DNA of 64,000 nucleotides, taken from contig VCJN01001349.1 of assembly GCA_006384855.1 (NCBI GenBank), positions 1 through 64,000 on the forward strand, given 5' to 3'. Positions 1 through 64,000 of this stretch are shown piece by piece. A model generated the notes under the pieces. The model made no database searches. It was not told the origin of the DNA and worked only from the letters and a program-made list of their open reading frames with translations. Each line of letters begins with the position of its first letter. Position 1 is the stretch's first letter. Both the position numbers and the translations under genes were made by a program. The stretch comes from Tetraselmis striata. Taxonomy: Eukaryota; Chlorophyta; Chlorodendrophyceae; Chlorodendrales; Chlorodendraceae.

Positions 1-875
1 CCCAACCTGCCTCATTCTGCTGCCCAGTCGCTGCTACTCGTGCATGTAGCCCCTCCCCTCCTCCCTCCTCTCCCCCCCCCCCCCCCCCACCCACCCCCCA
101 ACCTGAGGGCACCCCCAGGCGTCGGCCCCGCCCCTGAAGTCTCTGACACCCGCGAGCATGGACTGCGTCGGGGAGCGAGGGCCGTGTGGCAGGACCCACC
201 ATGTGAGCATGACCAGCCCGAGCAGGGAGGGCAGGTTGCGGGCCACCCAGCGCGCCAGGCCGCCGCCGCCGCTGTGAGGCCGCCGCGGGGTGAGCCCCAT
301 CGCGCCGAGCGCGCGGGAGTTGCCCCGCCTACGCCTGCAATCGGCGCAGCGCGGGGCAGTGCGCTCGTGAGCGGGAACTGAGGACTGGTCAGGCGCGGGG
401 TGCTGTCTGTGTGCGGCGCCTGCTGCGGTGTGCGTGATCCCGTCGGTCTCGTGGGCGGCCGTTACCTTCGGTAGTCCTTAACGGACGGACTGAGCAGCCG
501 GTCGTCGCCCAGCGGCGCGGCACACCAGCGGACACAGACCTCGGCGGCGGCACACCAGCGGACTCGGTGGCTTCCACCTGTGTCAAAGATGCAGCGCTCT
601 GGGGTCTGAACTCACGCTGCACCACTCGCGACATGTGTTGCTGGAATGGGATAGTCGCTTGACCGGCGTGGCGACCACCACCAGTAGCGACTACCGGTAC
701 TATACCGGATAACATACGCGAGCAGGCTGCGGCGAGCGACCGGAATAAGCGTACCCGGAAAAAAAAAAAAAACCAGGTGGACCAGGTAACCAGGTGGAGC
801 GACCGCCGATGAGGCGATGACAGCTCCTGTGATGAGTTTGGTTATCACGGGGTAGAGTCGGGAGAATGCAAAGTA
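1..875. other. No gene recognised; GC-rich left edge with a C homopolymer
   Basis: I see no supportable gene here. There is a C-run at about 72-88 and an A-run near 759-771. Open frames on both strands are low-complexity and read as by-products of GC-rich DNA. The stretch ends at the TA dinucleotide (874-875) used as insertion site by the TIR element that follows. Confidence 0.5.
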
Positions 876-2220
876 CACCCCTCCACATAAGTTTGGGGTC
901 CCTTTTCGGCAGTCTCAAGACTTCACAAGTCTAGGGTACCTGAACGTAGGGTATATGAGATGAAACCCTGGAATCTCAGGGGGCTTTATAAAACCTGCAT
1001 GACGAGTGGCTCAAACCGAAGCTTAATGACCTTTGACTAGGGAATCACGCTGCACTTGGTGCGTGGATGGGCGTCGCCTGCAACTGCACCAAAACCGGGG
1101 TCGGTATCACGCACACGCCGACGCGCGTGCATAGGCAACCAAACGGCGGGATGGCCATGAACGCGTGAGGAAACACATTGGCGAGGGGCTCGGGTGCATT
1201 TGGTTGGGGTGCAGCCGTGTGGGCGGCGGCCAGTGCATGTCGCGTTGCGATACTGGCATGGCATCAGTGTCGGCCACGCGCGGCAACACCCCCTTGGCTT
1301 CAAAACGCTGTAACTTTTCAGGGTTTGCTCAGAAAAACTTTTTAAAAATATCACGCCATTTCTCGTTCAATTCTGCGTCGGGAACACTCTTCCATAATCA
1401 CAAAATCGATTTTTTGGGTCTCCGAAAAAAATCCCCAAAGATGATCATCCAAGTTGCCCCTCACTGCCTCATGTGCCCACCCATATCGGGCGCGTGGCTT
1501 TGCGCCAAGTGCGTGTCTAAGCCCCATACTCAGTTGCGCGAGAGCGTTATGTATGTGGATGACCACGGACCACCAACACTTGGCATGTGCCACCTCCTAG
1601 CGATACACACATCTACTAGCCAAAATGCCATTTTCCACAGCATTTTTCAAGGAATTTCATATTAATCAAAATCCACGCCCCTACCGCGCCACCCCGCCCA
1701 CGAAACGGTGCAACTGGCATTCCACCACGCGCCCCCATAGTAGAGCATTGCCCTACGCCAAGGGGGCCATCGAGCGCCTCTCCTACGTGCGTTCGCCACA
1801 GAAACAGCAGCATTTTCACCCCAAAACTGCTCCCCACAGTGGCCAACTTGACGTTGGGATGTCACGTCGTGCCTATAGCGACATGCTTTCGGTGGCCTAC
1901 ACGCACGGTGTGTGCAACTTATGCCAAGGGCCGTATCCACCGGGTTTGGTGCGACGAGTGCCGCTATTTCCATAGGTTTGGACGGTTGGCGCAACCCACA
2001 ACTTTCTGGCGCCAACGCACCATGCAATGATTTCGCGTTTTTGAAAGGGCGCCCACAAATGGTCGTGTTGTCGCGCGGGTGGGTATAAAGCGCACAATAG
2101 GCGTTCGCCCGAACTATTCCCACTGTAGTTAGCATGTATGCACATGCAGCCGGCGTTATCCTCGCCCATGCATGCGCTTTGCGATCGAAAATGCAAAACC
2201 CGGACTTATGTGGAGGGGTG
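876..2220 (+). mobile_element. TA-flanked TIR DNA transposon, copy 1
   Basis: The two ends are perfect 17-bp inverted repeats (CACCCCTCCACATAAGT at 876-892 and its complement at 2204-2220), flanked by TA on each side (874-875, 2221-2222). TIRs plus a TA duplication are typical of the Tc1/mariner/pogo superfamily. A second copy lies inverted at 27534-29109 and shares sequence along most of its length, so the boundaries rest on two independent insertions. I recognise no DDE transposase inside, so the element is probably non-autonomous. It does hold Cys-rich open frames kept in both copies. Copy 1 lacks a roughly 235-bp insertion present in copy 2. Confidence 0.88.
1438..1665 (+). CDS. Cys-rich ORF segment inside the TA-flanked element, unknown function
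   Basis: This frame reads a Cys-rich stretch (HCLMCPP then WLCAKCVSKPH, followed by VDDHGPPTLGMC). The same residues are kept with few changes in the inverted copy at 28084-28338 on the minus strand. Two CxxC pairs suggest a zinc-binding module. A second Cys-rich block (VWCDECRY) lies downstream in another frame near 1940-1985 and is also present in copy 2, so the real product may be spliced or the element may be decayed. I do not recognise the family. Both start and end are uncertain. Confidence 0.3.
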   Translation, partial: KMIIQVAPHCLMCPPISGAWLCAKCVSKPHTQLRESVMYVDDHGPPTLGMCHLLAIHTSTSQNAIFHSIFQGISY

Positions 2221-2414
2221 TACTACTACGACTAAGGATTACTACTACCGCCCCTGTCGTTTTGTTTTTTCGCCCCCGGGACAGGACTGGCACCAGTGAA
2301 ACCCTTGCAGCGTCTCTACGACGGCCGTTTTGGCAGCAATCCAGTTAGGGAAAGCCCTGGGTAGGCGACGCTCCGTTATAGTCATCAAGCAAATTGCCGA
2401 AGCATTCTGCAATA

Positions 2415-3014
2415 CTAATTGGAGGCCAGTGACGGAATTTCCAACACTGTTGGATCACCGTCTAAAACACTGCCATCAAAATACCCGGCACTGACCACGA
2501 AAGGTCCGCCCTGCCCGTTTGGGCGTCGGCCCATTCGAGTAATGCGAGTTGGGGCAAGCCCCAACCCGCGGAGCAAAGCATTTCGGGAGTGCGATACATG
2601 TGCAACAAAAAAGGCAATGTGAGGGAGGGCCCGACGCCATAGCTGGAAAAATTTCCCATTCCCAGTAAAATCCAGGGCGCCGTGAAGGGAAGGGGGGACC
2701 CCGCCCAAAATAAAGGCAGTTAAGTCCTCAGGTGTTGACGCAATAACCTGACTACTCATAAAATCCCTGAACTCCGGAACTAACAACCCAAAATTATGAC
2801 GGTGATACCCCCACCGCGGGCACTCCACCAACATATGTTCGATAGTCTCAGATTCACCTCCGCCACATGCAGGGCAGTGTTCAAGGAACCGCTCAGGCAT
2901 GGCATGAATCCGGGCCAATCGGCGGGCAGTGGGAAATACTCGGGTGCGTAATTGTATCATAATGTGCAACCCGGCCACAACCCCCGCGGGGACACCCACA
3001 CCGTACTGTGGCAA
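2415..3014 (-). pseudogene. LINE C-terminal zinc-finger region (zf-RVT), broken
   Basis: Encodes the distal part of the LINE protein: a CPACGGGESETIEHMLVEC zinc finger (CX2C...HX4C) typical of the zf-RVT domain found after reverse transcriptase, followed by about 100 residues to the natural stop. Compared with copy B, in which the region is one open frame with the upstream segment, copy A has a small deletion near 3130 (CG lost) and rearranged bases near 3055-3070 that break the frame. It is therefore a relic, not an independent gene. Confidence 0.8.
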
Positions 3015-3124
3015 CGGGTTTGACGCATAGGACGCCTGGACATATATACCCCAGGTAACGATGTGCTAACGATGCCGACGATTCGTAACGCGCCCACACC
3101 GATGCCTTTACTAGTTTAGCGGCA

Positions 3125-3605
3125 TCACGCGGCTAGTGACCTCCACTCAAGTGGAAAGTGCGCCCCCTCAGCTAGCCCTACGTTCGCCCTAGCTAGTCGA
3201 TCTAACCACCGCACAATCCCTGACGTCCACGGGTTAGGGCGCGCCCGACTTGGCTGATCTACTAAATGGGTTATACATGTATTCAAGTCGGATGCTTTAA
3301 GGAACGCCCGAGCCCGTGCCGCAGCGGCCGTAGCCTCTATGGGCGCAATATCCAATTCCCGCATCATCGGTGCAGTGGCCACCCCAGGGGAGTTTTTACC
3401 TACCCCAATGAGGCACCGCAAGCACTGATTGAGTACGGTTTGTAATTTATTTGCGCCGCTAGTTCTATCCATGCCCCATACTTCACATCCATAAGTTAAA
3501 ACCGGCAGTACACAGGTTTTAAAAACCGACACACGCACATTAATAGGGATTATGTCCCGTCCACCGACTAATACCGAATCGATGAGCGCCTCAATAGCGC
3601 GTCTA
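3125..3605 (-). pseudogene. LINE RT thumb/connection region, broken
   Basis: Reads RRAIEALIDSVLVGGRD, then VSVFKTCVLPVLTYGCEVWG, the conserved post-catalytic segment of L1/RTE-type reverse transcriptases. It matches copy B (19.4-20.4 kb) residue for residue over long stretches. The upstream end is cut at 3605 by the Mutator-like insertion; the YADD-containing part is at 8867-9367. The run GTTTTAAAAACC near 3520-3530 keeps the frame here, while copy B has lost one A at this spot. Confidence 0.82.
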
Positions 3606-3667
3606 GGTACATGGCACATTTTTGAGTCAAAACGGTCCAATTCCTGGACTCAAAAATGTGCCCCCCA
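3606..3667. repeat. Left terminal inverted repeat of the Mutator-like element
   Basis: Contains a perfect internal palindrome: GGCACATTTTTGAGTC at 3613-3628 and its reverse complement at 3647-3662. The outer and inner halves of this arm both resemble the right arm at 8796-8857. The arm may therefore be a double TIR that can fold on itself. Confidence 0.75.
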
Positions 3668-4040
3668 CGTGATCGCTTAGGCTGGGATATGTACCCATTT
3701 CTCGGTCACATTTCAGGTGCAATGCAATACTATACGAGAGTTTTAAACATGGCACATCGGCGTGTCCTCTTCGCGCCCTCAGTCGCGTAAAGTACTATCC
3801 GCTTCACCTTGGAAGATTGCGGACGCGAGGGCGTGGCGACAGGCGTTTCGAGCCTGGAAATCGAGCCTCACTCGCGCAGAGAAGACGCCCCGGGCCTACG
3901 AGTCTATCGCCGACCTCAGAGATTGTGTTCGTCGCAACGAGATGCTACCTCTGAACCCTGCTGACAGCGACGCGGCGTTGGGGCGAGATGTCGGCGCAGG
4001 CGGCGGTGCGGGCTTCGCGTCCAGAGAAGAGGGCTCCTCA

Positions 4041-4529
4041 GGCGGAGATGCGGGTCGGGGAGGCGGAGATGCGGCACCGCCACTTGAAGATGTGGCCCTG
4101 CGACTCCCACCAGCGGCACCCGAAGGCGCCTGGCGGCTTGACGTGGCTACGCGTTTCGGCTTAGGCGCCTGGAAGGGGTCGTCGTCCTCCAACACTTTCG
4201 CCATCTCAAAGGAGGAGTCGGCCCACGCTTCTTGGAATGCTTTTTGCGCAGCTTAATGCGCGACAAGCTGCTGCTGCTCTTGCCTCCATAGGCGGAGATG
4301 CGGGTCGGGGAGGCGGATATGCGGCACCGCCACGGGAAGATGTGGCCCTGCGACTCCCACCAACGGCACCCGAAGGCGCCTGACGGCTTGACGTGGCTTC
4401 GCGTTTCGGCTTAGGCGCCTGGAAGGGTCATCGTCTTCCAACTCTATCGCCGTCTTGGAGGAGGACTCGGCCCGCGCTTCTTGGAATGCTTCTTGCGCAG
4501 CTTATTGGGCGACAAGCTGCTCTTGCCTC
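4041..4529. repeat. Two tandem copies of a ~250-bp gene-like unit
   Basis: The block starting GGCGGAGATGCGGGTCGGGG at 4041 repeats at 4291 with roughly 90% identity. Plus-strand ORF 3762-4256 and its minus-strand counterparts are low-complexity (Ala/Ser/Arg/Pro-rich) and I recognise no domain. The repeat is confined to the Mutator-like element and is probably captured host sequence that duplicated afterwards. Confidence 0.6.
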
Positions 4530-4849
4530 CCGTGCTCAACGCACCGTGCGAGCGCTTCGTCGCACTCGAAGGTTGAGGCTCACTCGGCGGCTTGGCAGTC
4601 TCTGAGGGACCAAGCCTGCTCGGGGGAGGGGCGGAGCTGCTCGAAGCTCTATCAAGAGACATGCTGCAGCGCCGTTTTGGGAGCTATCTCCGCCGGACCC
4701 CGGTGGCGGTGGTTGAGATGCGGGCTTGGAGGACCCGCCAGCCTGACGCGGCGCCGCTACGACCTGGTAGTAGCGGTCGTCGACCAAGACGGTGGGGGGT
4801 AAAGAGCTGGCTCGACAACCTTGCAGTATAAGGATTTATATGACAAAAA

Positions 4850-6065
4850 GGGATTTAACTGCCCATATGCTTTACAATACTATACATTTTGCAAGGCAAT
4901 ACCACTACTGCCTGATATTTGCTCGCGGCACACCGCATATTGCTGCAGCGCTGCACCGCAGATGCTGCCTTAAGGCATGTTTTAATTGCCTAGATGGCTG
5001 CAAACCATTTAGTATGCGGGGCTGCATGGCATAGAAGGGATGTGAACACGCACCTGCTTGACGATACTTTACAGATTGCAAGGCAGTACGGCCAATGCCT
5101 GATATTTGCTGGCGGCACACCGCAGATTGCTGCAGCCATTTGCCTACATGGCTGCAACCCATTTATTAGTATGCAGGGCTGCATGGCATGAAAGGGATGT
5201 GAACACGCACCGGCTTGACGATACTATGCAGTTTGCAAGGCAGTACCACTACTGCCTGATATTTAGTGGCGGCACACCGCAGATTGCTGCAGCGCTGCAC
5301 CGCAGATGCTGCCTTAAGGCATGCTTTAATTGCCTGGATGGCTGCAAACCATTTAGTATGCGGGGCTGCATGGCATTGAAGGGATGTGAACACGCACCTG
5401 CTTGACGATACTTTACAGATTGCAAGGCAGTAGGGCTAATGCCTGATATTTGCTGGCGGCACACCGCAGATTGCTGCAGCGCTGCACCGCAGATGCTGCC
5501 TTAAGGCATGCTTTAATTGCCTAGATGGCTGCAACCCATTTATTAGTATGCAGGGCTGCATGGCATAGAAGGGATGTGAACACGCACCTGCTTGACAATA
5601 CTATTGCAGTTTGCAAGGCAGTAGGGCTAATACTTGATATTTGCTGGCGGCCACCGCAGATTGCTGCAGCCATTTGCCTACATGGCTGCAACCCATTTAT
5701 TAGTATGCGGGGCTGCATTGCATGAAAGGGATGTGAACACGCACCGGCTTGACGATACTATGCAGTTTGCAAGGCAGTAGGGCTAATACTTGATATTTAC
5801 TGGCGGCACACCGCAGATGCTGCCTTTAAGCATGCTTTGATTGCCTAGATGTCTGCAAACCATTTAGTATGCGGGGCTGCATGGCATAGAAGGGATATGA
5901 ACACGACCGGCTTGACGATACCATACAGATTGCAGGGCAGTAGGGCTAATACCTGATATTTGCTGGCAGCACGCCGCAGATTGCTGCAGCGCTGCACCGC
6001 AGATGCTGCCTTTAAGCATGCTTTGATTGCCTAGATGGCTGCAAACCATTTAGTATGCGGGGCTG
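4850..6065. repeat. Satellite-like tandem array, period about 156-191 bp
   Basis: The phrase GATATTTGCTGGCGGCACAC or a close variant recurs at about 4914, 5102, 5259, 5444, 5635, 5791 and 5953, giving seven units. Two unit types alternate: with and without the block GCGCTGCACCGCAGATGCTGCC, which explains spacings of about 160 versus 188 bp. Several frames stay open across units, but this follows from the unit lengths and I do not treat them as coding. The array lies inside the Mutator-like element. Confidence 0.8.
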
Positions 6066-6994
6066 CATGAATCACCAACATGCGCCGGCCGCTGCGCGTT
6101 GGCGCCGCGCTGCCCCGGCCGCCGCGCGTTGGCGCCCCGCTGCCCCGGCCGCGGCGCGTTGGCGCCCGCTGCCCCTGCCGTGCTAGCAAAGGAAGTGCGG
6201 TTTGTGAAATCGACGGACAGGAGTCGATTCCAACTCTTATCTGTGGTCGAGAATGATTTGTTATGATCGTTGATTATGATTAATGAGGTATTGCCCAGGG
6301 AGCTATGGCAGCGAGTTTCAAGCTGCATGAATCCCTTGTCACGGACCATACACGAACCCACGTTGCTTGCCGAGATGCTCCGTGAGGTTCGCCTTAAAGT
6401 CGCCGAATCTCTTCCGACGACCAACCACAAGGCGCGTCCGTTGGTGTCGGGGTTTCTTGGGTGCTTTGACGCGATGAAAAGTGCACGACCCGCTGTCAAC
6501 AGACTGTGGAGGTAGTCCATTCGCGGGAGGGCGGGCCCTTGCGTCAAGTAGGTGCTCGGAAACTGCACGCGATAGATTTCCGCCTTGGAGGCCGCCAGCA
6601 GCGGTAGTCTGAGCAAATTCAGGTGAGTGAACCAAGGCGACATGACAACGACAAAGGGATCCTTGCCTAGGGCAGCGATACAAGAGCTAGGGGAGACAGT
6701 ACACGGGTTTGTACACGAGAGATGCGGGCGTTCACCTGCCCCCACTGCGGAGATGCGGGTAATCCCACCCTTTACGGTCAGTTCGATCTCTCCACCCTCC
6801 GCATCTCTTGCTGCTTTGACGTCCGGGAGGACGTACCCGTCGTCCCCAATGTGGGCCTCCGGGTTCGAGTGCCGCATCTCTTTCGCCGCCGTCATGGTTC
6901 TCGCTGTCTCGCATACACGAACCCACGTTGCTTGTCGAGGTGCTCCGAGAGATGCGCCCTTAAAGTCGCCGAATCTCGTCCGACGACCAACCAC
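6050..6994 (-). CDS. Unrecognised gene fragment in the Mutator-like element
   Basis: An uninterrupted 314-codon frame. Its middle part looks like a genuine globular protein (IGDDGYVLPDVKAARDAEGG, then SPWFTHLNLLRLPLLAASK and FPSTYLTQGPALPRMDYL), and the same residues recur in the tandem duplicate upstream (7186-7560). The C-terminal end runs into the GC-rich repeat and is probably artificial. I do not recognise the family. The best reading is exon sequence captured by the element. Start, end and splicing are unknown. Confidence 0.35.
   Translation of the reverse strand: MVGRRTRFGDFKGASLGAPRQATWVRVCETARTMTAAKEMRHSNPEAHIGDDGYVLPDVKAARDAEGGEIELTVKGGITRISAVGAGERPHLSCTNPCTVSPSSCIAALGKDPFVVVMSPWFTHLNLLRLPLLAASKAEIYRVQFPSTYLTQGPALPRMDYLHSLLTAGRALFIASKHPRNPDTNGRALWLVVGRDSATLRRTSRSISASNVGSCMVRDKGFMQLETRCHSSLGNTSLIIINDHNKSFSTTDKSWNRLLSVDFTNRTSFASTAGAAGANAPRPGQRGANARRPGQRGANAQRPAHVGDSCSPAY
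6078..6180. repeat. Three short GC-rich tandem units
   Basis: GCGCGTTGGCGCC followed by GCTGCCCCGGCCGC is repeated three times with about 32-bp spacing. It abuts the satellite array on one side and the duplicated gene-like fragment on the other. Confidence 0.65.
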
Positions 6995-7560
6995 AAGGCG
7001 CGTCTGTTGGTGTCGGGGTTTCTTGGGTGCGCTTTGACGCGATGAGAAGTGTACGACCCGCTTTCAACAGACTGTGGAGGTAGTTCATTCGCGGGAGGGC
7101 GGGCCCTTGCGTCAAGTAGGTGCTCGGAATCTGCACGCGATAGATTTCCGCCTTGTATAGGCCGCCAGCAGCGGTAGGAGCAAATTCAGGTGAGTGAACC
7201 AAGGCGACGTGACAACGACAAAGGGATCCTTGCATATATGGCAGCGTTACAAGAGCTAAGAGCGACAGTACACGGGTTTGTACGCGAGAGATGCGAGCGT
7301 TCATATGCCCCAACTGCGGAGATGCGGGTAATCCCACCCTTTACGGTCAGTTCGATCTCTCCACCCTCCGCATCTCTTGCTGCTTTGACGTCCGGGAGGA
7401 CGTACCCGTCGTCCCCAATGTGGGCCTCCGGGTTCCAGTGCCGCATCTCTTGCCGCCGCCATGGTTCTCGCTGTCTCGCATACACGAACCCACGTTGCTT
7501 GCCGAGGTGCTCCGAGAGATGCGCCCTTAAAGTCGCCGAATCTCGTCCGACGACCAACTT
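6347..7560. repeat. 566-bp tandem duplication (two full copies and a partial third)
   Basis: The unit begins CATACACGAACCCACGTTGC at 6347, 6912 and 7479. Copies one and two are 565 and 567 bp and differ by scattered substitutions and small indels; the third is cut at about 7560. The minus strand of each unit holds protein-like reading frames, so the duplication copied part of a gene. Confidence 0.82.
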
Positions 7561-8013
7561 CAAGGCGTCGACAATTGTCACATCTCGCCCCCTCCTGACG
7601 GCAGTGAGTGGCGCGCAGCAATTGAGAAAGATGATGAGGAGCAGCCCCCCCCGCCCCCCCCCCTCCCCCACGCCACGCCGTCGACATTTATTTGGCAGGG
7701 CCCGAGCCGCAGTCCGGGTCTGCCATGACGAGGGCTTTTGCCGGGCCATTTTACCAGGGGACGAGATTCGCATCTGTCGGTGAGCTTCTTGGACATACTC
7801 GTTGCAAATCCCCCGCAGCTCGTTGTACACCAGCCGGTGGTCTTCAGAGGCCAAGAAGGCCCGCATGTTCACCGTGCTCTCGTCCCTGCCCCTCCCCTGC
7901 AGTCTGATGAGGTAATCGGGTACTGCGGATCGTGCATGAGGTGTTAGAGGTCGTTGGCTGACAAGGACGAAAACACGAAACGGGTGGGAAACGGGGCGGG
8001 TGTCACCACTCAT
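7186..8013 (-). CDS. Unrecognised gene fragment, N-terminal portion, in the Mutator-like element
   Basis: A 275-codon frame whose first third reads like real protein (VPDYLIRLQGRGRDESTVNM, then FLASEDHRLVYNELRGICNE). A low-complexity stretch follows (Gly/Arg-rich, 7625-7690, with C-runs on the plus strand), then the same IGDDGYVLPDVKAA segment as the neighbouring copy. Probably two exons of one captured gene with an intron read through, or a chimera. No domain recognised. Confidence 0.35.
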   Translation of the reverse strand: MSGDTRPVSHPFRVFVLVSQRPLTPHARSAVPDYLIRLQGRGRDESTVNMRAFLASEDHRLVYNELRGICNEYVQEAHRQMRISSPGKMARQKPSSWQTRTAARALPNKCRRRGVGEGGGRGGLLLIIFLNCCAPLTAVRRGRDVTIVDALKLVVGRDSATLRAHLSEHLGKQRGFVYARQREPWRRQEMRHWNPEAHIGDDGYVLPDVKAARDAEGGEIELTVKGGITRISAVGAYERSHLSRTNPCTVALSSCNAAIYARIPLSLSRRLGSLT

Positions 8014-8795
8014 GTCGAGATGCGCGACGGCGAGGTGCGCTTTACGCAGCCCACGGCGCCCTTATGAGGGATGCGAGCGAAGATGCGAGTCCGCGTACCG
8101 TTGGAGTCGCTCCTGTGTGAGGGTCCAAAGATGGCACACCTTCAGGCTTGGGGGGTCAGGCTGAGGCTCGCGGTGAGGCGAAGGCTGCGAATCTCCGGCC
8201 CCAGGCCATATATAGCGGTCCGCTTCCATGTTGCCCACCGCTCGGCTGCAGGGGCCTCATGGGCTGAGTTGTGGGTATTGGCGCCTGAGACGCCCTCCTG
8301 CCGGAACGCAAGTGCATCTGCGGAGAATCTTGCGCCATGGGGGTCACTAGCAGTGTGTCGAGAGCCCTGCTCGTTGGGTCAAAGCCAACTGCAGTCGCAG
8401 ATGTCCCCGTCACGCACAGGACTCTGCAAGCGGGCAGATGTGCGTTTTGCTCTGCCAGGACGGTCTGCCATGCTTTTGTGCACCGAGAAGTGTTAACATG
8501 CCTCAAAGAATACAAGCGCGAGGGAGCTTGTGAGGGGTAGATGAGTGGGAAGCACAGTGGCGGCGTAGCATTCGAGGCCAGAAAAAACGGTAAGCATGGA
8601 AGGGTAGCGACGCATCTCGTCAAAGGGCGGTGGACATGCGTGTAGTACATAGTGCAGGTTCATTTCACTGAGTAGTACCTCGTACAGTGTTGGCAAGAAA
8701 AGGAATGTGTCAAATGCCAGTTTCACAGTACATTCGTACAGTGTTAGGCTTGACTCAAATTTGCACCCCCCAAAAGGGGTACAATATTGAGTTAA

Positions 8796-8857
8796 GGGGG
8801 GTGCAATTTTGAGTCCAGAAATGTGCCCATTTTGACTCAATATTCGCCCTTCTTCCA
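8796..8857. repeat. Right terminal inverted repeat of the Mutator-like element
   Basis: Read inward from 8857 on the minus strand, this arm carries TTGAGTCAAAA, GG, then CTGGACTCAAAA and a C-run in the same order as the left arm at 3606-3667. A further inward repeat of TGACTCAAATTTGCACCCCC lies at about 8751-8771, so each end shows a doubled TIR structure. Confidence 0.75.
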
Positions 8858-8866
8858 GCGCGTCTA

Positions 8867-9367
8867 CCCTTCTTAACCCGGTCGTCTACTATGTGTTGCA
8901 TACCTAAATCCGACTTAATGACCGTACCCAAGTACCTATATTCATTTACAACCGGTACCCGTTCCCCCCCAAGCTGCCATCGGGCAGCTTGTTCGCGTAA
9001 CGCGGTCTCGTCGGAATATCGGCCTAATGCCATCACCCCACACTTAAGTATCCCAAACCCCATAAAATGGTCCTCCGCCCACTGCGAGAAGTGGGCGAAC
9101 ATGGCATGCAGGTTATCGAACGAGCCTGTGATACCAACAGCGTCGTCCGCGTATAACTGACCTGGCACCCTTAGTGGTTGCCTTGCCGCTAATGTGTCGG
9201 TGCACCCTGGTACATCACACCCTAGATGTTCTACCCCATCGAATATATACTTTATAAATATGTTAAATAGGATGGGGGAAGCGGGGCATCCCTGTCGGAG
9301 GCCACGCTCTATGGGTATGGGGTCTGATAGTGTTCCCGGGGCCACCCCTGTCATTGTGCTGGCCGAA
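8867..9367 (-). pseudogene. LINE copy A, reverse transcriptase core (5'-truncated)
   Basis: Minus-strand RT segment reading ERGLRQGCPASPILFNIF, QLYADDAVGI with the catalytic YADD, and LKCGVMALGR, nearly identical to copy B at 20.4-20.9 kb. It ends upstream near 9357-9367, where homology to copy B stops within VAPGTLSD, so the copy is 5'-truncated. It is separated from its own C-terminal part (2415-3605) by the Mutator-like insertion. Confidence 0.87.
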
Positions 9368-9379
9368 CCCGCGAAGTGC

Positions 9380-9520
9380 ACCGCCGGTTTTTTTCCCAGC
9401 TCCCAGGACAGGACTGGCAACAGTATCTATATATGCTAAACCCTAAACCCCTAAAACACGGGAAACCTACTTCTAGTGAAACCCTTGCAGCGTCTACAGG
9501 GACGACGACGGCCGTTTTTA
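9380..9520 (-). repeat. LINE tail repeat interrupted by a telomere-like filler
   Basis: The LINE 3'-tail blocks (CCCAGGACAGGACTGGCAACAG and TGAAACCCTTGCAGCGTCT, same order as at 2280-2320) are separated by about 53 bp. The filler contains CTAAACCCTAAACCCCTAAA (9437-9456), close to the plant-type telomere repeat. Since this tail lies just 5' of the truncated LINE copy A, the LINE probably inserted next to or into an older copy's tail. Confidence 0.6.
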
Positions 9521-9529
9521 AATATACAG

Positions 9530-10443
9530 GGTAATCCTTACGGCCGCTTAAATAACCCGTATGCAGCGAGAGTTGCGGCGATCCGCCTGCGGTGCTTTAG
9601 CGACTCCGGTCGCTACGTACCGTACCGAGCCAGCAGTAAAAATCCTGAATTAGACATAGTTCGGGTCTCGCTTGCCAAAGGAGCCTGTGACTTGATTGTG
9701 GTCATATTACTGTTGGGAATTACAGAGGTTTCAATTATACAGGGCTAAATACGATGTGTGTTACACGTTACACATTCCGCCGTACGCGGCTATGTGAGAA
9801 TACCATGCTAGGGCTATAGATCTCAGCCTCACTAAATGGCCTCATATGTAATCTCATTTGCACTGCTGACTGATAACCAGGCCGGCGCGTGATCGCTCCG
9901 GCGTGGCATCCCGCCGACTGCCGATTATATATATACCGCAGCGTAGACCACCCTGTAAACAATTCTCACTTATTTTCACCACCATCAACTCTGGAGCCGA
10001 CCATATCGCTACGTTTGGTGCTTCTACCAGGGTAATTACCCCTAGTTGCTTTTATCTACTTCGATCAACAAACTCTCTCGCTACCTAGCGATCCCACCGA
10101 CGACCACACTACACTTGCTCGTGACGTAGTGAACGACATCTTTCGCACGTATCACTTGCTTTTTACTGTGTCGTCGACCAAACTCGTCAATTACCGCTGC
10201 CGATGGGCGGAAGTGCTGCCCGATCTGCTTCGCGATCCTCTTTCTTAAAACACCAACTCGTCACACACACAGACACCATACCATACCACCAAAACTCACA
10301 ACTCGACTCGTGTATTAGGCTTGATGTCTGAGACTTGCCCACTCCTACTCGTAAACCTCACCACCACGCTCGCGGGTTGATACTATACTCGTTTGTTGAG
10401 CTTTTCACTGGCAAGTGTCGACTCGTCACTTTGAGAAAAAGTC
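9530..10443. other. No gene recognised
   Basis: Open frames are short and carry no recognisable domain. Base composition is closer to 50% GC than in flanking regions. It ends with AAGTC (10439-10443), the target duplication of the miniature LTR element. Confidence 0.5.
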
Positions 10444-10718
10444 GGTTGACATCAGTGTTGTTACACTACCGCAAATGTACAATGTAGCTAGGGTATGCCT
10501 TACTACTTTAGTGCATACCCTCATTGATTGTCCGCACTAGCATTGCGCGCGCGTACGTACAAGGCACCGCAACGCCTGCCTAGATGCGTGCGGCGCCCAG
10601 GCGGGCCTGGTCACTTCTCTATAACCATCCACTCTCCGTGCTTCACGCTCCCTCCCACAGTGCCCGGCTCGCGCCGGGGCCCGCGCATGGCGGGTTGGTA
10701 GGGACGATGCGCACAACA
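10444..10718 (+). repeat. 5' LTR of the miniature LTR element
   Basis: Ends in ACAACA. Its first bases are GGTTGAC where the 3' LTR has the canonical TGTTGAC, so the terminal T has mutated. A TATAA-like motif (TCTATAACC) lies near 10618. Confidence 0.88.
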
Positions 10719-10730
10719 GGTTATGGGCCC
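10719..10730 (+). promoter_or_regulatory. Primer-binding site, half-tRNA iMet type
   Basis: GGTTATGGGCCC immediately after the LTR is complementary to GGGCCCAUAACC in the anticodon stem-loop of eukaryotic initiator tRNA-Met. Drosophila copia is known to prime from a 5' half-molecule of this tRNA at the same place. The Copia element at 54.5 kb has an imperfect version of the same site. Confidence 0.8.
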
Positions 10731-11495
10731 TCTACTAGGGAGAGTAGTGGGAGAGTTGTCTGACGCTAGATCTATCAGGAAGTCCGTCTCGGCGGGACGT
10801 CTGGACGTAAAACTGAGATCACCGCAGCCAAGGGGTCTCAACACTCAAACGACTACACGTCGCGCTCGCGGCGAAATGTAATCTCAAGGTTCGCGCACCT
10901 TCAGCAAAATAAGCGCACACCCGGAAGCTGGCTATCATGACGCCAGCGACCGCCATGCATGTACGGGCTCGCCAGCTACCAAGACGCTAACGACCGCCGC
11001 GTATTTCAGTTCCCGCCCGAACTCACTGTTTCTCGGCTCGGCCGATCGAGACATATTCGGGCAGCAAACCAGCAGGCCAAAGGCAGGCGGGAGCTCAACA
11101 TTTCCGGAGAAGCGTCACTCGACGCAAGCCTGCTTCGCTCGCCACCGCCAGCTTGGCCGCCAGCGCGGACTGCATTTGCTGGTAATGCAGCAGTGTGTCA
11201 TGCAGATCCGCATTGTGCAGCAGGAGAGCCGACTTTTATTGGCAGCACCCCTCCAGGCGCTTCTCGTCAACTGCGTCGAATGCACCGCTGCGCCGCTTGT
11301 TCACAGCCTGTGGACAAATTGAGCGAATCAACACATTCAATACAATAATTCGTCCGGATATAGTCCACCCAGTTTGATTCCCTAGGAGGCCAGCCCGACC
11401 ATGCACGCCAAGATCAGGGCATGGCTGGATGCCTCTAGGCTAGCGACTAGCGTCAGCAACCGGACCCCTAGCTGGAGCATCCCCTAGCGACATTG

Positions 11496-11506
11496 AGGGG
11501 GGGGGG
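11496..11506 (+). promoter_or_regulatory. Polypurine tract of the miniature LTR element
   Basis: Eleven G residues lie directly before the TG of the 3' LTR, in the position of the plus-strand primer. Confidence 0.7.
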
Positions 11507-11775
11507 TGTTGACCTCAGTGTTGGTACACTACTGCAAATGTACAATGTAGCTAGGGTATGCCTTAGTACTTTAGTGCATACTCTCATTGATGCTCCGCAC
11601 TGGCATGCGCGCGCGCACCAGGCATCGCACCGCCTGTCTAGATGCGTGCGGCGCCCATGCCTGGTCACTTCTCTATAACCAGCCACTCTCCGTGCTTCAC
11701 GCTCCCTCCCACATTGCCCGGCTCGCGCCGGGGCCCGCGCATGCTGGCAGGTTGGTAGGGACGCTACACACAACA
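11507..11775 (+). repeat. 3' LTR of the miniature LTR element
   Basis: Starts TGTTGAC and ends ACAACA, so it has the usual TG...CA ends; followed directly by the AAGTC duplication. Confidence 0.88.
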
Positions 11776-11780
11776 AAGTC

Positions 11781-13228
11781 GGCCCACAAGTGGACAAGTT
11801 TTCGGACCAACGAGCCACCACCAAACCAGTTAACAACTTTCCCGTAGCAGTGTAGCACCAATACTCACAATACTGCGTGTCGCTCCGTGGACCGTTTCAC
11901 AGTCGGCTTTTTTAATTACACGCACCAGCAGTCGCTGATAACGACTCGCTAACACGGTGGTTTTGTAAGAAAAGGCTCTCAAGCCTCTTGTTTTCAGCAA
12001 CGTTTGCCGACTCACACTTGCACATTATATTATTGTGCTTTTAACGCCCGCACATCATACTGTGTTTTTGACACTGCACGCACATCGCACTGTGCTTTGA
12101 CAAAGACATTTGACACAGAACCTTTTTGTTTACGACCTAAACTCATCACAATGAGCTAGTCGACCCCGCACAATTTTCTGACCCGGAGACAAGTTGTCGA
12201 CGGGTAACACAGCACTGCCCATAGGTTGGGCCATCTTGCTATCAAAATTTGGGCTACATACGCTCTCGAACGGTGGAATATCTCTGAAACTATAAAACAA
12301 ATATGCACACCACACTCGAGGCTAAAAGCCAAACACTAGGTACATATATTTTTCTCATTGCCGAGCAACAACAACACCGAAGTTCTGACGGGGCGGCAAC
12401 TGATGCTACTGACATATCTACTAGTCCACAATATGTTGTCGATATGATGCCAGCAATATCCGCTGGTTCATCGACACTCAAAATCAGCATTTCATTGCCG
12501 ATGATAGAGCACATGCCGATGTTTTGCTTACCACAGCATTGTTCAATACAACATGGCATGTCATATCAGCTATCAAGCTGAAGTGTTTGCTGGTGGTAAT
12601 GCGTCAACAAAGTTGACATCATGGACTGCCTTCACCCTCAGCTGCCACCTTTGAAAGTCATAAAATCACTTTTTTGACAACGAAAGGTTGCGTCATGACA
12701 CTGGTGCTTTACACAACACATATTCAGGCTGTATGAAGTGGATTGGCATGTTGAAACTAATACTTATAATTACTGAAATATCGTGGACAATTATTAGTGC
12801 GGAGCGTTGCGCACTCAACAGCATGAATACATACATCATCTACCTCTTACAAAACGTTTGCTGACCTCATGAGTGAGAGCGCAATTTGCTCTCCCAATAC
12901 TCAACATACCGCTTTCTCTGAGTTTGAGCAAATGGCAACTGTGTCTTTTCCATACTTGATTAAAGAGACTACTAGCAAGTTGCCGGGCAACAATATTACT
13001 TTTACAGTGGACTGGGCAATGAATCTTCTGAAGCCCACACAGAGCGGCACATACCCTACTTTCTTAAGATGGGTGCTTGCTCTCCACCAATGGAAAGGTG
13101 TCAACCCTCAGCAGCCCATTGCCTTGCAGTCTTACTTTTTGAACAAGCTGCCTACGGCTCAGAAAATACCGTTTGAGACGTACATGTTATAAATATAATC
13201 GATGATGATTCTTCCAGCTAAAAGTAGA
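11781..13228. other. Lower-GC stretch with no recognised gene
   Basis: GC content drops relative to neighbours, especially at 12.0-13.2 kb. Two frames look protein-like (12303-12581 and 12869-13192 on the plus strand) but match no family I know. It could be a decayed transposon or an insertion from a different compositional background. Confidence 0.4.
12869..13192 (+). CDS. Unrecognised ORF, 107 codons
   Basis: Starts with ATG and ends at a stop followed by AT-rich sequence. The composition is balanced and protein-like (for example FTVDWAMNLLKP and FLRWVLALHQWKGV), with aromatic and hydrophobic residues spaced as in helices. I see no motif that identifies it. It may be the last exon of a longer gene, since protein-like but shifted frames lie upstream. 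Low confidence as a functional gene. Confidence 0.3.
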   Translation: MSESAICSPNTQHTAFSEFEQMATVSFPYLIKETTSKLPGNNITFTVDWAMNLLKPTQSGTYPTFLRWVLALHQWKGVNPQQPIALQSYFLNKLPTAQKIPFETYML

Positions 13229-13389
13229 AGTAAAGTTCGCCCCGGGACGTCGGCCGAAGCCGCCCCAGCACTTGACCTCCTGCGCCAACTGCAGTCGTAG
13301 GTCTAGCATAGCCCATGGACCATTGCCTCATTCGAACCCTGAAGGGCTAATAATGCATCAACCGGGTAAATCCGGGACACGCCGGGCCG
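13229..13389 (+). repeat. Dispersed repeat, inverted partner of 37836-37985
   Basis: The segment from AAGTTCGCCCCGGG through TGACCTC, AACTGCAG, ATTCGAA, AGGGCTAA and ATGCATCAAC to GGGACAC appears in reverse complement at 37836-37985. About 150 bp align with roughly 80% identity. No TIR or TSD was found. Confidence 0.75.
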
Positions 13390-13396
13390 ATATTGC

Positions 13397-13475
13397 CGAA
13401 ATACATCAGCCAGGAATCGAACCCGGACCTCTCGCATACGAGACGGCCGCTCATCCGAGCGGACAAGGGATGTAC
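13397..13475 (-). repeat. tRNA-like (SINE-like) segment
   Basis: On the minus strand CCGGGTTCGATTCCTGG (13410-13426) forms a 5-bp T-arm with a perfect pol III box B. ACATCcC upstream can pair with the 3' flank CTGATGT over five bases, like an acceptor stem. No standard anticodon arm folds, so I do not call a functional tRNA. A tRNA-derived SINE head or pseudo-tRNA is more likely. Confidence 0.4.
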
Positions 13476-13646
13476 CAGCTTCCAGCTACCCGTAGCGCAA
13501 CCCACCCTTCCCAACCCTTTCGTGCGAGACATGTGGCCTGATCCCAGTGCCAAACTTTGTAAGTCTGACATCTTCCATCGTTTTGGCAAAATATCGAGCC
13601 CCTGCTTGGCGTTATTAGCCGGACAATCGCTACCAGTATTTCAGGT

Positions 13647-13772
13647 GTGACTTACAAAAAGGGCAGTTCCCCAGAATTAGAAAATCAACACAGCAAGCCG
13701 CCTAAAAGCGGCCCGCATCCCGCATAAGGCGGGATGGATGAGTGATGCGCACACGGTTCAGAGTCCGGGCGG
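13647..13772 (-). mobile_element. 3'-end-only copy of the 33-37 kb non-LTR family
   Basis: Nearly identical to the 3' tail of the full-length element (32904-33025): starts GTGACTTACAAAAAGGG, includes AAGCGGCCCGCATCCCGCAT and ends AGAGTCCGGGC. Flanked by a 14-bp duplication with one mismatch (CCAGTATTTCAGGT at 13633-13646, CCAGTATTACAGGT at 13773-13786). Insertion is on the minus strand and 5'-truncated to 126 bp. Confidence 0.88.
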
Positions 13773-14066
13773 CCAGTATTACAGGTACGAGCAGGTACGA
13801 GCAGGTACGAGCGTACCGGTTGATTTTTTTATTTATACCCCTAGCAACCTAGCCTTGAAACACTGATGCCTGGCCTAGCGGTTGCTACTCGTAACACCAA
13901 GCGCGGTCCACCACTCTGAGCCCGAGACCGATCGCTCCCCGCACCACGCTCCCCGGCGGCCGCACTGCCCGGCGGCCAAGCCTCTGCGAAGTTGAACTCC
14001 ACCCCTGGCCTGCGATGCTGGCCCCGCGCGGGGTTGCCAGCGGGCTGCGCCCCCCGCAGCGGGGCC

Positions 14067-15383
14067 ATGGCCGGAGATTGGTGTTGTGGGAAGAGTGGAT
14101 ATGTCCGTACAAGCGTTACGAGTGCAGCCCGCCGCTCTCCAGCGCGCGGCACCGGGCGGGCGGTGGGGTCCGCCCACTTGCAGTGGCGGCCGCCCTGCTG
14201 GGGTGGGACTCTGCCGGGTGCAGTGTGGAACCGCGGGGCGGGGGAGAGTGGGGCGCCGTGGAGGCGAGTCGTGGTGGTGGTGTGCGGGGCGGGGCGGTCG
14301 GAGGGCGTCCCGGAGGCGCGGTGGTGGGCGAAGTACGAAAAGCTGGTGGCCTTCAAGGAGCGGAAGGGGCACTGCCAGGTGCCGTACAGGTATGTGGAGA
14401 ACCCGGCGCTAGGAATGTGGGTCCAAAGACAGCGGGTGAAGTACAAGCAAGGAAACCTGGACGATAAGCGGTTGGCTCTGCTGGAGGCGCTGGGCTTTGT
14501 GTGGGACCCCTTGGAGGCGGACTGGCAGGACATGTACGCACAGCTGAAGGAGTACCGGCGCGAGGAAGGGCACTTCCGGGTGCCTAGGGAGTATGGGGAC
14601 AGCCCGGCGCTGGGGCCGTGGGTCGGAACACAGCGGACAGCGTACCACCAGGGCAAGCTGGACGACGAGCGGGCCGCGCTGCTGGAGGCGCTGGGCTTTG
14701 TGTGGGACCCCTTGGAGGCGGACTGGCAGGACATGTACAGTCAGCTGGAGGAGTACCGGCGCGAGGAGGGGCACTGCCGGGTGCCTAGGGGGTATGGGGA
14801 CAGCCCGGCGCTGGGGTTGTGGGTCGGAACACAGCGGACAGCGTACCACCAGGGCAAGCTGGACGACGAGCGGGCCGCGCTGCTGGAGGCGCTGGGCTTT
14901 GTGTGGGACCCCTTGGAGGCGGACTGGCAGGACATGTACAGTCAGCTGGAGGAGTACCGGCGCGAGGAGGGGCACTGCCGGGTGCCTAGGGGGTATGGGG
15001 ACAGCCCGGCGCTGGGGTTGTGGGTCGGAAGACAGCGGATGGAGTACCACCAGGGCAAGCTGGGCGAGGGGCGCGTGGCTCTTCTGGAGGACTTGGGCTT
15101 TGAGTGGCGCCTGCAAGAGGGTCACCCTGGGTGCACCGAGGCGCAGGAGGCTCAGTGGGAGGAGCGCTTGGCCGAGCTGCTGGCCTTCAAGGCGGAGCAT
15201 GGCCACTGCCGAGTGCCGCAGACATACAAGCCCAATCCGCCGCTGGGGTGGTGGGTCAGCACACAACGGCAGCTGGCATGGAGGCAGAAACTGAAGAAGC
15301 ACCGACAGAGGCGGCTGCAGGGAGTGGGCTTTGTGTGGCGGGTGGGGCGCGGCAGGGGCTCATCCCCTGGGGACCGTGCATGA
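14067..15383 (+). CDS. Helicase-associated (HA) domain repeat protein
   Basis: Codes for about 438 residues with five HA-type repeats, each built as W...L..Y....GHC.VP..Y......LG.WV..QR..Y..G.L...R...LE.LGF.W. This module is known from bacterial and algal helicase-linked proteins and is expanded in green algae and stramenopiles. No helicase motifs are present, so this is a repeat-only protein, possibly nucleic-acid binding (inferred). The repeats start at about residue 78 (WWAKYEKLVAFK); the preceding part is Gly/Arg/Val-rich and may include an unspliced leader. The ATG at 14067 is the first in frame; the frame is open further upstream without ATG. Repeats two to four are nearly identical at DNA level. 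The stop is TGA at 15381-15383. Confidence 0.8.
   Translation: MAGDWCCGKSGYVRTSVTSAARRSPARGTGRAVGSAHLQWRPPCWGGTLPGAVWNRGAGESGAPWRRVVVVVCGAGRSEGVPEARWWAKYEKLVAFKERKGHCQVPYRYVENPALGMWVQRQRVKYKQGNLDDKRLALLEALGFVWDPLEADWQDMYAQLKEYRREEGHFRVPREYGDSPALGPWVGTQRTAYHQGKLDDERAALLEALGFVWDPLEADWQDMYSQLEEYRREEGHCRVPRGYGDSPALGLWVGTQRTAYHQGKLDDERAALLEALGFVWDPLEADWQDMYSQLEEYRREEGHCRVPRGYGDSPALGLWVGRQRMEYHQGKLGEGRVALLEDLGFEWRLQEGHPGCTEAQEAQWEERLAELLAFKAEHGHCRVPQTYKPNPPLGWWVSTQRQLAWRQKLKKHRQRRLQGVGFVWRVGRGRGSSPGDRA
14521..15100 (+). repeat. 201-bp (67-codon) tandem repeat in the HA gene
   Basis: ACTGGCAGGACATGTA recurs at 14521, 14722 and 14923 with exactly 201-bp spacing. Adjacent units differ at only a few positions, so the copies are young or homogenised by unequal exchange or gene conversion. 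The spacing preserves the frame. Confidence 0.9.
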
Positions 15384-16179
15384 GCAGCATGATGCGCCTC
15401 TTACAGAGCTCCTGGGCAGCTTCGGATGTGGCCCTGATTACCCACCATGGACAACCCCAGCCCCTTTTCGCACAAACTACATCCTTCTTTGATGCGGAAG
15501 CAATGCCATCTCTTGCGTGGCTAGCAATCCAGCATTGCCGCGGAGCATGTCAACAATGTGGCCAATGTAAGCAAACAAACAAACCCCATCCACGGCTTTC
15601 CGGTGATGAGCATTTGCGCGTGCATGCGGGCAGGTCGTAATTTCTCTATGAAGTGGGACGGATTGGATGTCGTTTGGGTGTTAATACAGTTTGGGTTTGG
15701 TGCTGGATCCACGTGTGGGGTTGTGTTGGGTTGGATGCTGAACAATTGCGATGCGCTGCCATGCTGCGTGATGATCGACGTCGCGGCGATGCCCGATGCG
15801 GTGCAGACAACCATGCCCCACCACACTCGGCATGGCACCATCCAACACAGCTACGGGCAGCACGTGGCCTCTGTGTTTGCAGGGCTGCTGAGCGCAACAG
15901 CGACCCGCCATGGATCACTAGTAGCAGCCTAGCTGCACGATGTCATGGCGAGGAACTGATGCGATTGTATAAAGGGAGAAGCCAAGGGTGAGAACTGAGG
16001 CATCCGTGACATCGGTCATGTGCTTGCATGTGGCTGCCGCTTCCATACAAAGGATGCATGTATACCTGAATGTTCTGGGCAGCCCCTGGTGATACTAACC
16101 TCCTGTCGGCGCAGCAACTCCGGACTCTCTGCCAACCCTACTACATGCCCCCACGGGGAGCCTGCAGGACACCGCCCAT
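15384..16179. other. Intergenic, no feature recognised
   Basis: Follows the HA gene. It contains a TGTAA at about 15565 that could serve as chlorophyte-type polyadenylation signal. Open frames on both strands lack recognisable domains. Confidence 0.4.
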
Positions 16180-17925
16180 CTAATTCCAGTACGCAGAGTC
16201 GATCTCCGGCTTGCCGAGCTCCAGCTTTGCTCTCTCAATGGCAATCAGCGCTTGGCAGCCAGGCGGCACAAAGTAGTCCTTCATCAGCTTTGAGTCGTCA
16301 TCCATCTTCTGGCCAGCGTAGATCAGCTCCTGCAGCAACATGTCCGGGTCCGCAAACATATGAGCACTGAGCATTCGTGATGGAGTTTGTGCGCATGATC
16401 ATCCAGGTGAACCCCACCCTGGCGGAATGGACCAGGAGTAATATAACAAGCAGCAAGATATCAAGTTCAGCTAATCTGAATCGGATACTGGTAATGCTTC
16501 ACTTCATGTGTATCTACTGCTGACTGCTTGCCCGTAATTGAGGTAATAGTGCAATCACACATGCAGGCAGGAAGACAATCTATCCTGCGAGGTACAGCCG
16601 AGTGAAGATACCGCTGCTATTGCCGCCTCGCTTGTGTAAAAACTCGGGTAAGGAGACCGATACCGATCCGTACCCTCCTAGCTTATCGCAGCCTCAGAGT
16701 GCAATGGTGAATCAGTCTGATATAAAGCATATCACCGGCTCACACTACGTCGGTCCACATGAAATAAACGCCGCCTTTAAGGTGGTATTGGCAGTAGCCA
16801 GCCGGTGGGATGAACATGGGTGACACTGGGCGCTCTCTGATCACAGTAATTGTATCTAGAACGAGGCAGTAGCGTGTGTGGCGGGCGCCGACCAGGTCAC
16901 TCCACTGCTGAATGCCAGGCGTGTTTCTGATGCCTTCCGGCTTGTTCGACCTCGCAATGCCGCCGTCAAACAGCGCTTTCTTCACCTGGCACGCAGTAGC
17001 AGGAGGAGGAAACATAATCGTTCAGAGAGTCCCGCACATCATCATCAGGCAGAGCTATCAGTGAGTTCTGATCTGGGTGGCTGGTCGATCTACCCATCGG
17101 AATTGTTCTGCGCAATTTTGTCAGTATTTTAATTTTGAGCACATAAGAAAACCATGTGCGCACGCAGGCATCCTGCGAGCGTGCTTTACCGAGGCGCATT
17201 ACAATCATGGGGTACTATAGATCTATAATAGCCTGCTTTGACGGATATACTGTAAAGTCTAAAGATTGTCGTTTGTAGGGTCTCCAACGTCGGGTTGTCA
17301 TACAGTGTTACAATACCGACGGGGGGAAGTAGAAATCTTTTTGTCCCTGGAAAGTGGAAAGGCGGGGTCTCATACCTTTTCAACGGTCCAGTCCGGGTGC
17401 GCCGTCACGCGGTAGCGGCAGCCGGAGCAAAAGAAGGCCTGCGGCACCAGGTTTAGGGTTGAATAAGAGGTATATTACTACGGTGCTGAAACCTTCCGCA
17501 CCTTGCAAGGAACCGACGGGTAAGGATACCCGGTCTTAAAGGTACCGGCGGGCGACGGGTAGAGTATACTGAGACTCGCTAATGACGGGGCCTAGGAAGC
17601 GGCTTACTGCTACGCACATACTGAAGCCTATGTATTATTTGTCGTGCCGACAGTCGTAGAATGACTGAATGAAAAGCAAGCACGGCAGCGCCATTATTGC
17701 ACGGAGTTCTCAGTTTACCATATGATCCATGTCCTTGCGCCTCGGGACAGTCGGCAGCCCCTCGAAGGGCATGTCCATGTTTGACAGCTCTTCGAACACC
17801 TCCGCCTCCTTGTCCGCGGGGATCAGCTTGTTCTCGTCACAGTCCCATGCGCCCTTGCCGAGACTCATGTTGCCCGTGGCATTGCCACCGGCTGCAGCCT
17901 TATCGGTTTCCATCTGGGCGGTCAT
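16180..17925 (-). CDS. Putative spliced host gene, product not recognised
   Basis: Three minus-strand blocks look like exons. Block one (about 17706-17925) begins ATG and reads MTAQMETDKAAAGGN to KDMDHM, followed by GTAAAC as a possible donor. Block two (about 16895-16991) follows the acceptor CTGCGTGCCAG and reads VKKALFDGGIARSNKPEGIR to GIQQWSDL. Block three (16180 to about 16364) follows the acceptor ATGCTCAG, reads FADPDMLLQELIYAGQKMDD to KPEIDSAYWN, and ends at a stop. Acidic, soluble composition; no membrane segment. I do not know the family. Exon joins are inferred from splice-like dinucleotides and other exons may exist between them. The extent given is the whole locus. Confidence 0.45.
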
Positions 17926-19432
17926 GCTGGTGCTTTATGCGTAGTCGTGGAGTGCGGCCGGCTGATGGGGAGCAAGCAAGTCGAGAAGTAGGGTATGTGG
18001 CGATTATCTACCTCGACTTGCTCTGCACTACAAAGGGTCTTATTCTTACGATGTCGCACGCGGAGCGACTTATGAACAAAGTGTTTAGCTGTCGGAGACG
18101 CGACGACGGCTTGCTGACAATAGCACTGAGTAATTATGGCGCGCAGTCGGTGCCGTCGTTGAGGGATGGCTCCCGTCTTTGTAGAACTCTAATGCGTTCC
18201 CTGCGCCGAGGCATGATGCTGCGCCGACATCGAGCGCGGCACACTACTCGACGGATACGAAGATGCATCATGATATGCGCGGAGGCGAACCGTCGCGCAT
18301 AGTCGCTGCTATGAATAATAAGGCGGACAAGAAGTCGTCAAACACAGGTGCCCGTAGTGGCCCGTGCGTTATTCGTCGTCTACTCGTCTCGAATCGAGCA
18401 TGAATGATGAGCGCACTTCGATTTCGACGAGAAACGACGCACCACGCTGGCACGCGGAACATACGAGGCAATGTGTGTACTGTACATCGATTTCGACACC
18501 GGGGACGCGGATCACGCAGACAAGATGGACCGGACTGAGAAATCTAGGCGGATTCATCTTATAATAAACGCGGCTGGAATGGGCGGAGGAGGGCCCATCA
18601 CGTTATATTAATTCCGACTCAAAGTCCGGCAGTCCGCCACACCAAATGCCAACTCACCCGCGTGGCACTTCCAGATGCCGGCCCACCCTCAGTGGCCGAG
18701 CGCCTAAAGGCACCTACCTACTCACACAATCATGTACGACTGCATGCCACCCCGGTCCCTCTGTTGCCACGTACACTGATTGTCGTAACGTTTCAGTGCA
18801 GCATCTGCCATCCCCTCCCCCCTCACCGCACACGGTATTACATGCAACGCCAGCACCGCCACACATGGCCACTACAAGCGCGCACGCACCCCCCCCCCCC
18901 CCCCCCCCCCCCACCCCCATGCACACTCTTTCATGCACAGATGACGCCATGTCGTCGCTACCTCTACATGCACTCATTCCTTACCCGTCGCAGTACGAGG
19001 TACCCGTTCGAGTTGCGACAAGACAGTACCGTGGTGCGCATCGGCACTAACTCAACGGTCTTACTTCGAATGCATGGAATTATATACGTACTTTCATGTT
19101 GTAACCGAACCGGCTTCCGTCCTTGTCATTACCCGATACGGAATTACGCGTTATGGTATTTACATACATTCGCACCAACTAACTCGTCCCTTATGTGCTC
19201 CCGTCCCGCATCCCCATCCTTCCATGCATGCCCTTCTCACGAAGCCGCCCCCTGCATGCACCCTGACAAGGACCATGCAGGTGCTCAGCGGTCCCCGCCA
19301 TGCGTACAACAAGTCCGCGAGCCGACGCAAAGGCCCGGCCATAGCACCATCCCCACCGCTGTTCGGAAACCCTGAAACCCTAAATCCCTAAATCCCCACC
19401 GCTGTTCGGAATTCCGTTACGATGGGAGGTTA
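17926..19432. other. No gene recognised; C-run and CA/TGCATG-rich stretch
   Basis: Contains a C homopolymer at 18891-18913 and scattered TGCATG motifs at 18.7-19.3 kb. A telomere-like tract (AAACCCTGAAACCCTAAATC) lies near 19367-19395. Frames on the plus strand are compositionally biased and unsupported. Confidence 0.4.
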
Positions 19433-20332
19433 CTAGGTGGCCGCCCGCGCGCCCGCGACACTACCGGTGTGCGCACCAATATAATAATCCAGGGCGCCGT
19501 GAAGGGAGGGGGGGACCCCGCCCGAAATAAAGGCAGTTAAGTCCTCAGGCGTTGACGCACTAACCTGACTACTAATAAAATCCCTGAACTCCGGAACTAA
19601 CAACCCAAAATTATGACGGTGATACCCCCACCGCGGGCACTCCACCAACATATGTTCGATAGTCTCAGATTCACCTCCGCCACATGCAGGGCAGTGTTCA
19701 AGGAACCGCTCAGGCATGGCATGAATCCGGGCCAATCGGCGGGCAGTGGGAAATACTCGGGTGCGTAATTGTATCATAATGTGCAACCCGGCCACAACCC
19801 CCGCGGGGACACCCACACCGTACTGTGGCAACGGGTTTGACGCATAGGACGCCTGGACATATATACCCCAGGTGTTATTGCGTGCTAACGATACCGACGA
19901 TTCGTAACGCGCCCACACCGATGCCTTTACTAGTTTAGCGGCATCGCGCGCGGCTAGTGACCTCCACTCAAGTGGAAGGTGCGCCCCCTCAGCTAGCCCT
20001 ACGTTCGCCCTAGCTAGTCGATCTAACCACCGCACAGTCCCCGACGTCCACGTGTTAGGGCGCGCCCGACTTGGCTGATCTACTAAATGGGTTATACATG
20101 TATTCAAGTCGGATGCTTTAAGGAACGCCCGAGCCCGTGCCGCAGCGGCCGTAGCCTCTATGGGCGCAATATCCAATTCCCGCATCATCGGTGCAGTGGC
20201 TACCCCAGGGGAGTTTTTACCTACCCCAATGAGGCAACGCAAGCACTGATTGAGTACAGTTTGTAATTTATTTGCGCCGCTAGTTCTATCCATGCCCCAT
20301 ACTTCACACCCATAAGTTAAAACCGGCATTAC
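19433..20332 (-). pseudogene. LINE C-terminal part with zf-RVT, copy B
   Basis: Continues the RT ORF in another frame after the single-base deletion: VLPVLTYGCEVWGMDRTSG, then the CPACGGGESETIEHMLVEC zinc finger. The last residues (DYYIGAHTGS onward) are not LINE sequence but flank. Together with copy A this defines the family's C-terminal half. Confidence 0.85.
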
Positions 20333-21496
20333 ACAGGTTTTAAAACCGACACACGCACATTAATAGGGATTATGTCCCGTCCACCGACTAATACCGAATC
20401 GAGCGCCTCAATAGCGCGTTTACCCTTCTTAACCCGGTCGTCTACTATGTGTTGCATACCTAAATCCGACTTAATGACCGTACCCAAGTACCTATATTCA
20501 TTTACAACCGGTACCCGTTCCCCCCCAAGCTGCCATCGGGCAGCTTGTTCGCGTAACGCGGTCTCGTCGGAATATCGGCCTAATGCCATCACCCCACACT
20601 TAAGTACCCCAAACCCCATAAAATGATCCTCCGCCCACTGCGAGAAGTGGGCGAACATGGCATGCAGGTTATCGAACGAGCATGTGATACCAACAGCGTC
20701 GTCCGCGTATAACTGACCTGGCACCCTTAGTGGTTGCCTTGCTGCTAATGTGTCAGTGCACCCTGGTACATCACATCCTAGATGTTCTACCCCATCGAAT
20801 ATATCGTTAATAAATATGTTAAATAGGATGGGGGAAGCGGGGCATCCCTGTCGGAGGCCACGCTCTATGGGTATGGGGTCTGATAGTGTTCCCGGGGCCA
20901 CCCCTGTCTTGACCCGTACCATACTATCCCTGTATAAAGTTTTAATGAAGGTAAGCATATGACCCGAAACTCCTATGGCTTGTAGTTTTAGGAATAAAAG
21001 CTCATGAAGTACGGTGTCATATGCCTTCCTAAAGTCAATAAAACCCGCGTACGTGGGTAGACCTGCCGCTTGGCGACGAGCCGCGATATCGAACAAGCTG
21101 GCGACTTGCATGGGGCCCTCCTCATTCCGCATAAAACCCGCTTGCCAACGGCGGATTATCCCTTTAGCTTGGCAGACGTCTTGCAAGCGTTGGGAAATGA
21201 CGGTCATAAGGAGTTTCATAGCGGCACCCATAATCGAAATACCCCTATAATTGTCCATAACGGTCGCGTCGCCTTTCTTGGGCACCGATACTATGGCCGA
21301 GCTACGCCACTGCTGGGGGATATAGTTCTTAGTCCATATCCCGTTAATTAAGGCCAGCAATGCCTTGCCAAAATGGCTATTCGGGGCGTATATCGCCAAT
21401 TTTAAAGCCTCTGCAGTGATCCCATCCTGCCCCTGGGCCTTATTATTTTTTAAACGCCTAACTTTCCGGCTAACGCTAGATTGGTGTACCTGGGTT
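20329..21496 (-). pseudogene. Non-LTR reverse transcriptase, copy B
   Basis: Contains RT motifs in order: AQGQDGITAEALK (motif 1 region), FIDFRKAYDTV (motif A), RGLRQGCPASPILFN (motif B), LYADDAVGI (motif C with catalytic YADD) and LGTVIKSDLGMQHIVDD (motif D/E region). The N-terminal endonuclease is absent. The frame ends artificially at 20329 because GTTTTAAAACC has one A fewer than copy A. The locus is not functional as it stands. Confidence 0.88.
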
Positions 21497-21904
21497 CACT
21501 AAACAGATACATGTCGTCGACCGGCCATATCACACTCAAGGTTTAATCGTTTTTCCTCGTCCTTCCAGTATGTTGATGCTAACTCATCTCTCTAGCTGCG
21601 GTAGAGAGTACAAACCCTAACAGGGTTTCTGGACCGTCATCTGGAAACCCTAAAATCGGGATATCGGCCAGATTTCGGCGATAATCTCAGCGAAAAACTT
21701 TATGCGCTGATTCCTCTATCACCCAGGGGGAGTGCCGCACCCAAACCACCATGATTCCCGGGCCTTTTGGTCCCTATTGGCCATGGAAGATGGGATGTTG
21801 GTACAGTGGGCGGGGTGGCGGCCATCGTCGGGGTCGACGGCGGCCGATAAATTATCGACAAAAGACAGAAAAATGCAAAAAAATACGTAAAATATTTCTG
21901 AAAA
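21497..21904. other. Short intergenic stretch with telomere-like fragments
   Basis: ACAAACCCTAACAGGG and GAAACCCTAAAATC lie near 21610-21655. GCTGATTCCTCTATCACCCAG at 21707-21727 recurs at 22917-22937 inside the piggyBac relic, which suggests a rearrangement boundary. Confidence 0.45.
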
Positions 21905-21970
21905 TGCAAGACACTCATATAATGATAACCATCAATGCCCAGAAAGATAGGATTACACAGAGGGATGAGT

Positions 21971-22570
21971 TTACATGTCCGGTACACGGTTGGTGTTGAT
22001 GGTGGGAGAGTTGGCGGGTCCAATCTTGGCCCATCCATCCGCCTGCAGGTGGGCTGCAACATGCCTGGCGAAGCATGGGCGGGTGCAGAGGGATGAGCAC
22101 ACAGGGGCGCCGCAGTCAGAGCAAATGCTACGGACCAGGTTGCGGCGGCATTCCACACACTGCCTACGCTTGGCGCGTTCTTTGCCATCCTTGAACTTGC
22201 TGGGGGTGTTCTCAGGGTTGGGAGCGGAGTACATCGTAGCTGTGCGCTTGGTGCCTTTTGTGCGCCAGCCCTCAAACGCGCGGGGCACTCCAGAGGGTCC
22301 GTCACCTGTCTCAGTATCAAAGGGACTAGGAGCACTGCAATGAGAGCTCTTTGAGCTGCGGGTAGTTGCACGGCTGCGGGGGACAGGCGAGGTGCTGTGC
22401 AGGCCAGATGCAGAGCCCATCATCTCAGCCCTCCCCTCCGCAACCAGCGCGTCCGCCATGGCGCACTTCCACTCATGACGCGTCATGTCCTTGTTGTTGG
22501 TGAAAGAAGTGTAGCACAGGTAGGCGTTGGATTCGGCCATTGCAGCGGTGTACAGCCAGAACCGGAGCAC
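21971..22570 (-). pseudogene. piggyBac-like transposase, C-terminal helix and Cys-rich domain
   Basis: Begins RFWLYTAAMAESNAYLCY, the helix following the last catalytic Asp in piggyBac transposases, and ends with a Cys/His cluster (CVECRRN, CSDCGAPVC, CTRPCFARHVAAH) equivalent to the C-terminal cysteine-rich domain that binds the TIRs. It ends at a normal stop (21971). Confidence 0.75.
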
Positions 22571-22899
22571 AGCACTACGGGGGCCCCAGCCAGTGGCACA
22601 GAGTGGGGGCCCACACTCAGCTTGTTGTTGATGTCCACCGCGTTGAAGTGCTGCCGATAGGTGGCGTGGCTCTCCCGTCGCTCCACCTCGTAGCGGTACT
22701 TGTGTACGCGGCCGTCCTTGTACTTGGACTTCAGTCGCTCCACAGGCGGTGTGATAGCATCACTGCAGCATGTATGCACAAGGAGCATGGGTTGGGTATC
22801 CTGCCAGGCGGAGGCATAGACCATGCAGCGCTCACCAGGCTTGCCAGGAACATCATGCTCCTTTTGCAGTGACGCGAAGTTGATGCGCGCTCCTGCCAC
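22483..22899 (-). pseudogene. piggyBac-like transposase, late core segment
   Basis: Reads GERCMVYASAWQDTQPMLLV, then ESHATYRQHFNAVDINNKLS. This matches the piggyBac region where a short beta strand precedes YNxxMGGVDxxDQ, which carries the last catalytic aspartate. It ends in another frame than the C-terminal block, so at least one frameshift is present near 22560. Confidence 0.72.
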
Positions 22900-22954
22900 A
22901 GCACTACTGAGGCGTTGCTGATTCCTCTATCACCCAGTCCTGGCATGTCTCGCT

Positions 22955-23872
22955 CTAATGACTGTCAGGCAGGTCCCCAGGGTCGCCCCAGAAGCGAAAG
23001 TAGGCGCGCCACTCGTTGAAGCGGCGCTGTGTCATCAGCGCAGCGAAGCCATAGCGGGTAGGCATCGCCGTGATGGAGGGCACTGCAGGGTTGTCCCACA
23101 GCTCCTCCAGCGACACCGTCGAGTGAAGCGTCATCGCGAGTAGAACCGCCAGAAAGACCTTGAACTCCGCCAGGGAGAAGGGGACGACACTGCTCCCCCC
23201 CTTCTCGGTGTGGCGGCGCTGGTTCATGGCATCGACGGCGCGCGACATCGCGCTGAGGGGGAACCACTGCCAGAAGTGCCATGCCACGCCCGCCTGCGCC
23301 GCCTCACTGTGGTTGCGGCGGTAGTGGCCGGAACGTGGGGGGTACGCTCTGGCCTGCTCACGCTGACAGCGGTAGCAAGAGGCGGGTTCCCAGTCAGGCG
23401 GCGGAAGCTCGGTGGGGGTGGGGCGAGGGGTTGGTGCCGCGGGATATTCGTCGGGTTCGGCGGAGTCACCAGCGGGCTCGGCATCGGCGTCCGCAAACGC
23501 ATCCAGCAGCTGCTGGTTGGCCGCCTGCACCTCCTCCAAGTCAACGGTGGTCGGACCCACCCGCCTGTGCTCCGCGGGGGCCGCTGCTGGGGCGGGGGGG
23601 ACGAGGGCGGCAGCCTTGAGGCTGACCTCACGCTCTATCTCAGGGTGATCTTTGGCGAAAGTGACGCGATGCCACGCGCCAGAGTGGCCACAGACGACGC
23701 CGCGCAGCGTGACACCCGCCACGGGCTCCCCTGGGTGGGCAGCAACCCATACCTTCTTGGCGGCGTCGGTTATATCACCGAAACGGACAGTAATGGCCGT
23801 TCCGAGGGGCAGCCGCATGGTGGGCAGGTGGTGGTGGTGGCGGCGGCGGAGCCCGCGATCTGCTGGGCCCAT
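22955..23872 (-). pseudogene. piggyBac-like transposase, N-terminal domain
   Basis: An acidic/proline linker is followed by FSLAEFKVFLAVLLAMTLHS, then PTRYGFAALMTQRRFNEW and AYFRFWGD, the arrangement at the start of the DDE_Tnp_1_7 (piggyBac) domain, where a helical block precedes MSRxRFxxIxxxLhF. The frame stops within this domain, before the catalytic residues. The first 150 residues are low-complexity and typical of algal transposase leaders. Confidence 0.72.
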
Positions 23873-24005
23873 CGCATGCGCATTGTGGGTATCTGGCCCA
23901 CCCCCGCCGCGAAAACTATATCCCAGCTGCCTTGGGGTGTCAGCTACGAGGCCTGACCGTTGGTTACGGTTGGGACGACCTCCGTTGCTCAGAAATTCTA
24001 TTTAA

Positions 24006-24330
24006 CTATTTAGTGCACCAAGGTGCACTATAGGTGTACCGGGGTTCACGTCCGTTAGCCGGAAAGCCGCATGGACAGCAAGTCATGTTCCGGGATCTTA
24101 CCGCCATGTAGTAAAAATGCACGGAATCTGTCCGAATATGAATAATGCACTCACGGCGTTTCTCGTCCACTGCATTCCGGCTAGTCATTCCAATTTCAAG
24201 TTGAGTCTGGTTCTGCCATAAAGGTCGCGCAATTTGTTTTACACGGACAATAGCCGAAATTGGCATGAAGGTTCACTCAAAGCGTGGAGAGAAGACGAAG
24301 TCTAGGGGGGGGGGGGGGGGGGGGGCTGTA
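24006..24330. other. Spacer with palindrome and G homopolymer
   Basis: TAGTGCACC at 24010-24018 and GGTGCACTA nearby form a near-perfect palindrome around 24010-24031. A G-run of about 22 lies at 24305-24326, right before the direct repeat of the recombinase element. No gene seen. Confidence 0.5.
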
Positions 24331-24500
24331 GTGTGGAACACAGCGAAACTGGAAGATGGCACGCTTAGTTGTTGCGGCTTTTATGTATACTCGTGCTGCA
24401 CAAAAAGATGGCGCAGCGACGGGTAAACTAGTAACCCGTACCACTCAGCGGCACATGTAGTCGGAACGCGATTAGGCGAAGAGGAAACCCCATAAACTAC
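24331..24500 (+). repeat. Lower terminal direct repeat of the recombinase element
   Basis: Pairs with 27370-27533. Contains the block GTAACCCGTACCACTCAGC, conserved in both repeats. Confidence 0.75.
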
Positions 24501-24515
24501 TTTAGATCATCCATT

Positions 24516-25202
24516 TCAAGTTGAATCTGGGTTTTCCAGGGAAGAGCGAACGAAAAGAGCGGCAGATTGACGACGAAGCGGGGGAAGCGACACGTCACGT
24601 AGGGGGCACAGGAAGGGCCACCGCTGGTGAGTCTTGTATGAGGGGGGCGATGTGGCCGAAGAAGAACCATGCGCCATGTGAAGGGAGAACGGCGGGGACG
24701 ATGTAGTCAAGGACGACGTCGGACTTGCGCGCCCACCCGCCTTGATAGCGGATGTGGGACATCGGGACTCCGATGAGTTCGCAGCAGACGCTCTGCCCTT
24801 CCGGAGGCTGGGGGAAGTCCATGAGGTGCCAATAGGGGGGATGCACCAACGAGACGAACGGCCGTAGAGAGCCAGTCGGACATGATAGCTAGCGGCAGTC
24901 CACGACTTGGAGTGCTCGCTAGGGGTGACAACCCACAAGTTGGTCTCGGCCAAGGAAACATGGCCCAAAGAGACGGACAAAACGTATTCGGTGTAGTGGT
25001 GCAAAAGACGGGCCACGCGGGGGTGCTCCTCGCCGGGAAGGGGCTGTAAGCGCAAGTCGCCGGGACCGCGCCGAGCGGCGCGGCGCTTCTCGCGGTACAC
25101 ATGTAGGGTGATGTTGTATGAGTCGACGTAAAGGTCTCGCACTCGGCAGGACACGCCAGTAAGTCCACGGGCAAAAAACATGAAGTCGTCGATCGCGGCC
25201 AT
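24516..25202 (-). pseudogene. Tyrosine recombinase, catalytic part (frame-broken)
   Basis: Reads AAIDDFMFFARGLTGVSCRVRDLYVDSY, with an Arg in the position of the box-I arginine, then LLHHYTEYVLSVSLGHVSLAETN. The continuation is in another frame at 24595-24849, where GVPMSHIRYQGGWARKSDVVLDYI gives the HxxR-like box II, GGW and the putative nucleophilic Tyr. A frameshift near 24840-24850 separates them. Family assignment rests on this motif order; box residues should be checked by alignment. Confidence 0.6.
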
Positions 25203-25381
25203 GAGGGCCCGGAAGTCGATTCGATACTCGGGAGGAGGAGTAGAAACATTTTATTCGGCACTCTCAATGAAAGAGTAAGCGACACCAGCAGCAAGCGGGA
25301 CCAGTAAAGCGACAGCCTCGAGGCGGCGTTGCCTGAGCATCATGCCACGGGTCGCCGCGGGGAGGTGCATGCTGTCCTTAG

Positions 25382-25981
25382 TTATGGGGTCGATGTTGTG
25401 CACTTCGAAGAAGACGGTGTTGATGATGACCGACAAGTAGGGCCGCAATGACTTCGCACCAATGTGACCCCCTCACAAATCCATGCGACGTACCGAACGT
25501 CGGTGGCAGTGGTCGCCTTCAAGGGGCTCATGTTCTCCGAGTCGTGACAAAACTCGGCGGATTGAGTCCGTTTTCCGGAGTAGCTCCGCAAAGTTTGGGC
25601 GGTGAGACTACATGAGAGAACGTCAAGGGCGCGCTGTCTCACCTCGTCCGAGCAAAAAGCCTCGTGTATTCGGGTCCGGAGTGAAGCTGCCCAGGGGGCG
25701 AGAGCTTCGGGCTCGTCAATGGCGTAAGTGCGACTATTGACCGAAGCCAAAACACGGCGCCGGGCAATCCCGGCAAAATATTCGGCGTCCGCTAAATTTT
25801 CGACGGCTGAAATGTAACTGTTGGAAGGGTTAGACACGGTACATGTTTGCGGGGCAAGGTTCAGGTAGGAGGCCCGCCCCGCGCGCCCGTCGCGCTCGTA
25901 GCGCGCGTCTCGCGCGTAACGAGCATACACACGCGAACGAAGGTCGTCGTTGCGAACTACTTGTAACTTGGCAGGCGGCAA
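25382..25981 (-). pseudogene. Tyrosine recombinase, N-terminal SAM-like domain
   Basis: Reads RALDVLSCSLTAQTLRSYSG then FCHDSENMSPLKATTATDV, the helical core-binding (SAM-like) domain typical of DIRS/Crypton recombinases, preceded by a basic leader. The end runs out of frame at about 25480; a continuing frame at 25251-25448 (RPYLSVIINTVFFEVHNI) leads toward the catalytic part. Confidence 0.6.
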
Positions 25982-26289
25982 CTACGGCGGGCGAAGCGAT
26001 ATATCCATCGGACGTGTATGTACTAGGCAAAAACACCCGTAGCGAGTACCCGGGCCGAGCACCCAAGGTGGCGGTACCTACTGTAGAGTAACAACCGACG
26101 GACACAGTGAAGAAATGGTACGTGAGACGGGCTGTTCAAAAGTCATTGCAGGTGTGCGGATGGTTGAGCCGCACTAGGCCTCGTGTTGTATGAAGCGCCG
26201 CACCGAGGAAGGTATAAATGAAGTATGTAGGGTTGGGGGGTCCGGTCCGGACACGGGGCGCTCATCCCGCCGTTGAATGAGCTGTCAAG

Positions 26290-26964
26290 GTACGCCGTGC
26301 GGTGGTCACCGAAAGGCGACCTCACAAAGCGTCAGCTGCTCCGATGGAAGGCGTCCCACGCCATCACTCGTGCTCACCTTCGCGGCTGCGCCGATGACCA
26401 CCACCACACCCACGTCCACGCCCGCGACCTGCGAGCGTCGCATGCACTCGAGCAGTGGCGTTGGCCTTGGCGTTGTTGGCGACCGTCGCCTCGAAGACGC
26501 GCTTGTCGTAATCGCGCATCGGATCGCCGAATGCCACCGAGCCCAAGAGTTCCGCTGCGGGTCGGAAATGATGAGCCCGCAACACGTCCGCCAACACCCC
26601 TTGGTCACCGTGCACGCGCTTGATCTCGCAAAGCCTCATGTTGAGGAAGGTTACTAAGACGAAATCGGAACGCTTTGTCGATGGCCTCGGCGTGGTCGCG
26701 AGCACGCGCGAAGCACGGGGTGAAGTCTTGATTAGCCGCCGGAACGTAGGGTAGCACCTCGTCGAGAGCCAGGAAGGGAGCAGCGATGCGCGCCCCAAAG
26801 CACGTCAAGCATCCAGTGCACTCTCCCTGGGCAAGCAGACCCCGGTCATCCTGCTTGAGGTAGTCGTTCGTCAGGCCGGTACGCAGCGAGAATACCCCGG
26901 GTACCAAGGTGACCGGTCGCGCGTCCTCGTAACCATGCTTTGCTCTCTGCCGTAACTTTGACAC
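26290..26964 (-). pseudogene. Unrecognised upstream ORF of the recombinase element
   Basis: Two overlapping frames read as one protein after a shift near 26640: MSKLRQRAKHGYEDARPVT, CTGCLTCFGARIAAPF and LPYVPAANQDFTPCFARARD, then LRAHHFRPAAELLGSVAFGD and ATVANNAKANA, ending in a Gly/Arg-rich tail. It could be a Gag-like first ORF. I see no zinc knuckle or other identifying motif. Confidence 0.4.
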
Positions 26965-27369
26965 CGCGAGGCAATCTTCCTCGTCACTCGCGGATTTTAA
27001 ACCGACACGGCTGCTCTGGGCTAGCGGAGGTCGGGCGCACTGCTGCTCCCCCGCTGCATGTCAACTGCCATGCATCGCGCTGCGCGGGTCCACAGCCATG
27101 TGCTCCATCGCCAACGAGTGACACCGCGTCAGCCACGAGCCGTCAATCAAGCTAGCGACGAAGTGAGCTCTAGCAGCAATGTAGACCGGGCATGCAAGCA
27201 TGTTTGCTTGCAACGACTTGAGCGTGGGCTTGGCGATGGGGTCTTCTCCATCTGGCATGGTAACGCACGGACGAGCGAATTAGAATATCACGCGCGGATG
27301 GTGAGCCATATGTGGCCTTTACGCAACCCGTGACCTTGTCCGCAACATGTTACGGGACAGTTAATGGTT

Positions 27370-27533
27370 GTGTGGAACACAGCGGAAATGGAAAATGGCA
27401 AGCTCAAATGTGGTGGCTACTTTTATGCCTACTCGCGTTGCTTGCACACAAAGGGCGCAGCAACGGGTGAACTAGTAACCCGTACCACTCAGCAGCAGCA
27501 CATGTTGCCGGAAAGAGGAAACCTCATAAACTA
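27370..27533 (+). repeat. Upper terminal direct repeat of the recombinase element
   Basis: Pairs with 24331-24500. Its final TA (27532-27533) is the insertion target of the TIR transposon copy 2. Confidence 0.75.
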
Positions 27534-28083
27534 CACCCCTCCACATAAGTCCGGGTTTTGCATTTTCGATCGCAAAGCGCGTGCAAGGGCGAGGAGAACG
27601 CCGGCTGCATGTGCATACATGCTAACTACAGTAGGAATAGTTCGGGCAAATGCCTATTGTGCGCTTTATACCCACCCGCGCGACAACACAACCATTTTTG
27701 GGCGCCCTTTAAAAACGCGAAATCAATGTATGATGCGTTGGCGCTAGAAAATAGGGTGTTGCGCCAACCGTTTAAACCTATTCATGTAGCGGCACTCGTC
27801 GCACCAAACTCGGTGAATACGGCCCTTGGCATAAGCTGCACACACCGTGCGTGTAGGCCACTGAAAGCATGTCGCTATAGGCATGACGCGACACCCCAAC
27901 GACAAGCTGGCCACTGTGGAGAGCAGTTTTGGGGTGAAAATGCTGCTGTTTCTGTGGCGAACGCACGTAGGAGAGGCGCTCGATGGCCCCCTCGGCGTAC
28001 GGCGATGCTCTACTATGGGGGCGCGTGGTGGAATGCCAGTTGCATCGTTTCGTGGGCGGGGTGGCGCGGTAGGGGCGTGGACT

Positions 28084-28338
28084 TTAACTAATATGAAATT
28101 CCTTGAAAAATGCTGTGGAAATGGCATTTTGGCTGGTAGATGTGTGTATCGCTAGGAGGCGGCACATGCCAAGTGTTGGTGGTCCGTGGTCATCCAAACA
28201 CATAACGCTCTCGCACAGCCGAGTATGGGGCTTAGACACGCACTTGGCGCAAAGCCACGCGCCCAACATGGGTGGGCACATGAGGCAGTGAGGGGCAACT
28301 TGGATGATCATCTTTGGGGATTTTTTCCAGGGCCCCAA
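28084..28338 (-). CDS. Cys-rich ORF segment, copy 2 counterpart
   Basis: Keeps the HCLMCPPMLGAWLCAKC and VDDHGPP-type segment seen in copy 1 at 1438-1665, with substitutions but no stop. The conservation suggests that the element once encoded a Cys-rich protein. Limits uncertain. Confidence 0.3.
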   Translation of the reverse strand: MGPWKKSPKMIIQVAPHCLMCPPMLGAWLCAKCVSKPHTRLCESVMCLDDHGPPTLGMCRLLAIHTSTSQNAISTAFFKEFHIS

Positions 28339-28499
28339 AAATCGAATTTTTGATTTTAGAAGATTGCTTTCAACGCAAATTTGAACGAGCAGTTGCGTGA
28401 TATTTTTAAAACAAATTTCCGAGCAAACCCTGAGAAGTTATAGCGTTTTAAAGCCAAGGGGGTGTTGCTGAGCGTGGCCGACACTGATGCCATGCCAGT

Positions 28500-28733
28500 G
28501 CGGCAGTCTCAACATGATAGAGACTCAAAGACAAAGGTGGGTGTGCAGTGGGGGTGCAGAGGCGAGTGGCTACAGTGTTTTTCAGCATAGAACAATTGTT
28601 GTTCACAACGCTTACCACATGGCAGCATTATTATACAGTACATATACTCGTAGTCACAGGTACACATTGTACTAGTACGCACATGTACCAACTCGTAGTA
28701 TATCGTACTCGTATAATTGTCACACCAGCATCG
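28500..28733. repeat. Insertion inside TIR transposon copy 2
   Basis: Absent from copy 1. The junctions read CCAGT before and CCAGC after the insert, which may be an imperfect duplication. It contains several GTAC/CGTAC-rich stretches. I see no TIR and no coding sequence. Confidence 0.6.
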
Positions 28734-29341
28734 CAACGCGACATGTACTAGCCGCCGCCCACACGGCTGCACCCCAATCAAATGCACCCGAGCCCCTCGC
28801 CGATGTGTTTCCTCACGCGTTCATGGCCATGCCGCCGTTTGGTTGTCTATTCACGCGCGTCGGCGTGTGCGTGATACCGACCCTGCTTTTGGTGCAGGTG
28901 CAGGCGACGCCCATCCACGCACGCACCAAGTGCAGCGTGACACCCTAGCCAAAGGTCTTTTAGCTTCGGTTTGAGCCACTCATCATGCAGGTCTTATAAA
29001 ACCCTCTGAGATCCCAGGGTTTCATCTCATATACCCTACGTTCAGGTACCCTAGACTTCTGAAGTCTTGAGACTGCCGAAAAGGGACCCCAAACTTATGT
29101 GGAGGGGTGTAGTTACATGATAACGTCGATTCGAAGTCGTCGCCGCGCGCCGCACTACTTGCAGCAAGCCCTGTCGGCGCGCGGCGCGCGCATGCTAATA
29201 ATGCTGCGCGCTTCTGCTGATGCGCTGCTGACGGTACCGTCCGTACGAGTAGCAGTACAGGGTAATCCGCCATGCCCTTATTAGGTCTGCTTCGACCAGA
29301 TGCCTGCTGTAATCTTGTAACCTGTAATCCTAGCGACGACT

Positions 29342-29512
29342 AGTTTTATTACATCAGGGCTGTAACAAATGCGCACTACAAAGAGAACTAACAGCAACTA
29401 TGAAAGGTTGCCAGCAAAAGAGAGACATAAGCCTGAAACCAAGGTCGAGCAGGAGGCCATGGAGCCAAGAACCAAGGAGGAGCCAAGGGAACCACGAAGT
29501 AGCCAAGCTCCC
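29342..29512 (-). mobile_element. 3'-tail copy of the R2-like non-LTR family
   Basis: Minus-strand tail homologous to 44040-44214 (contains the GGTTTCAGGCTTATGTCTCT region). Flanked by a perfect 16-bp duplication AATCCTAGCGACGACT (29326-29341 and 29513-29528). Severely 5'-truncated; only untranslated sequence remains. Confidence 0.92.
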
Positions 29513-29528
29513 AATCCTAGCGACGACT

Positions 29529-30468
29529 CATCGTGCTATAGTCGATGTTGATCTGCCAATCAGTACCTGGCAGTACAAATAAATACACAAACACATTCGC
29601 TATATGTTCCGCATAAGGATTATGTATGACAGCAGGTGGCGCGCGCCATTGCACGGGAGCAGGTGCGCCGTCGTAGGAAGTGCCGATATACCGGACCACA
29701 AAGATGAACATCGATACCAGCAACAAGGATGTGAGGTCCCATATCCATGTGGTCGCCGGGTGCGGTCGCGCGTGATGCACGTCCATATACTTTATATGCA
29801 TAATATATGCAATATATCGCCTTCTGCTGCTAGCTCATGTAAATATATGCAATATACATGCTGCTGGCGGGATAACGCTCCAGCACCACGCCCCATCGCC
29901 ACGCCAGCTATTGATATATACCGGACCACAACACCTCGCAACAAGATGTTAATATGATTCGTTTTGATGCCGGCTGCACAAGCCACACAACCTTCACTGA
30001 TATTCTCGCTCGTTTCATCTGTACATATATGGGCGTGGAGTCATCTCCTTGATACACTGGGCCACGAAACACTGCCTCGATTCTAACGTCTCTCATACGA
30101 AATCAAGAAACACCTCACTGATGCACCACGCCGATAATGGTTCGCGTTAGATCCTCTAGTACTGGTGCATGTTCCGGGTGACTTTTGGGAGGAATGCGGC
30201 GCAGCGCTTGTGGCAATCGCTTACAAGGCTTTATCGCAAGGTCAGGCCTCACTCCGAGGGCTGCCTGATGTGGATCGGGAGCCTTCATCGGGACAGTCCC
30301 CTGTCCCCTGTACCGGCCGGCCAGTTGGCCACGCGCCAGCAGGCCTATCATCTCAGGCAAGGGACAAAGGGGGAAAAACACCGGTCCGCAGGAGTGGCTG
30401 CCTTCCCCGCTGCCCGCTCTGCATTGGTTGCTGGTGGCCGCCCGTCTTCTCAGAGGCCTGCCCTGAGC
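29529..30468. other. No gene recognised
   Basis: Contains TATATGCA-rich sequence at 29.78-29.86 kb. The phrase CGCCTTCTGCTGCTAGCTCA at 29819 recurs with one change at about 44337. Downstream of the gelsolin-like gene on its 3' side. Confidence 0.4.
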
Positions 30469-32674
30469 TCAGGCCAGCGCTGCCAGGAACTGTGGCGGCT
30501 CCGCGCCCTCGTTGAGGCGGGAGAGCGGCAGAAAGTGTGGGCGGTTGGCGTCCGCGACATAGCGCTGCGCAGCGGACAGCGCCCCCCGCCGGCACGCCTC
30601 TGGTGCCGCGCCGCCCACCCACACAAACAGCTCCGCGCCCGAGTCCAGCAGGAACACGGCGTCCTTGCGAAGCACGCCGCGCGCTGCGCGCCGCTCCCGC
30701 GCCAGGCGCAGCTTTCCAGGAGCCCAGCGTCGCTCCTCGAGCCGGAACAGCGCGGGGAACCCCTCCCGGGCGGCGTTGCCGGCGTCTGGTCGGCCTTCCT
30801 TGCGGCGGTGTGGCCATCCCGGCAGGCAGGTGCGGCGCCCCCCAAGCGCCGCCCAGAACTCCGCGCCCTCCGCGTCCTCGTCCACCACCTCCATGGCGGC
30901 CCCGGCACCGTAGGTCGCCTGCAGGGCGCGCGCCACGCCCTCGCCCACCGCCCGCTCCGCCACGCTGGACGCCCCGCCCACCCACTTCCACACGCGCCGC
31001 CCGTCTCCCAGCACAAACACGTCGCCGGAGCGCAGCGCGGCCCGCCCCGGCGCCACGTACTTCACCACCTCGCGCCCGCGGTCGCCCTTCACGCGCAGCA
31101 GCACCGCAGGCTGCTTGAGTTCCGCCACGTGCCGGAAGCCACTGTCCGCGCCACCAGGCACAACCTGCGGCGGCACGCCCGAGACTCAGTTGCCCCCTGG
31201 CTGGTGATCGCCCCCATCCCCACCGGCCGTCGGTCCATGCCGCACAGGCAGGGGGATCGATACTACTCGTGTCGTGCCTAGGCAGGCAGAGGAAGCTCAC
31301 CATTTCCATTGGGATGTTTGCGCAGCTACTGAACAGGTAGGATATGTGCCACACTCCAGCGCACTCACGATATATAGACGCCCGTCATCATCACATGTAC
31401 GCATGATGTGTTGACCGAATCGTGTAAAGCGGTGCTTTGACCATCCAACTGCGGGTCTCCCGCATCTAATCGTGTACAATAAGCAACAGGTCGCACATTC
31501 TGCTGTGTCGGTGGAGTAATGATGTGTTTGATGGCCGATACCGGGATGCGCATCCTTTTACGATACATATCCCCTTCTCAGCAGCGGACGCTAAACACCG
31601 CCGTCTCCCTCTGGCAAGTGGGCGGCAAGAACATATGCGCCAGGCTGCCGGACAGCATGAAGTGCCGCGCTGCGACATGCCCCACTCAACGATGCACGCA
31701 TGCTATTAGGTACTGGCCGCAGGGATTGGAGCGACAGGAGGCCGGGCCCCTCCGACTCGACAGACAAGCGGAGCCGCGTGGCCAACCTTGATGGCGCCGC
31801 CCGGGAGGAGGGCCAGCAGCCCAGGCGGCTCGCTGCCCTGCACCACGCGGTGCTGCACCGCCGCGTCGCCCAGCAGGTGGTCCAGCTCCTGCGCCTTGTA
31901 CGCGGCGGTGCCGAACTCGTCCGCGCTGCTGCCGGCGCCAATCCAGAAGTAGATGGCCCAGCCCAGCGCGCCGGTGGCCGCATGCTTCACAAAGGTGTGC
32001 AGCAGGACGTAGCTGTCACCTGCGGAGCGGCGGGCGCTGTTGATGCGAAGCGGCCTGCCCCCATTGGAGTAGCTCACTAGGCAAAAGAATCACAGTGACC
32101 ACTACCGGTGTACATACTTCCGCTAATTGTCAATGTAGCTAAATAGCTAAAGATTTCCTTAATTAGCAGCCAACTTATCAAAAGATGAGGCTGGTCCTGG
32201 GCCGCTTGAGGTGTTATATCGCCTGCCTCTGACTGCCATCGTCGACTGAATGGCTCGCTGATGGCCGCAACGGTGATGCAGCCGCTATCTCCAGTTCTGT
32301 CCCGCCCTGTTTGTGTGCACTTTTCAAATACCCCTTCCCTGCATACGCCCCCCCTTGCAAACGCAGTCATGAGGGAGCTGCGACTCCAGGATGGGAGGCA
32401 GTGCGCTCACGCGCGTGCCGAGGTCAACGGGTGGTGGGGGGGGGGGGGGGGGGGGGGGGGCGCCTTCGTGGAACTGGCCGTATTTAGCTCGCGGCCACGG
32501 CACCACCTTGAACTGCTCGATGCGCCACACTTGCACGCCATGCTCCTTGCCGACGCCGCACCACTGCGGCTCCCCCGCAGCCGCGGCCGCCTTGATCCGC
32601 CGCTCCAGGTCGGAGCCCAGCAGCGCGACGTTGGTGTCGCGCAAGTAAACGCTGGGCGGCCGCCGCAGCACCAT
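30469..32674 (-). CDS. Gelsolin/severin-like actin-binding protein, three domains
   Basis: Actin filament severing/capping family. Exon 1 (about 32470-32674) starts at an ATG and carries GVGKEHGVQVWRIEQFKVVP then YGQFHEG, the start of gelsolin repeat 1. Exon 2 (31787-32019) follows TCCGCAG and reads GDSYVLLHTFVKHA, IYFWIGAGSSADEFGTAAYK and ELDHLLGDAAVQHRVVQGSE. Exon 3 (30469-31164) follows GCCGCAG and resumes VPGGADSGFRHV, then RAALRSGDVFVLGDGRRVWK and VGGASSVAERA (repeat 2) and LRKDAVFLLDSGAELFVWVG (repeat 3), ending at TGA 30469. Three repeats resemble severin/CapG rather than six-repeat villin. Splice joins are inferred from family alignment and AG acceptors; exon 1's donor is unclear beside a G-run at 32436-32460. 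The extent is the locus. Confidence 0.82.
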
Positions 32675-32903
32675 CGCGCGCCGGCTCGGCTCGGGGGTCT
32701 GGGAAGCGCGCCAAGCAGAATGCCCGCCAGGCCAGCGTGTGTTCGTACTGGCTTGCCTGCGGACGGGGTTGCTAATAGCGATTATACCGCGCGCGCCGGC
32801 GCGGGTGTGCTGATGGTCGTCGGTAGTTCAGCAGCAGGGGGCAGTATGAGAACCCCGCGCGGCCCTCGTCGCGCCGAACCGCCCCCCGTCGGAGCGGTCT
32901 GGT

Positions 32904-33025
32904 GTGAATTACAAAAAGGGCAGTTCCCGAGAATTAGAAAATCAACACAGCAAGCCGCCTAAAAGCGGCCCGCATCCCGCATAAGGCGGGATGGATGAGT
33001 GATGTGCACACGGTTCAGAGTCCGG
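32904..33025 (-). repeat. 3' tail of the full-length non-LTR element
   Basis: Shared almost base for base with 13647-13772. On the element strand it contains GCGGGATGCGGGCCGCTTTT, with an inverted repeat (AAGCGGC / GCCGCTT) that may fold into the stem recognised by the RT, and ends TTTTTGTAATTCAC. Confidence 0.85.
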
Positions 33026-36000
33026 GCCACGCGAGCACGTGTGTGTGTAGGTGATCCTCGGACGTGCTGTGCAGCTTCAGCAACGGGATGGGAGACGAAT
33101 CTGCGCCGTCTGATGAGGCAGCGAGCACGCTCTCGAGCGGCCACCAAGCTCAGGACTCCGAGGAAATCTCTTGCGAGCAAGGCCTCCTGGTGAGCCCGGG
33201 TGATGCACCGAGTGCCCCGCGATGAGAGGGCACCCTGATCCGCAGCCAAGCATGCGATACCACGCACTGTGCGGTGCACCCCCTTGCTCACCTCACCCAC
33301 TGTGCCGAAGACCATGCCCGTGTACTCCGACATATCCAGGATGTCTCGAAGAGGACCCTTCTGTCCGGGCTCTGTGTTGTGCCACGCCGCGTCCCGCGCA
33401 GCCAACCCCCGTTGTATGTCGCCCAACAGGGAGCGCTCAAACCGATCCACAGCTGTGGCCCGGGGCACTGAAGTGTACTTGACCCCGTACCGCATAGTCT
33501 TGAACTCTAGCAGCGTGGACTTCAAGCTCCGGGGATCATAGCTCCCGGTCACGACGTTGAACGCCGGAAGGGAGAGCTCTGCGTCCGGCACTAGGTCCTT
33601 GAGTTCATCCCGGGGTACGGTGTTGCCGAGAGGCACTGCCTGCTGGAACAAGTCATCCACCTCCCGCCGTACCGCGATACCTAGGTCGTGAACACAGTGA
33701 TCGCGGAAGGCATCTGCGATAGCGTCGTGCTGTACACGCCAGTGAGCGTCTCCAGGCGCCGGGAGGTTCATGAGCGCGTCGCCGTATAGATCAACAATGA
33801 CGGGGTTGTGCTCCGTCGAGGGCAGAATAATCTGGCACCCAACCACCGGGGCCAAGCACGGGCTAGGCAGAAAGAAGTACCCGGCAGCGACCTCTCGCAG
33901 CTCATGCGGAGTCATGGCTGTCCGCGCGGTGGGGATGGCCACTGTCCACATGCCTGACGCCGCGTCGAGCTGGTTGAACAAGATCCGTTCCCTACATGTG
34001 GCAGGGAGAGCGCACACCTCATTTCGAAGCCGGGAGTTGTTGGCTTGATCTAGAAATGCCGTCAGCTCCTTTTGCGAGCCCGACGCAGCCTCCACTTCCC
34101 GCTCCATCTGGCGTGCATCTGCGTCGCCGAGATGGCCAGCAGTAGCCGCTTGGAGGCGGCCCCACGCCTCGCGCATCTCCGCGGCGTAGCTGTCCGACCC
34201 ATGAGCATCGTTGAGGAAGTGGTCATACTGGCGGGCGGAAGAATTTGCGTTGAAGCTGCCTCGGCAAAGTACGGACCCGAGCTGTGGGTCAAAGAAACCA
34301 GGGGTGGGGGTGTTGGTGCCGGAGTTCCTAGTCAGGAACCTTGGGAGGATGGCGTTCATGCAGCCGATGAAGGCGGCATCACGAACGGTAGCCATGCGGC
34401 GGATGCCAGCTCCCTTCAATCGAGTGGGGAGGTGAAGCCTGCTGCGCGCCATGGCCACTGCATCCTCGCTCAAGGTAGCCACCTCCGCTGCCATGGGGTC
34501 GGGGTCGTGCAAAAGCTCCGCCAAGAAATCGGTGACCACCGGATTGGTGTCGGTGCCATACGTGGAGGGATCAAAAGAGACCCCTAGCACCCGTTCGACC
34601 GCCGCGAGGATGGTGGCATCCACCGCCTCCGCAAAGGCCTCCACCTCGGACGGAAGACAATTGCGGAGCCAATACCCCGCCTTGTGTTGCATGCAATGCT
34701 TGAGCAGGGCCCATGCGTGGTGATGCAAGGCGTGGGTGTACCGACGGCTGGGCTTGGCAGACAGAAGCTTGCTCAGGCTAGCGTCCATCTCCTCTCGTAG
34801 CTCCTCCGCCTTGCCGCGCATGTACGCCTGCACATACTCTGGCGCTCCGAGCGGCACGTTGAGGACCGCGATGCCGTGATGGCCATCTAGCTCTGGCCAC
34901 TCAATGTCGGCCGGAGCCTCACGCCGCGCCGCCTCCATGTCTGCGTTGTACGCCTGCATCTTGTCGAAGCGCACCTCAAGCCCCACGGACGCCTTGATGG
35001 ACGTGCGGAAGGCGTGAAGAGCCGGCCAAACGTGCTCCGGAAGGCCCACCAAAATTCCATCGTCGGCGTTGAAGCGCGCCGCCCCGTCATTGACCTCCAA
35101 CGTGGTATCACACTGCTGCACCTCGGGGTGAATCGCGACGCAAAAGGAAGTCGTGGCCAAAGGTGCGCCCTGTTGCACGCCGTCCTCCGACCGCAGAGGG
35201 GCGGACCGGTCGTCCACGACCAGATACGAGTCCGTGGAGAGGGAGGCTAGGAGCGCAGGGATGACAGGGTGTAGTGGAGAGCAATCGATGTGGCGCTGGA
35301 TGATGGTGCGGCGCCATGCTTCGTTGTAAGCGTTGCGAAGGTCTGTGTGGACGATGACGGCACGCGGGCCAAGCTTCTCGGCGATGAGCCGGACGCCGTG
35401 GATGAGCACAGAGTCGCCCGCGGGAATGCCAACGCCGAGCTGAGATGGAGCGAGCACCGACACGTATGCCTCCTTCATGTTGTCAACCACTGCCCGCTCC
35501 GCTGCGCGCCGCTCCGCCTCCCCGACTGCCACAGGCCGCACGTCCGGGGCCCTCCCCTCGCCTAGCTTCTTGACAGGTGCCACGAGCCTAGCAGAGGCGA
35601 AGAGCCGGTTGAACCACCCGGGTAGGCGACCTTGGAGGTACATGGAGGCAACCTCCGACATGGCGCGGACTGCCGCGGGCCCGGACGCCGGGGCGTATTC
35701 GCCCACCAAGCAGCGGAGATACTCGTTGCGCATGCCTGAGGGCCCCGCCGCCACGTGCTGCTTGAGTTGCTGGTACGGCACGCGCATGTCCACCGTCAGG
35801 GCGGCCTCGTCCACCGGAATGGCATACGCGGCGTCTGGGATTGGGTGGCTACGGGACGGGTGCTTGTCGCGCAGCTGGGCGAGGATAGCAGGATCGGACA
35901 AGTCGCCCATACCCTTAGAAGATAGTCGGCCCGCCGCTCGGGAGAGCTCTCCGTCCTCCACCAACGCCACAACGGTGTCCGCGGTGCCCACGAGCAGCGC

Positions 36001-37323
36001 CGCAAAGAGATCGGCGTCCGTCCGACGCTGGCGGGCATGTCCGGCGTAGAACGCCTCAGTGCGCGCGTCGTCCCATGAGCGCACGAGTTCGGTCGTGCGC
36101 CTCTCCGCGAAAGCGCGGAAGCGCCACGCCAAGGCTTGCAGCCGCCGCCGTCCGCCTCGGCTCGGGGCCCTAAGCAACAATTGTGGCAACATGTACTTCC
36201 ACTTAAGCGCCCTATCCAACACCACGGGGTCATTGGCCTCCATCGCCGCCACCACCCGCTCATTCACGCAGCGTTGTGCCTCTGCCCACGCTTCTTGGAA
36301 GTCAATCGGCACCGCCGTCTCCATGGACATCTCCGCCGGCATGTGCACCATGTCCACGTCGGAGAGGTGGTCCACCGCGCCCCACCCCACCCCGTCGCCG
36401 GTTGGAGATGGGCGAGTAGGGGGGGGCGGATACCGAGCCCGTGAGGCCTGGCTGCCGGGGTGGCCGGCCGGTGCACCCACCTCTGGCGGCGTGGGGGCAA
36501 CAACCGGGGGCGCTGCGACGCCCCGGAACGCAGCGACGGACGGCAGTGCGGGCGACGGCAGCACCGACGATTGTCCGCCTCCACCGGCGCGGCGCGCCCC
36601 CCGACGGCGGTGCCGCTCGGCCAACACGGCGCGCGCCTTGGCTAGCCACGCGGCGGCGACCTCGGTGAAAGCCAGCACATCGGCCGGGTGGTGCCTGACG
36701 CGGGCGGGCTGGAGCGACCTGGCTGCGGCGTCAATCCTCGGCGCCCACGCGGCGCCCGCGGCGACACCAGCGACTGAAAGCGCGTCGGCGACTGTCCAAG
36801 ACGCTGCCGGTGCTACGCCCCGCCGCGCCGGCCCGCTGTCGTGTAGCCTGGAATGCAGGCGGGCGAGAGCATCGAGGCCGGTGAGCGCTAGGCCGCGGTT
36901 GCCGCCGCGCGGCCGCGGCTGGGGCCGCTCGGAGACTTCCTGGCCGGTCGGAGCGCCATCGTGATCGCGCTGTGACGCGCCGGGCCCCGAAATACTGCTG
37001 AAAGTACTGCGGCGAGGCGACGACACAGGCGAGGCAGCGCGCGCGCTGGTCGTACCTGCCGCGCCCGTCGCGGACTCGGGACTCGACGACCGGCTCACCG
37101 CCTGGGCGTACGTGGGAGCCGGCGGGACGGCAGTCGCGGGCGGGCTCGGCCTTGGCTGGGTGGCGTCGGGTGCACTGGCGGTGGACGGTGTTGCCGCGGT
37201 CGACGCTCCCGCCGCACGCGATGCGCCGGGGCTGCCTGATATACTGGACGATGTACTGGGGGGCGGCGGCGACCCGGGGTCAACGGCGCGTTCTGCCGCA
37301 CCATCGGCGGAAGGCGCAGACAT
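32959..37323 (-). CDS. Retrotransposon polyprotein: RT plus zinc finger and restriction-like endonuclease
   Basis: About 1454 residues from the ATG at 37323 (the frame is open to 37446 but that part lies beyond the element). The N-terminal 300 residues are Pro/Ser/Ala-rich. RT motifs: AAGPSGMRNEYLRCL (about residue 525), ARLVAPVKKLG, VHTDLRNAYNEAWRR (motif A), GVQQGAPLATTSF (motif B), FNADDGILVG (motif C, about 753). Downstream is CLAPVVGCQIILPSTEH with DLYGDAL and HWRVQHDAIADAF, a CCHH-type finger of RLE-class non-LTR elements. At about 1265-1280 comes TLLEFKTMRYG, whose ExK suggests a PD-(D/E)XK endonuclease, so target cleavage is probably by a C-terminal restriction-like nuclease rather than an APE nuclease. 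No stop or frameshift. Confidence 0.9.
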   Translation of the reverse strand: MSAPSADGAAERAVDPGSPPPPSTSSSISGSPGASRAAGASTAATPSTASAPDATQPRPSPPATAVPPAPTYAQAVSRSSSPESATGAAGTTSARAASPVSSPRRSTFSSISGPGASQRDHDGAPTGQEVSERPQPRPRGGNRGLALTGLDALARLHSRLHDSGPARRGVAPAASWTVADALSVAGVAAGAAWAPRIDAAARSLQPARVRHHPADVLAFTEVAAAWLAKARAVLAERHRRRGARRAGGGGQSSVLPSPALPSVAAFRGVAAPPVVAPTPPEVGAPAGHPGSQASRARYPPPPTRPSPTGDGVGWGAVDHLSDVDMVHMPAEMSMETAVPIDFQEAWAEAQRCVNERVVAAMEANDPVVLDRALKWKYMLPQLLLRAPSRGGRRRLQALAWRFRAFAERRTTELVRSWDDARTEAFYAGHARQRRTDADLFAALLVGTADTVVALVEDGELSRAAGRLSSKGMGDLSDPAILAQLRDKHPSRSHPIPDAAYAIPVDEAALTVDMRVPYQQLKQHVAAGPSGMRNEYLRCLVGEYAPASGPAAVRAMSEVASMYLQGRLPGWFNRLFASARLVAPVKKLGEGRAPDVRPVAVGEAERRAAERAVVDNMKEAYVSVLAPSQLGVGIPAGDSVLIHGVRLIAEKLGPRAVIVHTDLRNAYNEAWRRTIIQRHIDCSPLHPVIPALLASLSTDSYLVVDDRSAPLRSEDGVQQGAPLATTSFCVAIHPEVQQCDTTLEVNDGAARFNADDGILVGLPEHVWPALHAFRTSIKASVGLEVRFDKMQAYNADMEAARREAPADIEWPELDGHHGIAVLNVPLGAPEYVQAYMRGKAEELREEMDASLSKLLSAKPSRRYTHALHHHAWALLKHCMQHKAGYWLRNCLPSEVEAFAEAVDATILAAVERVLGVSFDPSTYGTDTNPVVTDFLAELLHDPDPMAAEVATLSEDAVAMARSRLHLPTRLKGAGIRRMATVRDAAFIGCMNAILPRFLTRNSGTNTPTPGFFDPQLGSVLCRGSFNANSSARQYDHFLNDAHGSDSYAAEMREAWGRLQAATAGHLGDADARQMEREVEAASGSQKELTAFLDQANNSRLRNEVCALPATCRERILFNQLDAASGMWTVAIPTARTAMTPHELREVAAGYFFLPSPCLAPVVGCQIILPSTEHNPVIVDLYGDALMNLPAPGDAHWRVQHDAIADAFRDHCVHDLGIAVRREVDDLFQQAVPLGNTVPRDELKDLVPDAELSLPAFNVVTGSYDPRSLKSTLLEFKTMRYGVKYTSVPRATAVDRFERSLLGDIQRGLAARDAAWHNTEPGQKGPLRDILDMSEYTGMVFGTVGEVSKGVHRTVRGIACLAADQGALSSRGTRCITRAHQEALLARDFLGVLSLVAARERARCLIRRRRFVSHPVAEAAQHVRGSPTHTRARVARTLNRVHITHPSRLMRDAGRF

Positions 37324-37835
37324 CGCGCGGCGCCCCGCCGGATACAAGCGACCCGCCACAGCCCGGGCATAACGGTGACGTCGCGTGGGAGGGGGTTGAG
37401 GGCATCGGAGCGGTCTGGTAATGTGTGTGCTATCGTCGTCACTCACGGGCTCGGTCTGTGATCAATTGCGATTTTTAGTAAGGATTATCACCTCGACATG
37501 CGCTGAGACTAATTAGTACTGTAGTGGGGACGAGGAAGGCGGAATATTACTAATATTATGTAGTATATTGATTGACTATTACAATCCGCCCTATAAAAAT
37601 GATATGAAAATCACATGAAAATGACAAAATGCTCAAATTATTTTTTGTTACCCTGTAGCGCTAGCAGAGAAACGACGAACTAGCTGCAGAAGGCAATATC
37701 AGGAAATCACCAGAAAAGGACAATCGGAATTCGGAAAGGTCCTCTACAGCAACTGCGAGGTGGAAGCAGTAGCAGGAGAAGATGCAGAATGGGCACGAGC
37801 GAAGGTCTTTTAGGCGAGAAGTTTCCGGTTTGTTT

Positions 37836-37985
37836 CCCGACCGGCTGTGTCCCGGGTTTACCTAGTTGATGCATTAGCCCTTTGAGATTCGAATTGGGCA
37901 ACGGAGTAACTAACTGCAGTTCATGATGGCAGAGGTCAATACTGGGGTGGCTTCAACCGATGACCCGGGGCGAACTTAACTTTGC
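37836..37985 (-). repeat. Dispersed repeat, inverted partner of 13229-13389
   Basis: Reverse complement of this segment aligns with 13229-13389 (CGCCCCGGG, TGACCTC, ATTCGAA, GGGCTAATGCATCAAC blocks). The two are 24.6 kb apart and oppositely oriented. Confidence 0.75.
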
Positions 37986-38215
37986 TTTTCATATGGCCAC
38001 ACACAGGTAGACTGCGTCCTCCCGCTAGGGTGTATTGGCGACACTGGCCATATGCATTCGCTGATTGTGGTGGATGTTACATGTCTATCGCTGAGTTGCT
38101 GACAAGCAGTGGCTGAATAGCTGTACGGCTATTCTGGGTCTGCATGGCTGCGGTTGCCTCTCTGCTCAAAGACTATACTGGGGCGACCTGACTGCCACCC
38201 ATGCGCACCAAGCAC

Positions 38216-38599
38216 ACATACAAAGCAGTGACAAGTTGTCAAGGCCAACTACACCGCCATCGCTACTGTGATAGCCATACCTCTAGATTCCCAATTGCAA
38301 ACATAGTTGGGCTCCAACCCCCCCCCCCCCCACACACACACACACACCTCCCACCCCCATCTGCCCTGTCAACCCTTCCCCGGGGATCGGCTCATAGCGC
38401 GACTCTCCCACCATCCTTCGCTTACCCAACCCCAGTGGGCGGGCGTCTGACTCAAGGTGGAAGGATGGCATTTGCCAGCTTGCTTAGGATGGCATTCAGC
38501 CAGCGTGCTTAACATACAAAGCAGTGACAAGTTGTCAAGGCCAACTACACCGCCATCGCTACTGTGATAGCCATACCTCTAGATTCCCAATTGCAAACA
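38216..38599 (+). repeat. 88-bp direct repeats flanking a ~208-bp spacer
   Basis: 38216-38303 and 38512-38599 appear identical over 88 bp (ACATACAAAGCAGTGACAAG ... CCAATTGCAAACA). The spacer contains a C-run and (CA)n, and a doubled GGATGGCATT phrase near its end. Either a short tandem duplication or very short terminal repeats. Confidence 0.85.
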
Positions 38600-39670
38600 C
38601 AGCGAAGGCACACCACCTGCACTTGTATGGCCACCGCCAGTCAGCACATTTAGAGCCAGCATGTAGACGCAAGCGCAACCACAGATATACACCCAATGTC
38701 GCTGCCACAGCTTGTCTCACGCGCTGATAGCCATGGCGTGTTTGGCGGTGGCCTGTGGGCCAGGGCCACAATGGTTTTCTGGAGCTGGATGATGGATGAC
38801 GCAAGAGAAGATCAATACCAATAATCATTGAAAAAAATAGTTACAATGATTGGTTCCATGGATTAGTCAGTGGCAGTTGGATTCACAGTGAGGGAATCTA
38901 GCTGCCAGCAGACCTGGGACCGTGCCCAGGGCTGTCTGGAAATGAATTGTATTTACAAATTTTAGCGCCCCCCTGTGCAGTTACCAAAACATAGCCCCGT
39001 GATCTCTTCAGAAAGGTCATATCACCACAGGCAGAGCCGGAGCCATCGAGAGGTTAGTAGTGAGATTTGGGTCAAATGCAACCGAACCCGTCGCTACACC
39101 TGCAACCATATTTAGCCGTGCTATATGCTGCCATAGTCACGAGCAGACTGCCAGTCATGGAAGCGACCAGGGAGTATACCCCAAGCTTTGTATATTGACA
39201 CATCATAATGACAGCATAAGCGCTATGGCCTCCTCATTGGCTCTATGCACAGGATTTTCCACCGTAAGGCGATGTAATATCCTCCGTGATTGTCTGCCCA
39301 TGCTTGCACTGGGCCTTGACTCAAAGCAGCGGCGTTTGGGCACTTCTCCTGAAGTGCTGTTCCTTCACGTATTTGGATCATGGACAGGCCTTTTGCTGAG
39401 GTGCCGCTACTCTCTCCCAAAGCGCCACCTCCTGCGCCCTCGGGTCAGTTGTGCGGGCCGTGCAGCCTCAACTGTCGTATTGCCCGCAAATTCTCGTTAC
39501 GTACAGGCGCTGCGTGGCGGCGCTCACGGCTTGACTGGCAAGGCGCTCGCCTCCTCTGCCGCGAAGGCCAGCGAGCCTCTCCGGTGGGGTTTTTAGCATG
39601 TGTAACACAGATGCAGCATGCAGATACGAGGCAGATCCTCTCATAGTGCCCTGCCAGCAGCGTGCCTGCG

Positions 39671-39818
39671 CTTTAACACTAAAAGTTTCCATACTGGCAG
39701 TGTGCACATGCTACAGGTCATTGCATGGGCATACCAGTCATGCTTTTAACACTAAAAGTTTCTATACTGGCAGTGTGCACATGCTACTCGACACTGCAAG
39801 GGCATACCAGTCATGCAC
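39671..39818 (+). repeat. Two tandem ~73-bp units
   Basis: CTTTTAACACTAAAAGTTTC, then ATACTGGCAGTGTGCACATG and GGGCATACCAGTCATG, repeat at 39671 and 39744 with a few changes. Each unit contains the palindrome ACTAAAAGT / ACACTAAAAGT. Confidence 0.8.
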
Positions 39819-40185
39819 TGAGCTCACGGCCTCCGAATTATATTAGATTATGCATCTACTGCTACCTTACAACAATTGTTACAACAAAGGCACAGACTCG
39901 CCACAAAGGATGGTAACAAGAAAGGCTCATGAGTCAGGTTCATCAGCTAGCTAGATCTGGAATTTATCTGGACGTCATGTTTTCAGTACAGCTTTTATAT
40001 ATAAATACTTAATACCTAGATGTCAGAGCTACAGCCAGGCACCCAATTGGGGGCGGGTGAAGCCACCCCCAGCCCTCAGAGCTGGGCACACTTAAAATAT
40101 CATACCTAGATGTATGCCGCTATTGGTGTTAGGAGGGTCTGCCTAGCTATAATGTGGTGGCCTACTTCACCCCAGCTCGACACGC

Positions 40186-41712
40186 CTACACCTCGGCAAC
40201 CTGCTTCTTCGCATTCTTGCGGCGTTCGTTGTGGCGCTTCAGCTCTGCCTTGCAGCTCCGTCTCCCTGCGTCGAATTCCTCGACGGGGTGAACCCATGAG
40301 CACAGCTGGCAGTACTTCACCTTGCGATCATTCTTCACGCAGAATTCGGCGTTCCTGCAAGTGTCGCAAACCTTTCTGTTGCGCATGTAGCGTTTCATGT
40401 GCGCGGCATCGGTCTTGCGGTGACAGATATAGCATATGAAGACGGAGTCGTCGGCTGCCCCCACGTCCTTGGAGGGCCGGAGCTGGCTGGCTCGCTTTGG
40501 CTTGCTAGCCTTGGCACGGGTGACCTTTGCATTCGGGTAGCCTTCTACGTGGGTGCTCGAGGAAAGCTCCTCCTCCGAGATCTTCTCTGGCTTTGGCGGA
40601 GCCGACCCGCCAAAATACTTCTCAGCAAACGACGGGCTCAGAGCTTCCTCCAGGTCAGAGAATGCCGCAGCCTTCCCGACAAGGTGGCGCCTGAGGTTGA
40701 GCATGTCTGGGTTGCCCTGGAGGCTGCGGACGCCAGTGCGCTGCAGGGCAGTATCGACGTCCTCCCGCCCGCCGTGGCTAGCAGCCCACCTCCCGGCAGC
40801 GGGCCACTCGGACTGCGAAAACCCATGCTCGCCGTGCTCGTCGTGCATACCGGCATTCTGCGCATACTGTCCCCACCACAGCTGAAGGAGTGGGTTGGTT
40901 CCTGTGATCCCTGTAGTGTCGGATCGGCGAGAGTCAGCCGCGCTCCGAGAGCTCGGCCGGGCGTATTCGGGAACGGCGTCTTGCTGCTGATAACGGCTCC
41001 TCGGACCGCGCTGAGGGTCAAAGTGGTGGAGATACGCGCTGTGCTCGGGTGGCGCCTTGCCACTGCTGGCTTCCGGATTGCCACAGACATACAACCCACG
41101 GATTTCCGGGGCGTTTTCAAGCTGCGAGAAATCAGTCGGCTGGCCACGCAGGAACTCGGAGAATTCGTGTTGCCAGTCGGAGCCGTGCTGGTAAACGTTT
41201 GGAGGGGGGAAGCAGGAGAACGGCGGAACCTCCGCCACGGCGGCGCGTTCGAGGTTGTGCGCCGCCAGTATCGAGTGCCTGCGCTGGTTGTAATATTGCT
41301 GTCGCGTCTGGAAATCGTCCCACCCCCGTTCCTGGGCGGGGACAGGATCGAACCGGCCCTGGCGCAGCAGCGCGCTGGCTTCCTGGACGATGGCCGCGGA
41401 GGCTGGCGCGAAGGCGGCGAGTGGTCCCGAGTTGCGCCGGACCTGCGCGACACCAGCGCTTCTCGCCGATGGGTGGAAACGTCGCCTCTCCATCGCGGTC
41501 CAAGTCTCGGGGGGCGTTTGCCGGTATGTGGCAGGTTGAACTTGCATGCTTACGCCCGGAGAACAGGCGGTGCCTGGGCCCGCAGCCAGGCTTGAGTAGT
41601 TGTCGGTAGACATGCTGACTGCCGACTGGAGAGCCGTGCTGCTCCCGCTCTCGTTGCTGGCGTACGCGTGCCCTGGCCCACAAGGAGAAGCGAAGACCAC
41701 GACCTGCGGCAT
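40186..41712 (-). CDS. SBP-box transcription factor
   Basis: An uninterrupted minus-strand ORF; the ATG at 41712 gives 508 residues (an in-frame ATG at 41613 is an alternative). Residues about 425-500 form an SBP-type DNA-binding domain. The second finger is a perfect CX2CX3HX11C (YCQLCSWVHPVEEFDAGRRSC), followed by the basic RHNERRKNAKK that serves as nuclear-localisation signal in the family. The first finger is a variant (CYIC ... KVCDTC) instead of CX4C...CX2H. SBP proteins bind GTAC-core promoter motifs and are restricted to green plants and algae. The N-terminal 400 residues are Gln/Ser/Pro/Ala-rich and disordered, as in activation regions. No intron is needed, but introns in the N-terminal part cannot be excluded. 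This is the clearest host gene in the window. Confidence 0.85.
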   Translation of the reverse strand: MPQVVVFASPCGPGHAYASNESGSSTALQSAVSMSTDNYSSLAAGPGTACSPGVSMQVQPATYRQTPPETWTAMERRRFHPSARSAGVAQVRRNSGPLAAFAPASAAIVQEASALLRQGRFDPVPAQERGWDDFQTRQQYYNQRRHSILAAHNLERAAVAEVPPFSCFPPPNVYQHGSDWQHEFSEFLRGQPTDFSQLENAPEIRGLYVCGNPEASSGKAPPEHSAYLHHFDPQRGPRSRYQQQDAVPEYARPSSRSAADSRRSDTTGITGTNPLLQLWWGQYAQNAGMHDEHGEHGFSQSEWPAAGRWAASHGGREDVDTALQRTGVRSLQGNPDMLNLRRHLVGKAAAFSDLEEALSPSFAEKYFGGSAPPKPEKISEEELSSSTHVEGYPNAKVTRAKASKPKRASQLRPSKDVGAADDSVFICYICHRKTDAAHMKRYMRNRKVCDTCRNAEFCVKNDRKVKYCQLCSWVHPVEEFDAGRRSCKAELKRHNERRKNAKKQVAEV

Positions 41713-42360
41713 TGATTGCGCAGGTATGAGGACGACGCCCGCCTGGCTACCTTTGCCAGATAGAGAGCCGAGCGGCACTCGTCGCCGGCGGTGGTATGCA
41801 CCCCGCACCTCACCCGCTCAACAGGGCGCGCGATATAATGTTTATTTATGTGCCAGAGGTAGATACAAGCAGCATGAGATTTAGACTACGCAGCAAATTA
41901 ATACTGACCAATGTTTCGCGCAAGTGACCATACTTGCCACGCAGAGCACGTCGGCAGGGAAAGATCGAGCTGATATAGCTTGGGAGAGCAGGGAGTATAC
42001 TTGGATACTTCGATGTCGCTGCTACGGTGATGGCTGCTGTTGGAGGTATGTTTTTCGCCCGGATGAGGTCCACACTTCCAAATAAGCTCGCTCTCCGGAC
42101 GGTGTCGCCGAGACTGTTCTGAACGTGTTTATGGGTTTCTCAATGACTTGTGGAAACGTGTCGCTGAAGGTTCGAGCGGCGATATGATAGATGACTACCG
42201 GTAAGGATTACCTGTACCTGGGTATCACCGGTTGCTGTCCCGGAGCTTATTTGTATACGGGTACTCTTTTCGTCGCTAAAAGTATTCGCTGTAGTCGCTG
42301 TACCAATAAAAGTAGCAGTCGCTGTACCAATAGCGACAAGAAATCCAGTATCGCGTTATA
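41713..42360 (-). other. Upstream region of the SBP gene
   Basis: Holds the presumed promoter of the minus-strand SBP gene; I see no convincing TATA box. Near 42280-42340 short phrases AAAAGTA and CGCTGTACCAATA are doubled. It ends at TAAATAGCGACTA (42361-42373), the target duplication of the next retrotransposon. Confidence 0.4.
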
Positions 42361-42373
42361 TAAATAGCGACTA

Positions 42374-44214
42374 CTTATATAGCGCCGCCGCATTTTCAAC
42401 GCTTGCCGGCATATGGGGTGTTAGCCCCGACCTCTTGGATACGCCCTCCATGCGCACGCAGCTGTCCCTCCCGGTCCAATTTGGGGGCCTCGGCATCGGC
42501 GATAATGTGGTTATAGCAGATGCCTCCCACATCGGCGCTGCCGCCCTCGTGGTTGGCCAAGCTGTGACTTTCCTCCGTGCTCAACACGCCACCCTGAGCG
42601 ACGCCGGGGCGTTCTTTTCCGACCCGTCCGGCGTATCCAGCCCTCATAGCCTCTACCTTGTTGGGGCGTCCTCGATCCACCAGGCTATGGCCACCCCAAC
42701 GTTGGAGCTCGATGCCGGCGCCAACGCGTCGGCACCGATGTGGGCTGTCGAGCTTCGCGCCGCCCATACCCGTGTCGTTGAGGAGTGTGGAGACGCGGTA
42801 CTCGAAGATCTAGCGGGGCCGTTGGCCTCTGCCCTAAAGCTGCTCCCCTCCAAGCGCTCCCACGTTGCCCGTGCCGGCTGCTCGGCCGCCGGGGCCGAGC
42901 CGGCGTCTGCAATGCGCTCGGCAGCCGACCTCCGAGCTATCCCGCATTACTCGGACTTCCCCTTGCACTCCATGCGGAAAGTACAGGAAACCCTGAGCCA
43001 CCGCATTCACACGGTCCGTTTCGCAAGGCTCGTTGCGCGTATGCCTACAAGTGGCCCTGACAACAACCGCTTCCGAGGCCGCCTCTTACGCGCTGCGACA
43101 GCGTTCCTGGTGACTGATCCTCCAAGCGAGGGTCGCCTTGGTGAAGTCCGTGAGCGTTCCCCTGAGTACTACGATTCCATGTTCCGTGTTGCCGCTTGCC
43201 GCCCATTTGGCCTTCCGGCGGCTCCTGTCCTCTCCCTTGGCGAGCCATGCCCTTGTGCTTCTTGCTCCTTCTCGGTACAAGGTATGCTGGCCCGTTTTGA
43301 GGACGCTGGCGTGGAGTTCACTCCTTCAACTTGGGCGGTCGCATACGCTGATCACGTGGCACGTTGCTCTGGGGGTGTCTCCAATCACGCCGCACACGAG
43401 TGGGCCGCACATGGCCTTTCCGACATTTGCCACGACGTGAAGTCCGCGCTGGGCGTGGGTGTCCAGATCCTCACGGACCCGTCGGTGCTTGTTTCTCTCC
43501 CGAAGGGCAGCGACGGCCGGCCGGCCGATGTTGGGCTTTTCGGGTATGGCGGTATCCGCGGAAACACGGTTGCTATCGATACCACCATTGCCCCCATCCT
43601 CGGCGTGTCAAGCTCGGATTCAACGACTGCTTTGAGGGCTGCAGAGCGCCACAAAATCCAGAAGTATGACGAGGGTGTCCGAAACGCCGCCGGCATGCTT
43701 CGCTTTGTTCCTTTCGCCGTTTCCGAGTTTGGCTCGCTGGCCCCGCACGCCGAGGCTTTCTTGGTGGAGCTCGCGAAAGCTAGCCACACACACACTGGCC
43801 AAAAAATCGGCCACCTCTTGTCTGCGTGGCGCCGCCGTTTCTCCTTGCTCATCAACATGGCACATGCAGACAACGTTCTTGGCGGGGTCGCGTCCGCGCG
43901 TGCGGCACGTGATGGTACTCCTGCGCCTGCGTCGCGTCGCTCGTCGGCATGTGTTGCTATGACCCGGGTCATTGGCTGCAAGCGTCCTCGCCGCGGCTGA
44001 TAGCCTACCCCGGGGCGGGGGTCCCTTTGGTCCCTGGCAGCTAAGTGACTTCGTGGTTCCCTTGGCTCCTTCTTGGTTCTTGGCTCCCTGTCCTCCTGCT
44101 CGACCTTGGTTTCAGGCTTATGTCTCTCTTTTGTTGGCAACCTTTCACAGTTGAAGTTAGTTCTGTTTGTAGTGCGCTTTTGTGAAAGCCCTTATGTAAT
44201 AATAATAATAATGC
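42374..44214 (+). mobile_element. 5'-truncated R2-like non-LTR retrotransposon
   Basis: Perfect 13-bp target duplication TAAATAGCGACTA (42361-42373 and 44215-44227). The insert begins inside the ORF, so the RT is missing, and ends with TGTAATAATAATAATAATG. Its 3' UTR is shared with three further truncated copies (29342-29512 minus, 52623-53194 plus, 63288-63452 minus), each with its own TSD of 14-16 bp, so the family has been active repeatedly here. Confidence 0.93.
42383..44000 (+). CDS. C-terminal part of R2-like retrotransposon protein (zinc finger and endonuclease)
   Basis: Open frame from the truncation point to TGA at 43998-44000. It starts in the RT C-terminal region (LPVQFGGLGIGDNVVIADAS, cf. 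the GGLGI block of R2-type elements). It continues through CPCASC ... HVARC (CCHC finger, about 43250-43370) to RPADVGLFGYGGI and NTVAIDTTIAPILG, which fit the RPD...D of the restriction-like endonuclease, followed by ERHKIQKYDEGVRN, fitting its downstream K...Y. The last 30 residues are basic. No frame break, but without RT it is a dead-on-arrival copy. The same C-terminus, partly deleted, is in the 52.6-kb copy. Confidence 0.82.
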
Positions 44215-44227
44215 TAAATAGCGACTA

Positions 44228-45294
44228 ATCACATGTGCTCGTGCCCACTCTGCGTCTTCTCATGTTACTGCTTCCACCCCGCAGTCGATGTAGAGGACCT
44301 TTCTGATTGCCTTTTATTTTGGTGATTTCCGATATCGCCTTCTGCTGCTGGCTCATGTAATTTTAATCACATGGGCTGTACCAGTATAAAGGTAGCTGCG
44401 CATAAACGCGATTATTGGTCATATTGGTAATATAGAGGTTTGATTACACCGGGCTATTCTGTCACCGGTACTGGTAACGTTAAGATTCTAGTTTGAATGC
44501 TAGCTACCGGATATACCTGTACTCGCAGTACGCGTACCACTTGGACTTCCCTATGTCCAGCGGCGCTAGCGAATAATGCATGCGACAGCCCTGCTACATG
44601 ACGCACCCGCACGAGGGGAGTGCACCTTCTGCCTTTGCGCCAGCTGACCAGCGCCAGCTGATCACCCCAATAATAATCCTTATTCTGCATCATTTCATTT
44701 TCGGCCGTAAGCGTAGTCGCGAATATTCAATTACAAACTGAAGCTGCCCTGGGACTAATTGCGAACGGGTGCATCAAAAGTATCCAACGGCCCCTGTTTC
44801 AGCCTCCGTGAGGGCATCAACCATGATGCCAATGGGGGGAATCCCAGCCGTTAGATCATATCTAAGCTGCCTGGAGCCCTTGGGTTGTGTTGGTCTGCGT
44901 GCGATGGGCTATGGTCATGTTAATCAAAGTCTCTTCATGTTGTTAGCAAGATCGCCAGTGTCTCATTCTACATTCCGACTACCACAACCCACCCCAAACT
45001 GCCACATTACCTCAGGACACCAACTGTGCCCCACCAAGTGTACCTTTAGGTCACCTTTGTAGATTGCAAGCGGCGCTGGCGCGTCTGTGTCGCGGTCGTG
45101 GCGATGACAATTGCGCGCCCAAGGTGAGCGATGCGCGCATATTTCAAACGCCGGCACCAACCCACTACTCCACCCTGCCTTTTAGTTGAACTCTAGCGCA
45201 GGCACTACGTCTCCAATAAGTCACAAATCCGCCTCATTCTCGTTACACGTCGTCGATTTGCTTCTATGACTGCGGCACGTGCTGATTTGTCACC
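44228..45294. other. No gene recognised
   Basis: Contains the 29-bp phrase ending GGCTCATGTAA near 44335-44362 that also occurs at about 29816. Otherwise unremarkable AT/GC-balanced sequence. Confidence 0.4.
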
Positions 45295-48250
45295 GTGTGT
45301 TGCAGAGGTAGACGAGTTCCGCTGGCTCCGATCATCACAGTGGCCACCAACGATGCCGATGAACCAGTCGCCGCCCTCACTCCACTGGAGGACCGGTGCT
45401 CCAACCGACGTGCTTGCCAAGGGCCCCTCCCGTTTCACAGCCTCTCGCACCCGGAACGTAAGAACTTATGTGATCGTGCTGCGGAGGTGGCGGCGATGCG
45501 GCCGGAGCTATTGTACCTTGCGGCGGCCGGGGTGGTCGCCGCGCAGTTCAATGTCCGCATCGACGACTGCGACCGAAAGGCCATCAAAAACGCCGTCTCC
45601 CGCCGGGCTGCCGCTGCGAAGCAACTCGCCATCTTCAAAAAAAGGATGGAAGCCTACGTTCGACCTTCCCTCTTGCCTCAAGGTCAAGAGAACGTGCTCC
45701 CTTATTCTTCGACGGTCACCGTGCCTGAAGCTCCCAGTTCACGTTCACGTTCGGGGCGTCAACCGGAGCAAGTCGGGGCGGAAGAAGATGGACACCATCT
45801 CGGCAGCCGCTGACGCCACCACCAAGAGCTTCAAGGGGCCAGCTCCCATCAAGAGTATCAGTATCTCCTCAAGGAAGCCTGCAAGGTTGCGACGGGCAAC
45901 AAGCTTCAAAACGGCGTGTGGTATCAGACCGCTGGCAAGTCGATGCGAGCCGACCTGCACGACAAGGGCATCTCCACCGGCATGCGCACCTGGACCGGTC
46001 ACATCAAGAGAGCCATCGCGAATGACGACGTTCCACTCACTCCACAGAAGACATGAGGCATATTTGTGCATCGAGTCTTGAGGACCGCATTGCCACTGTC
46101 GTGAGGTGGTTCCGGGATCGGAAGCACTCCGTGTTTCCTGACGATGTTGAGGATTGGGCTAATCGAGAGATTGCTGGCACCATCTACGCTGACAACTTTC
46201 CTGATGGCAAGGTTACCGAGGGATGGTACCGCGGCTTCCTTCGCCGTCAAGGCATGCTCAATGGACACTAGAGACCCCTGGAGATGGCTCGACACGAGGG
46301 GCTGACGGAGCAAACCTGGTTGACTACTGGCTGAGATAGCCAAGGGCGTGCCTCGGAAGGCTGGTGTGGCAAGGGTCAATCCTGATTTCCAGCCCGATGT
46401 ACCATACAGTCAGGAACTCCTTATCACTCACCCTGAGCGCATCACCGGCTTCGATGAGACGAAGCTAGAGCTGAACTGCACCAAGGGCGGCAAGGGAAAG
46501 GGAGACATGATCGTTCGTGCCTCTCATGCAGATGATGGTGAAGGTGTTGTGCCGAAGACCACATCATGTGCGAGTGCAGCTTGTGGCCGCCGTGGAGATG
46601 GCAAGGCACTACCCCCCATGATTGTGTTCTCCTCTGGGGAGACATGGGACCCTGAGTGGTCCCCCCACATTGTGTCTGATGACCTGAAGGACAAGGATGG
46701 GAATCCTCTGCCATGGCGCTACCAATGCAATGACAAGGGATCGATGACTGAAGATTTCTGCGTCGCCTACATGCGAGACATTCTGTGGCCTGCCTTGGGA
46801 TGCCCACCACCACGTGACACCCACCCTGGCCAGCAAGGTGTTGTGATATGTGATGGTGTTGGTGTGCATGTTGGCATCTCTGTGTCGGAAGAGGCTATCA
46901 AGAGGGGGATCGAGATCAAGCTGCGGGTGCCAAACCTCAGCTCCAAGCTTCAGGGGGAGGACGTGATAAGCTTCCTCGTGCTGAAGGTATGTTGCAGTGT
47001 GCTTCCCATGTGCCCAAATGCATGCTATTATGCTATAATGTGCAATGCTATTGCATGCTGCCAATGTGTTTGCATGCAATGGGGCTGAGACAGTGCGTTG
47101 CAAATTTTATTTGTTACACAGAGTGAGTGGAGGCCAGCCAAGCTAGCCAAGTTCACTGAGCTGAACCGTGGCAGGCGGGAGGCAAGCCGCAAGATGCTGA
47201 CGCTAGGCTTTCAGCACCTGGTGTCTCTATTCTTTCCCTGCTGGAAGAATGCCTTCAGTGAGGAACGCAACATGAAGGGATGGGACCTAGAGGAATGCGT
47301 GGCATTCACCAAGTATCAGCTCTGGAAGTTCAGAGGCAAGCAAGGAACATCGTGGACAACACGCACCTCCAGCGGCAACCCGTCCTCGCGCGCGTCCCAA
47401 GTTTCCACGCGTGCTCCTGAATTGTCTACGGAGCAGCAGCAAACTTCATCAACACCCCCCTGATGTCAATCCCCTGAAGCTGCCAACTGATGTCAAGGAT
47501 GTGGTGGAGGCTGCCAAGACTGACATCGTGCCCCTGTCACGCGCTCTGCACGCTGACTTCGATGTTGGCGCTGAGCACGCACATGCTGCGAGCGACCAAC
47601 CGCAAGCACCAGCTGGGACAGACAGCGCCTCCCTGCAGTCTTTGTTGGCAGACAACCTGAAGCTCAGAGAGTGGGTCAAGGTGATGAGTGGTTACCTGGG
47701 AGCTGCATCAAGGGATGAGCAAGCAGACGCAACCCGTCAAGGAGGCCGCGTATCAGCGAAGGATATGTGGAACCAAGTTGGGAGTGCAGCTGGTGATGCA
47801 TCCATCGCCAACGCCCGTGCCAGAGCTGATGAGAGGAAGAGGAAGGCTGATTCAGCTTTCGCAAACAAGCAAGCAGCTGCGAGCAAGAGGCGGGAGACAA
47901 CAGCAAAGTCATGTGCAAACGGGGTGGAGCTGCTGAAGCGGATATGGCTGAGTGGCCCTGACTTCATAATTAAGCTGAAGGCCGCCGGGCTGCGCGACCT
48001 CATCCAAGCCTCCAACCCCAACATCAAAGAGCAAGCTGCAAAAAAGGCTGCACCTGCAAAGGAAAGGCTTGCATCCCTGGAAGCTGTCAAACTGCAGCTG
48101 CAATGTTTCCCACTAGGTACCCCACAACAAACATTTGCATTGCAATCACTTTCTGAGCTGACAAGTATGTCCATGATCTTGGCCAACAATAGCGTTACCA
48201 TCAGCGACGTGCCTGCCGTTGCACCCCATGCTGCATCTACGCCAATATAG
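45295..48250 (+). pseudogene. pogo/Tigger-like DDE transposase, decayed
   Basis: Plus-strand blocks in transposase order: an N-terminal region (45484-45813 and 45838-46053, ending ISTGMRTWTGHIKRA), a CENP-B-type HTH (46053-46271, WANREIAGTIYADN then VTEGWYRGFLRRQG) and a DDE_1 core (46348-46986). Core: ITGFDETKLELN (first Asp), VVICDGVGVHVG (second Asp), VPNLSSKLQGEDVISFLVLK (third Asp where pogo has LQPLDV). A phase-0 intron fits at 46987-47121 (GTATGT...ACACAG). The tail is SEWRPAKLAKFTELNRGRRE, then a Lys/Ala-rich end (47411-48250). Frame changes near 45813, 46054, 46272 and in a C-run at 47455 make it inactive. I found no TIRs. Confidence 0.8.
46987..47121 (+). other. Probable intron in the pogo-like transposase
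   Basis: CTGAAG|GTATGT at 46986/46987 and TTACACAG|AGTGAG at 47121/47122 give a 135-bp phase-0 intron that joins two frames both containing expected transposase sequence. Confidence 0.7.
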
Positions 48251-48369
48251 TTGTGTCACGCACGTTGTAACTGAGCTACCCCTCCGTCGCTCATTACTAT
48301 ATATTTGAAATTGCTGCCTCTTGTCCATCTGTCCTGTCCCTGCTGCATCACTGCGCGGCGTATCTCCTA

Positions 48370-48640
48370 CAATTGTATCAGATTTTAGAGCGAACATGCT
48401 GCTGCCCTGCTGCAGCTGTCTCATTTTTTGAGCGATCATGTTGCTGCCCTGCTGCACATGTATCACTTTATACAACGAGGATGCTGCTGCCCTTATGGAG
48501 TTATATCAGTTTATATTGCGATCATGATGTTGCCTTGCTGCAGCTGGATCCGTTTATAGAGCGACATGTTGCTGCCCCGCTGTATCTGTATCAGTTTTTA
48601 TAGAGCAAGCATGCTGCTGCCATGGTGCAGCTTTTCGATG
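48370..48640 (+). repeat. Minisatellite, about 50-57-bp units
   Basis: Degenerate units with the core ATGCTGCTGCCCTGCTGCA, separated by ATCA/TTT-rich linkers and GAGCGA, recur five to six times. The resulting frame is Cys/Ala/Tyr-rich and not considered coding. Confidence 0.8.
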
Positions 48641-49118
48641 GTTTGGCAAGATTTGATGATGTGGGAAGGGAAGGTGGATTACAATTGTTGCGAAACTCCT
48701 CCAGCAAGATCTCGGCCTCGCCACTCGCCAAATGCTCGGCGTTGTCGACATAATCCAGATGCCACTGCGTGAGCTCTGGGTGCCTACGGCGGGAGGCACC
48801 TCCTTGCGCGCTGACGTACCGAACGCGGGGCCTCCTCCGAGTAGTCGCAGCACGGGCAGGTCCCCGTCCGCGCTCGGCATTGAGAGCTTGACGCGCGCGA
48901 GGCTTGTCGCGCCGTTTCTTCACAAGCGCGACGGCGGCTATGCCCGCCAGAATGGCAGCCATCACACCGTGGCCATCGGCCAACGCGAGCTTGGAGTATA
49001 TGGGCATGTTGAGGCAGTTTGGGTTTCTCGAGCGGGTTGCTCTGGGATACGCACGGGGCGGTGATCGTCCAGTGCTGGTGGGGGAGAGCGGGCGAGATCT
49101 GAGCAGCCGCCCGTCCAC
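48591..49118 (-). CDS. Unrecognised basic ORF, possible first exon
   Basis: A 175-codon frame whose middle part begins ATG and reads MPIYSKLALADGHGVMAAIL then AGIAAVALVKKRRDKP, a possible membrane segment followed by a basic patch. Later comes HPELTQWHLDYVDNAEHLAS then EAEILLEEFRNNC, which has the look of the N-terminal region of algal transposase or tegument-like ORFs (acidic helix ahead of a catalytic part). The frame then runs into the minisatellite. Identity unknown; it may be a truncated gene. Confidence 0.35.
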   Translation of the reverse strand: MDGRLLRSRPLSPTSTGRSPPRAYPRATRSRNPNCLNMPIYSKLALADGHGVMAAILAGIAAVALVKKRRDKPRARQALNAERGRGPARAATTRRRPRVRYVSAQGGASRRRHPELTQWHLDYVDNAEHLASGEAEILLEEFRNNCNPPSLPTSSNLAKPSKSCTMAAACLLYKN

Positions 49119-50039
49119 CCGCGCCTTTTCTTTTCAAAACATTCAAAAACGAATCGCCGCCGACTCTGCGGTTGCGACGGATACTGGGATGTCACATTTT
49201 ACGGTGCCGGCCGCAACCGTAAACATGCCGAATTTGCGGTTCCTACGGGCATTTTGTTACCCGTACGAATATTTGCGACTACGGTTACGGCCGAAAATGA
49301 AATGCAGCCTTAATTAAGGGTGGTTTTATTTGCACCCAATGGGTGCAGTCTTATTTGCGCCCACGGCCAAGCTTTACAAATCGCCCTTCCGGCATAACTC
49401 AAATCTGTCCAAATTGGACAGCACACCTGCCCGCCGAGCATGACTATAACAGAGAAGCGCTGCACTAACTGTACTGGAAGTCGTACCGGAGTAGCCGCGG
49501 ACAATGCTCAGCATCTTCACTACTTAGTCGCCTCGCTCGCGATCTGCGTGCACGGGCGCGGACGGCAGGTTTTGCATAGCATTTGCGGGCGCCATGTTGG
49601 GGCAAGTCGCACGGTTGTGCCCGACATGGCCGCAGATCCCGCACTTTCGCCGGTCCTTGGCCTTGTTGTCCCGGCGGTTGCAGTCATGGACGTTAGATAC
49701 GGCTTGCTTCTTGGCTAGGAGCGCCCGATCCTCGGGAGGCGCCATCTCTAGTGCCCGGCGCTTGCAAATCTTCTCCTCCATATGCACCAGAAAAGGCGTC
49801 CAGCTCTTCAGCCTCCTCTTCGTGGACGTGGTCGAAATCTACACGGATGGGCGAGGTAACGGTGCGCGTTTGCCCCACAATTTGCCATAGACTTGCTTGG
49901 CGCGGCGTTGCTCGTTCACGGGGATGTCCACGGGGGGCGTTTAGGCCAGGGCAATTCACAGAGGTTGTCCTCCAGCCGGGAGACAGGGTCGGTAGGGGAA
50001 TGGTGACCTTGCTCGCGCGGTTGCCATAGCGAATGTCTA

Positions 50040-50235
50040 TTTTTCTGAGAAATAATTTTGGAAGAACTGAGAAATATTAATTGAGAAATATTTTTTGGTA
50101 TGAACTGAGAAATAATTTTGTAAGAACTGAGAAATATGAACTGAGAAATATTTTTTGGTATGAACTGAGAAATAATTTTGTAAGAAATCATTTTCTGAGA
50201 AATATTGTATCACTTACTGAGAAATACGCAAAAAT
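50040..50235 (+). repeat. AT-rich tandem repeats built on CTGAGAAATA
   Basis: GAACTGAGAAATAATTTTG and GAACTGAGAAATATTTTTTG alternate with about 30- and 60-bp periods. Similar motifs in both orientations lie at 50745-50895 (ATTTCTCAG and CTGAGAAAT), so the 0.7-kb interval between may be an inserted element with degenerate inverted ends. Confidence 0.7.
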
Positions 50236-50456
50236 GCATTTTCATGAAAAACTTTCCGCAAAACAATTAATTTATTTGGGGTTCTAGAACATGATTTCAG
50301 CGCGCGGGTAAGTTATGCAAGCCAAATAAGTAGTCGCTACTCGCTACATGCGCTCTTACTCCGGGGGTAGCGAGTAGCGACTGCTACCAGCCCGCGACCT
50401 CCGCCCGCCGCCCGCCGCCCGCCGCCCCACCGCCGCCCGGTTCCGCCCGCTTCTCC

Positions 50457-50479
50457 CCCCCCCCCCCCCCCCCCCCCCC
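50457..50479 (+). repeat. C homopolymer preceded by CCGCCCG repeats
   Basis: Follows several CGCCGCC(CG) units (50398-50440). One of about nine G/C homopolymers of roughly 20 in the window. Confidence 0.8.
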
Positions 50480-51639
50480 ACTAACCGCGGAACCCACAGA
50501 CGGGGAGGTCACTGCGTGACAAGGGCGGTTGGCGACACCTGTGTCGTGGAGAGATCGAGTAGGCGGGAACCCTGGCGCAGGCGATGGCGGCGGGTGTGTG
50601 CGCTGTGCCGACGCGCTGTGCCGGCCCGCGCGGGGAATGGCGACGCGAACAATATAATACGGCCTTATGTCCGCGCGCGCAGCCCAGGCGACTATGCGAA
50701 GTTTCGGGAAATATTTGCAAACTTTACATACAGCGTGTTAGGTAAAATAGTATATTTCTCAGATGATACATCCAGACCCGGACGCGCAGCGCCGTACTTG
50801 TAAGAACTGAGAAATAAATTTTAAATTTCTCGGAACAACGCCGCGAGTACGAGTACTGAGAAATAATTCAATATTTCTCAGTTCATACAGAAAATAATTA
50901 ATTGTGCCATAGCTCCACAGCTCGGCCTACTTGAGCTTGGTAGTGTGCCATCGGTCGTTGATCAGGTTTAGATGAAAGCCCACCCAGCTCACGAGGCGAT
51001 GCGCAACGAAGTAGTGCTTGCACGGAATGCCAGCGGTCGTCATCATCCCGCAAGTGCACCAATGGGACTCATAGATAGTGAAGGCGTCGTTGTCGGCTCC
51101 GCCTTCCACCGCCACGCACAGGCTCGAAGAAACAAGGTTTTTGCTGACCATGTGCATGTTTTTTTCTTTATTTGAAGGATCCTGCAATCTGACAGGTCGG
51201 ACCGGCGGCCTAGAAATGTTGCAACGCCGGCCCGACGAAAGGGGTCATTCTCAGCGAGCTCTGCATTGTTGAGATGCTCTGTGAAGCGGCGGAGGTCCAA
51301 CGTCTCTGTGTCGACATCGGGGGCAGCGGCCACAAGTGCTAGAGTGACCTCATCGTGCATGTCGTCATCTTCAGTTACGCTGCCGGGCTCAAAGCAGCCC
51401 CTCACAACGTAATTGCCGCTACTGCCCATCTCCTCGTGGCAGAGTTGAGTGGCGTATCCTAAGACACGCTTGCCCATAGTAGCAGAGATGTCACGGAACC
51501 ACTGTGTGCCAAGCTTGAGGGCGTCAACCCTTGAAGTCCCCGCTCGTATCTCCCTATTCTTCACCTTGATGAGCTTGTTGTTTTGGACCTTGGTAACTTG
51601 CTCGTAGGCCTCCTCAAATATAATAATCATTATTTGTCT

Positions 51640-52063
51640 GTTTTAGCCCCCCCCCCCCCCCCCGGGGATCGGGGGGTTCCAATTTTCCGGGATTTAGCAA
51701 CATCAAACATACTATATTAAATCATGCCTTTGACGGCATCTTGTATAAAATAGCTCCGGAACCGGTACAGGTACGCCTCGTTAACATTCCGCCTCAGGCC
51801 GTCGTGTAACCAACTCCTCATTTTATAGTGTGTTTTAGCCCCCCCCCCCCCCCCCCCCCAGGGTCCCCCTTCGTCCTATGATTTTCAGGGATTCACAAAT
51901 CATGTTGTCGACAGTGAGCTAAAGCTAAATCCGTACATGTTTTTTTCGCTACTGGTATCTCATCTCCTGTGGTCGCTTTATGGAGGTATGTTCGTCGTGG
52001 TGTGGCACGCGGGAGAAACCTGTACCCCTGCGTGTATAATAGGAATGTGATACGAGATCATTA
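51640..52063. repeat. Two TGTTTTAG plus C-run blocks
   Basis: TGTTTTAG followed by 17-20 C residues occurs at about 51636 and 51833, and a third, weaker version follows the left TIR of the MITE at 52085. The common TGTTTTAG-C(n) arrangement suggests related element ends inserted repeatedly, or local duplications. Confidence 0.55.
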
Positions 52064-53220
52064 GGCAGGTCCGATTTAATTTTATGTTTTAGAACCCCCC
52101 CTCTGTCCCCCCCCCCCCCCCCCCCCCTCTACTTTATTTATGTTGATCTCATCGTACTTAGTATAACATGCCCAAAGTTGCATAATAGCTACCACTGGCA
52201 TGACTTTTTTATGGTTTCAATACATGGCTGTGTGGAGAAGGGTGTTCCCTGCCATATGCAAGCATAAAATGTAGAGGGGGTGGGGCACTTTTTGGAACCA
52301 TCACCATATTACAGTCAGCATCATGATAAACCAACCATACGGTGGCCTATCCACCCCTCCATGTAATGCTATGCTGCTGCCAAGCTGCTGTATGCCTTGC
52401 CTGGATATTAAAGACTTTCCCTGCGTTCTCTGGACGCTATCCACAGAACCAACAGCATAGTATATTCACGGCGGCGGTGCGGGGCTGAGCCCCCAGCCGC
52501 TCATGCACCGCTCCCAGCCGCCAAGTACTGCTTAAGTACGTGAACATAAAGTTGAGGCCACTTACAAAGTGACCCCCCCCCTCTATTTCTCCGGAAAGTA
52601 GAGTACTAAAACATAACATTAACATAACATAACTGCAGAGCGCCACAAAATCCAGAAGTATGACGAGGGTGTCCGAAACGCCGCCGGCATGCTTCGCTTT
52701 GTTCCTTTCGCCGTTTCCGAGTTTGGCTCGCTGGCCCCGCACGCTGAGGCTTTCCTGGTGGAGCTCGCGAAAACTAGCCACACACACACTGGCCTTTTCT
52801 GCGTGGCGCCGCCGTTTCTCCTTGCTCATCAACATGGCACATGCAGACAACGTTCTTGGCGGGGTCGCGGCCGCGCGTGCGGCACGTGATGGTGCTCATG
52901 CGCCTGCGTCGCGTCGCTCGTCGGCATGTGTTGCTACGACCCGGGTCATTGGCTGCAAGCGTCCTCGCCGCGGCTGATAGCCTACCCCGGGGCGGTGGTC
53001 CCTAGCAGCTAGGTTCCTGGCAGCTAAGCGACTTCGTGGTTCCCTTGGCTCCTCCTTGGTTCTTGGCTCCCTGTCCTCCTGCTCGACCTTGGTTTCAGGC
53101 TTATGTCTCTCTTTTGCTGGCAACCTTTCATAGTTGCTGTTAGTTCTTTTTGTAGTGCGCATTTGTGAAAGCTCTGATGTAAGATCTTTTTTTTAAACAT
53201 AACATTAAATCGGACCTGCC
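52064..53220. mobile_element. Harbinger-like MITE interrupted by a retrotransposon tail
   Basis: Left TIR 52064-52092 (GGCAGGTCCGATTTAAT then TTATGTTTTAG) matches the complement of the right end (53195-53220 plus the duplicated target at 52607-52622) over 29 bp with one mismatch. Flanking TTA on both sides (52061-52063, 53221-53223) is the 3-bp TSD of PIF/Harbinger elements. Without the nested insert the MITE is about 570 bp. No transposase inside. Confidence 0.82.
52623..53194 (+). mobile_element. 5'-truncated R2-like retrotransposon copy inside the MITE
   Basis: Perfect 14-bp TSD AAACATAACATTAA (52609-52622 and 53195-53208). From CTGCAGAGCGCC (52633) it is collinear with 43639-44200, with an internal deletion of about 21 bp (the QKIGHLLS codons) and TGTAAGATC plus a T-run at the 3' end. 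It encodes the last about 105 residues of the family's protein (52660-52977). Confidence 0.92.
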
Positions 53221-53223
53221 TTA

Positions 53224-54487
53224 CATAGGGTATGTTTGTTTGGCGGTACGGACATATAGGGTATGTACATTAGAACATATATGGAATGTATGTTTAATTC
53301 ACACGCGTGAAGGTACTGGTACCCGTACACGAGCGGTGAACAAAGTACAAAGCCACTGCTACTACCGCGACGTCCCTGTACTTCAATATTGTAATTACTG
53401 GTACCCGAGTACCAATACCTGTCGTCGTAGTTGGCGGCTTGCTGTGGGGATCTGCTTGTTAGTACGATACTGATGGTACCTGTACTGTACTGCTGTTAGG
53501 CGGTCGTGGATTTGTTTTACTGTGGATTTTGCCTGTTTGTAATTCGCACCAGTAGTAGCGATGTTCAAGGGTACCGGTATAAGGACAGGGCGGGCCGCTT
53601 CTAGGCGAATAGCTGTGTTGATCTTTTGGTACTGCGTTTAGCGGTACCCGGGTAGGTGGGTTTGTAAATGGCCTACTTCCTGTATTTTAAATTCATACCA
53701 GTACAGGGATTGTAATTGACACCAGTATACGAGTACATGGTACCAGTACCTGCGGTTTAAGGGTTTTTGTCCTTTTTGTAATTCACACCAGTACCTGCGG
53801 TGTAAGGATATGTACCATACAAATCCCCATGTGGGTACCCAGTGCCTGGTGCATTTATTTGCGCGGTATCCTTACATTTGGTGCTTCTACGCACGAATTG
53901 GATCCGGGTTCGATCCAAACTGTAAGGATGCCGCGCAAAACGCACCAGGCACTGGGTACCCACATGGGGATTTGTGTGGTACATATCCTTACATGCGGCC
54001 TCAGTGCCTGTCGTCGTAGTTGGCGGCTCGCTTTGCGGATCAGTTCGGTACTGATGGTACCTGAACTGTATGTACTGCTGTTAGCGGTCGTCGTGGATTT
54101 GCTACCCGGTGCCCCTGTGGATTTGGCCTGTTTGTAATTCGCACCAGTAGCAGTAGCTAGCTGCCGATTTCAGTGGGGCCAGTCCTGTCCCGGGGGCGAA
54201 AAAACAAAAGTAGCTGCCGCAGGGAACCGGTACCAGTTCAGGGTTTGTACTGGTTTTAATTCTGGGGAACTGCCCTTTTTGTAATTCACACCAGTACAGG
54301 GTTTGTAATGCGGGCCGCTTTTTTTTTTTCGCCCCTGGGACAGGACTGGCACCAGTGAAACCCTTGCAGCGTCTCTACGACGGCCGCTTTTAGGCTTGTT
54401 GATCTTTTGGTACTGCTTTTAGCGGTACCCGGGTAGATAATAAGTCTGACACGGCCTTCCTGTGTTTAAATTCATAACAGTACAGAG
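53224..54487. repeat. Nest of retroelement 3' tails and short repeats
   Basis: TGTAATTC(A/G)CACCAG occurs at about 53538, 53777, 54133 and 54279, each being the 3' terminus of the 33-37 kb family joined to an ACCAG target. LINE tail blocks (GGGACAGGACTGG...GACGGCCG) lie at 54325-54385 and, inverted, at 54176-54205. At 54265-54289 a minimal tail is flanked by ACCAGTTCAGGGTTTGTA and ACCAGTACAGGGTTTGTA, an 18-bp TSD with one mismatch. GGTACC-containing phrases are frequent. Confidence 0.75.
53801..53993. mobile_element. 193-bp foldback element with tRNA-like core
   Basis: Arms 53801-53876 and 53921-53993 are inverted copies of a 73-76-bp sequence (TGTAAGGATA ... TATCCTTACA), which is itself bounded by short inverted ends. 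The 44-bp core between them contains GGATCCGGGTTCGATCC, a perfect T-arm/box B. TGCGG flanks the whole unit (53796-53800, 53994-53998), a likely 5-bp TSD. A related unit lies at 61484-61803. Confidence 0.75.
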
Positions 54488-54991
54488 TGTGGGACCCAGG
54501 GTACTTCGGTACCCTGAATCCGCTTTTTCTCTCTGTGAAATCCGCATTTTTCCAGTGAACAGGTGGCTGCCGTACATGTGCCTAATTTGGACCGTATGGC
54601 AAAAGTACGACACCCAGTTGTTACCAAAGCATGGCACCTAGGCATCTTTGCGAGTTGCCCTTCTTAGACAGAGAGGTGTCGGTCCTAATTGACACCTAGC
54701 CGGCTGGTATAAATTGCCAGCCTCGGCTCCTTGTAATTCAATCAACTGCTCTTCCCAGAAATGTTCCGACGCACCCATTCTCTCGTGACAGTGCCACTCA
54801 GCCATCACCTCGGCGACAGCGACTACCTTTCGTCCATCGCCCACGGCTCACAGCAGCCCTTTGCCTTTCCAGCTTGCACCTTGCTTGCTGGCACTCGACG
54901 TGATTCGACGCGTGTACGCCCACTCTCGCCCACTCTCCTCCCATCAGTGACAGTGCCACTCAGCCATCACTTCAATAATCTCCCTCCGACA
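54488..54991 (+). repeat. 5' LTR of the Copia-MTase element
   Basis: Begins TGTGGGACCC and ends CCTCCGACA. TATAAA at 54708-54713 sits in the loop of an inverted repeat (GGCTGG / CCAGCC), and CTCCTTGTAATTC downstream provides a TGTAA polyadenylation-type signal. Confidence 0.93.
54708..54713 (+). promoter_or_regulatory. TATA box in the 5' LTR
   Basis: TATAAA flanked by GGCTGG and CCAGCC arms. In the 3' LTR the same site reads CATAAA. Confidence 0.55.
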
Positions 54992-55004
54992 GGTTTTTGG
55001 GCCC
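54992..55004 (+). promoter_or_regulatory. Primer-binding site, imperfect half-tRNA iMet type
   Basis: GGTTTTTGGGCCC directly after the LTR resembles GGTTATGGGCCC (complement of the initiator tRNA-Met anticodon arm) found perfectly in the 10.4-kb element. Confidence 0.6.
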
Positions 55005-55170
55005 TCTCCTTTGGCACGACGTCTTGACCCATGCCAGAGGCTTCAACCTACGTGTATCTCGACCCTCGACACCTTTCGACGATCGACGGCGCCGTGCGAC
55101 GAGTTTTTCTTCCCACCCGCCCTCCCCTACAGTTATACATCCTCTAGCACAAGTGCGCCATCCCTTCGCA

Positions 55171-57687
55171 ATGTCTACCAGCATCAACACCGGCATGATG
55201 AACACCCCCCTGGCCAATCTGGCTCGGCAGAGTGCGATCAAGACCGACCCTGGCGACGCCCCGCCACCGCCAGACTTCCGTGATGATACCAGTTATGACG
55301 ACACCTTCAGCATGGACGAGGCATCAGACAGTGACTCAGGTGACATCCAGCATATCAAGCCAGCTGCAGTGAAGCCAACACTCGACCTCAAGAACGTCCC
55401 CATCTGGGACAACACCATCTCTACGCGGGACAACGCTCAAGCAATCAAGATCGCTCTCGGCGGCGCCGGCTACTTGGACACCACCAAGGGCAAAGGCACC
55501 CGTCAAGAACAAATGATCCTTCTGGCAGCCTTGCGCCACGCAACGGCGCATTATCCCATGGCACTAACCATCGTCAACATCATCACCATGGACTCCGGGA
55601 AGTGTGGATATACAGCATGGAAGACTCTTCTTACTGAGTTTCAGGGCTCAGCCATGGAGGCGCGCAAGCGTCAGCGTCAGCGCGTCCGCGCGTGCCCACC
55701 AAACCTCAATTCCTACAACCCCAGGGACCCGCAGCACACCACCAGGCCCATCGTCGTCTGCAGACGGTGTGGCCGTCCGGGCCATACTCACCATCAGTGT
55801 GTGGCCATGCGCCATGCCAACGGCCTGCGTATCCTGGATGACACCACACCGACCAGCACCATGACCAACCCTCGCTATGACCGCCATCAGCGCGAACCTG
55901 CGGAGCGTCGCGTCAACACCGGCTATGGCCACAACCCGCGCGACAACTACCACCATCAAGAGCCGCCAGGTCAGCATTTCTACAACAACAACCGCAACAA
56001 TCAGGACAGGCTCCGGCGGCAGCAGCGTTGGACCAACCAGGGCGGCAACGACGGCAGGCGGCGTCATCAACAGCCAGTCGGCTTCGTCTCCCCGGCTGGA
56101 CATCATCACCCGGGGCATCAGCAGGCTGACGACAACTCCAACCAGCGGCCGACGGGACACCAACATGCCTACCCGTTCGTGGGTGTGTCCCCATCGGCAC
56201 AGCACCACAGCAGCATGCCCATCATGCTCACCTGCACCACCGCAGCCCCGGGAGGGGCGGCCGCCGGAGCACATGAGGGGGAGGGCGAGGACAGCGCGGA
56301 GGATGACTTACATGACCCCTGCCACGTCCCCTGCTCCGACTCTTATGACGTCTTCGAGTCCCCGTTCTCACACTCATGGCGTGTCCACCACTCCCGCCCT
56401 CACCCCGACGCCTTCCCGATCTTCGATACCCCCGACATTCCCCCCCGCTGGAACATTTACTCCCATCCCTACCCCCTCGATCCCCCCATCCACCTATTCG
56501 ACATCAATTCGCGACGTCCTCAACCCGTCCCCACCCCAGCCCCACCCCTATGCCTAACCTCACCCACATTCGTAGCCTCAGCGGCGTTGGCATCCCACAT
56601 CCTTCATGCGGAGCAAGGCGCGCTGCGTGGCGACCCGCCACCAACGCTACCGCTCCTCACCGTTGCGCCAATCCTCCCGCGGCCAACCTCTCTGGTCATC
56701 GACCATCTCTTTTCGCCATGCCATGGCCCATCGGCATCTGAAGTAGAGGCTCAAGTAGAATACGGCTTCACCATCCACAAGATCACCGGCGCCGACCCGT
56801 CGCCCGAGGCTCGTACTATGTGGACACATCGCCTACGTGCCATCGGCGACAAGTACCCGGGCCGTCTGCCCCCATCAGCTTTTCAGGACTGTCATGCCAG
56901 GGCCCCCATGGACGTCAACGACATCACCATCACGGCGCTAGAGGCCCTTCGCCCGGTCACCCTCATCGTGTCAGGCCCATCGTGTCAACCATGGTCACGT
57001 GCGGGTTCACGCCTTGGCTGGCATGACCATCGCTCTCGGGCCTTTGCTTCCGTCATCGGTTTCATCCGTTTCTACCTGACTACACAGCCCACACCGGTGC
57101 GCTACATCGTGGAGAATGTTCCAGGCGCGTTGGACTTCCCTGAGATACTCTCCTCACTTGGCACCGGCAACATCATGCGTGCGACCGCCTGCGGCTCGGC
57201 CGCTCACCGCGACACCCTCCTGTGGGCCAATATCGCTTTGCAAACAGACGTCCAGACCTACATCGACAACATCAACGCCATCGAGCTCACCGACCCCGGC
57301 CCCTGCGCGTGGGACCTCTGTCTCTCCGAATTCCCCCATTTTACTCCGGTCGTGACAACTGACTACTTTCCGAAGTTCGTCGACCGCCCCGGCTCATACG
57401 CTTTTCGCATGCAAACCAACGTTCAGCCGGGCACTGGCATGGTCTACGAACATGATGGCCCATGGTCCTGCGCAGACAACGGCAGAATGTGCGAACCCTG
57501 TGCAGCTCTAAGCGCTCGCGCCATGGGCTTTACCTTGGATGATCTGCCCACATCTCACCTTTCCGAGGCGACACTGCGCAAACTTCTCGGCGGTGTCATC
57601 GACCTCAACGTCATGCGCAACTACACCAAGGCTGTCTCGGGCGCCGCCCCTGCCCCAGTCGTCATCAATGTCTGCCACACGTCATAG
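55171..57687 (+). CDS. Gag-C5 cytosine DNA methyltransferase fusion
   Basis: 838 residues from the ATG at 55171, fully open. Residues 1-190 are Gag-like; CRRCGRPGHTHHQC (197-210) is a CX2CX4HX4C nucleocapsid knuckle. A His/Pro/Gln-rich linker follows. From about 510 a complete-looking C5-MTase: LFSPCHGPSASEV (motif I position), ADPSPEA (motif II), GPSCQPWSRAG with catalytic Cys605 (motif IV; PCQ is SCQ here), VENVPGALDFPE (motif VI, Glu648), AHRDTLLWANI (motif VIII), then a target-recognition-like region and MGFTLDDLP plus LLGGVIDLNV (motifs IX-X). Such enzymes methylate C5 of cytosine. The enzyme may methylate the element's own DNA or alter host silencing (inference). Pol begins by overlapping at 57669 in the +1 frame. 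Confidence 0.9.
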   Translation: MSTSINTGMMNTPLANLARQSAIKTDPGDAPPPPDFRDDTSYDDTFSMDEASDSDSGDIQHIKPAAVKPTLDLKNVPIWDNTISTRDNAQAIKIALGGAGYLDTTKGKGTRQEQMILLAALRHATAHYPMALTIVNIITMDSGKCGYTAWKTLLTEFQGSAMEARKRQRQRVRACPPNLNSYNPRDPQHTTRPIVVCRRCGRPGHTHHQCVAMRHANGLRILDDTTPTSTMTNPRYDRHQREPAERRVNTGYGHNPRDNYHHQEPPGQHFYNNNRNNQDRLRRQQRWTNQGGNDGRRRHQQPVGFVSPAGHHHPGHQQADDNSNQRPTGHQHAYPFVGVSPSAQHHSSMPIMLTCTTAAPGGAAAGAHEGEGEDSAEDDLHDPCHVPCSDSYDVFESPFSHSWRVHHSRPHPDAFPIFDTPDIPPRWNIYSHPYPLDPPIHLFDINSRRPQPVPTPAPPLCLTSPTFVASAALASHILHAEQGALRGDPPPTLPLLTVAPILPRPTSLVIDHLFSPCHGPSASEVEAQVEYGFTIHKITGADPSPEARTMWTHRLRAIGDKYPGRLPPSAFQDCHARAPMDVNDITITALEALRPVTLIVSGPSCQPWSRAGSRLGWHDHRSRAFASVIGFIRFYLTTQPTPVRYIVENVPGALDFPEILSSLGTGNIMRATACGSAAHRDTLLWANIALQTDVQTYIDNINAIELTDPGPCAWDLCLSEFPHFTPVVTTDYFPKFVDRPGSYAFRMQTNVQPGTGMVYEHDGPWSCADNGRMCEPCAALSARAMGFTLDDLPTSHLSEATLRKLLGGVIDLNVMRNYTKAVSGAAPAPVVINVCHTS

Positions 57688-58300
57688 CAATTGGCGCGAT
57701 ATATCACCATGCGCACCATGCATGGACGAGGCCGTCCGCGCCATCCATCAGCTTCATGCGGCAGTGCTCGGCATGGGTCACACCGTTCAACGCATACGTG
57801 CCGATCGCAGCGCAGTCTATACCGGCTCTCCTTTGCGTCAAGCATGTGCCGACCTCAACATCGCGCTGGAGTTTACCGCGTCCCACTCTCATCATCAGGC
57901 AGGCCTGGCGGAGCGCTCTTTCCGCACTATCGGTGAGTGTGCCCAAGCCATGCTCCTCCACGCCGGCCTCGACCGCACCTTTTGGGATTGGGCGTATCTT
58001 CACGCCGTCTATATCTCTGCAACCGCCAGTGGAGCTCGTCCGCCAACGCCATACCTTACACGCTGATGACCGGTCGCAAGCCCGACCTCGCCAACCTGCA
58101 TGTTTTCGGCTGCGTGGCCCGGGTCAACATACCTGTGACTATGCGGGCAGCCAAGGGCAAAATGACACCTAAATCTTGGCCGGGCATCTATGTTGGCCAC
58201 CATGAGGACTCAGCCAGCTACCGCATCTACAACCCTAGCTACCAGGCGCGAAACGGTGACACGCGATGTCATCTTTGACGAGGTGACACGACCCTTCTCC
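57669..58300 (+). pseudogene. Copia integrase remnant
   Basis: Starts in +1 frame at an ATG (57669) overlapping the MTase ORF by 19 nt. Reads RADRSAVYTGSPLRQACADL (second catalytic Asp in the RSDNGGEY position), then HHQAGLAERSFRTI (catalytic Glu), LHVFGCVARVNI and WPGIYVGHHEDSASYRIYNP (C-terminal part). The zinc-binding HHCC domain and first catalytic Asp are absent. A shift to frame 1 near 58030-58060 and back near 58240 breaks the ORF. Confidence 0.82.
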
Positions 58301-59545
58301 AGCACACCAGCACTCTCTATGCCTGTCTTCCAGTTTCCCGACGATGACCACCTGCTGGACGAGCCGCAGCCCTTGGACAAGGAGGAGGGGCCCCAAGCAC
58401 CGCCACCCATGCCACCATCAACGGCGCTTGCCTCAGCGCAGGGGGGTGGGGGGCACCTCCGCATCAAGACAAGCAATTTTCTTCAGCGTCATCAAGAGGG
58501 GGACGCCACAGCACTACCAACTCCTCACTCCAGTGAATCGGCGCACATTTCTTCCCCTTATGTCGACCTCGGCGACTACCACCCCACGCTAGTGGCATCC
58601 GCCATCGCGGAGGTTGTGCGCCCCTACCCTGCGCAAATGGCCCCCCTCGCCCTACCAGCACCCACTGTCCGCGTGTCCAAGGCGCCGCGCAACTACAAGG
58701 AGGCCATCTCCAGCAATCACTTCGATGATTGGAAACAGTCCATGGACCGAGATATCGCCTCTATCGCCAAGATGGAGACCTTAGTTTTGATCAGCATCCC
58801 TGAGCGTCGACATGACAACCCATCAGCAATCGTCATACATACGGCGTGGGCCTTCGCGGGAAAAGGACGGCAACCTCATCAAGCGCAAGGCCATAGTGGT
58901 CGTCCGCGGCGATCAACTTATTGCCGGCGAGAACTATGATGACACCAAGACCTATGCCCCAGTCGTCAGCTTCATCGCCTTGCGCACCACTATTGCTCTC
59001 GCAGTTCAACTCGACTGGGAGCTGTACCAGTTCGACGTCACCTGTGCTTTCCTCAACGCTGACCTCGATGAAGATGTCTACGTCTACCCCCCCCCTCCCC
59101 CCCGGCTACGGCCGCAAGGACCAGGCTTGAAAACTCGTTAAGGCACTCTATGGCCTGCCGCAGGCGCCCAAGGCATGGTTCCTGCGCTTTTCTTCCTTTC
59201 TCCGTGACTTCGGCTTCGTCAGCTCCGAGTGCGATCCAGGCGTATGGACGCTGCTCGCAGTCGATGGATCCCTACTGGCCATCCTATGCGTCTAGGTCGA
59301 TGACATCATGCCGGCTACCTCCCCATCGTCCGATATCCAAGAGCGTTTTCAGACTTCTCTCTTCGCTACGTTTAATGCGACCACTGACGGCCTATGCACC
59401 TGGCTCCTTGGGATGGCCATTGATTGCAAGCCGGGAGGTGTAATCCACCTCCATCAGGAGAAATACATCAACGACATCCTGACTACCTTCAACATGACGG
59501 CGTGCACGCCTCGCCGCCTGCCTTGCACGCCGGATACCAATTTTC
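58301..59545 (+). pseudogene. Copia reverse transcriptase, broken
   Basis: APRNYKEAISSNHFDDWKQS and MDRDIASIAKMETL start the domain. TYAPVVSFIALRTTIALAVQ, FDVTCAFLNADLDEDVYVYP, ALYGLPQAPKAWFLRF and FSVTSAS-equivalent segments follow in shifting frames (changes near 58855 and in the C-run at 59090-59102). The catalytic motif reads CV*VDDI: a TAG (59293-59295) replaces the Tyr codon of YVDD. After it come QERFQTSLFATFNA and LGMAIDCKPGGVIHLHQEKY. Not functional as it stands. Confidence 0.88.
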
Positions 59546-60300
59546 ATGACCCTACAGGCACGCACCAAACTCTTTCCCTATCCCAATCTTGTTGGCAGCC
59601 TTACCTGGTTGGCTGTCGCATCACGCCCGGACATTGCGTTCGTGGTCGGCCGACTGCGCGCCTACATGGCGTCCCCCACCGAGCGTCACTGGCATATCGC
59701 CGTATCGGTGCTGCGCTACCTCAAGGGCACCCCCAGCCATGGCCTCATTTTCCGGAAGCAACTAAACAACGAGGCGCCTGACTTCCTCTTCTTTGTGGAC
59801 GCTGATTGGGCAACCTTCATGCCCAAATACCGCTCCACTACCGGCTATCTTGCCCTGGTGCATGGTACCCCAGTCGCCTACCGCGCGCAAGTTCAGAAGA
59901 GCGTGGCCATGTCTACTGCCGAGTCGGAGTTCGTGGCGCTCTGCATGGCCTGCAACTGCATGGCCTTTATTCACGTTCTTCTGCGCCTGCTCAACCACCC
60001 TACCACTGACCCGGTACGGGTATGCGAGGACAATCAAGCGTGCATCGTTCAGGTGAAGCATGGTACGATTACAGGCGCGCAAAGCCACATTGACCTCAAG
60101 TTTCAGTGTGCAGCCCATCTCTACCAAGATGGAGTCATCGACATGCACTACACGCCTACCACAGACCAGCTCGCCGATTTCTTCACCAAGGCGCTACCGC
60201 TGACTACCTTTCTTCATTTCCGTGCTTACCCTGATGGGATCATCCGAGGAGCCTTGCGTTGCGCCTCTGCCACCATCAGTCTTGCGCCCGCGGGATTCCA
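59546..60300 (+). pseudogene. Copia RNase H, C-terminal domain
   Basis: Mostly open in one frame: YPNLVGSLTWLAVASRPDIA, VLRYLKGTPSHGLIF, FFVDADWATFMPKYRSTTGY (catalytic Asp), MSTAESEFVALCMAC (catalytic Glu), VCEDNQACIVQVKHG (catalytic Asp) and HIDLKFQ with TTDQLADFFTKALPL. This is the standard Copia end. It is out of frame with the RT part because of a shift near 59550. Confidence 0.88.
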
Positions 60301-60302
60301 CA

Positions 60303-60318
60303 GGATGAGGAGGGGTAG
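60303..60318 (+). promoter_or_regulatory. Polypurine tract of the Copia element
   Basis: GGATGAGGAGGGGTAG immediately precedes the TG of the 3' LTR. Confidence 0.65.
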
Positions 60319-60824
60319 TGTTGGACCCAGCGTACCCCGGTACCCCGAATCCGCATTTTCTCTCTGTGAAATCCGCATTTTTCCAGTGAACAGGTGGCTG
60401 CCGTACATGTGCCTAATTTGGACCGTATGGCAGAAGTACGACACCCAGTTGTTACCAAAGCATGGCACCTAGGCATCTTTGCGAGTTGCCCTTCTTAGAC
60501 ATAGAGGTTTCCGTCCTAATTGACACCTAGCCGGCTGGCATAAATTGCCAGCCTCGGCTCCTTGTAATTCCGTCAACTGCTCTTCCCAGAAATGTTCCGA
60601 CTCGCCCATTCTCTCTCGTGACAGTGCCACTCAGCCATCACCTCGGCGACAGCGACTACCTTTCGTCCATCGCCCACGGCTCACAGCAGCCCTTTGCCTT
60701 TCCAGCTTGCACCTTGCTTGCTGGCACTTGACGTGATTCGACGCGTGTACGCCCACTCTCGCCGACTCTCCTCCCATCAGTGACAGTGCCACTCAGCCAT
60801 CACTTCAATAATCTCCCTCCGACA
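60319..60824 (+). repeat. 3' LTR of the Copia-MTase element
   Basis: Begins TGTTGGACCC and ends CCTCCGACA. About 17 substitutions and one 2-bp indel relative to the 5' LTR, roughly 96.5% identity counted by eye. Confidence 0.93.
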
Positions 60825-60827
60825 GAG

Positions 60828-61483
60828 GGTTTGTAATTCACACCAGTATACAAGCACAAGGTTTCAGTACCGGTGGCCTCTGTGCCTGTCGTCGTAGTTG
60901 GTGGCTCGCTATGGGGATATGTTATTACGGTACTGATGGTACCCAATACCTGCGGCCCCGGTACCTGTCGACGAAGTTGGCGGCTCGATGTGTGGATCTG
61001 TTAGTACGGTACTGATGGTACCAGTACTGTATTGCTGTCAGAGGTCGTGGATTTGTTACCATGTAGTCATGTACTGGCTACCACACCGGTTCGCGTAAGT
61101 GCTCCGATATGAAGACCGTAAACGGGTCTCAAATCCTAGATGTGTAGCTGGCAACGCTTTTTGGCAACGTGGCACGCGCTACGTGCGTAGTATTAGCACG
61201 TGACCGCTCGCGCTCCTCCCTCATCGTCCCGCCGCCAGCTCCATCCTTGCCCGCGACACGCAAGACGAGGCACCTGAACGCCACCAAATGCCTACGTTAG
61301 CGCGTTGCTACCGCGGTATGTGCGTGATGGTGCCGGCCGGTGTGTCCGACTGGCATCGGTGGGGCGGGATGGGTTGGCGAGACGGGTGGTCACGTGGGAG
61401 CTGAGTTTTGATCAAATGACGTTATATTTGAATGTATCAACCGGATACTAATCACTATTCGTACTCGTTTCGGTAGTTCCATC
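60828..61483. other. No gene; retroelement tail fragment and GGTACC-rich sequence
   Basis: GGTTTGTAATTCACACCAGT at 60829-60848 continues the target site interrupted by the Copia element. The same tail phrase and GTCGTCGTAGTTGG phrases occur at 53.4-54.0 kb, so this is a related block of the same nest. Confidence 0.5.
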
Positions 61484-61803
61484 TGTAAGGATACCGCGCA
61501 AACGCATCAGGCACTGGGTACCCACATGGGGATTTGTGTGGTACATATCCTTACACTCCACCCCCCCCCCCCCCCCCCTAGGATGGAGGACCTCCTCCAG
61601 CAACGTTTCGGCTTGAATTCGGTGGCGATCCGAATTGGCCGGGTCGTCCAACATTGCGGGATATCATATCATATTGTATGTTTCTCCGTGGGATCGAACC
61701 CGGATCCAATGCGTGCGTAGAAGCACCAACTGCAAGGATACCGCGCAAAACGCACCAGGCATTGGGTACCCACATGGGGATTTGTGTAGTACATATCCTT
61801 ACA
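61484..61803. mobile_element. Foldback-type unit with tRNA-like core, second copy
   Basis: Arms 61484-61555 and 61731-61803 belong to the same 72-76-bp family as at 53.8 kb, here in the same orientation. The core (GGATCGAACCCGGATCC near 61691, minus-strand T-arm) lies next to the right arm. An extra segment with a C-run (61561-61578) separates it from the left arm. CATC flanks both sides. Confidence 0.6.
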
Positions 61804-61859
61804 CATCTCAGGATTGTTCGCGGATGTGGCGAACGAACGTGATAGTTCACGTTATCTGT

Positions 61860-62035
61860 ATTTTTCCAGACATACCGGTTACAAAAAAACCAGCATTGTT
61901 AAAATTTTAGAAGAAAGAGGAGCATTAGCTTATTCTATTATTGTAGCAGCTACAGCTTCTGACCCGGCACCATTACAGTTTTTAGCTCCTTGTAGTGGAT
62001 GCGCTATGGGGGAGTACTTGATAATGGAGTAACTT
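61860..62035 (+). pseudogene. atp1: Nuclear copy of mitochondrial atp1 (ATP synthase F1 alpha), fragment
   Basis: AT-rich sequence encoding [20 protein letters not shown], then [20 protein letters not shown] and GEY. This is the conserved stretch of F1-ATPase alpha subunits after the nucleotide-binding P-loop region, and the [17 protein letters not shown] block is typical of the mitochondrial form rather than the chloroplast one. Only about 50 residues remain; a small deletion after GEY breaks the frame. The composition contrasts strongly with the GC-rich surroundings, so it is best explained as a NUMT. AT-rich sequence to about 62100 may belong to the same transfer. Confidence 0.85.
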
Positions 62036-63271
62036 TAAAAAAATTATTTAATGTGAAAAGGTTAAATAATAAAAAACATCTTTTTATCTCGTTCGGACAT
62101 TAGGCGAGTGAAGTAAGCAGGTAAGTACAAAGGCACTTAGCGAGCCAAGACAGTGGTTTGGACAGCTAAAGGGGGAAACGGCATGCATGCCTCCTTACAC
62201 TACTCCTGCTCTAGGGCACACACCCTCTAACCCAAGCCAGGGCATGTGTGCATGTTCTGCTGGGTCGGTGGCAGCTGATGAGTCGGCCGGGTAGGGGGGC
62301 GGCCGGCGCCGCTACGGTTGGTGCTCGGGGTTGGTGAAAAACCTAGCCAGGCACTACTTGTGGACAGCACCACCGAGTGGCATGTGCCGCCCTCCTACTC
62401 GCCATCTCCGCTCACAGGAAGTCGGGAGTTGTCCCCAGGCCCGTCCGTAGGCTCTGCCACGCCGCGGGACTGTGTCGACTGGCCAAACGCGGGACCGGAT
62501 GTGCCGATGTAGGGGCATTTCCACCTCGTAGCCGATCTCGCCGCCCGAATCTCCCTCAGCGGTGCCCAACAAGCCCGTTGCGGCGAGTAGCGCACCCAAA
62601 CCCACCTCCCTAGCACTGCCTCCGACTGCTTGCTCGTCGGGGCGGTTGGTGACGTCGCGTAGCGCCGTGCGGGCCCGTTTCGGGATGGGCCAAGCCGATG
62701 GAGTAGTCGCACCGCGTTCGCCGCTAGCCGTGTGTAAGGCTTTTTTAGCAATCGCTAGCTGCACGAGCTCCTCACCGACGGTCTCGCGCACCACGCGACA
62801 AATGGCACGCACCAAGCGGTCTAGGGGTCGACGGCAGTCAGTCTAGGGACGTGGGAGGCGGGTGGAGCCGTGGGGGGCGGTCGAGGCGACTCAAAAGGGG
62901 TGGTGCGATCGAACAGTGCTTTCGCACCGCGGTGATTTGGCTGATTTGGTCAGTATGCACCCATCAATCACCACACCATCATGCCCATTGGTGCGTTACA
63001 AGCCCTACCCATGAGGGTTAAGCAGCCGGGCTCACACCCTTGAAATACCTAGGGTGCCCTGGCTAGCACTGGGTTTAGTGTGTTTTTGTCCAAAATTGGT
63101 CCTGTCCAAAAATATGGTTTTCACTCGCTACCTGCCAAGCCCCCGCACCAGCACCCGGCATGGACACAGATATCCGAAACCCGGGGCGGAGATGGCAGTG
63201 AGGTTTATAACCATCACCGCCGCCGGAAATCGAACACTGAGCCAACCGCATACGAAGCTAACGACATAACG
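62036..63271. other. No gene recognised
   Basis: The first 70 bp are AT-rich and may continue the mitochondrial insertion. A minus-strand frame at 62354-62815 (MVRAICRVVRETVGEELVQL) is protein-like but unidentified. The minus strand near 63229-63245 contains GTTCGATTTCC, a box-B-like motif without a convincing tRNA fold. Confidence 0.4.
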
Positions 63272-63287
63272 AGGTACTCAGGATTGT

Positions 63288-63452
63288 TAGTTGTATTACA
63301 TAAGGGCTTTCACAAAAGCGCACTACAAACAGAACTAACAACAGCTATGCAAGGTTGGTAGCAAAAGAGAGACATAAGCCTGAAACCAAGGTCGAGCAGG
63401 AGGACAGGGACCCAAGAACCAAGAAGGAGCCAGGGGAACCACGAAGTCACTT
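63288..63452 (-). mobile_element. 3'-tail copy of the R2-like non-LTR family
   Basis: 165 bp of 3' UTR in minus orientation, homologous to 44040-44200. Perfect 16-bp TSD AGGTACTCAGGATTGT (63272-63287 and 63453-63468). Confidence 0.93.
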
Positions 63453-63468
63453 AGGTACTCAGGATTGT

Positions 63469-64000
63469 GACCCCGCTATACGCAGCTTCGACCCCGGGAG
63501 GATTTCACTTAGCGAGTACGCGGGGAACCGGTGTGTCTTTGTAATTCACACCAGGACAGGGTTTGTAATGCGGGCCGCTTTAGGCGGATTGGTCTGTTGA
63601 TCTTTTAGTACTACTTTTGCAGCAGTTGGATTTGTTACGGCCTTTTTGTAATTCACACCAGTACCTGCCATGTTACACACCCAGCGGCCTCGCACGAAAT
63701 TATTACAAGGTCAGCAAATCTCCGTATTAAACGGCAGTCCAGCACAGCAAATTCATTAATCGCCAGATGTAGTGTGCAGCAAACCGGATAATCGCTCCTC
63801 CTCGGGTGGCAGATTTCAATAACCGCTTCTGCCTGGGGCAGCAAATCGGATATGAATTGGCAAAACTTGAAGCGCGGGAAGCCCGCTTCAGGCACGCGTC
63901 GCCGCCGAAGGCGGCCGCTCGGGCCTCCTCGAAGGGGGGGGGGGGGGGAGGGGGGGGGGGGGGGGGGGGCGCATCCCGGGCCCCTCCCTCCCAAGAAGTT
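63469..64000. repeat. Retroelement tail fragments and terminal G-runs
   Basis: TTTGTAATTCACACCAGGACAGGGTTTG-type tails occur at 63538 and TTTTTGTAATTCACACCAGT at 63643. GCGGGCCGCTTTAGGCGG at 63570-63587 corresponds to the stem in the tail of the 33-37 kb family. An interrupted G-run occupies about 63937-63969. No gene seen. Confidence 0.6.

Follow-up and report, generated by a model that had tools for sequence, protein, structure and literature searches.

Cytosine methylation usually silences retrotransposons, and a retrotransposon that carries a cytosine methyltransferase of its own is therefore paradoxical. Such an element was described in a sequence-only reading of the window, a stretch of 64,000 nucleotides of the Tetraselmis striata genome, as a Gag fused to an intact C5 cytosine DNA methyltransferase (DNMT), possibly an independent capture. 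What is this element, where does its DNMT come from, and what could the element gain from it?

DNMT retrotransposons as such are already known (de Mendoza 2018). SymbioLINE, SymbioDIRS-Dnmt3 and KnitGypsy-Dnmt3 have been reported, CG methylation by SymbioDIRS DNMTs has been shown in yeast, and the same study gives the Copia elements of Symbiodinium as free of any DNMT domain (de Mendoza 2018, PMC5890265). A 2025 paper (PMC12344493) cites the 2018 study for DNMT3 in "LTR Copia and DIRS", whereas the 2018 text speaks of Gypsy (PMC5890265). For chlorophytes, ChloroDNMTs are described (PMC12344493), and a further source reports that no DNMT3 was found in MMETSP green algae (PMC9998398). In the literature, covered mostly by titles and abstract openings, we recognised no report of a DNMT-bearing Copia element in a chlorophyte and none of a DNMT clade common to Copia, Gypsy and LINE elements. 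The chlorophyte Copia DNMT families and the cross-superfamily DNMT clade described here appear to be new.

The element in the window

The coding region belongs to a Ty1/copia element of 6.3 kb bounded by LTRs (positions 54486-60825; Table 1). A Copia element with clear LTRs had been claimed and is indeed present: the LTR pair is 96.3% identical, with 17 mismatches in 509 alignment columns. No clear 5-bp target duplication was found at its flanks. The single open frame combining a CCHC knuckle with a C5-methyltransferase was also found. The knuckle is recognised by Pfam below the threshold (zf-CCHC_3, residues 195-212, E 0.011), and the match to PF00145 (residues 579-655, E 4.3e-7) is significant, 30.1 bits against the cut-off of 22. 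Motifs I (as CxG), IV, VI, VIII and X can all be read and stand in the correct order, as described before.

Table 1. Features of the Ty1/copia element in the window.
Feature	Position	Strand	Remarks
5' LTR	54486-54992	+	TG at 54488, CA at 54991; pairs with 60317-60825
Open frame: truncated Gag, CCHC, linker, DNMT	55171-57687	+	838 aa; uninterrupted frame
Gag, N-terminal part	55171-55692	+	tblastn: corresponds to residues 1-174 of the full-length F1 protein (L041)
CCHC nucleocapsid knuckle	55759-55800	+	CRRCGRPGHTHHQC; plain by eye
Low-complexity linker, knuckle to DNMT	55801-56673	+	dN/dS 0.427, window copy vs L041
DNMT3-like C5-methyltransferase domain	56674-57645	+	Pfam; full-length relatives; motifs
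Motif I, CxG replacing FxG	56719-56727	+	read in window frame
Motif IV, GPSCQPW	56974-56994	+	read in window frame
Catalytic Cys codon of motif IV	56983-56985	+	GPSCQPW here; PC in 29/30 F1 loci
Motif VI, ENV	57112-57120	+	read in window frame
Motif VIII, AHRD	57202-57213	+	read in window frame
Motif X	57583-57609	+	read in window frame
Deletion junction	57688-57724	+	about 250 aa gone: protease, GAG-pre-integrase, first part of integrase core
Decayed pol: rest of integrase, RT, RNase H	57725-60305	+	six tblastn stretches, frames 1-3
3' LTR	60317-60825	+	pairs with 54486-54992

The methyltransferase is not intact, however. In motif IV the proline before the Cys is lost (PSC for PPC), while the other 29 of the 30 loci of the same family, designated F1, have PC(Q/E). 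When the full-length L041 protein was compared with the window by tblastn, residues 938-1187 had no counterpart. The Gag, assigned by position as Pfam gave no match, lacks about 86 residues after its N-terminal part, judging by the gap size relative to L041. In the frameshifted pol, Pfam finds rve weakly (E 0.073) and RVT_2 below its cut-off (E 5e-4). Given these deletions, the frameshifts and the altered motif IV, the window element is a decayed copy, and the described Gag-DNMT fusion is accordingly a remnant of a larger polyprotein. Its shortness results from the deletions, and the window copy is an old, deletion-bearing member of the Copia family F1 of T. striata.

DNMT-bearing Copia families of Tetraselmis striata

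Full-length F1 members encode one continuous Gag-Pol polyprotein of about 2050 aa in the order Gag-CCHC-linker-DNMT-PR-IN-RT-RH, with the DNMT between the nucleocapsid and the protease. The open frames of L041 and L042 have 2162 and 2130 codons, and frames of at least 2000 codons occur at five of the 30 F1 loci. In the L041 frame, Gag starts at position 111, followed by CCHC (395), DNMT (702-1023), the protease motif DSGAS (1052), GAG-pre-integrase, integrase, RT (YVDDI at 1823) and RNase H. Its protein, P0001, gives Pfam matches to DNA_methylase (PF00145, 36.8 bits), gag_pre-integrs, rve (29.2 bits, just below the cut-off of 32.6), SH3_retrovirus and RVT_2 (E 7e-44). The Gag, protease and RNase H of F1 were assigned by eye and position, as Pfam gave no match; the protease motif LIDSGASS is seen by eye at residue 1050. 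With TG...CA LTRs, a short target duplication, the PR-IN-RT-RH order and RVT_2, F1 is a Ty1/copia family. The LTRs of L041 are identical over 481 bp and the target duplication atgtc is present on both sides, so this copy was inserted recently. The five database proteins closest to the L041 DNMT (95-99% identity) bear JGI Tetstr1 names, and the assembly is rich in chlorophyll a/b light-harvesting genes (63 matches), in keeping with T. striata, a chlorophyte of the Chlorodendrophyceae, as the host.

The searches covered the 224-Mb assembly, and the genome-wide counts given here are lower bounds, since 122-150 candidates were scored per search. With a query of 295 residues (window positions 56800-57684), at least 29 further F1 loci were found, each on its own contig, covering 273-295 query residues at 81-91% identity. 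Such a number of separate contigs excludes chance and a one-off chimeric assembly. The catalytic Cys is present at all 30 F1 loci, and motif VI is ENV at 29 of them and EIV at L030. The motif X pattern was found at 27 of the 30 loci; L030, one of the three misses, has LLGGPIDLN. The reading of motif VIII is based on the window copy and aligned family members.

The DNMT domain of F1 is under purifying selection. Its dN/dS, taken over those 27 of the 30 loci that show five or more changes, has a median of 0.21 and a range of 0.08-0.34, all values being measured against one reference, L041, and hence not independent. Nonsynonymous changes per site are fewer than synonymous ones (Fisher p from 4e-13 to 8e-4 at six loci chosen from the 30). 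For comparison, dN/dS relative to L041 is 0.19-0.93 in the adjoining linker and 0-0.41 in the protease region; the latter is defined at 27 of 30 F1 loci, the exceptions being the window copy, where the region is absent, and two loci without any change. The DNMT has neither stop nor gap relative to L041 at 19 of the 30 loci, including that of the reference itself. The decay of the window copy would suit a functionless passenger domain or an assembly chimera, but this explanation has almost no probability left: it is refuted by the dN/dS values and by the copy number, 30 loci on 30 contigs, and at least five families share one domain order.

These are the families F1-F5: F2 (L044), F3 (L045, L049, L050), F4 (L051) and F5 (L053). 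L044, L045 and L053 were read by eye and also with Pfam, and L049, L050 and L051, hence F4, by eye only. The DNMT identity between the Copia families is 30-53%. Searching with the F5 domain, we found at least 23 full-domain matches with 95-100% identity and another locus with 72%. The F3 domain gave at least 17 whole-domain loci at 91-100%; at least seven had 49-52%, the F4 copy on C2193 being one of these, and at least 18, including the F2 copy on C1860, had 34-36%. The F5 copy scores 18.0 against PF00145, below the cut-off of 22; therefore, a Pfam survey alone misses this family. As a possible source of relatives, viral contigs gave 15 loci with local matches of 25-37%. The Copia-type case in a chlorophyte that had been surmised is thus real, with many copies, several families and purifying selection.

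The same genome contains Copia elements without a DNMT, represented by L052 (1561 codons). This frame length recurs often among the 150 RT matches listed, of which only L052 was read as DNMT-less. In an unrooted integrase+RT tree of six rows, with all three inner branches starred, L052 is placed between F1/F2 and F3-F5. This placement seems to imply either DNMT loss in the L052 lineage or DNMT movement between Copia lineages. A LINE on contig C2687 (L076, L046) also encodes a DNMT, together with endonuclease, RVT_1, PCIF1_WW and RNase H; its frame is listed as 3505 codons, and at least four loci match it at 92-100%.

Several similarities with the known systems can be noted by comparison with their descriptions. 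Like F1, KnitGypsy-Dnmt3 of Klebsormidium nitens is an LTR element whose Pol polyprotein includes a DNMT3-type domain; it too has several copies and is under purifying selection. However, it has Ty3/gypsy domains and DIRS-like repeats and resides in a streptophyte, whereas F1 is a Ty1/copia family of a chlorophyte in which the DNMT follows the nucleocapsid and precedes the protease. In Symbiodinium, SymbioDIRS-Dnmt3 and SymbioLINE-Dnmt also carry the DNMT in element coding regions and have very many copies, but they are DIRS and LINE elements of a dinoflagellate. Ka/Ks of the Symbiodinium DNMT elements is given as mostly below 0.2 (de Mendoza 2018, PMC5890265). The DNMT of the Tetraselmis LINE is located downstream of RT with a PCIF1-like domain, and not in an ORF1. 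Among the database DNMT hits, many of which carry no source name, none bore a name suggestive of Symbiodinium or Klebsormidium.

Relationships of the DNMT domain

When a profile of eight element DNMT sequences was compared with the PDB, human DNMT3A was the best match (8e-17), with DNMT3C and DNMT3B next; HhaI (3.6e-11), Dnmt2 (2.6e-8), DRM2 (0.002) and DNMT1 (0.6) ranked lower. An AlphaFold model of the P0006 domain, built from 30 sequences, had a pLDDT of 89.5 and a pTM of 0.88, and among the 50 PDB matches listed by Foldseek the first 44 are DNMT3 and the 45th is Dnmt2. By profile and predicted fold, the Copia DNMT domain is most like DNMT3, a closeness judged by these PDB rankings, as the tree described below contained only human DNMT3A as a cellular eukaryotic reference. 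DNMT3A and DNMT3B differ from the element DNMTs in showing 15-19% identity in the fold alignments listed, in having FxG at motif I, and in being cellular genes with the extra chromatin domains PWWP/ADD (PMC12344493). Motif I is CxG in all eight aligned element DNMTs; P0091 has FGG at this place.

The closest relatives found for the F1 DNMT are Ty3/gypsy and LINE DNMTs from other sources. The environmental Ty3/gypsy-type proteins P0014, P0015 and P0085-P0090, all with a PHD finger except P0085, and the LINE protein P0016, with PCIF1 and PHD domains, fall into the same DNMT clade at 33-38% identity to the F1 domain. Unlike F1, they carry RVT_1 with the H2C2 integrase, or a LINE endonuclease. A second gypsy-type group comprises P0017, P0091 and a number of shorter proteins. 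No publication on the Ty3/gypsy DNMT proteins or on P0016 was found. Nor was a DNMT of the GypsyA type described below recognised in T. striata, where the top two hits proved to be copies of the F2 Copia family (L083 and L084).

The tree comprised 35 rows: 27 retroelement DNMTs and, outside them, five DNMTs labelled "bact" (only P0081 has a bacterial name), two other T. striata DNMTs and human DNMT3A, the sole cellular eukaryotic reference, which was joined from pieces and flagged as a long branch. All 27 retroelement DNMTs form one clade (support 100/98), within which the Copia (99/95), LINE (99/95), GypsyA (99/98) and GypsyB (100/98) groups nest as GypsyB, (LINE, (Copia, GypsyA)). The fork joining LINE to Copia and GypsyA has support 94/89 and no star. 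In GypsyB, ten of the 12 rows are shorter proteins; P0026 has gypsy RNase H domains and the others are labelled by their place in the tree. After removal of the bacterial-type rows, each element group again occupied one side of a branch. A single local capture common to the Tetraselmis Copia and LINE elements was rejected (AU p 0.0006), and one clade of all Gypsy DNMTs only marginally so (AU p 0.045). Capture of a bacterial Dcm was also rejected: the five "bact" DNMTs and the two other full-length T. striata DNMTs lie outside the retroelement clade, and HhaI scores well below DNMT3A.

Retroelement DNMTs are thus sorted by element type and not by host, so that passage of one retroelement-borne DNMT lineage between superfamilies is probable; the clade common to Copia, Ty3/gypsy and LINE elements suggests descent within retroelements rather than fresh capture in a chlorophyte. 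This makes the earlier suggestion of an independent capture doubtful, and the DNMT was most likely not taken from a chlorophyte gene. We lean, with somewhat more confidence than doubt, towards a long-lived, selection-maintained DNMT3-like retrotransposon lineage that has moved among Ty1/copia, Ty3/gypsy (probably twice) and LINE elements, with at least five Copia families and a separately acquired LINE in Tetraselmis.

The tree topology alone fits module exchange as well as repeated capture from one host lineage. Each superfamily may have separately captured its DNMT from a single, rapidly evolving DNMT3-like gene of algae that present sampling misses, with no transfer from element to element, and such a gene might be found among the shorter database DNMT hits, whose neighbours were read for part of them. 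We regard this as possible but distinctly less probable. No stand-alone host gene was recognised among the database DNMT hits; a PHD finger stands beside the DNMT in both the gypsy-type proteins and the LINE protein P0016, as if cassettes travel together; and the host-like T. striata DNMT loci L055, L056 and L059, absent from the tree rows, differ at motif IV. If the DNMT lineage did pass between superfamilies, accessory methyltransferases circulate among unrelated retroelements much like shared tools and are not captured anew in each host.

Possible role of the DNMT in the element

Given its position inside Gag-Pol, the DNMT is proposed to be packaged in the virus-like particle. The element protease would then cut it out, and the freed enzyme would act on the double-stranded cDNA that RT produces. 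The new copy would thus enter the nucleus already bearing 5mC, which could let the cDNA pass for host DNA or shield it from DNA-damaging defences. Established are the position in Gag-Pol, the conserved active-site residues, the DNMT3-like predicted fold and the purifying selection; methylation of the element's own cDNA is plausible. The best joint explanation, to which we give about an even chance, combines a decayed F1 copy in the window, a DNMT lineage that moved between superfamilies, and a packaged DNMT that methylates cDNA. Against it stand the departure of motif I from FxG and the success, in this very genome, of a Copia that lacks a DNMT (L052), as well as the CpG content and the DNMT-dead derivative discussed below.

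For the five Copia families with a DNMT, the observed/expected CpG ratio ranges from 0.82 to 0.98, compared with 0.80 for the Copia without one (one copy per family, two for F1). As the ratio is not lower in the DNMT-bearing elements, no CpG self-methylation footprint is seen. In seven chosen copies, C-to-T differences are 1.4-2.0 times commoner at CpG than at CpH, an excess compatible with genomic CpG methylation by any enzyme. It is also compatible with methylated insertions, as expected if fresh copies are marked by the element itself to keep its expression down, to the benefit of the host. Since host methylation would give the same excess, such self-limitation seems improbable to us.

Alternatively, the domain may no longer be, or not mainly be, a DNA methyltransferase, and may bind or methylate the element RNA or form a structural part of the particle. 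The CxG of motif I and the absent CpG footprint would agree with this, as would the methyltransferase-dead derivative described below, which is still open across the region at six of six loci; RNA methylation was proposed for SymbioLINE (de Mendoza 2018, PMC5890265). Yet the catalytic Cys and motif VI are conserved throughout F1, with the single EIV variant, and the nearest profile and fold matches are DNMT3, that is, DNA enzymes, while the RNA enzyme Dnmt2 scores lower. We consider an RNA or structural role rather unlikely, though less so than self-limitation.

F1 also has a DNMT-dead, non-autonomous derivative. In its copy L043, the LTRs share 99.6% identity across 505 columns and the target duplication is cccct; a frame of 1236 codons encodes Gag followed by only the N-terminal half of the methyltransferase, in which motif IV is TPLQ and motif VI is QNC. 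With the 295-residue query, at least 46 L043-like loci match within residues 1-183 only, at 59-69%, and seven of them were read. The region is open without stops at all six loci read in addition to L043, with dN/dS of 0.21-0.55 relative to it. The Glu of ENV is replaced by Gln in all six, and the Cys is lost in five and kept in L081. Since the derivative was amplified although the Glu and mostly the Cys were lost, DNMT activity is dispensable in cis; perhaps it is supplied in trans.

In one green alga, recently inserted copies with long open frames thus occur beside Copia controls that lack the DNMT and a derivative in which it is naturally dead, so that what a retrotransposon gains from a DNMT can be tested directly. 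Of 11 shorter or divergent database relatives read in addition to P0005, seven have lost the Glu (P0012, P0048, P0051, P0052, P0070, P0074 and P0075). P0044 and P0056 are undecided, and P0013 and P0045 retain ENV. The Cys is still present in the Glu-less P0051, P0052 and P0070.

Further methyltransferases in the T. striata assembly

Outside the retroelement Copia families, loci L001–L006 and L008–L010 are near-identical 2–4 kb repeats carrying a C5-methyltransferase (DNMT), a second mobile-looking DNMT of the genome. The L002 DNMT is a full-length PF00145 protein of 325 aa (Pfam, E 3e-45); on their other strand, the repeats contain an open frame that reaches 377 aa at most. In the tree, the DNMT of this group falls outside the retroelement clade, which comprises 27 DNMTs from Copia, Ty3/gypsy, and LINE elements. 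Possibly, these repeats are a virus-like or DNA element.

The 327-aa DNMT of L007 (G000:C2385, a 655-kb contig) adjoins a frame that by eye resembles an RNA polymerase large subunit; this region could be a giant-virus insertion. The 630-aa DNMT frame of L054 (G000:C2009) has a bacterial look, and the assembly may contain bacterial contamination at this point. At L055, L056, and L059, DNMT motifs are spread across several frames, as intron-bearing host genes would show, and these loci are candidates for the host's own methyltransferases.

A LINE with two predicted methyltransferase-type domains

The LINE frame of L046 and L076 (G000:C2687) includes both PCIF1-like and C5-DNMT domains; as predicted from sequence, it is one retroelement with two methyltransferase-type domains. 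The PCIF1 family consists of mRNA cap adenosine methyltransferases. A related database LINE protein, P0016, has a PHD finger in addition.

Surroundings of the Copia element

A repeat search of the window revealed that the Copia element is bracketed by 159-nt inverted repeats (92% complementary, spacing 10.1 kb), and three 76-nt repeats are located inside the span that they bound. The Copia element may thus have landed inside a pre-existing, older element.

A further partial DNMT match (68% identity, residues 1–153) was noted outside the window on the same contig (G000:C1084:92474-92932); its size is that of the DNMT-dead derivative, a non-autonomous type retaining only the N-terminal half of the domain.

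Other domain-bearing frames and transposon remnants of the window are listed below; the SBP domain defines a plant and green-algal transcription factor family.

Repeats, domain-bearing frames, and transposon remnants in the window
Feature	Position	Strand	Source
Five helicase-associated (HA) domains in one frame	13992-15383		Pfam
RVT_1, transposon remnant	20329-21399	-	Pfam
DDE_Tnp_1_7, transposon remnant	22955-23872	-	Pfam
Weak RVT_1 (below cut-off) in 1495-aa frame, transposon remnant	32959-37446	-	Pfam
SBP-domain frame	40186-41808	-	Pfam
DDE_1, transposon remnant	46348-47088	+	Pfam
159-nt inverted repeats	53024-53182 / 63296-63454		Repeat search
76-nt repeats	53918, 61480, 61728
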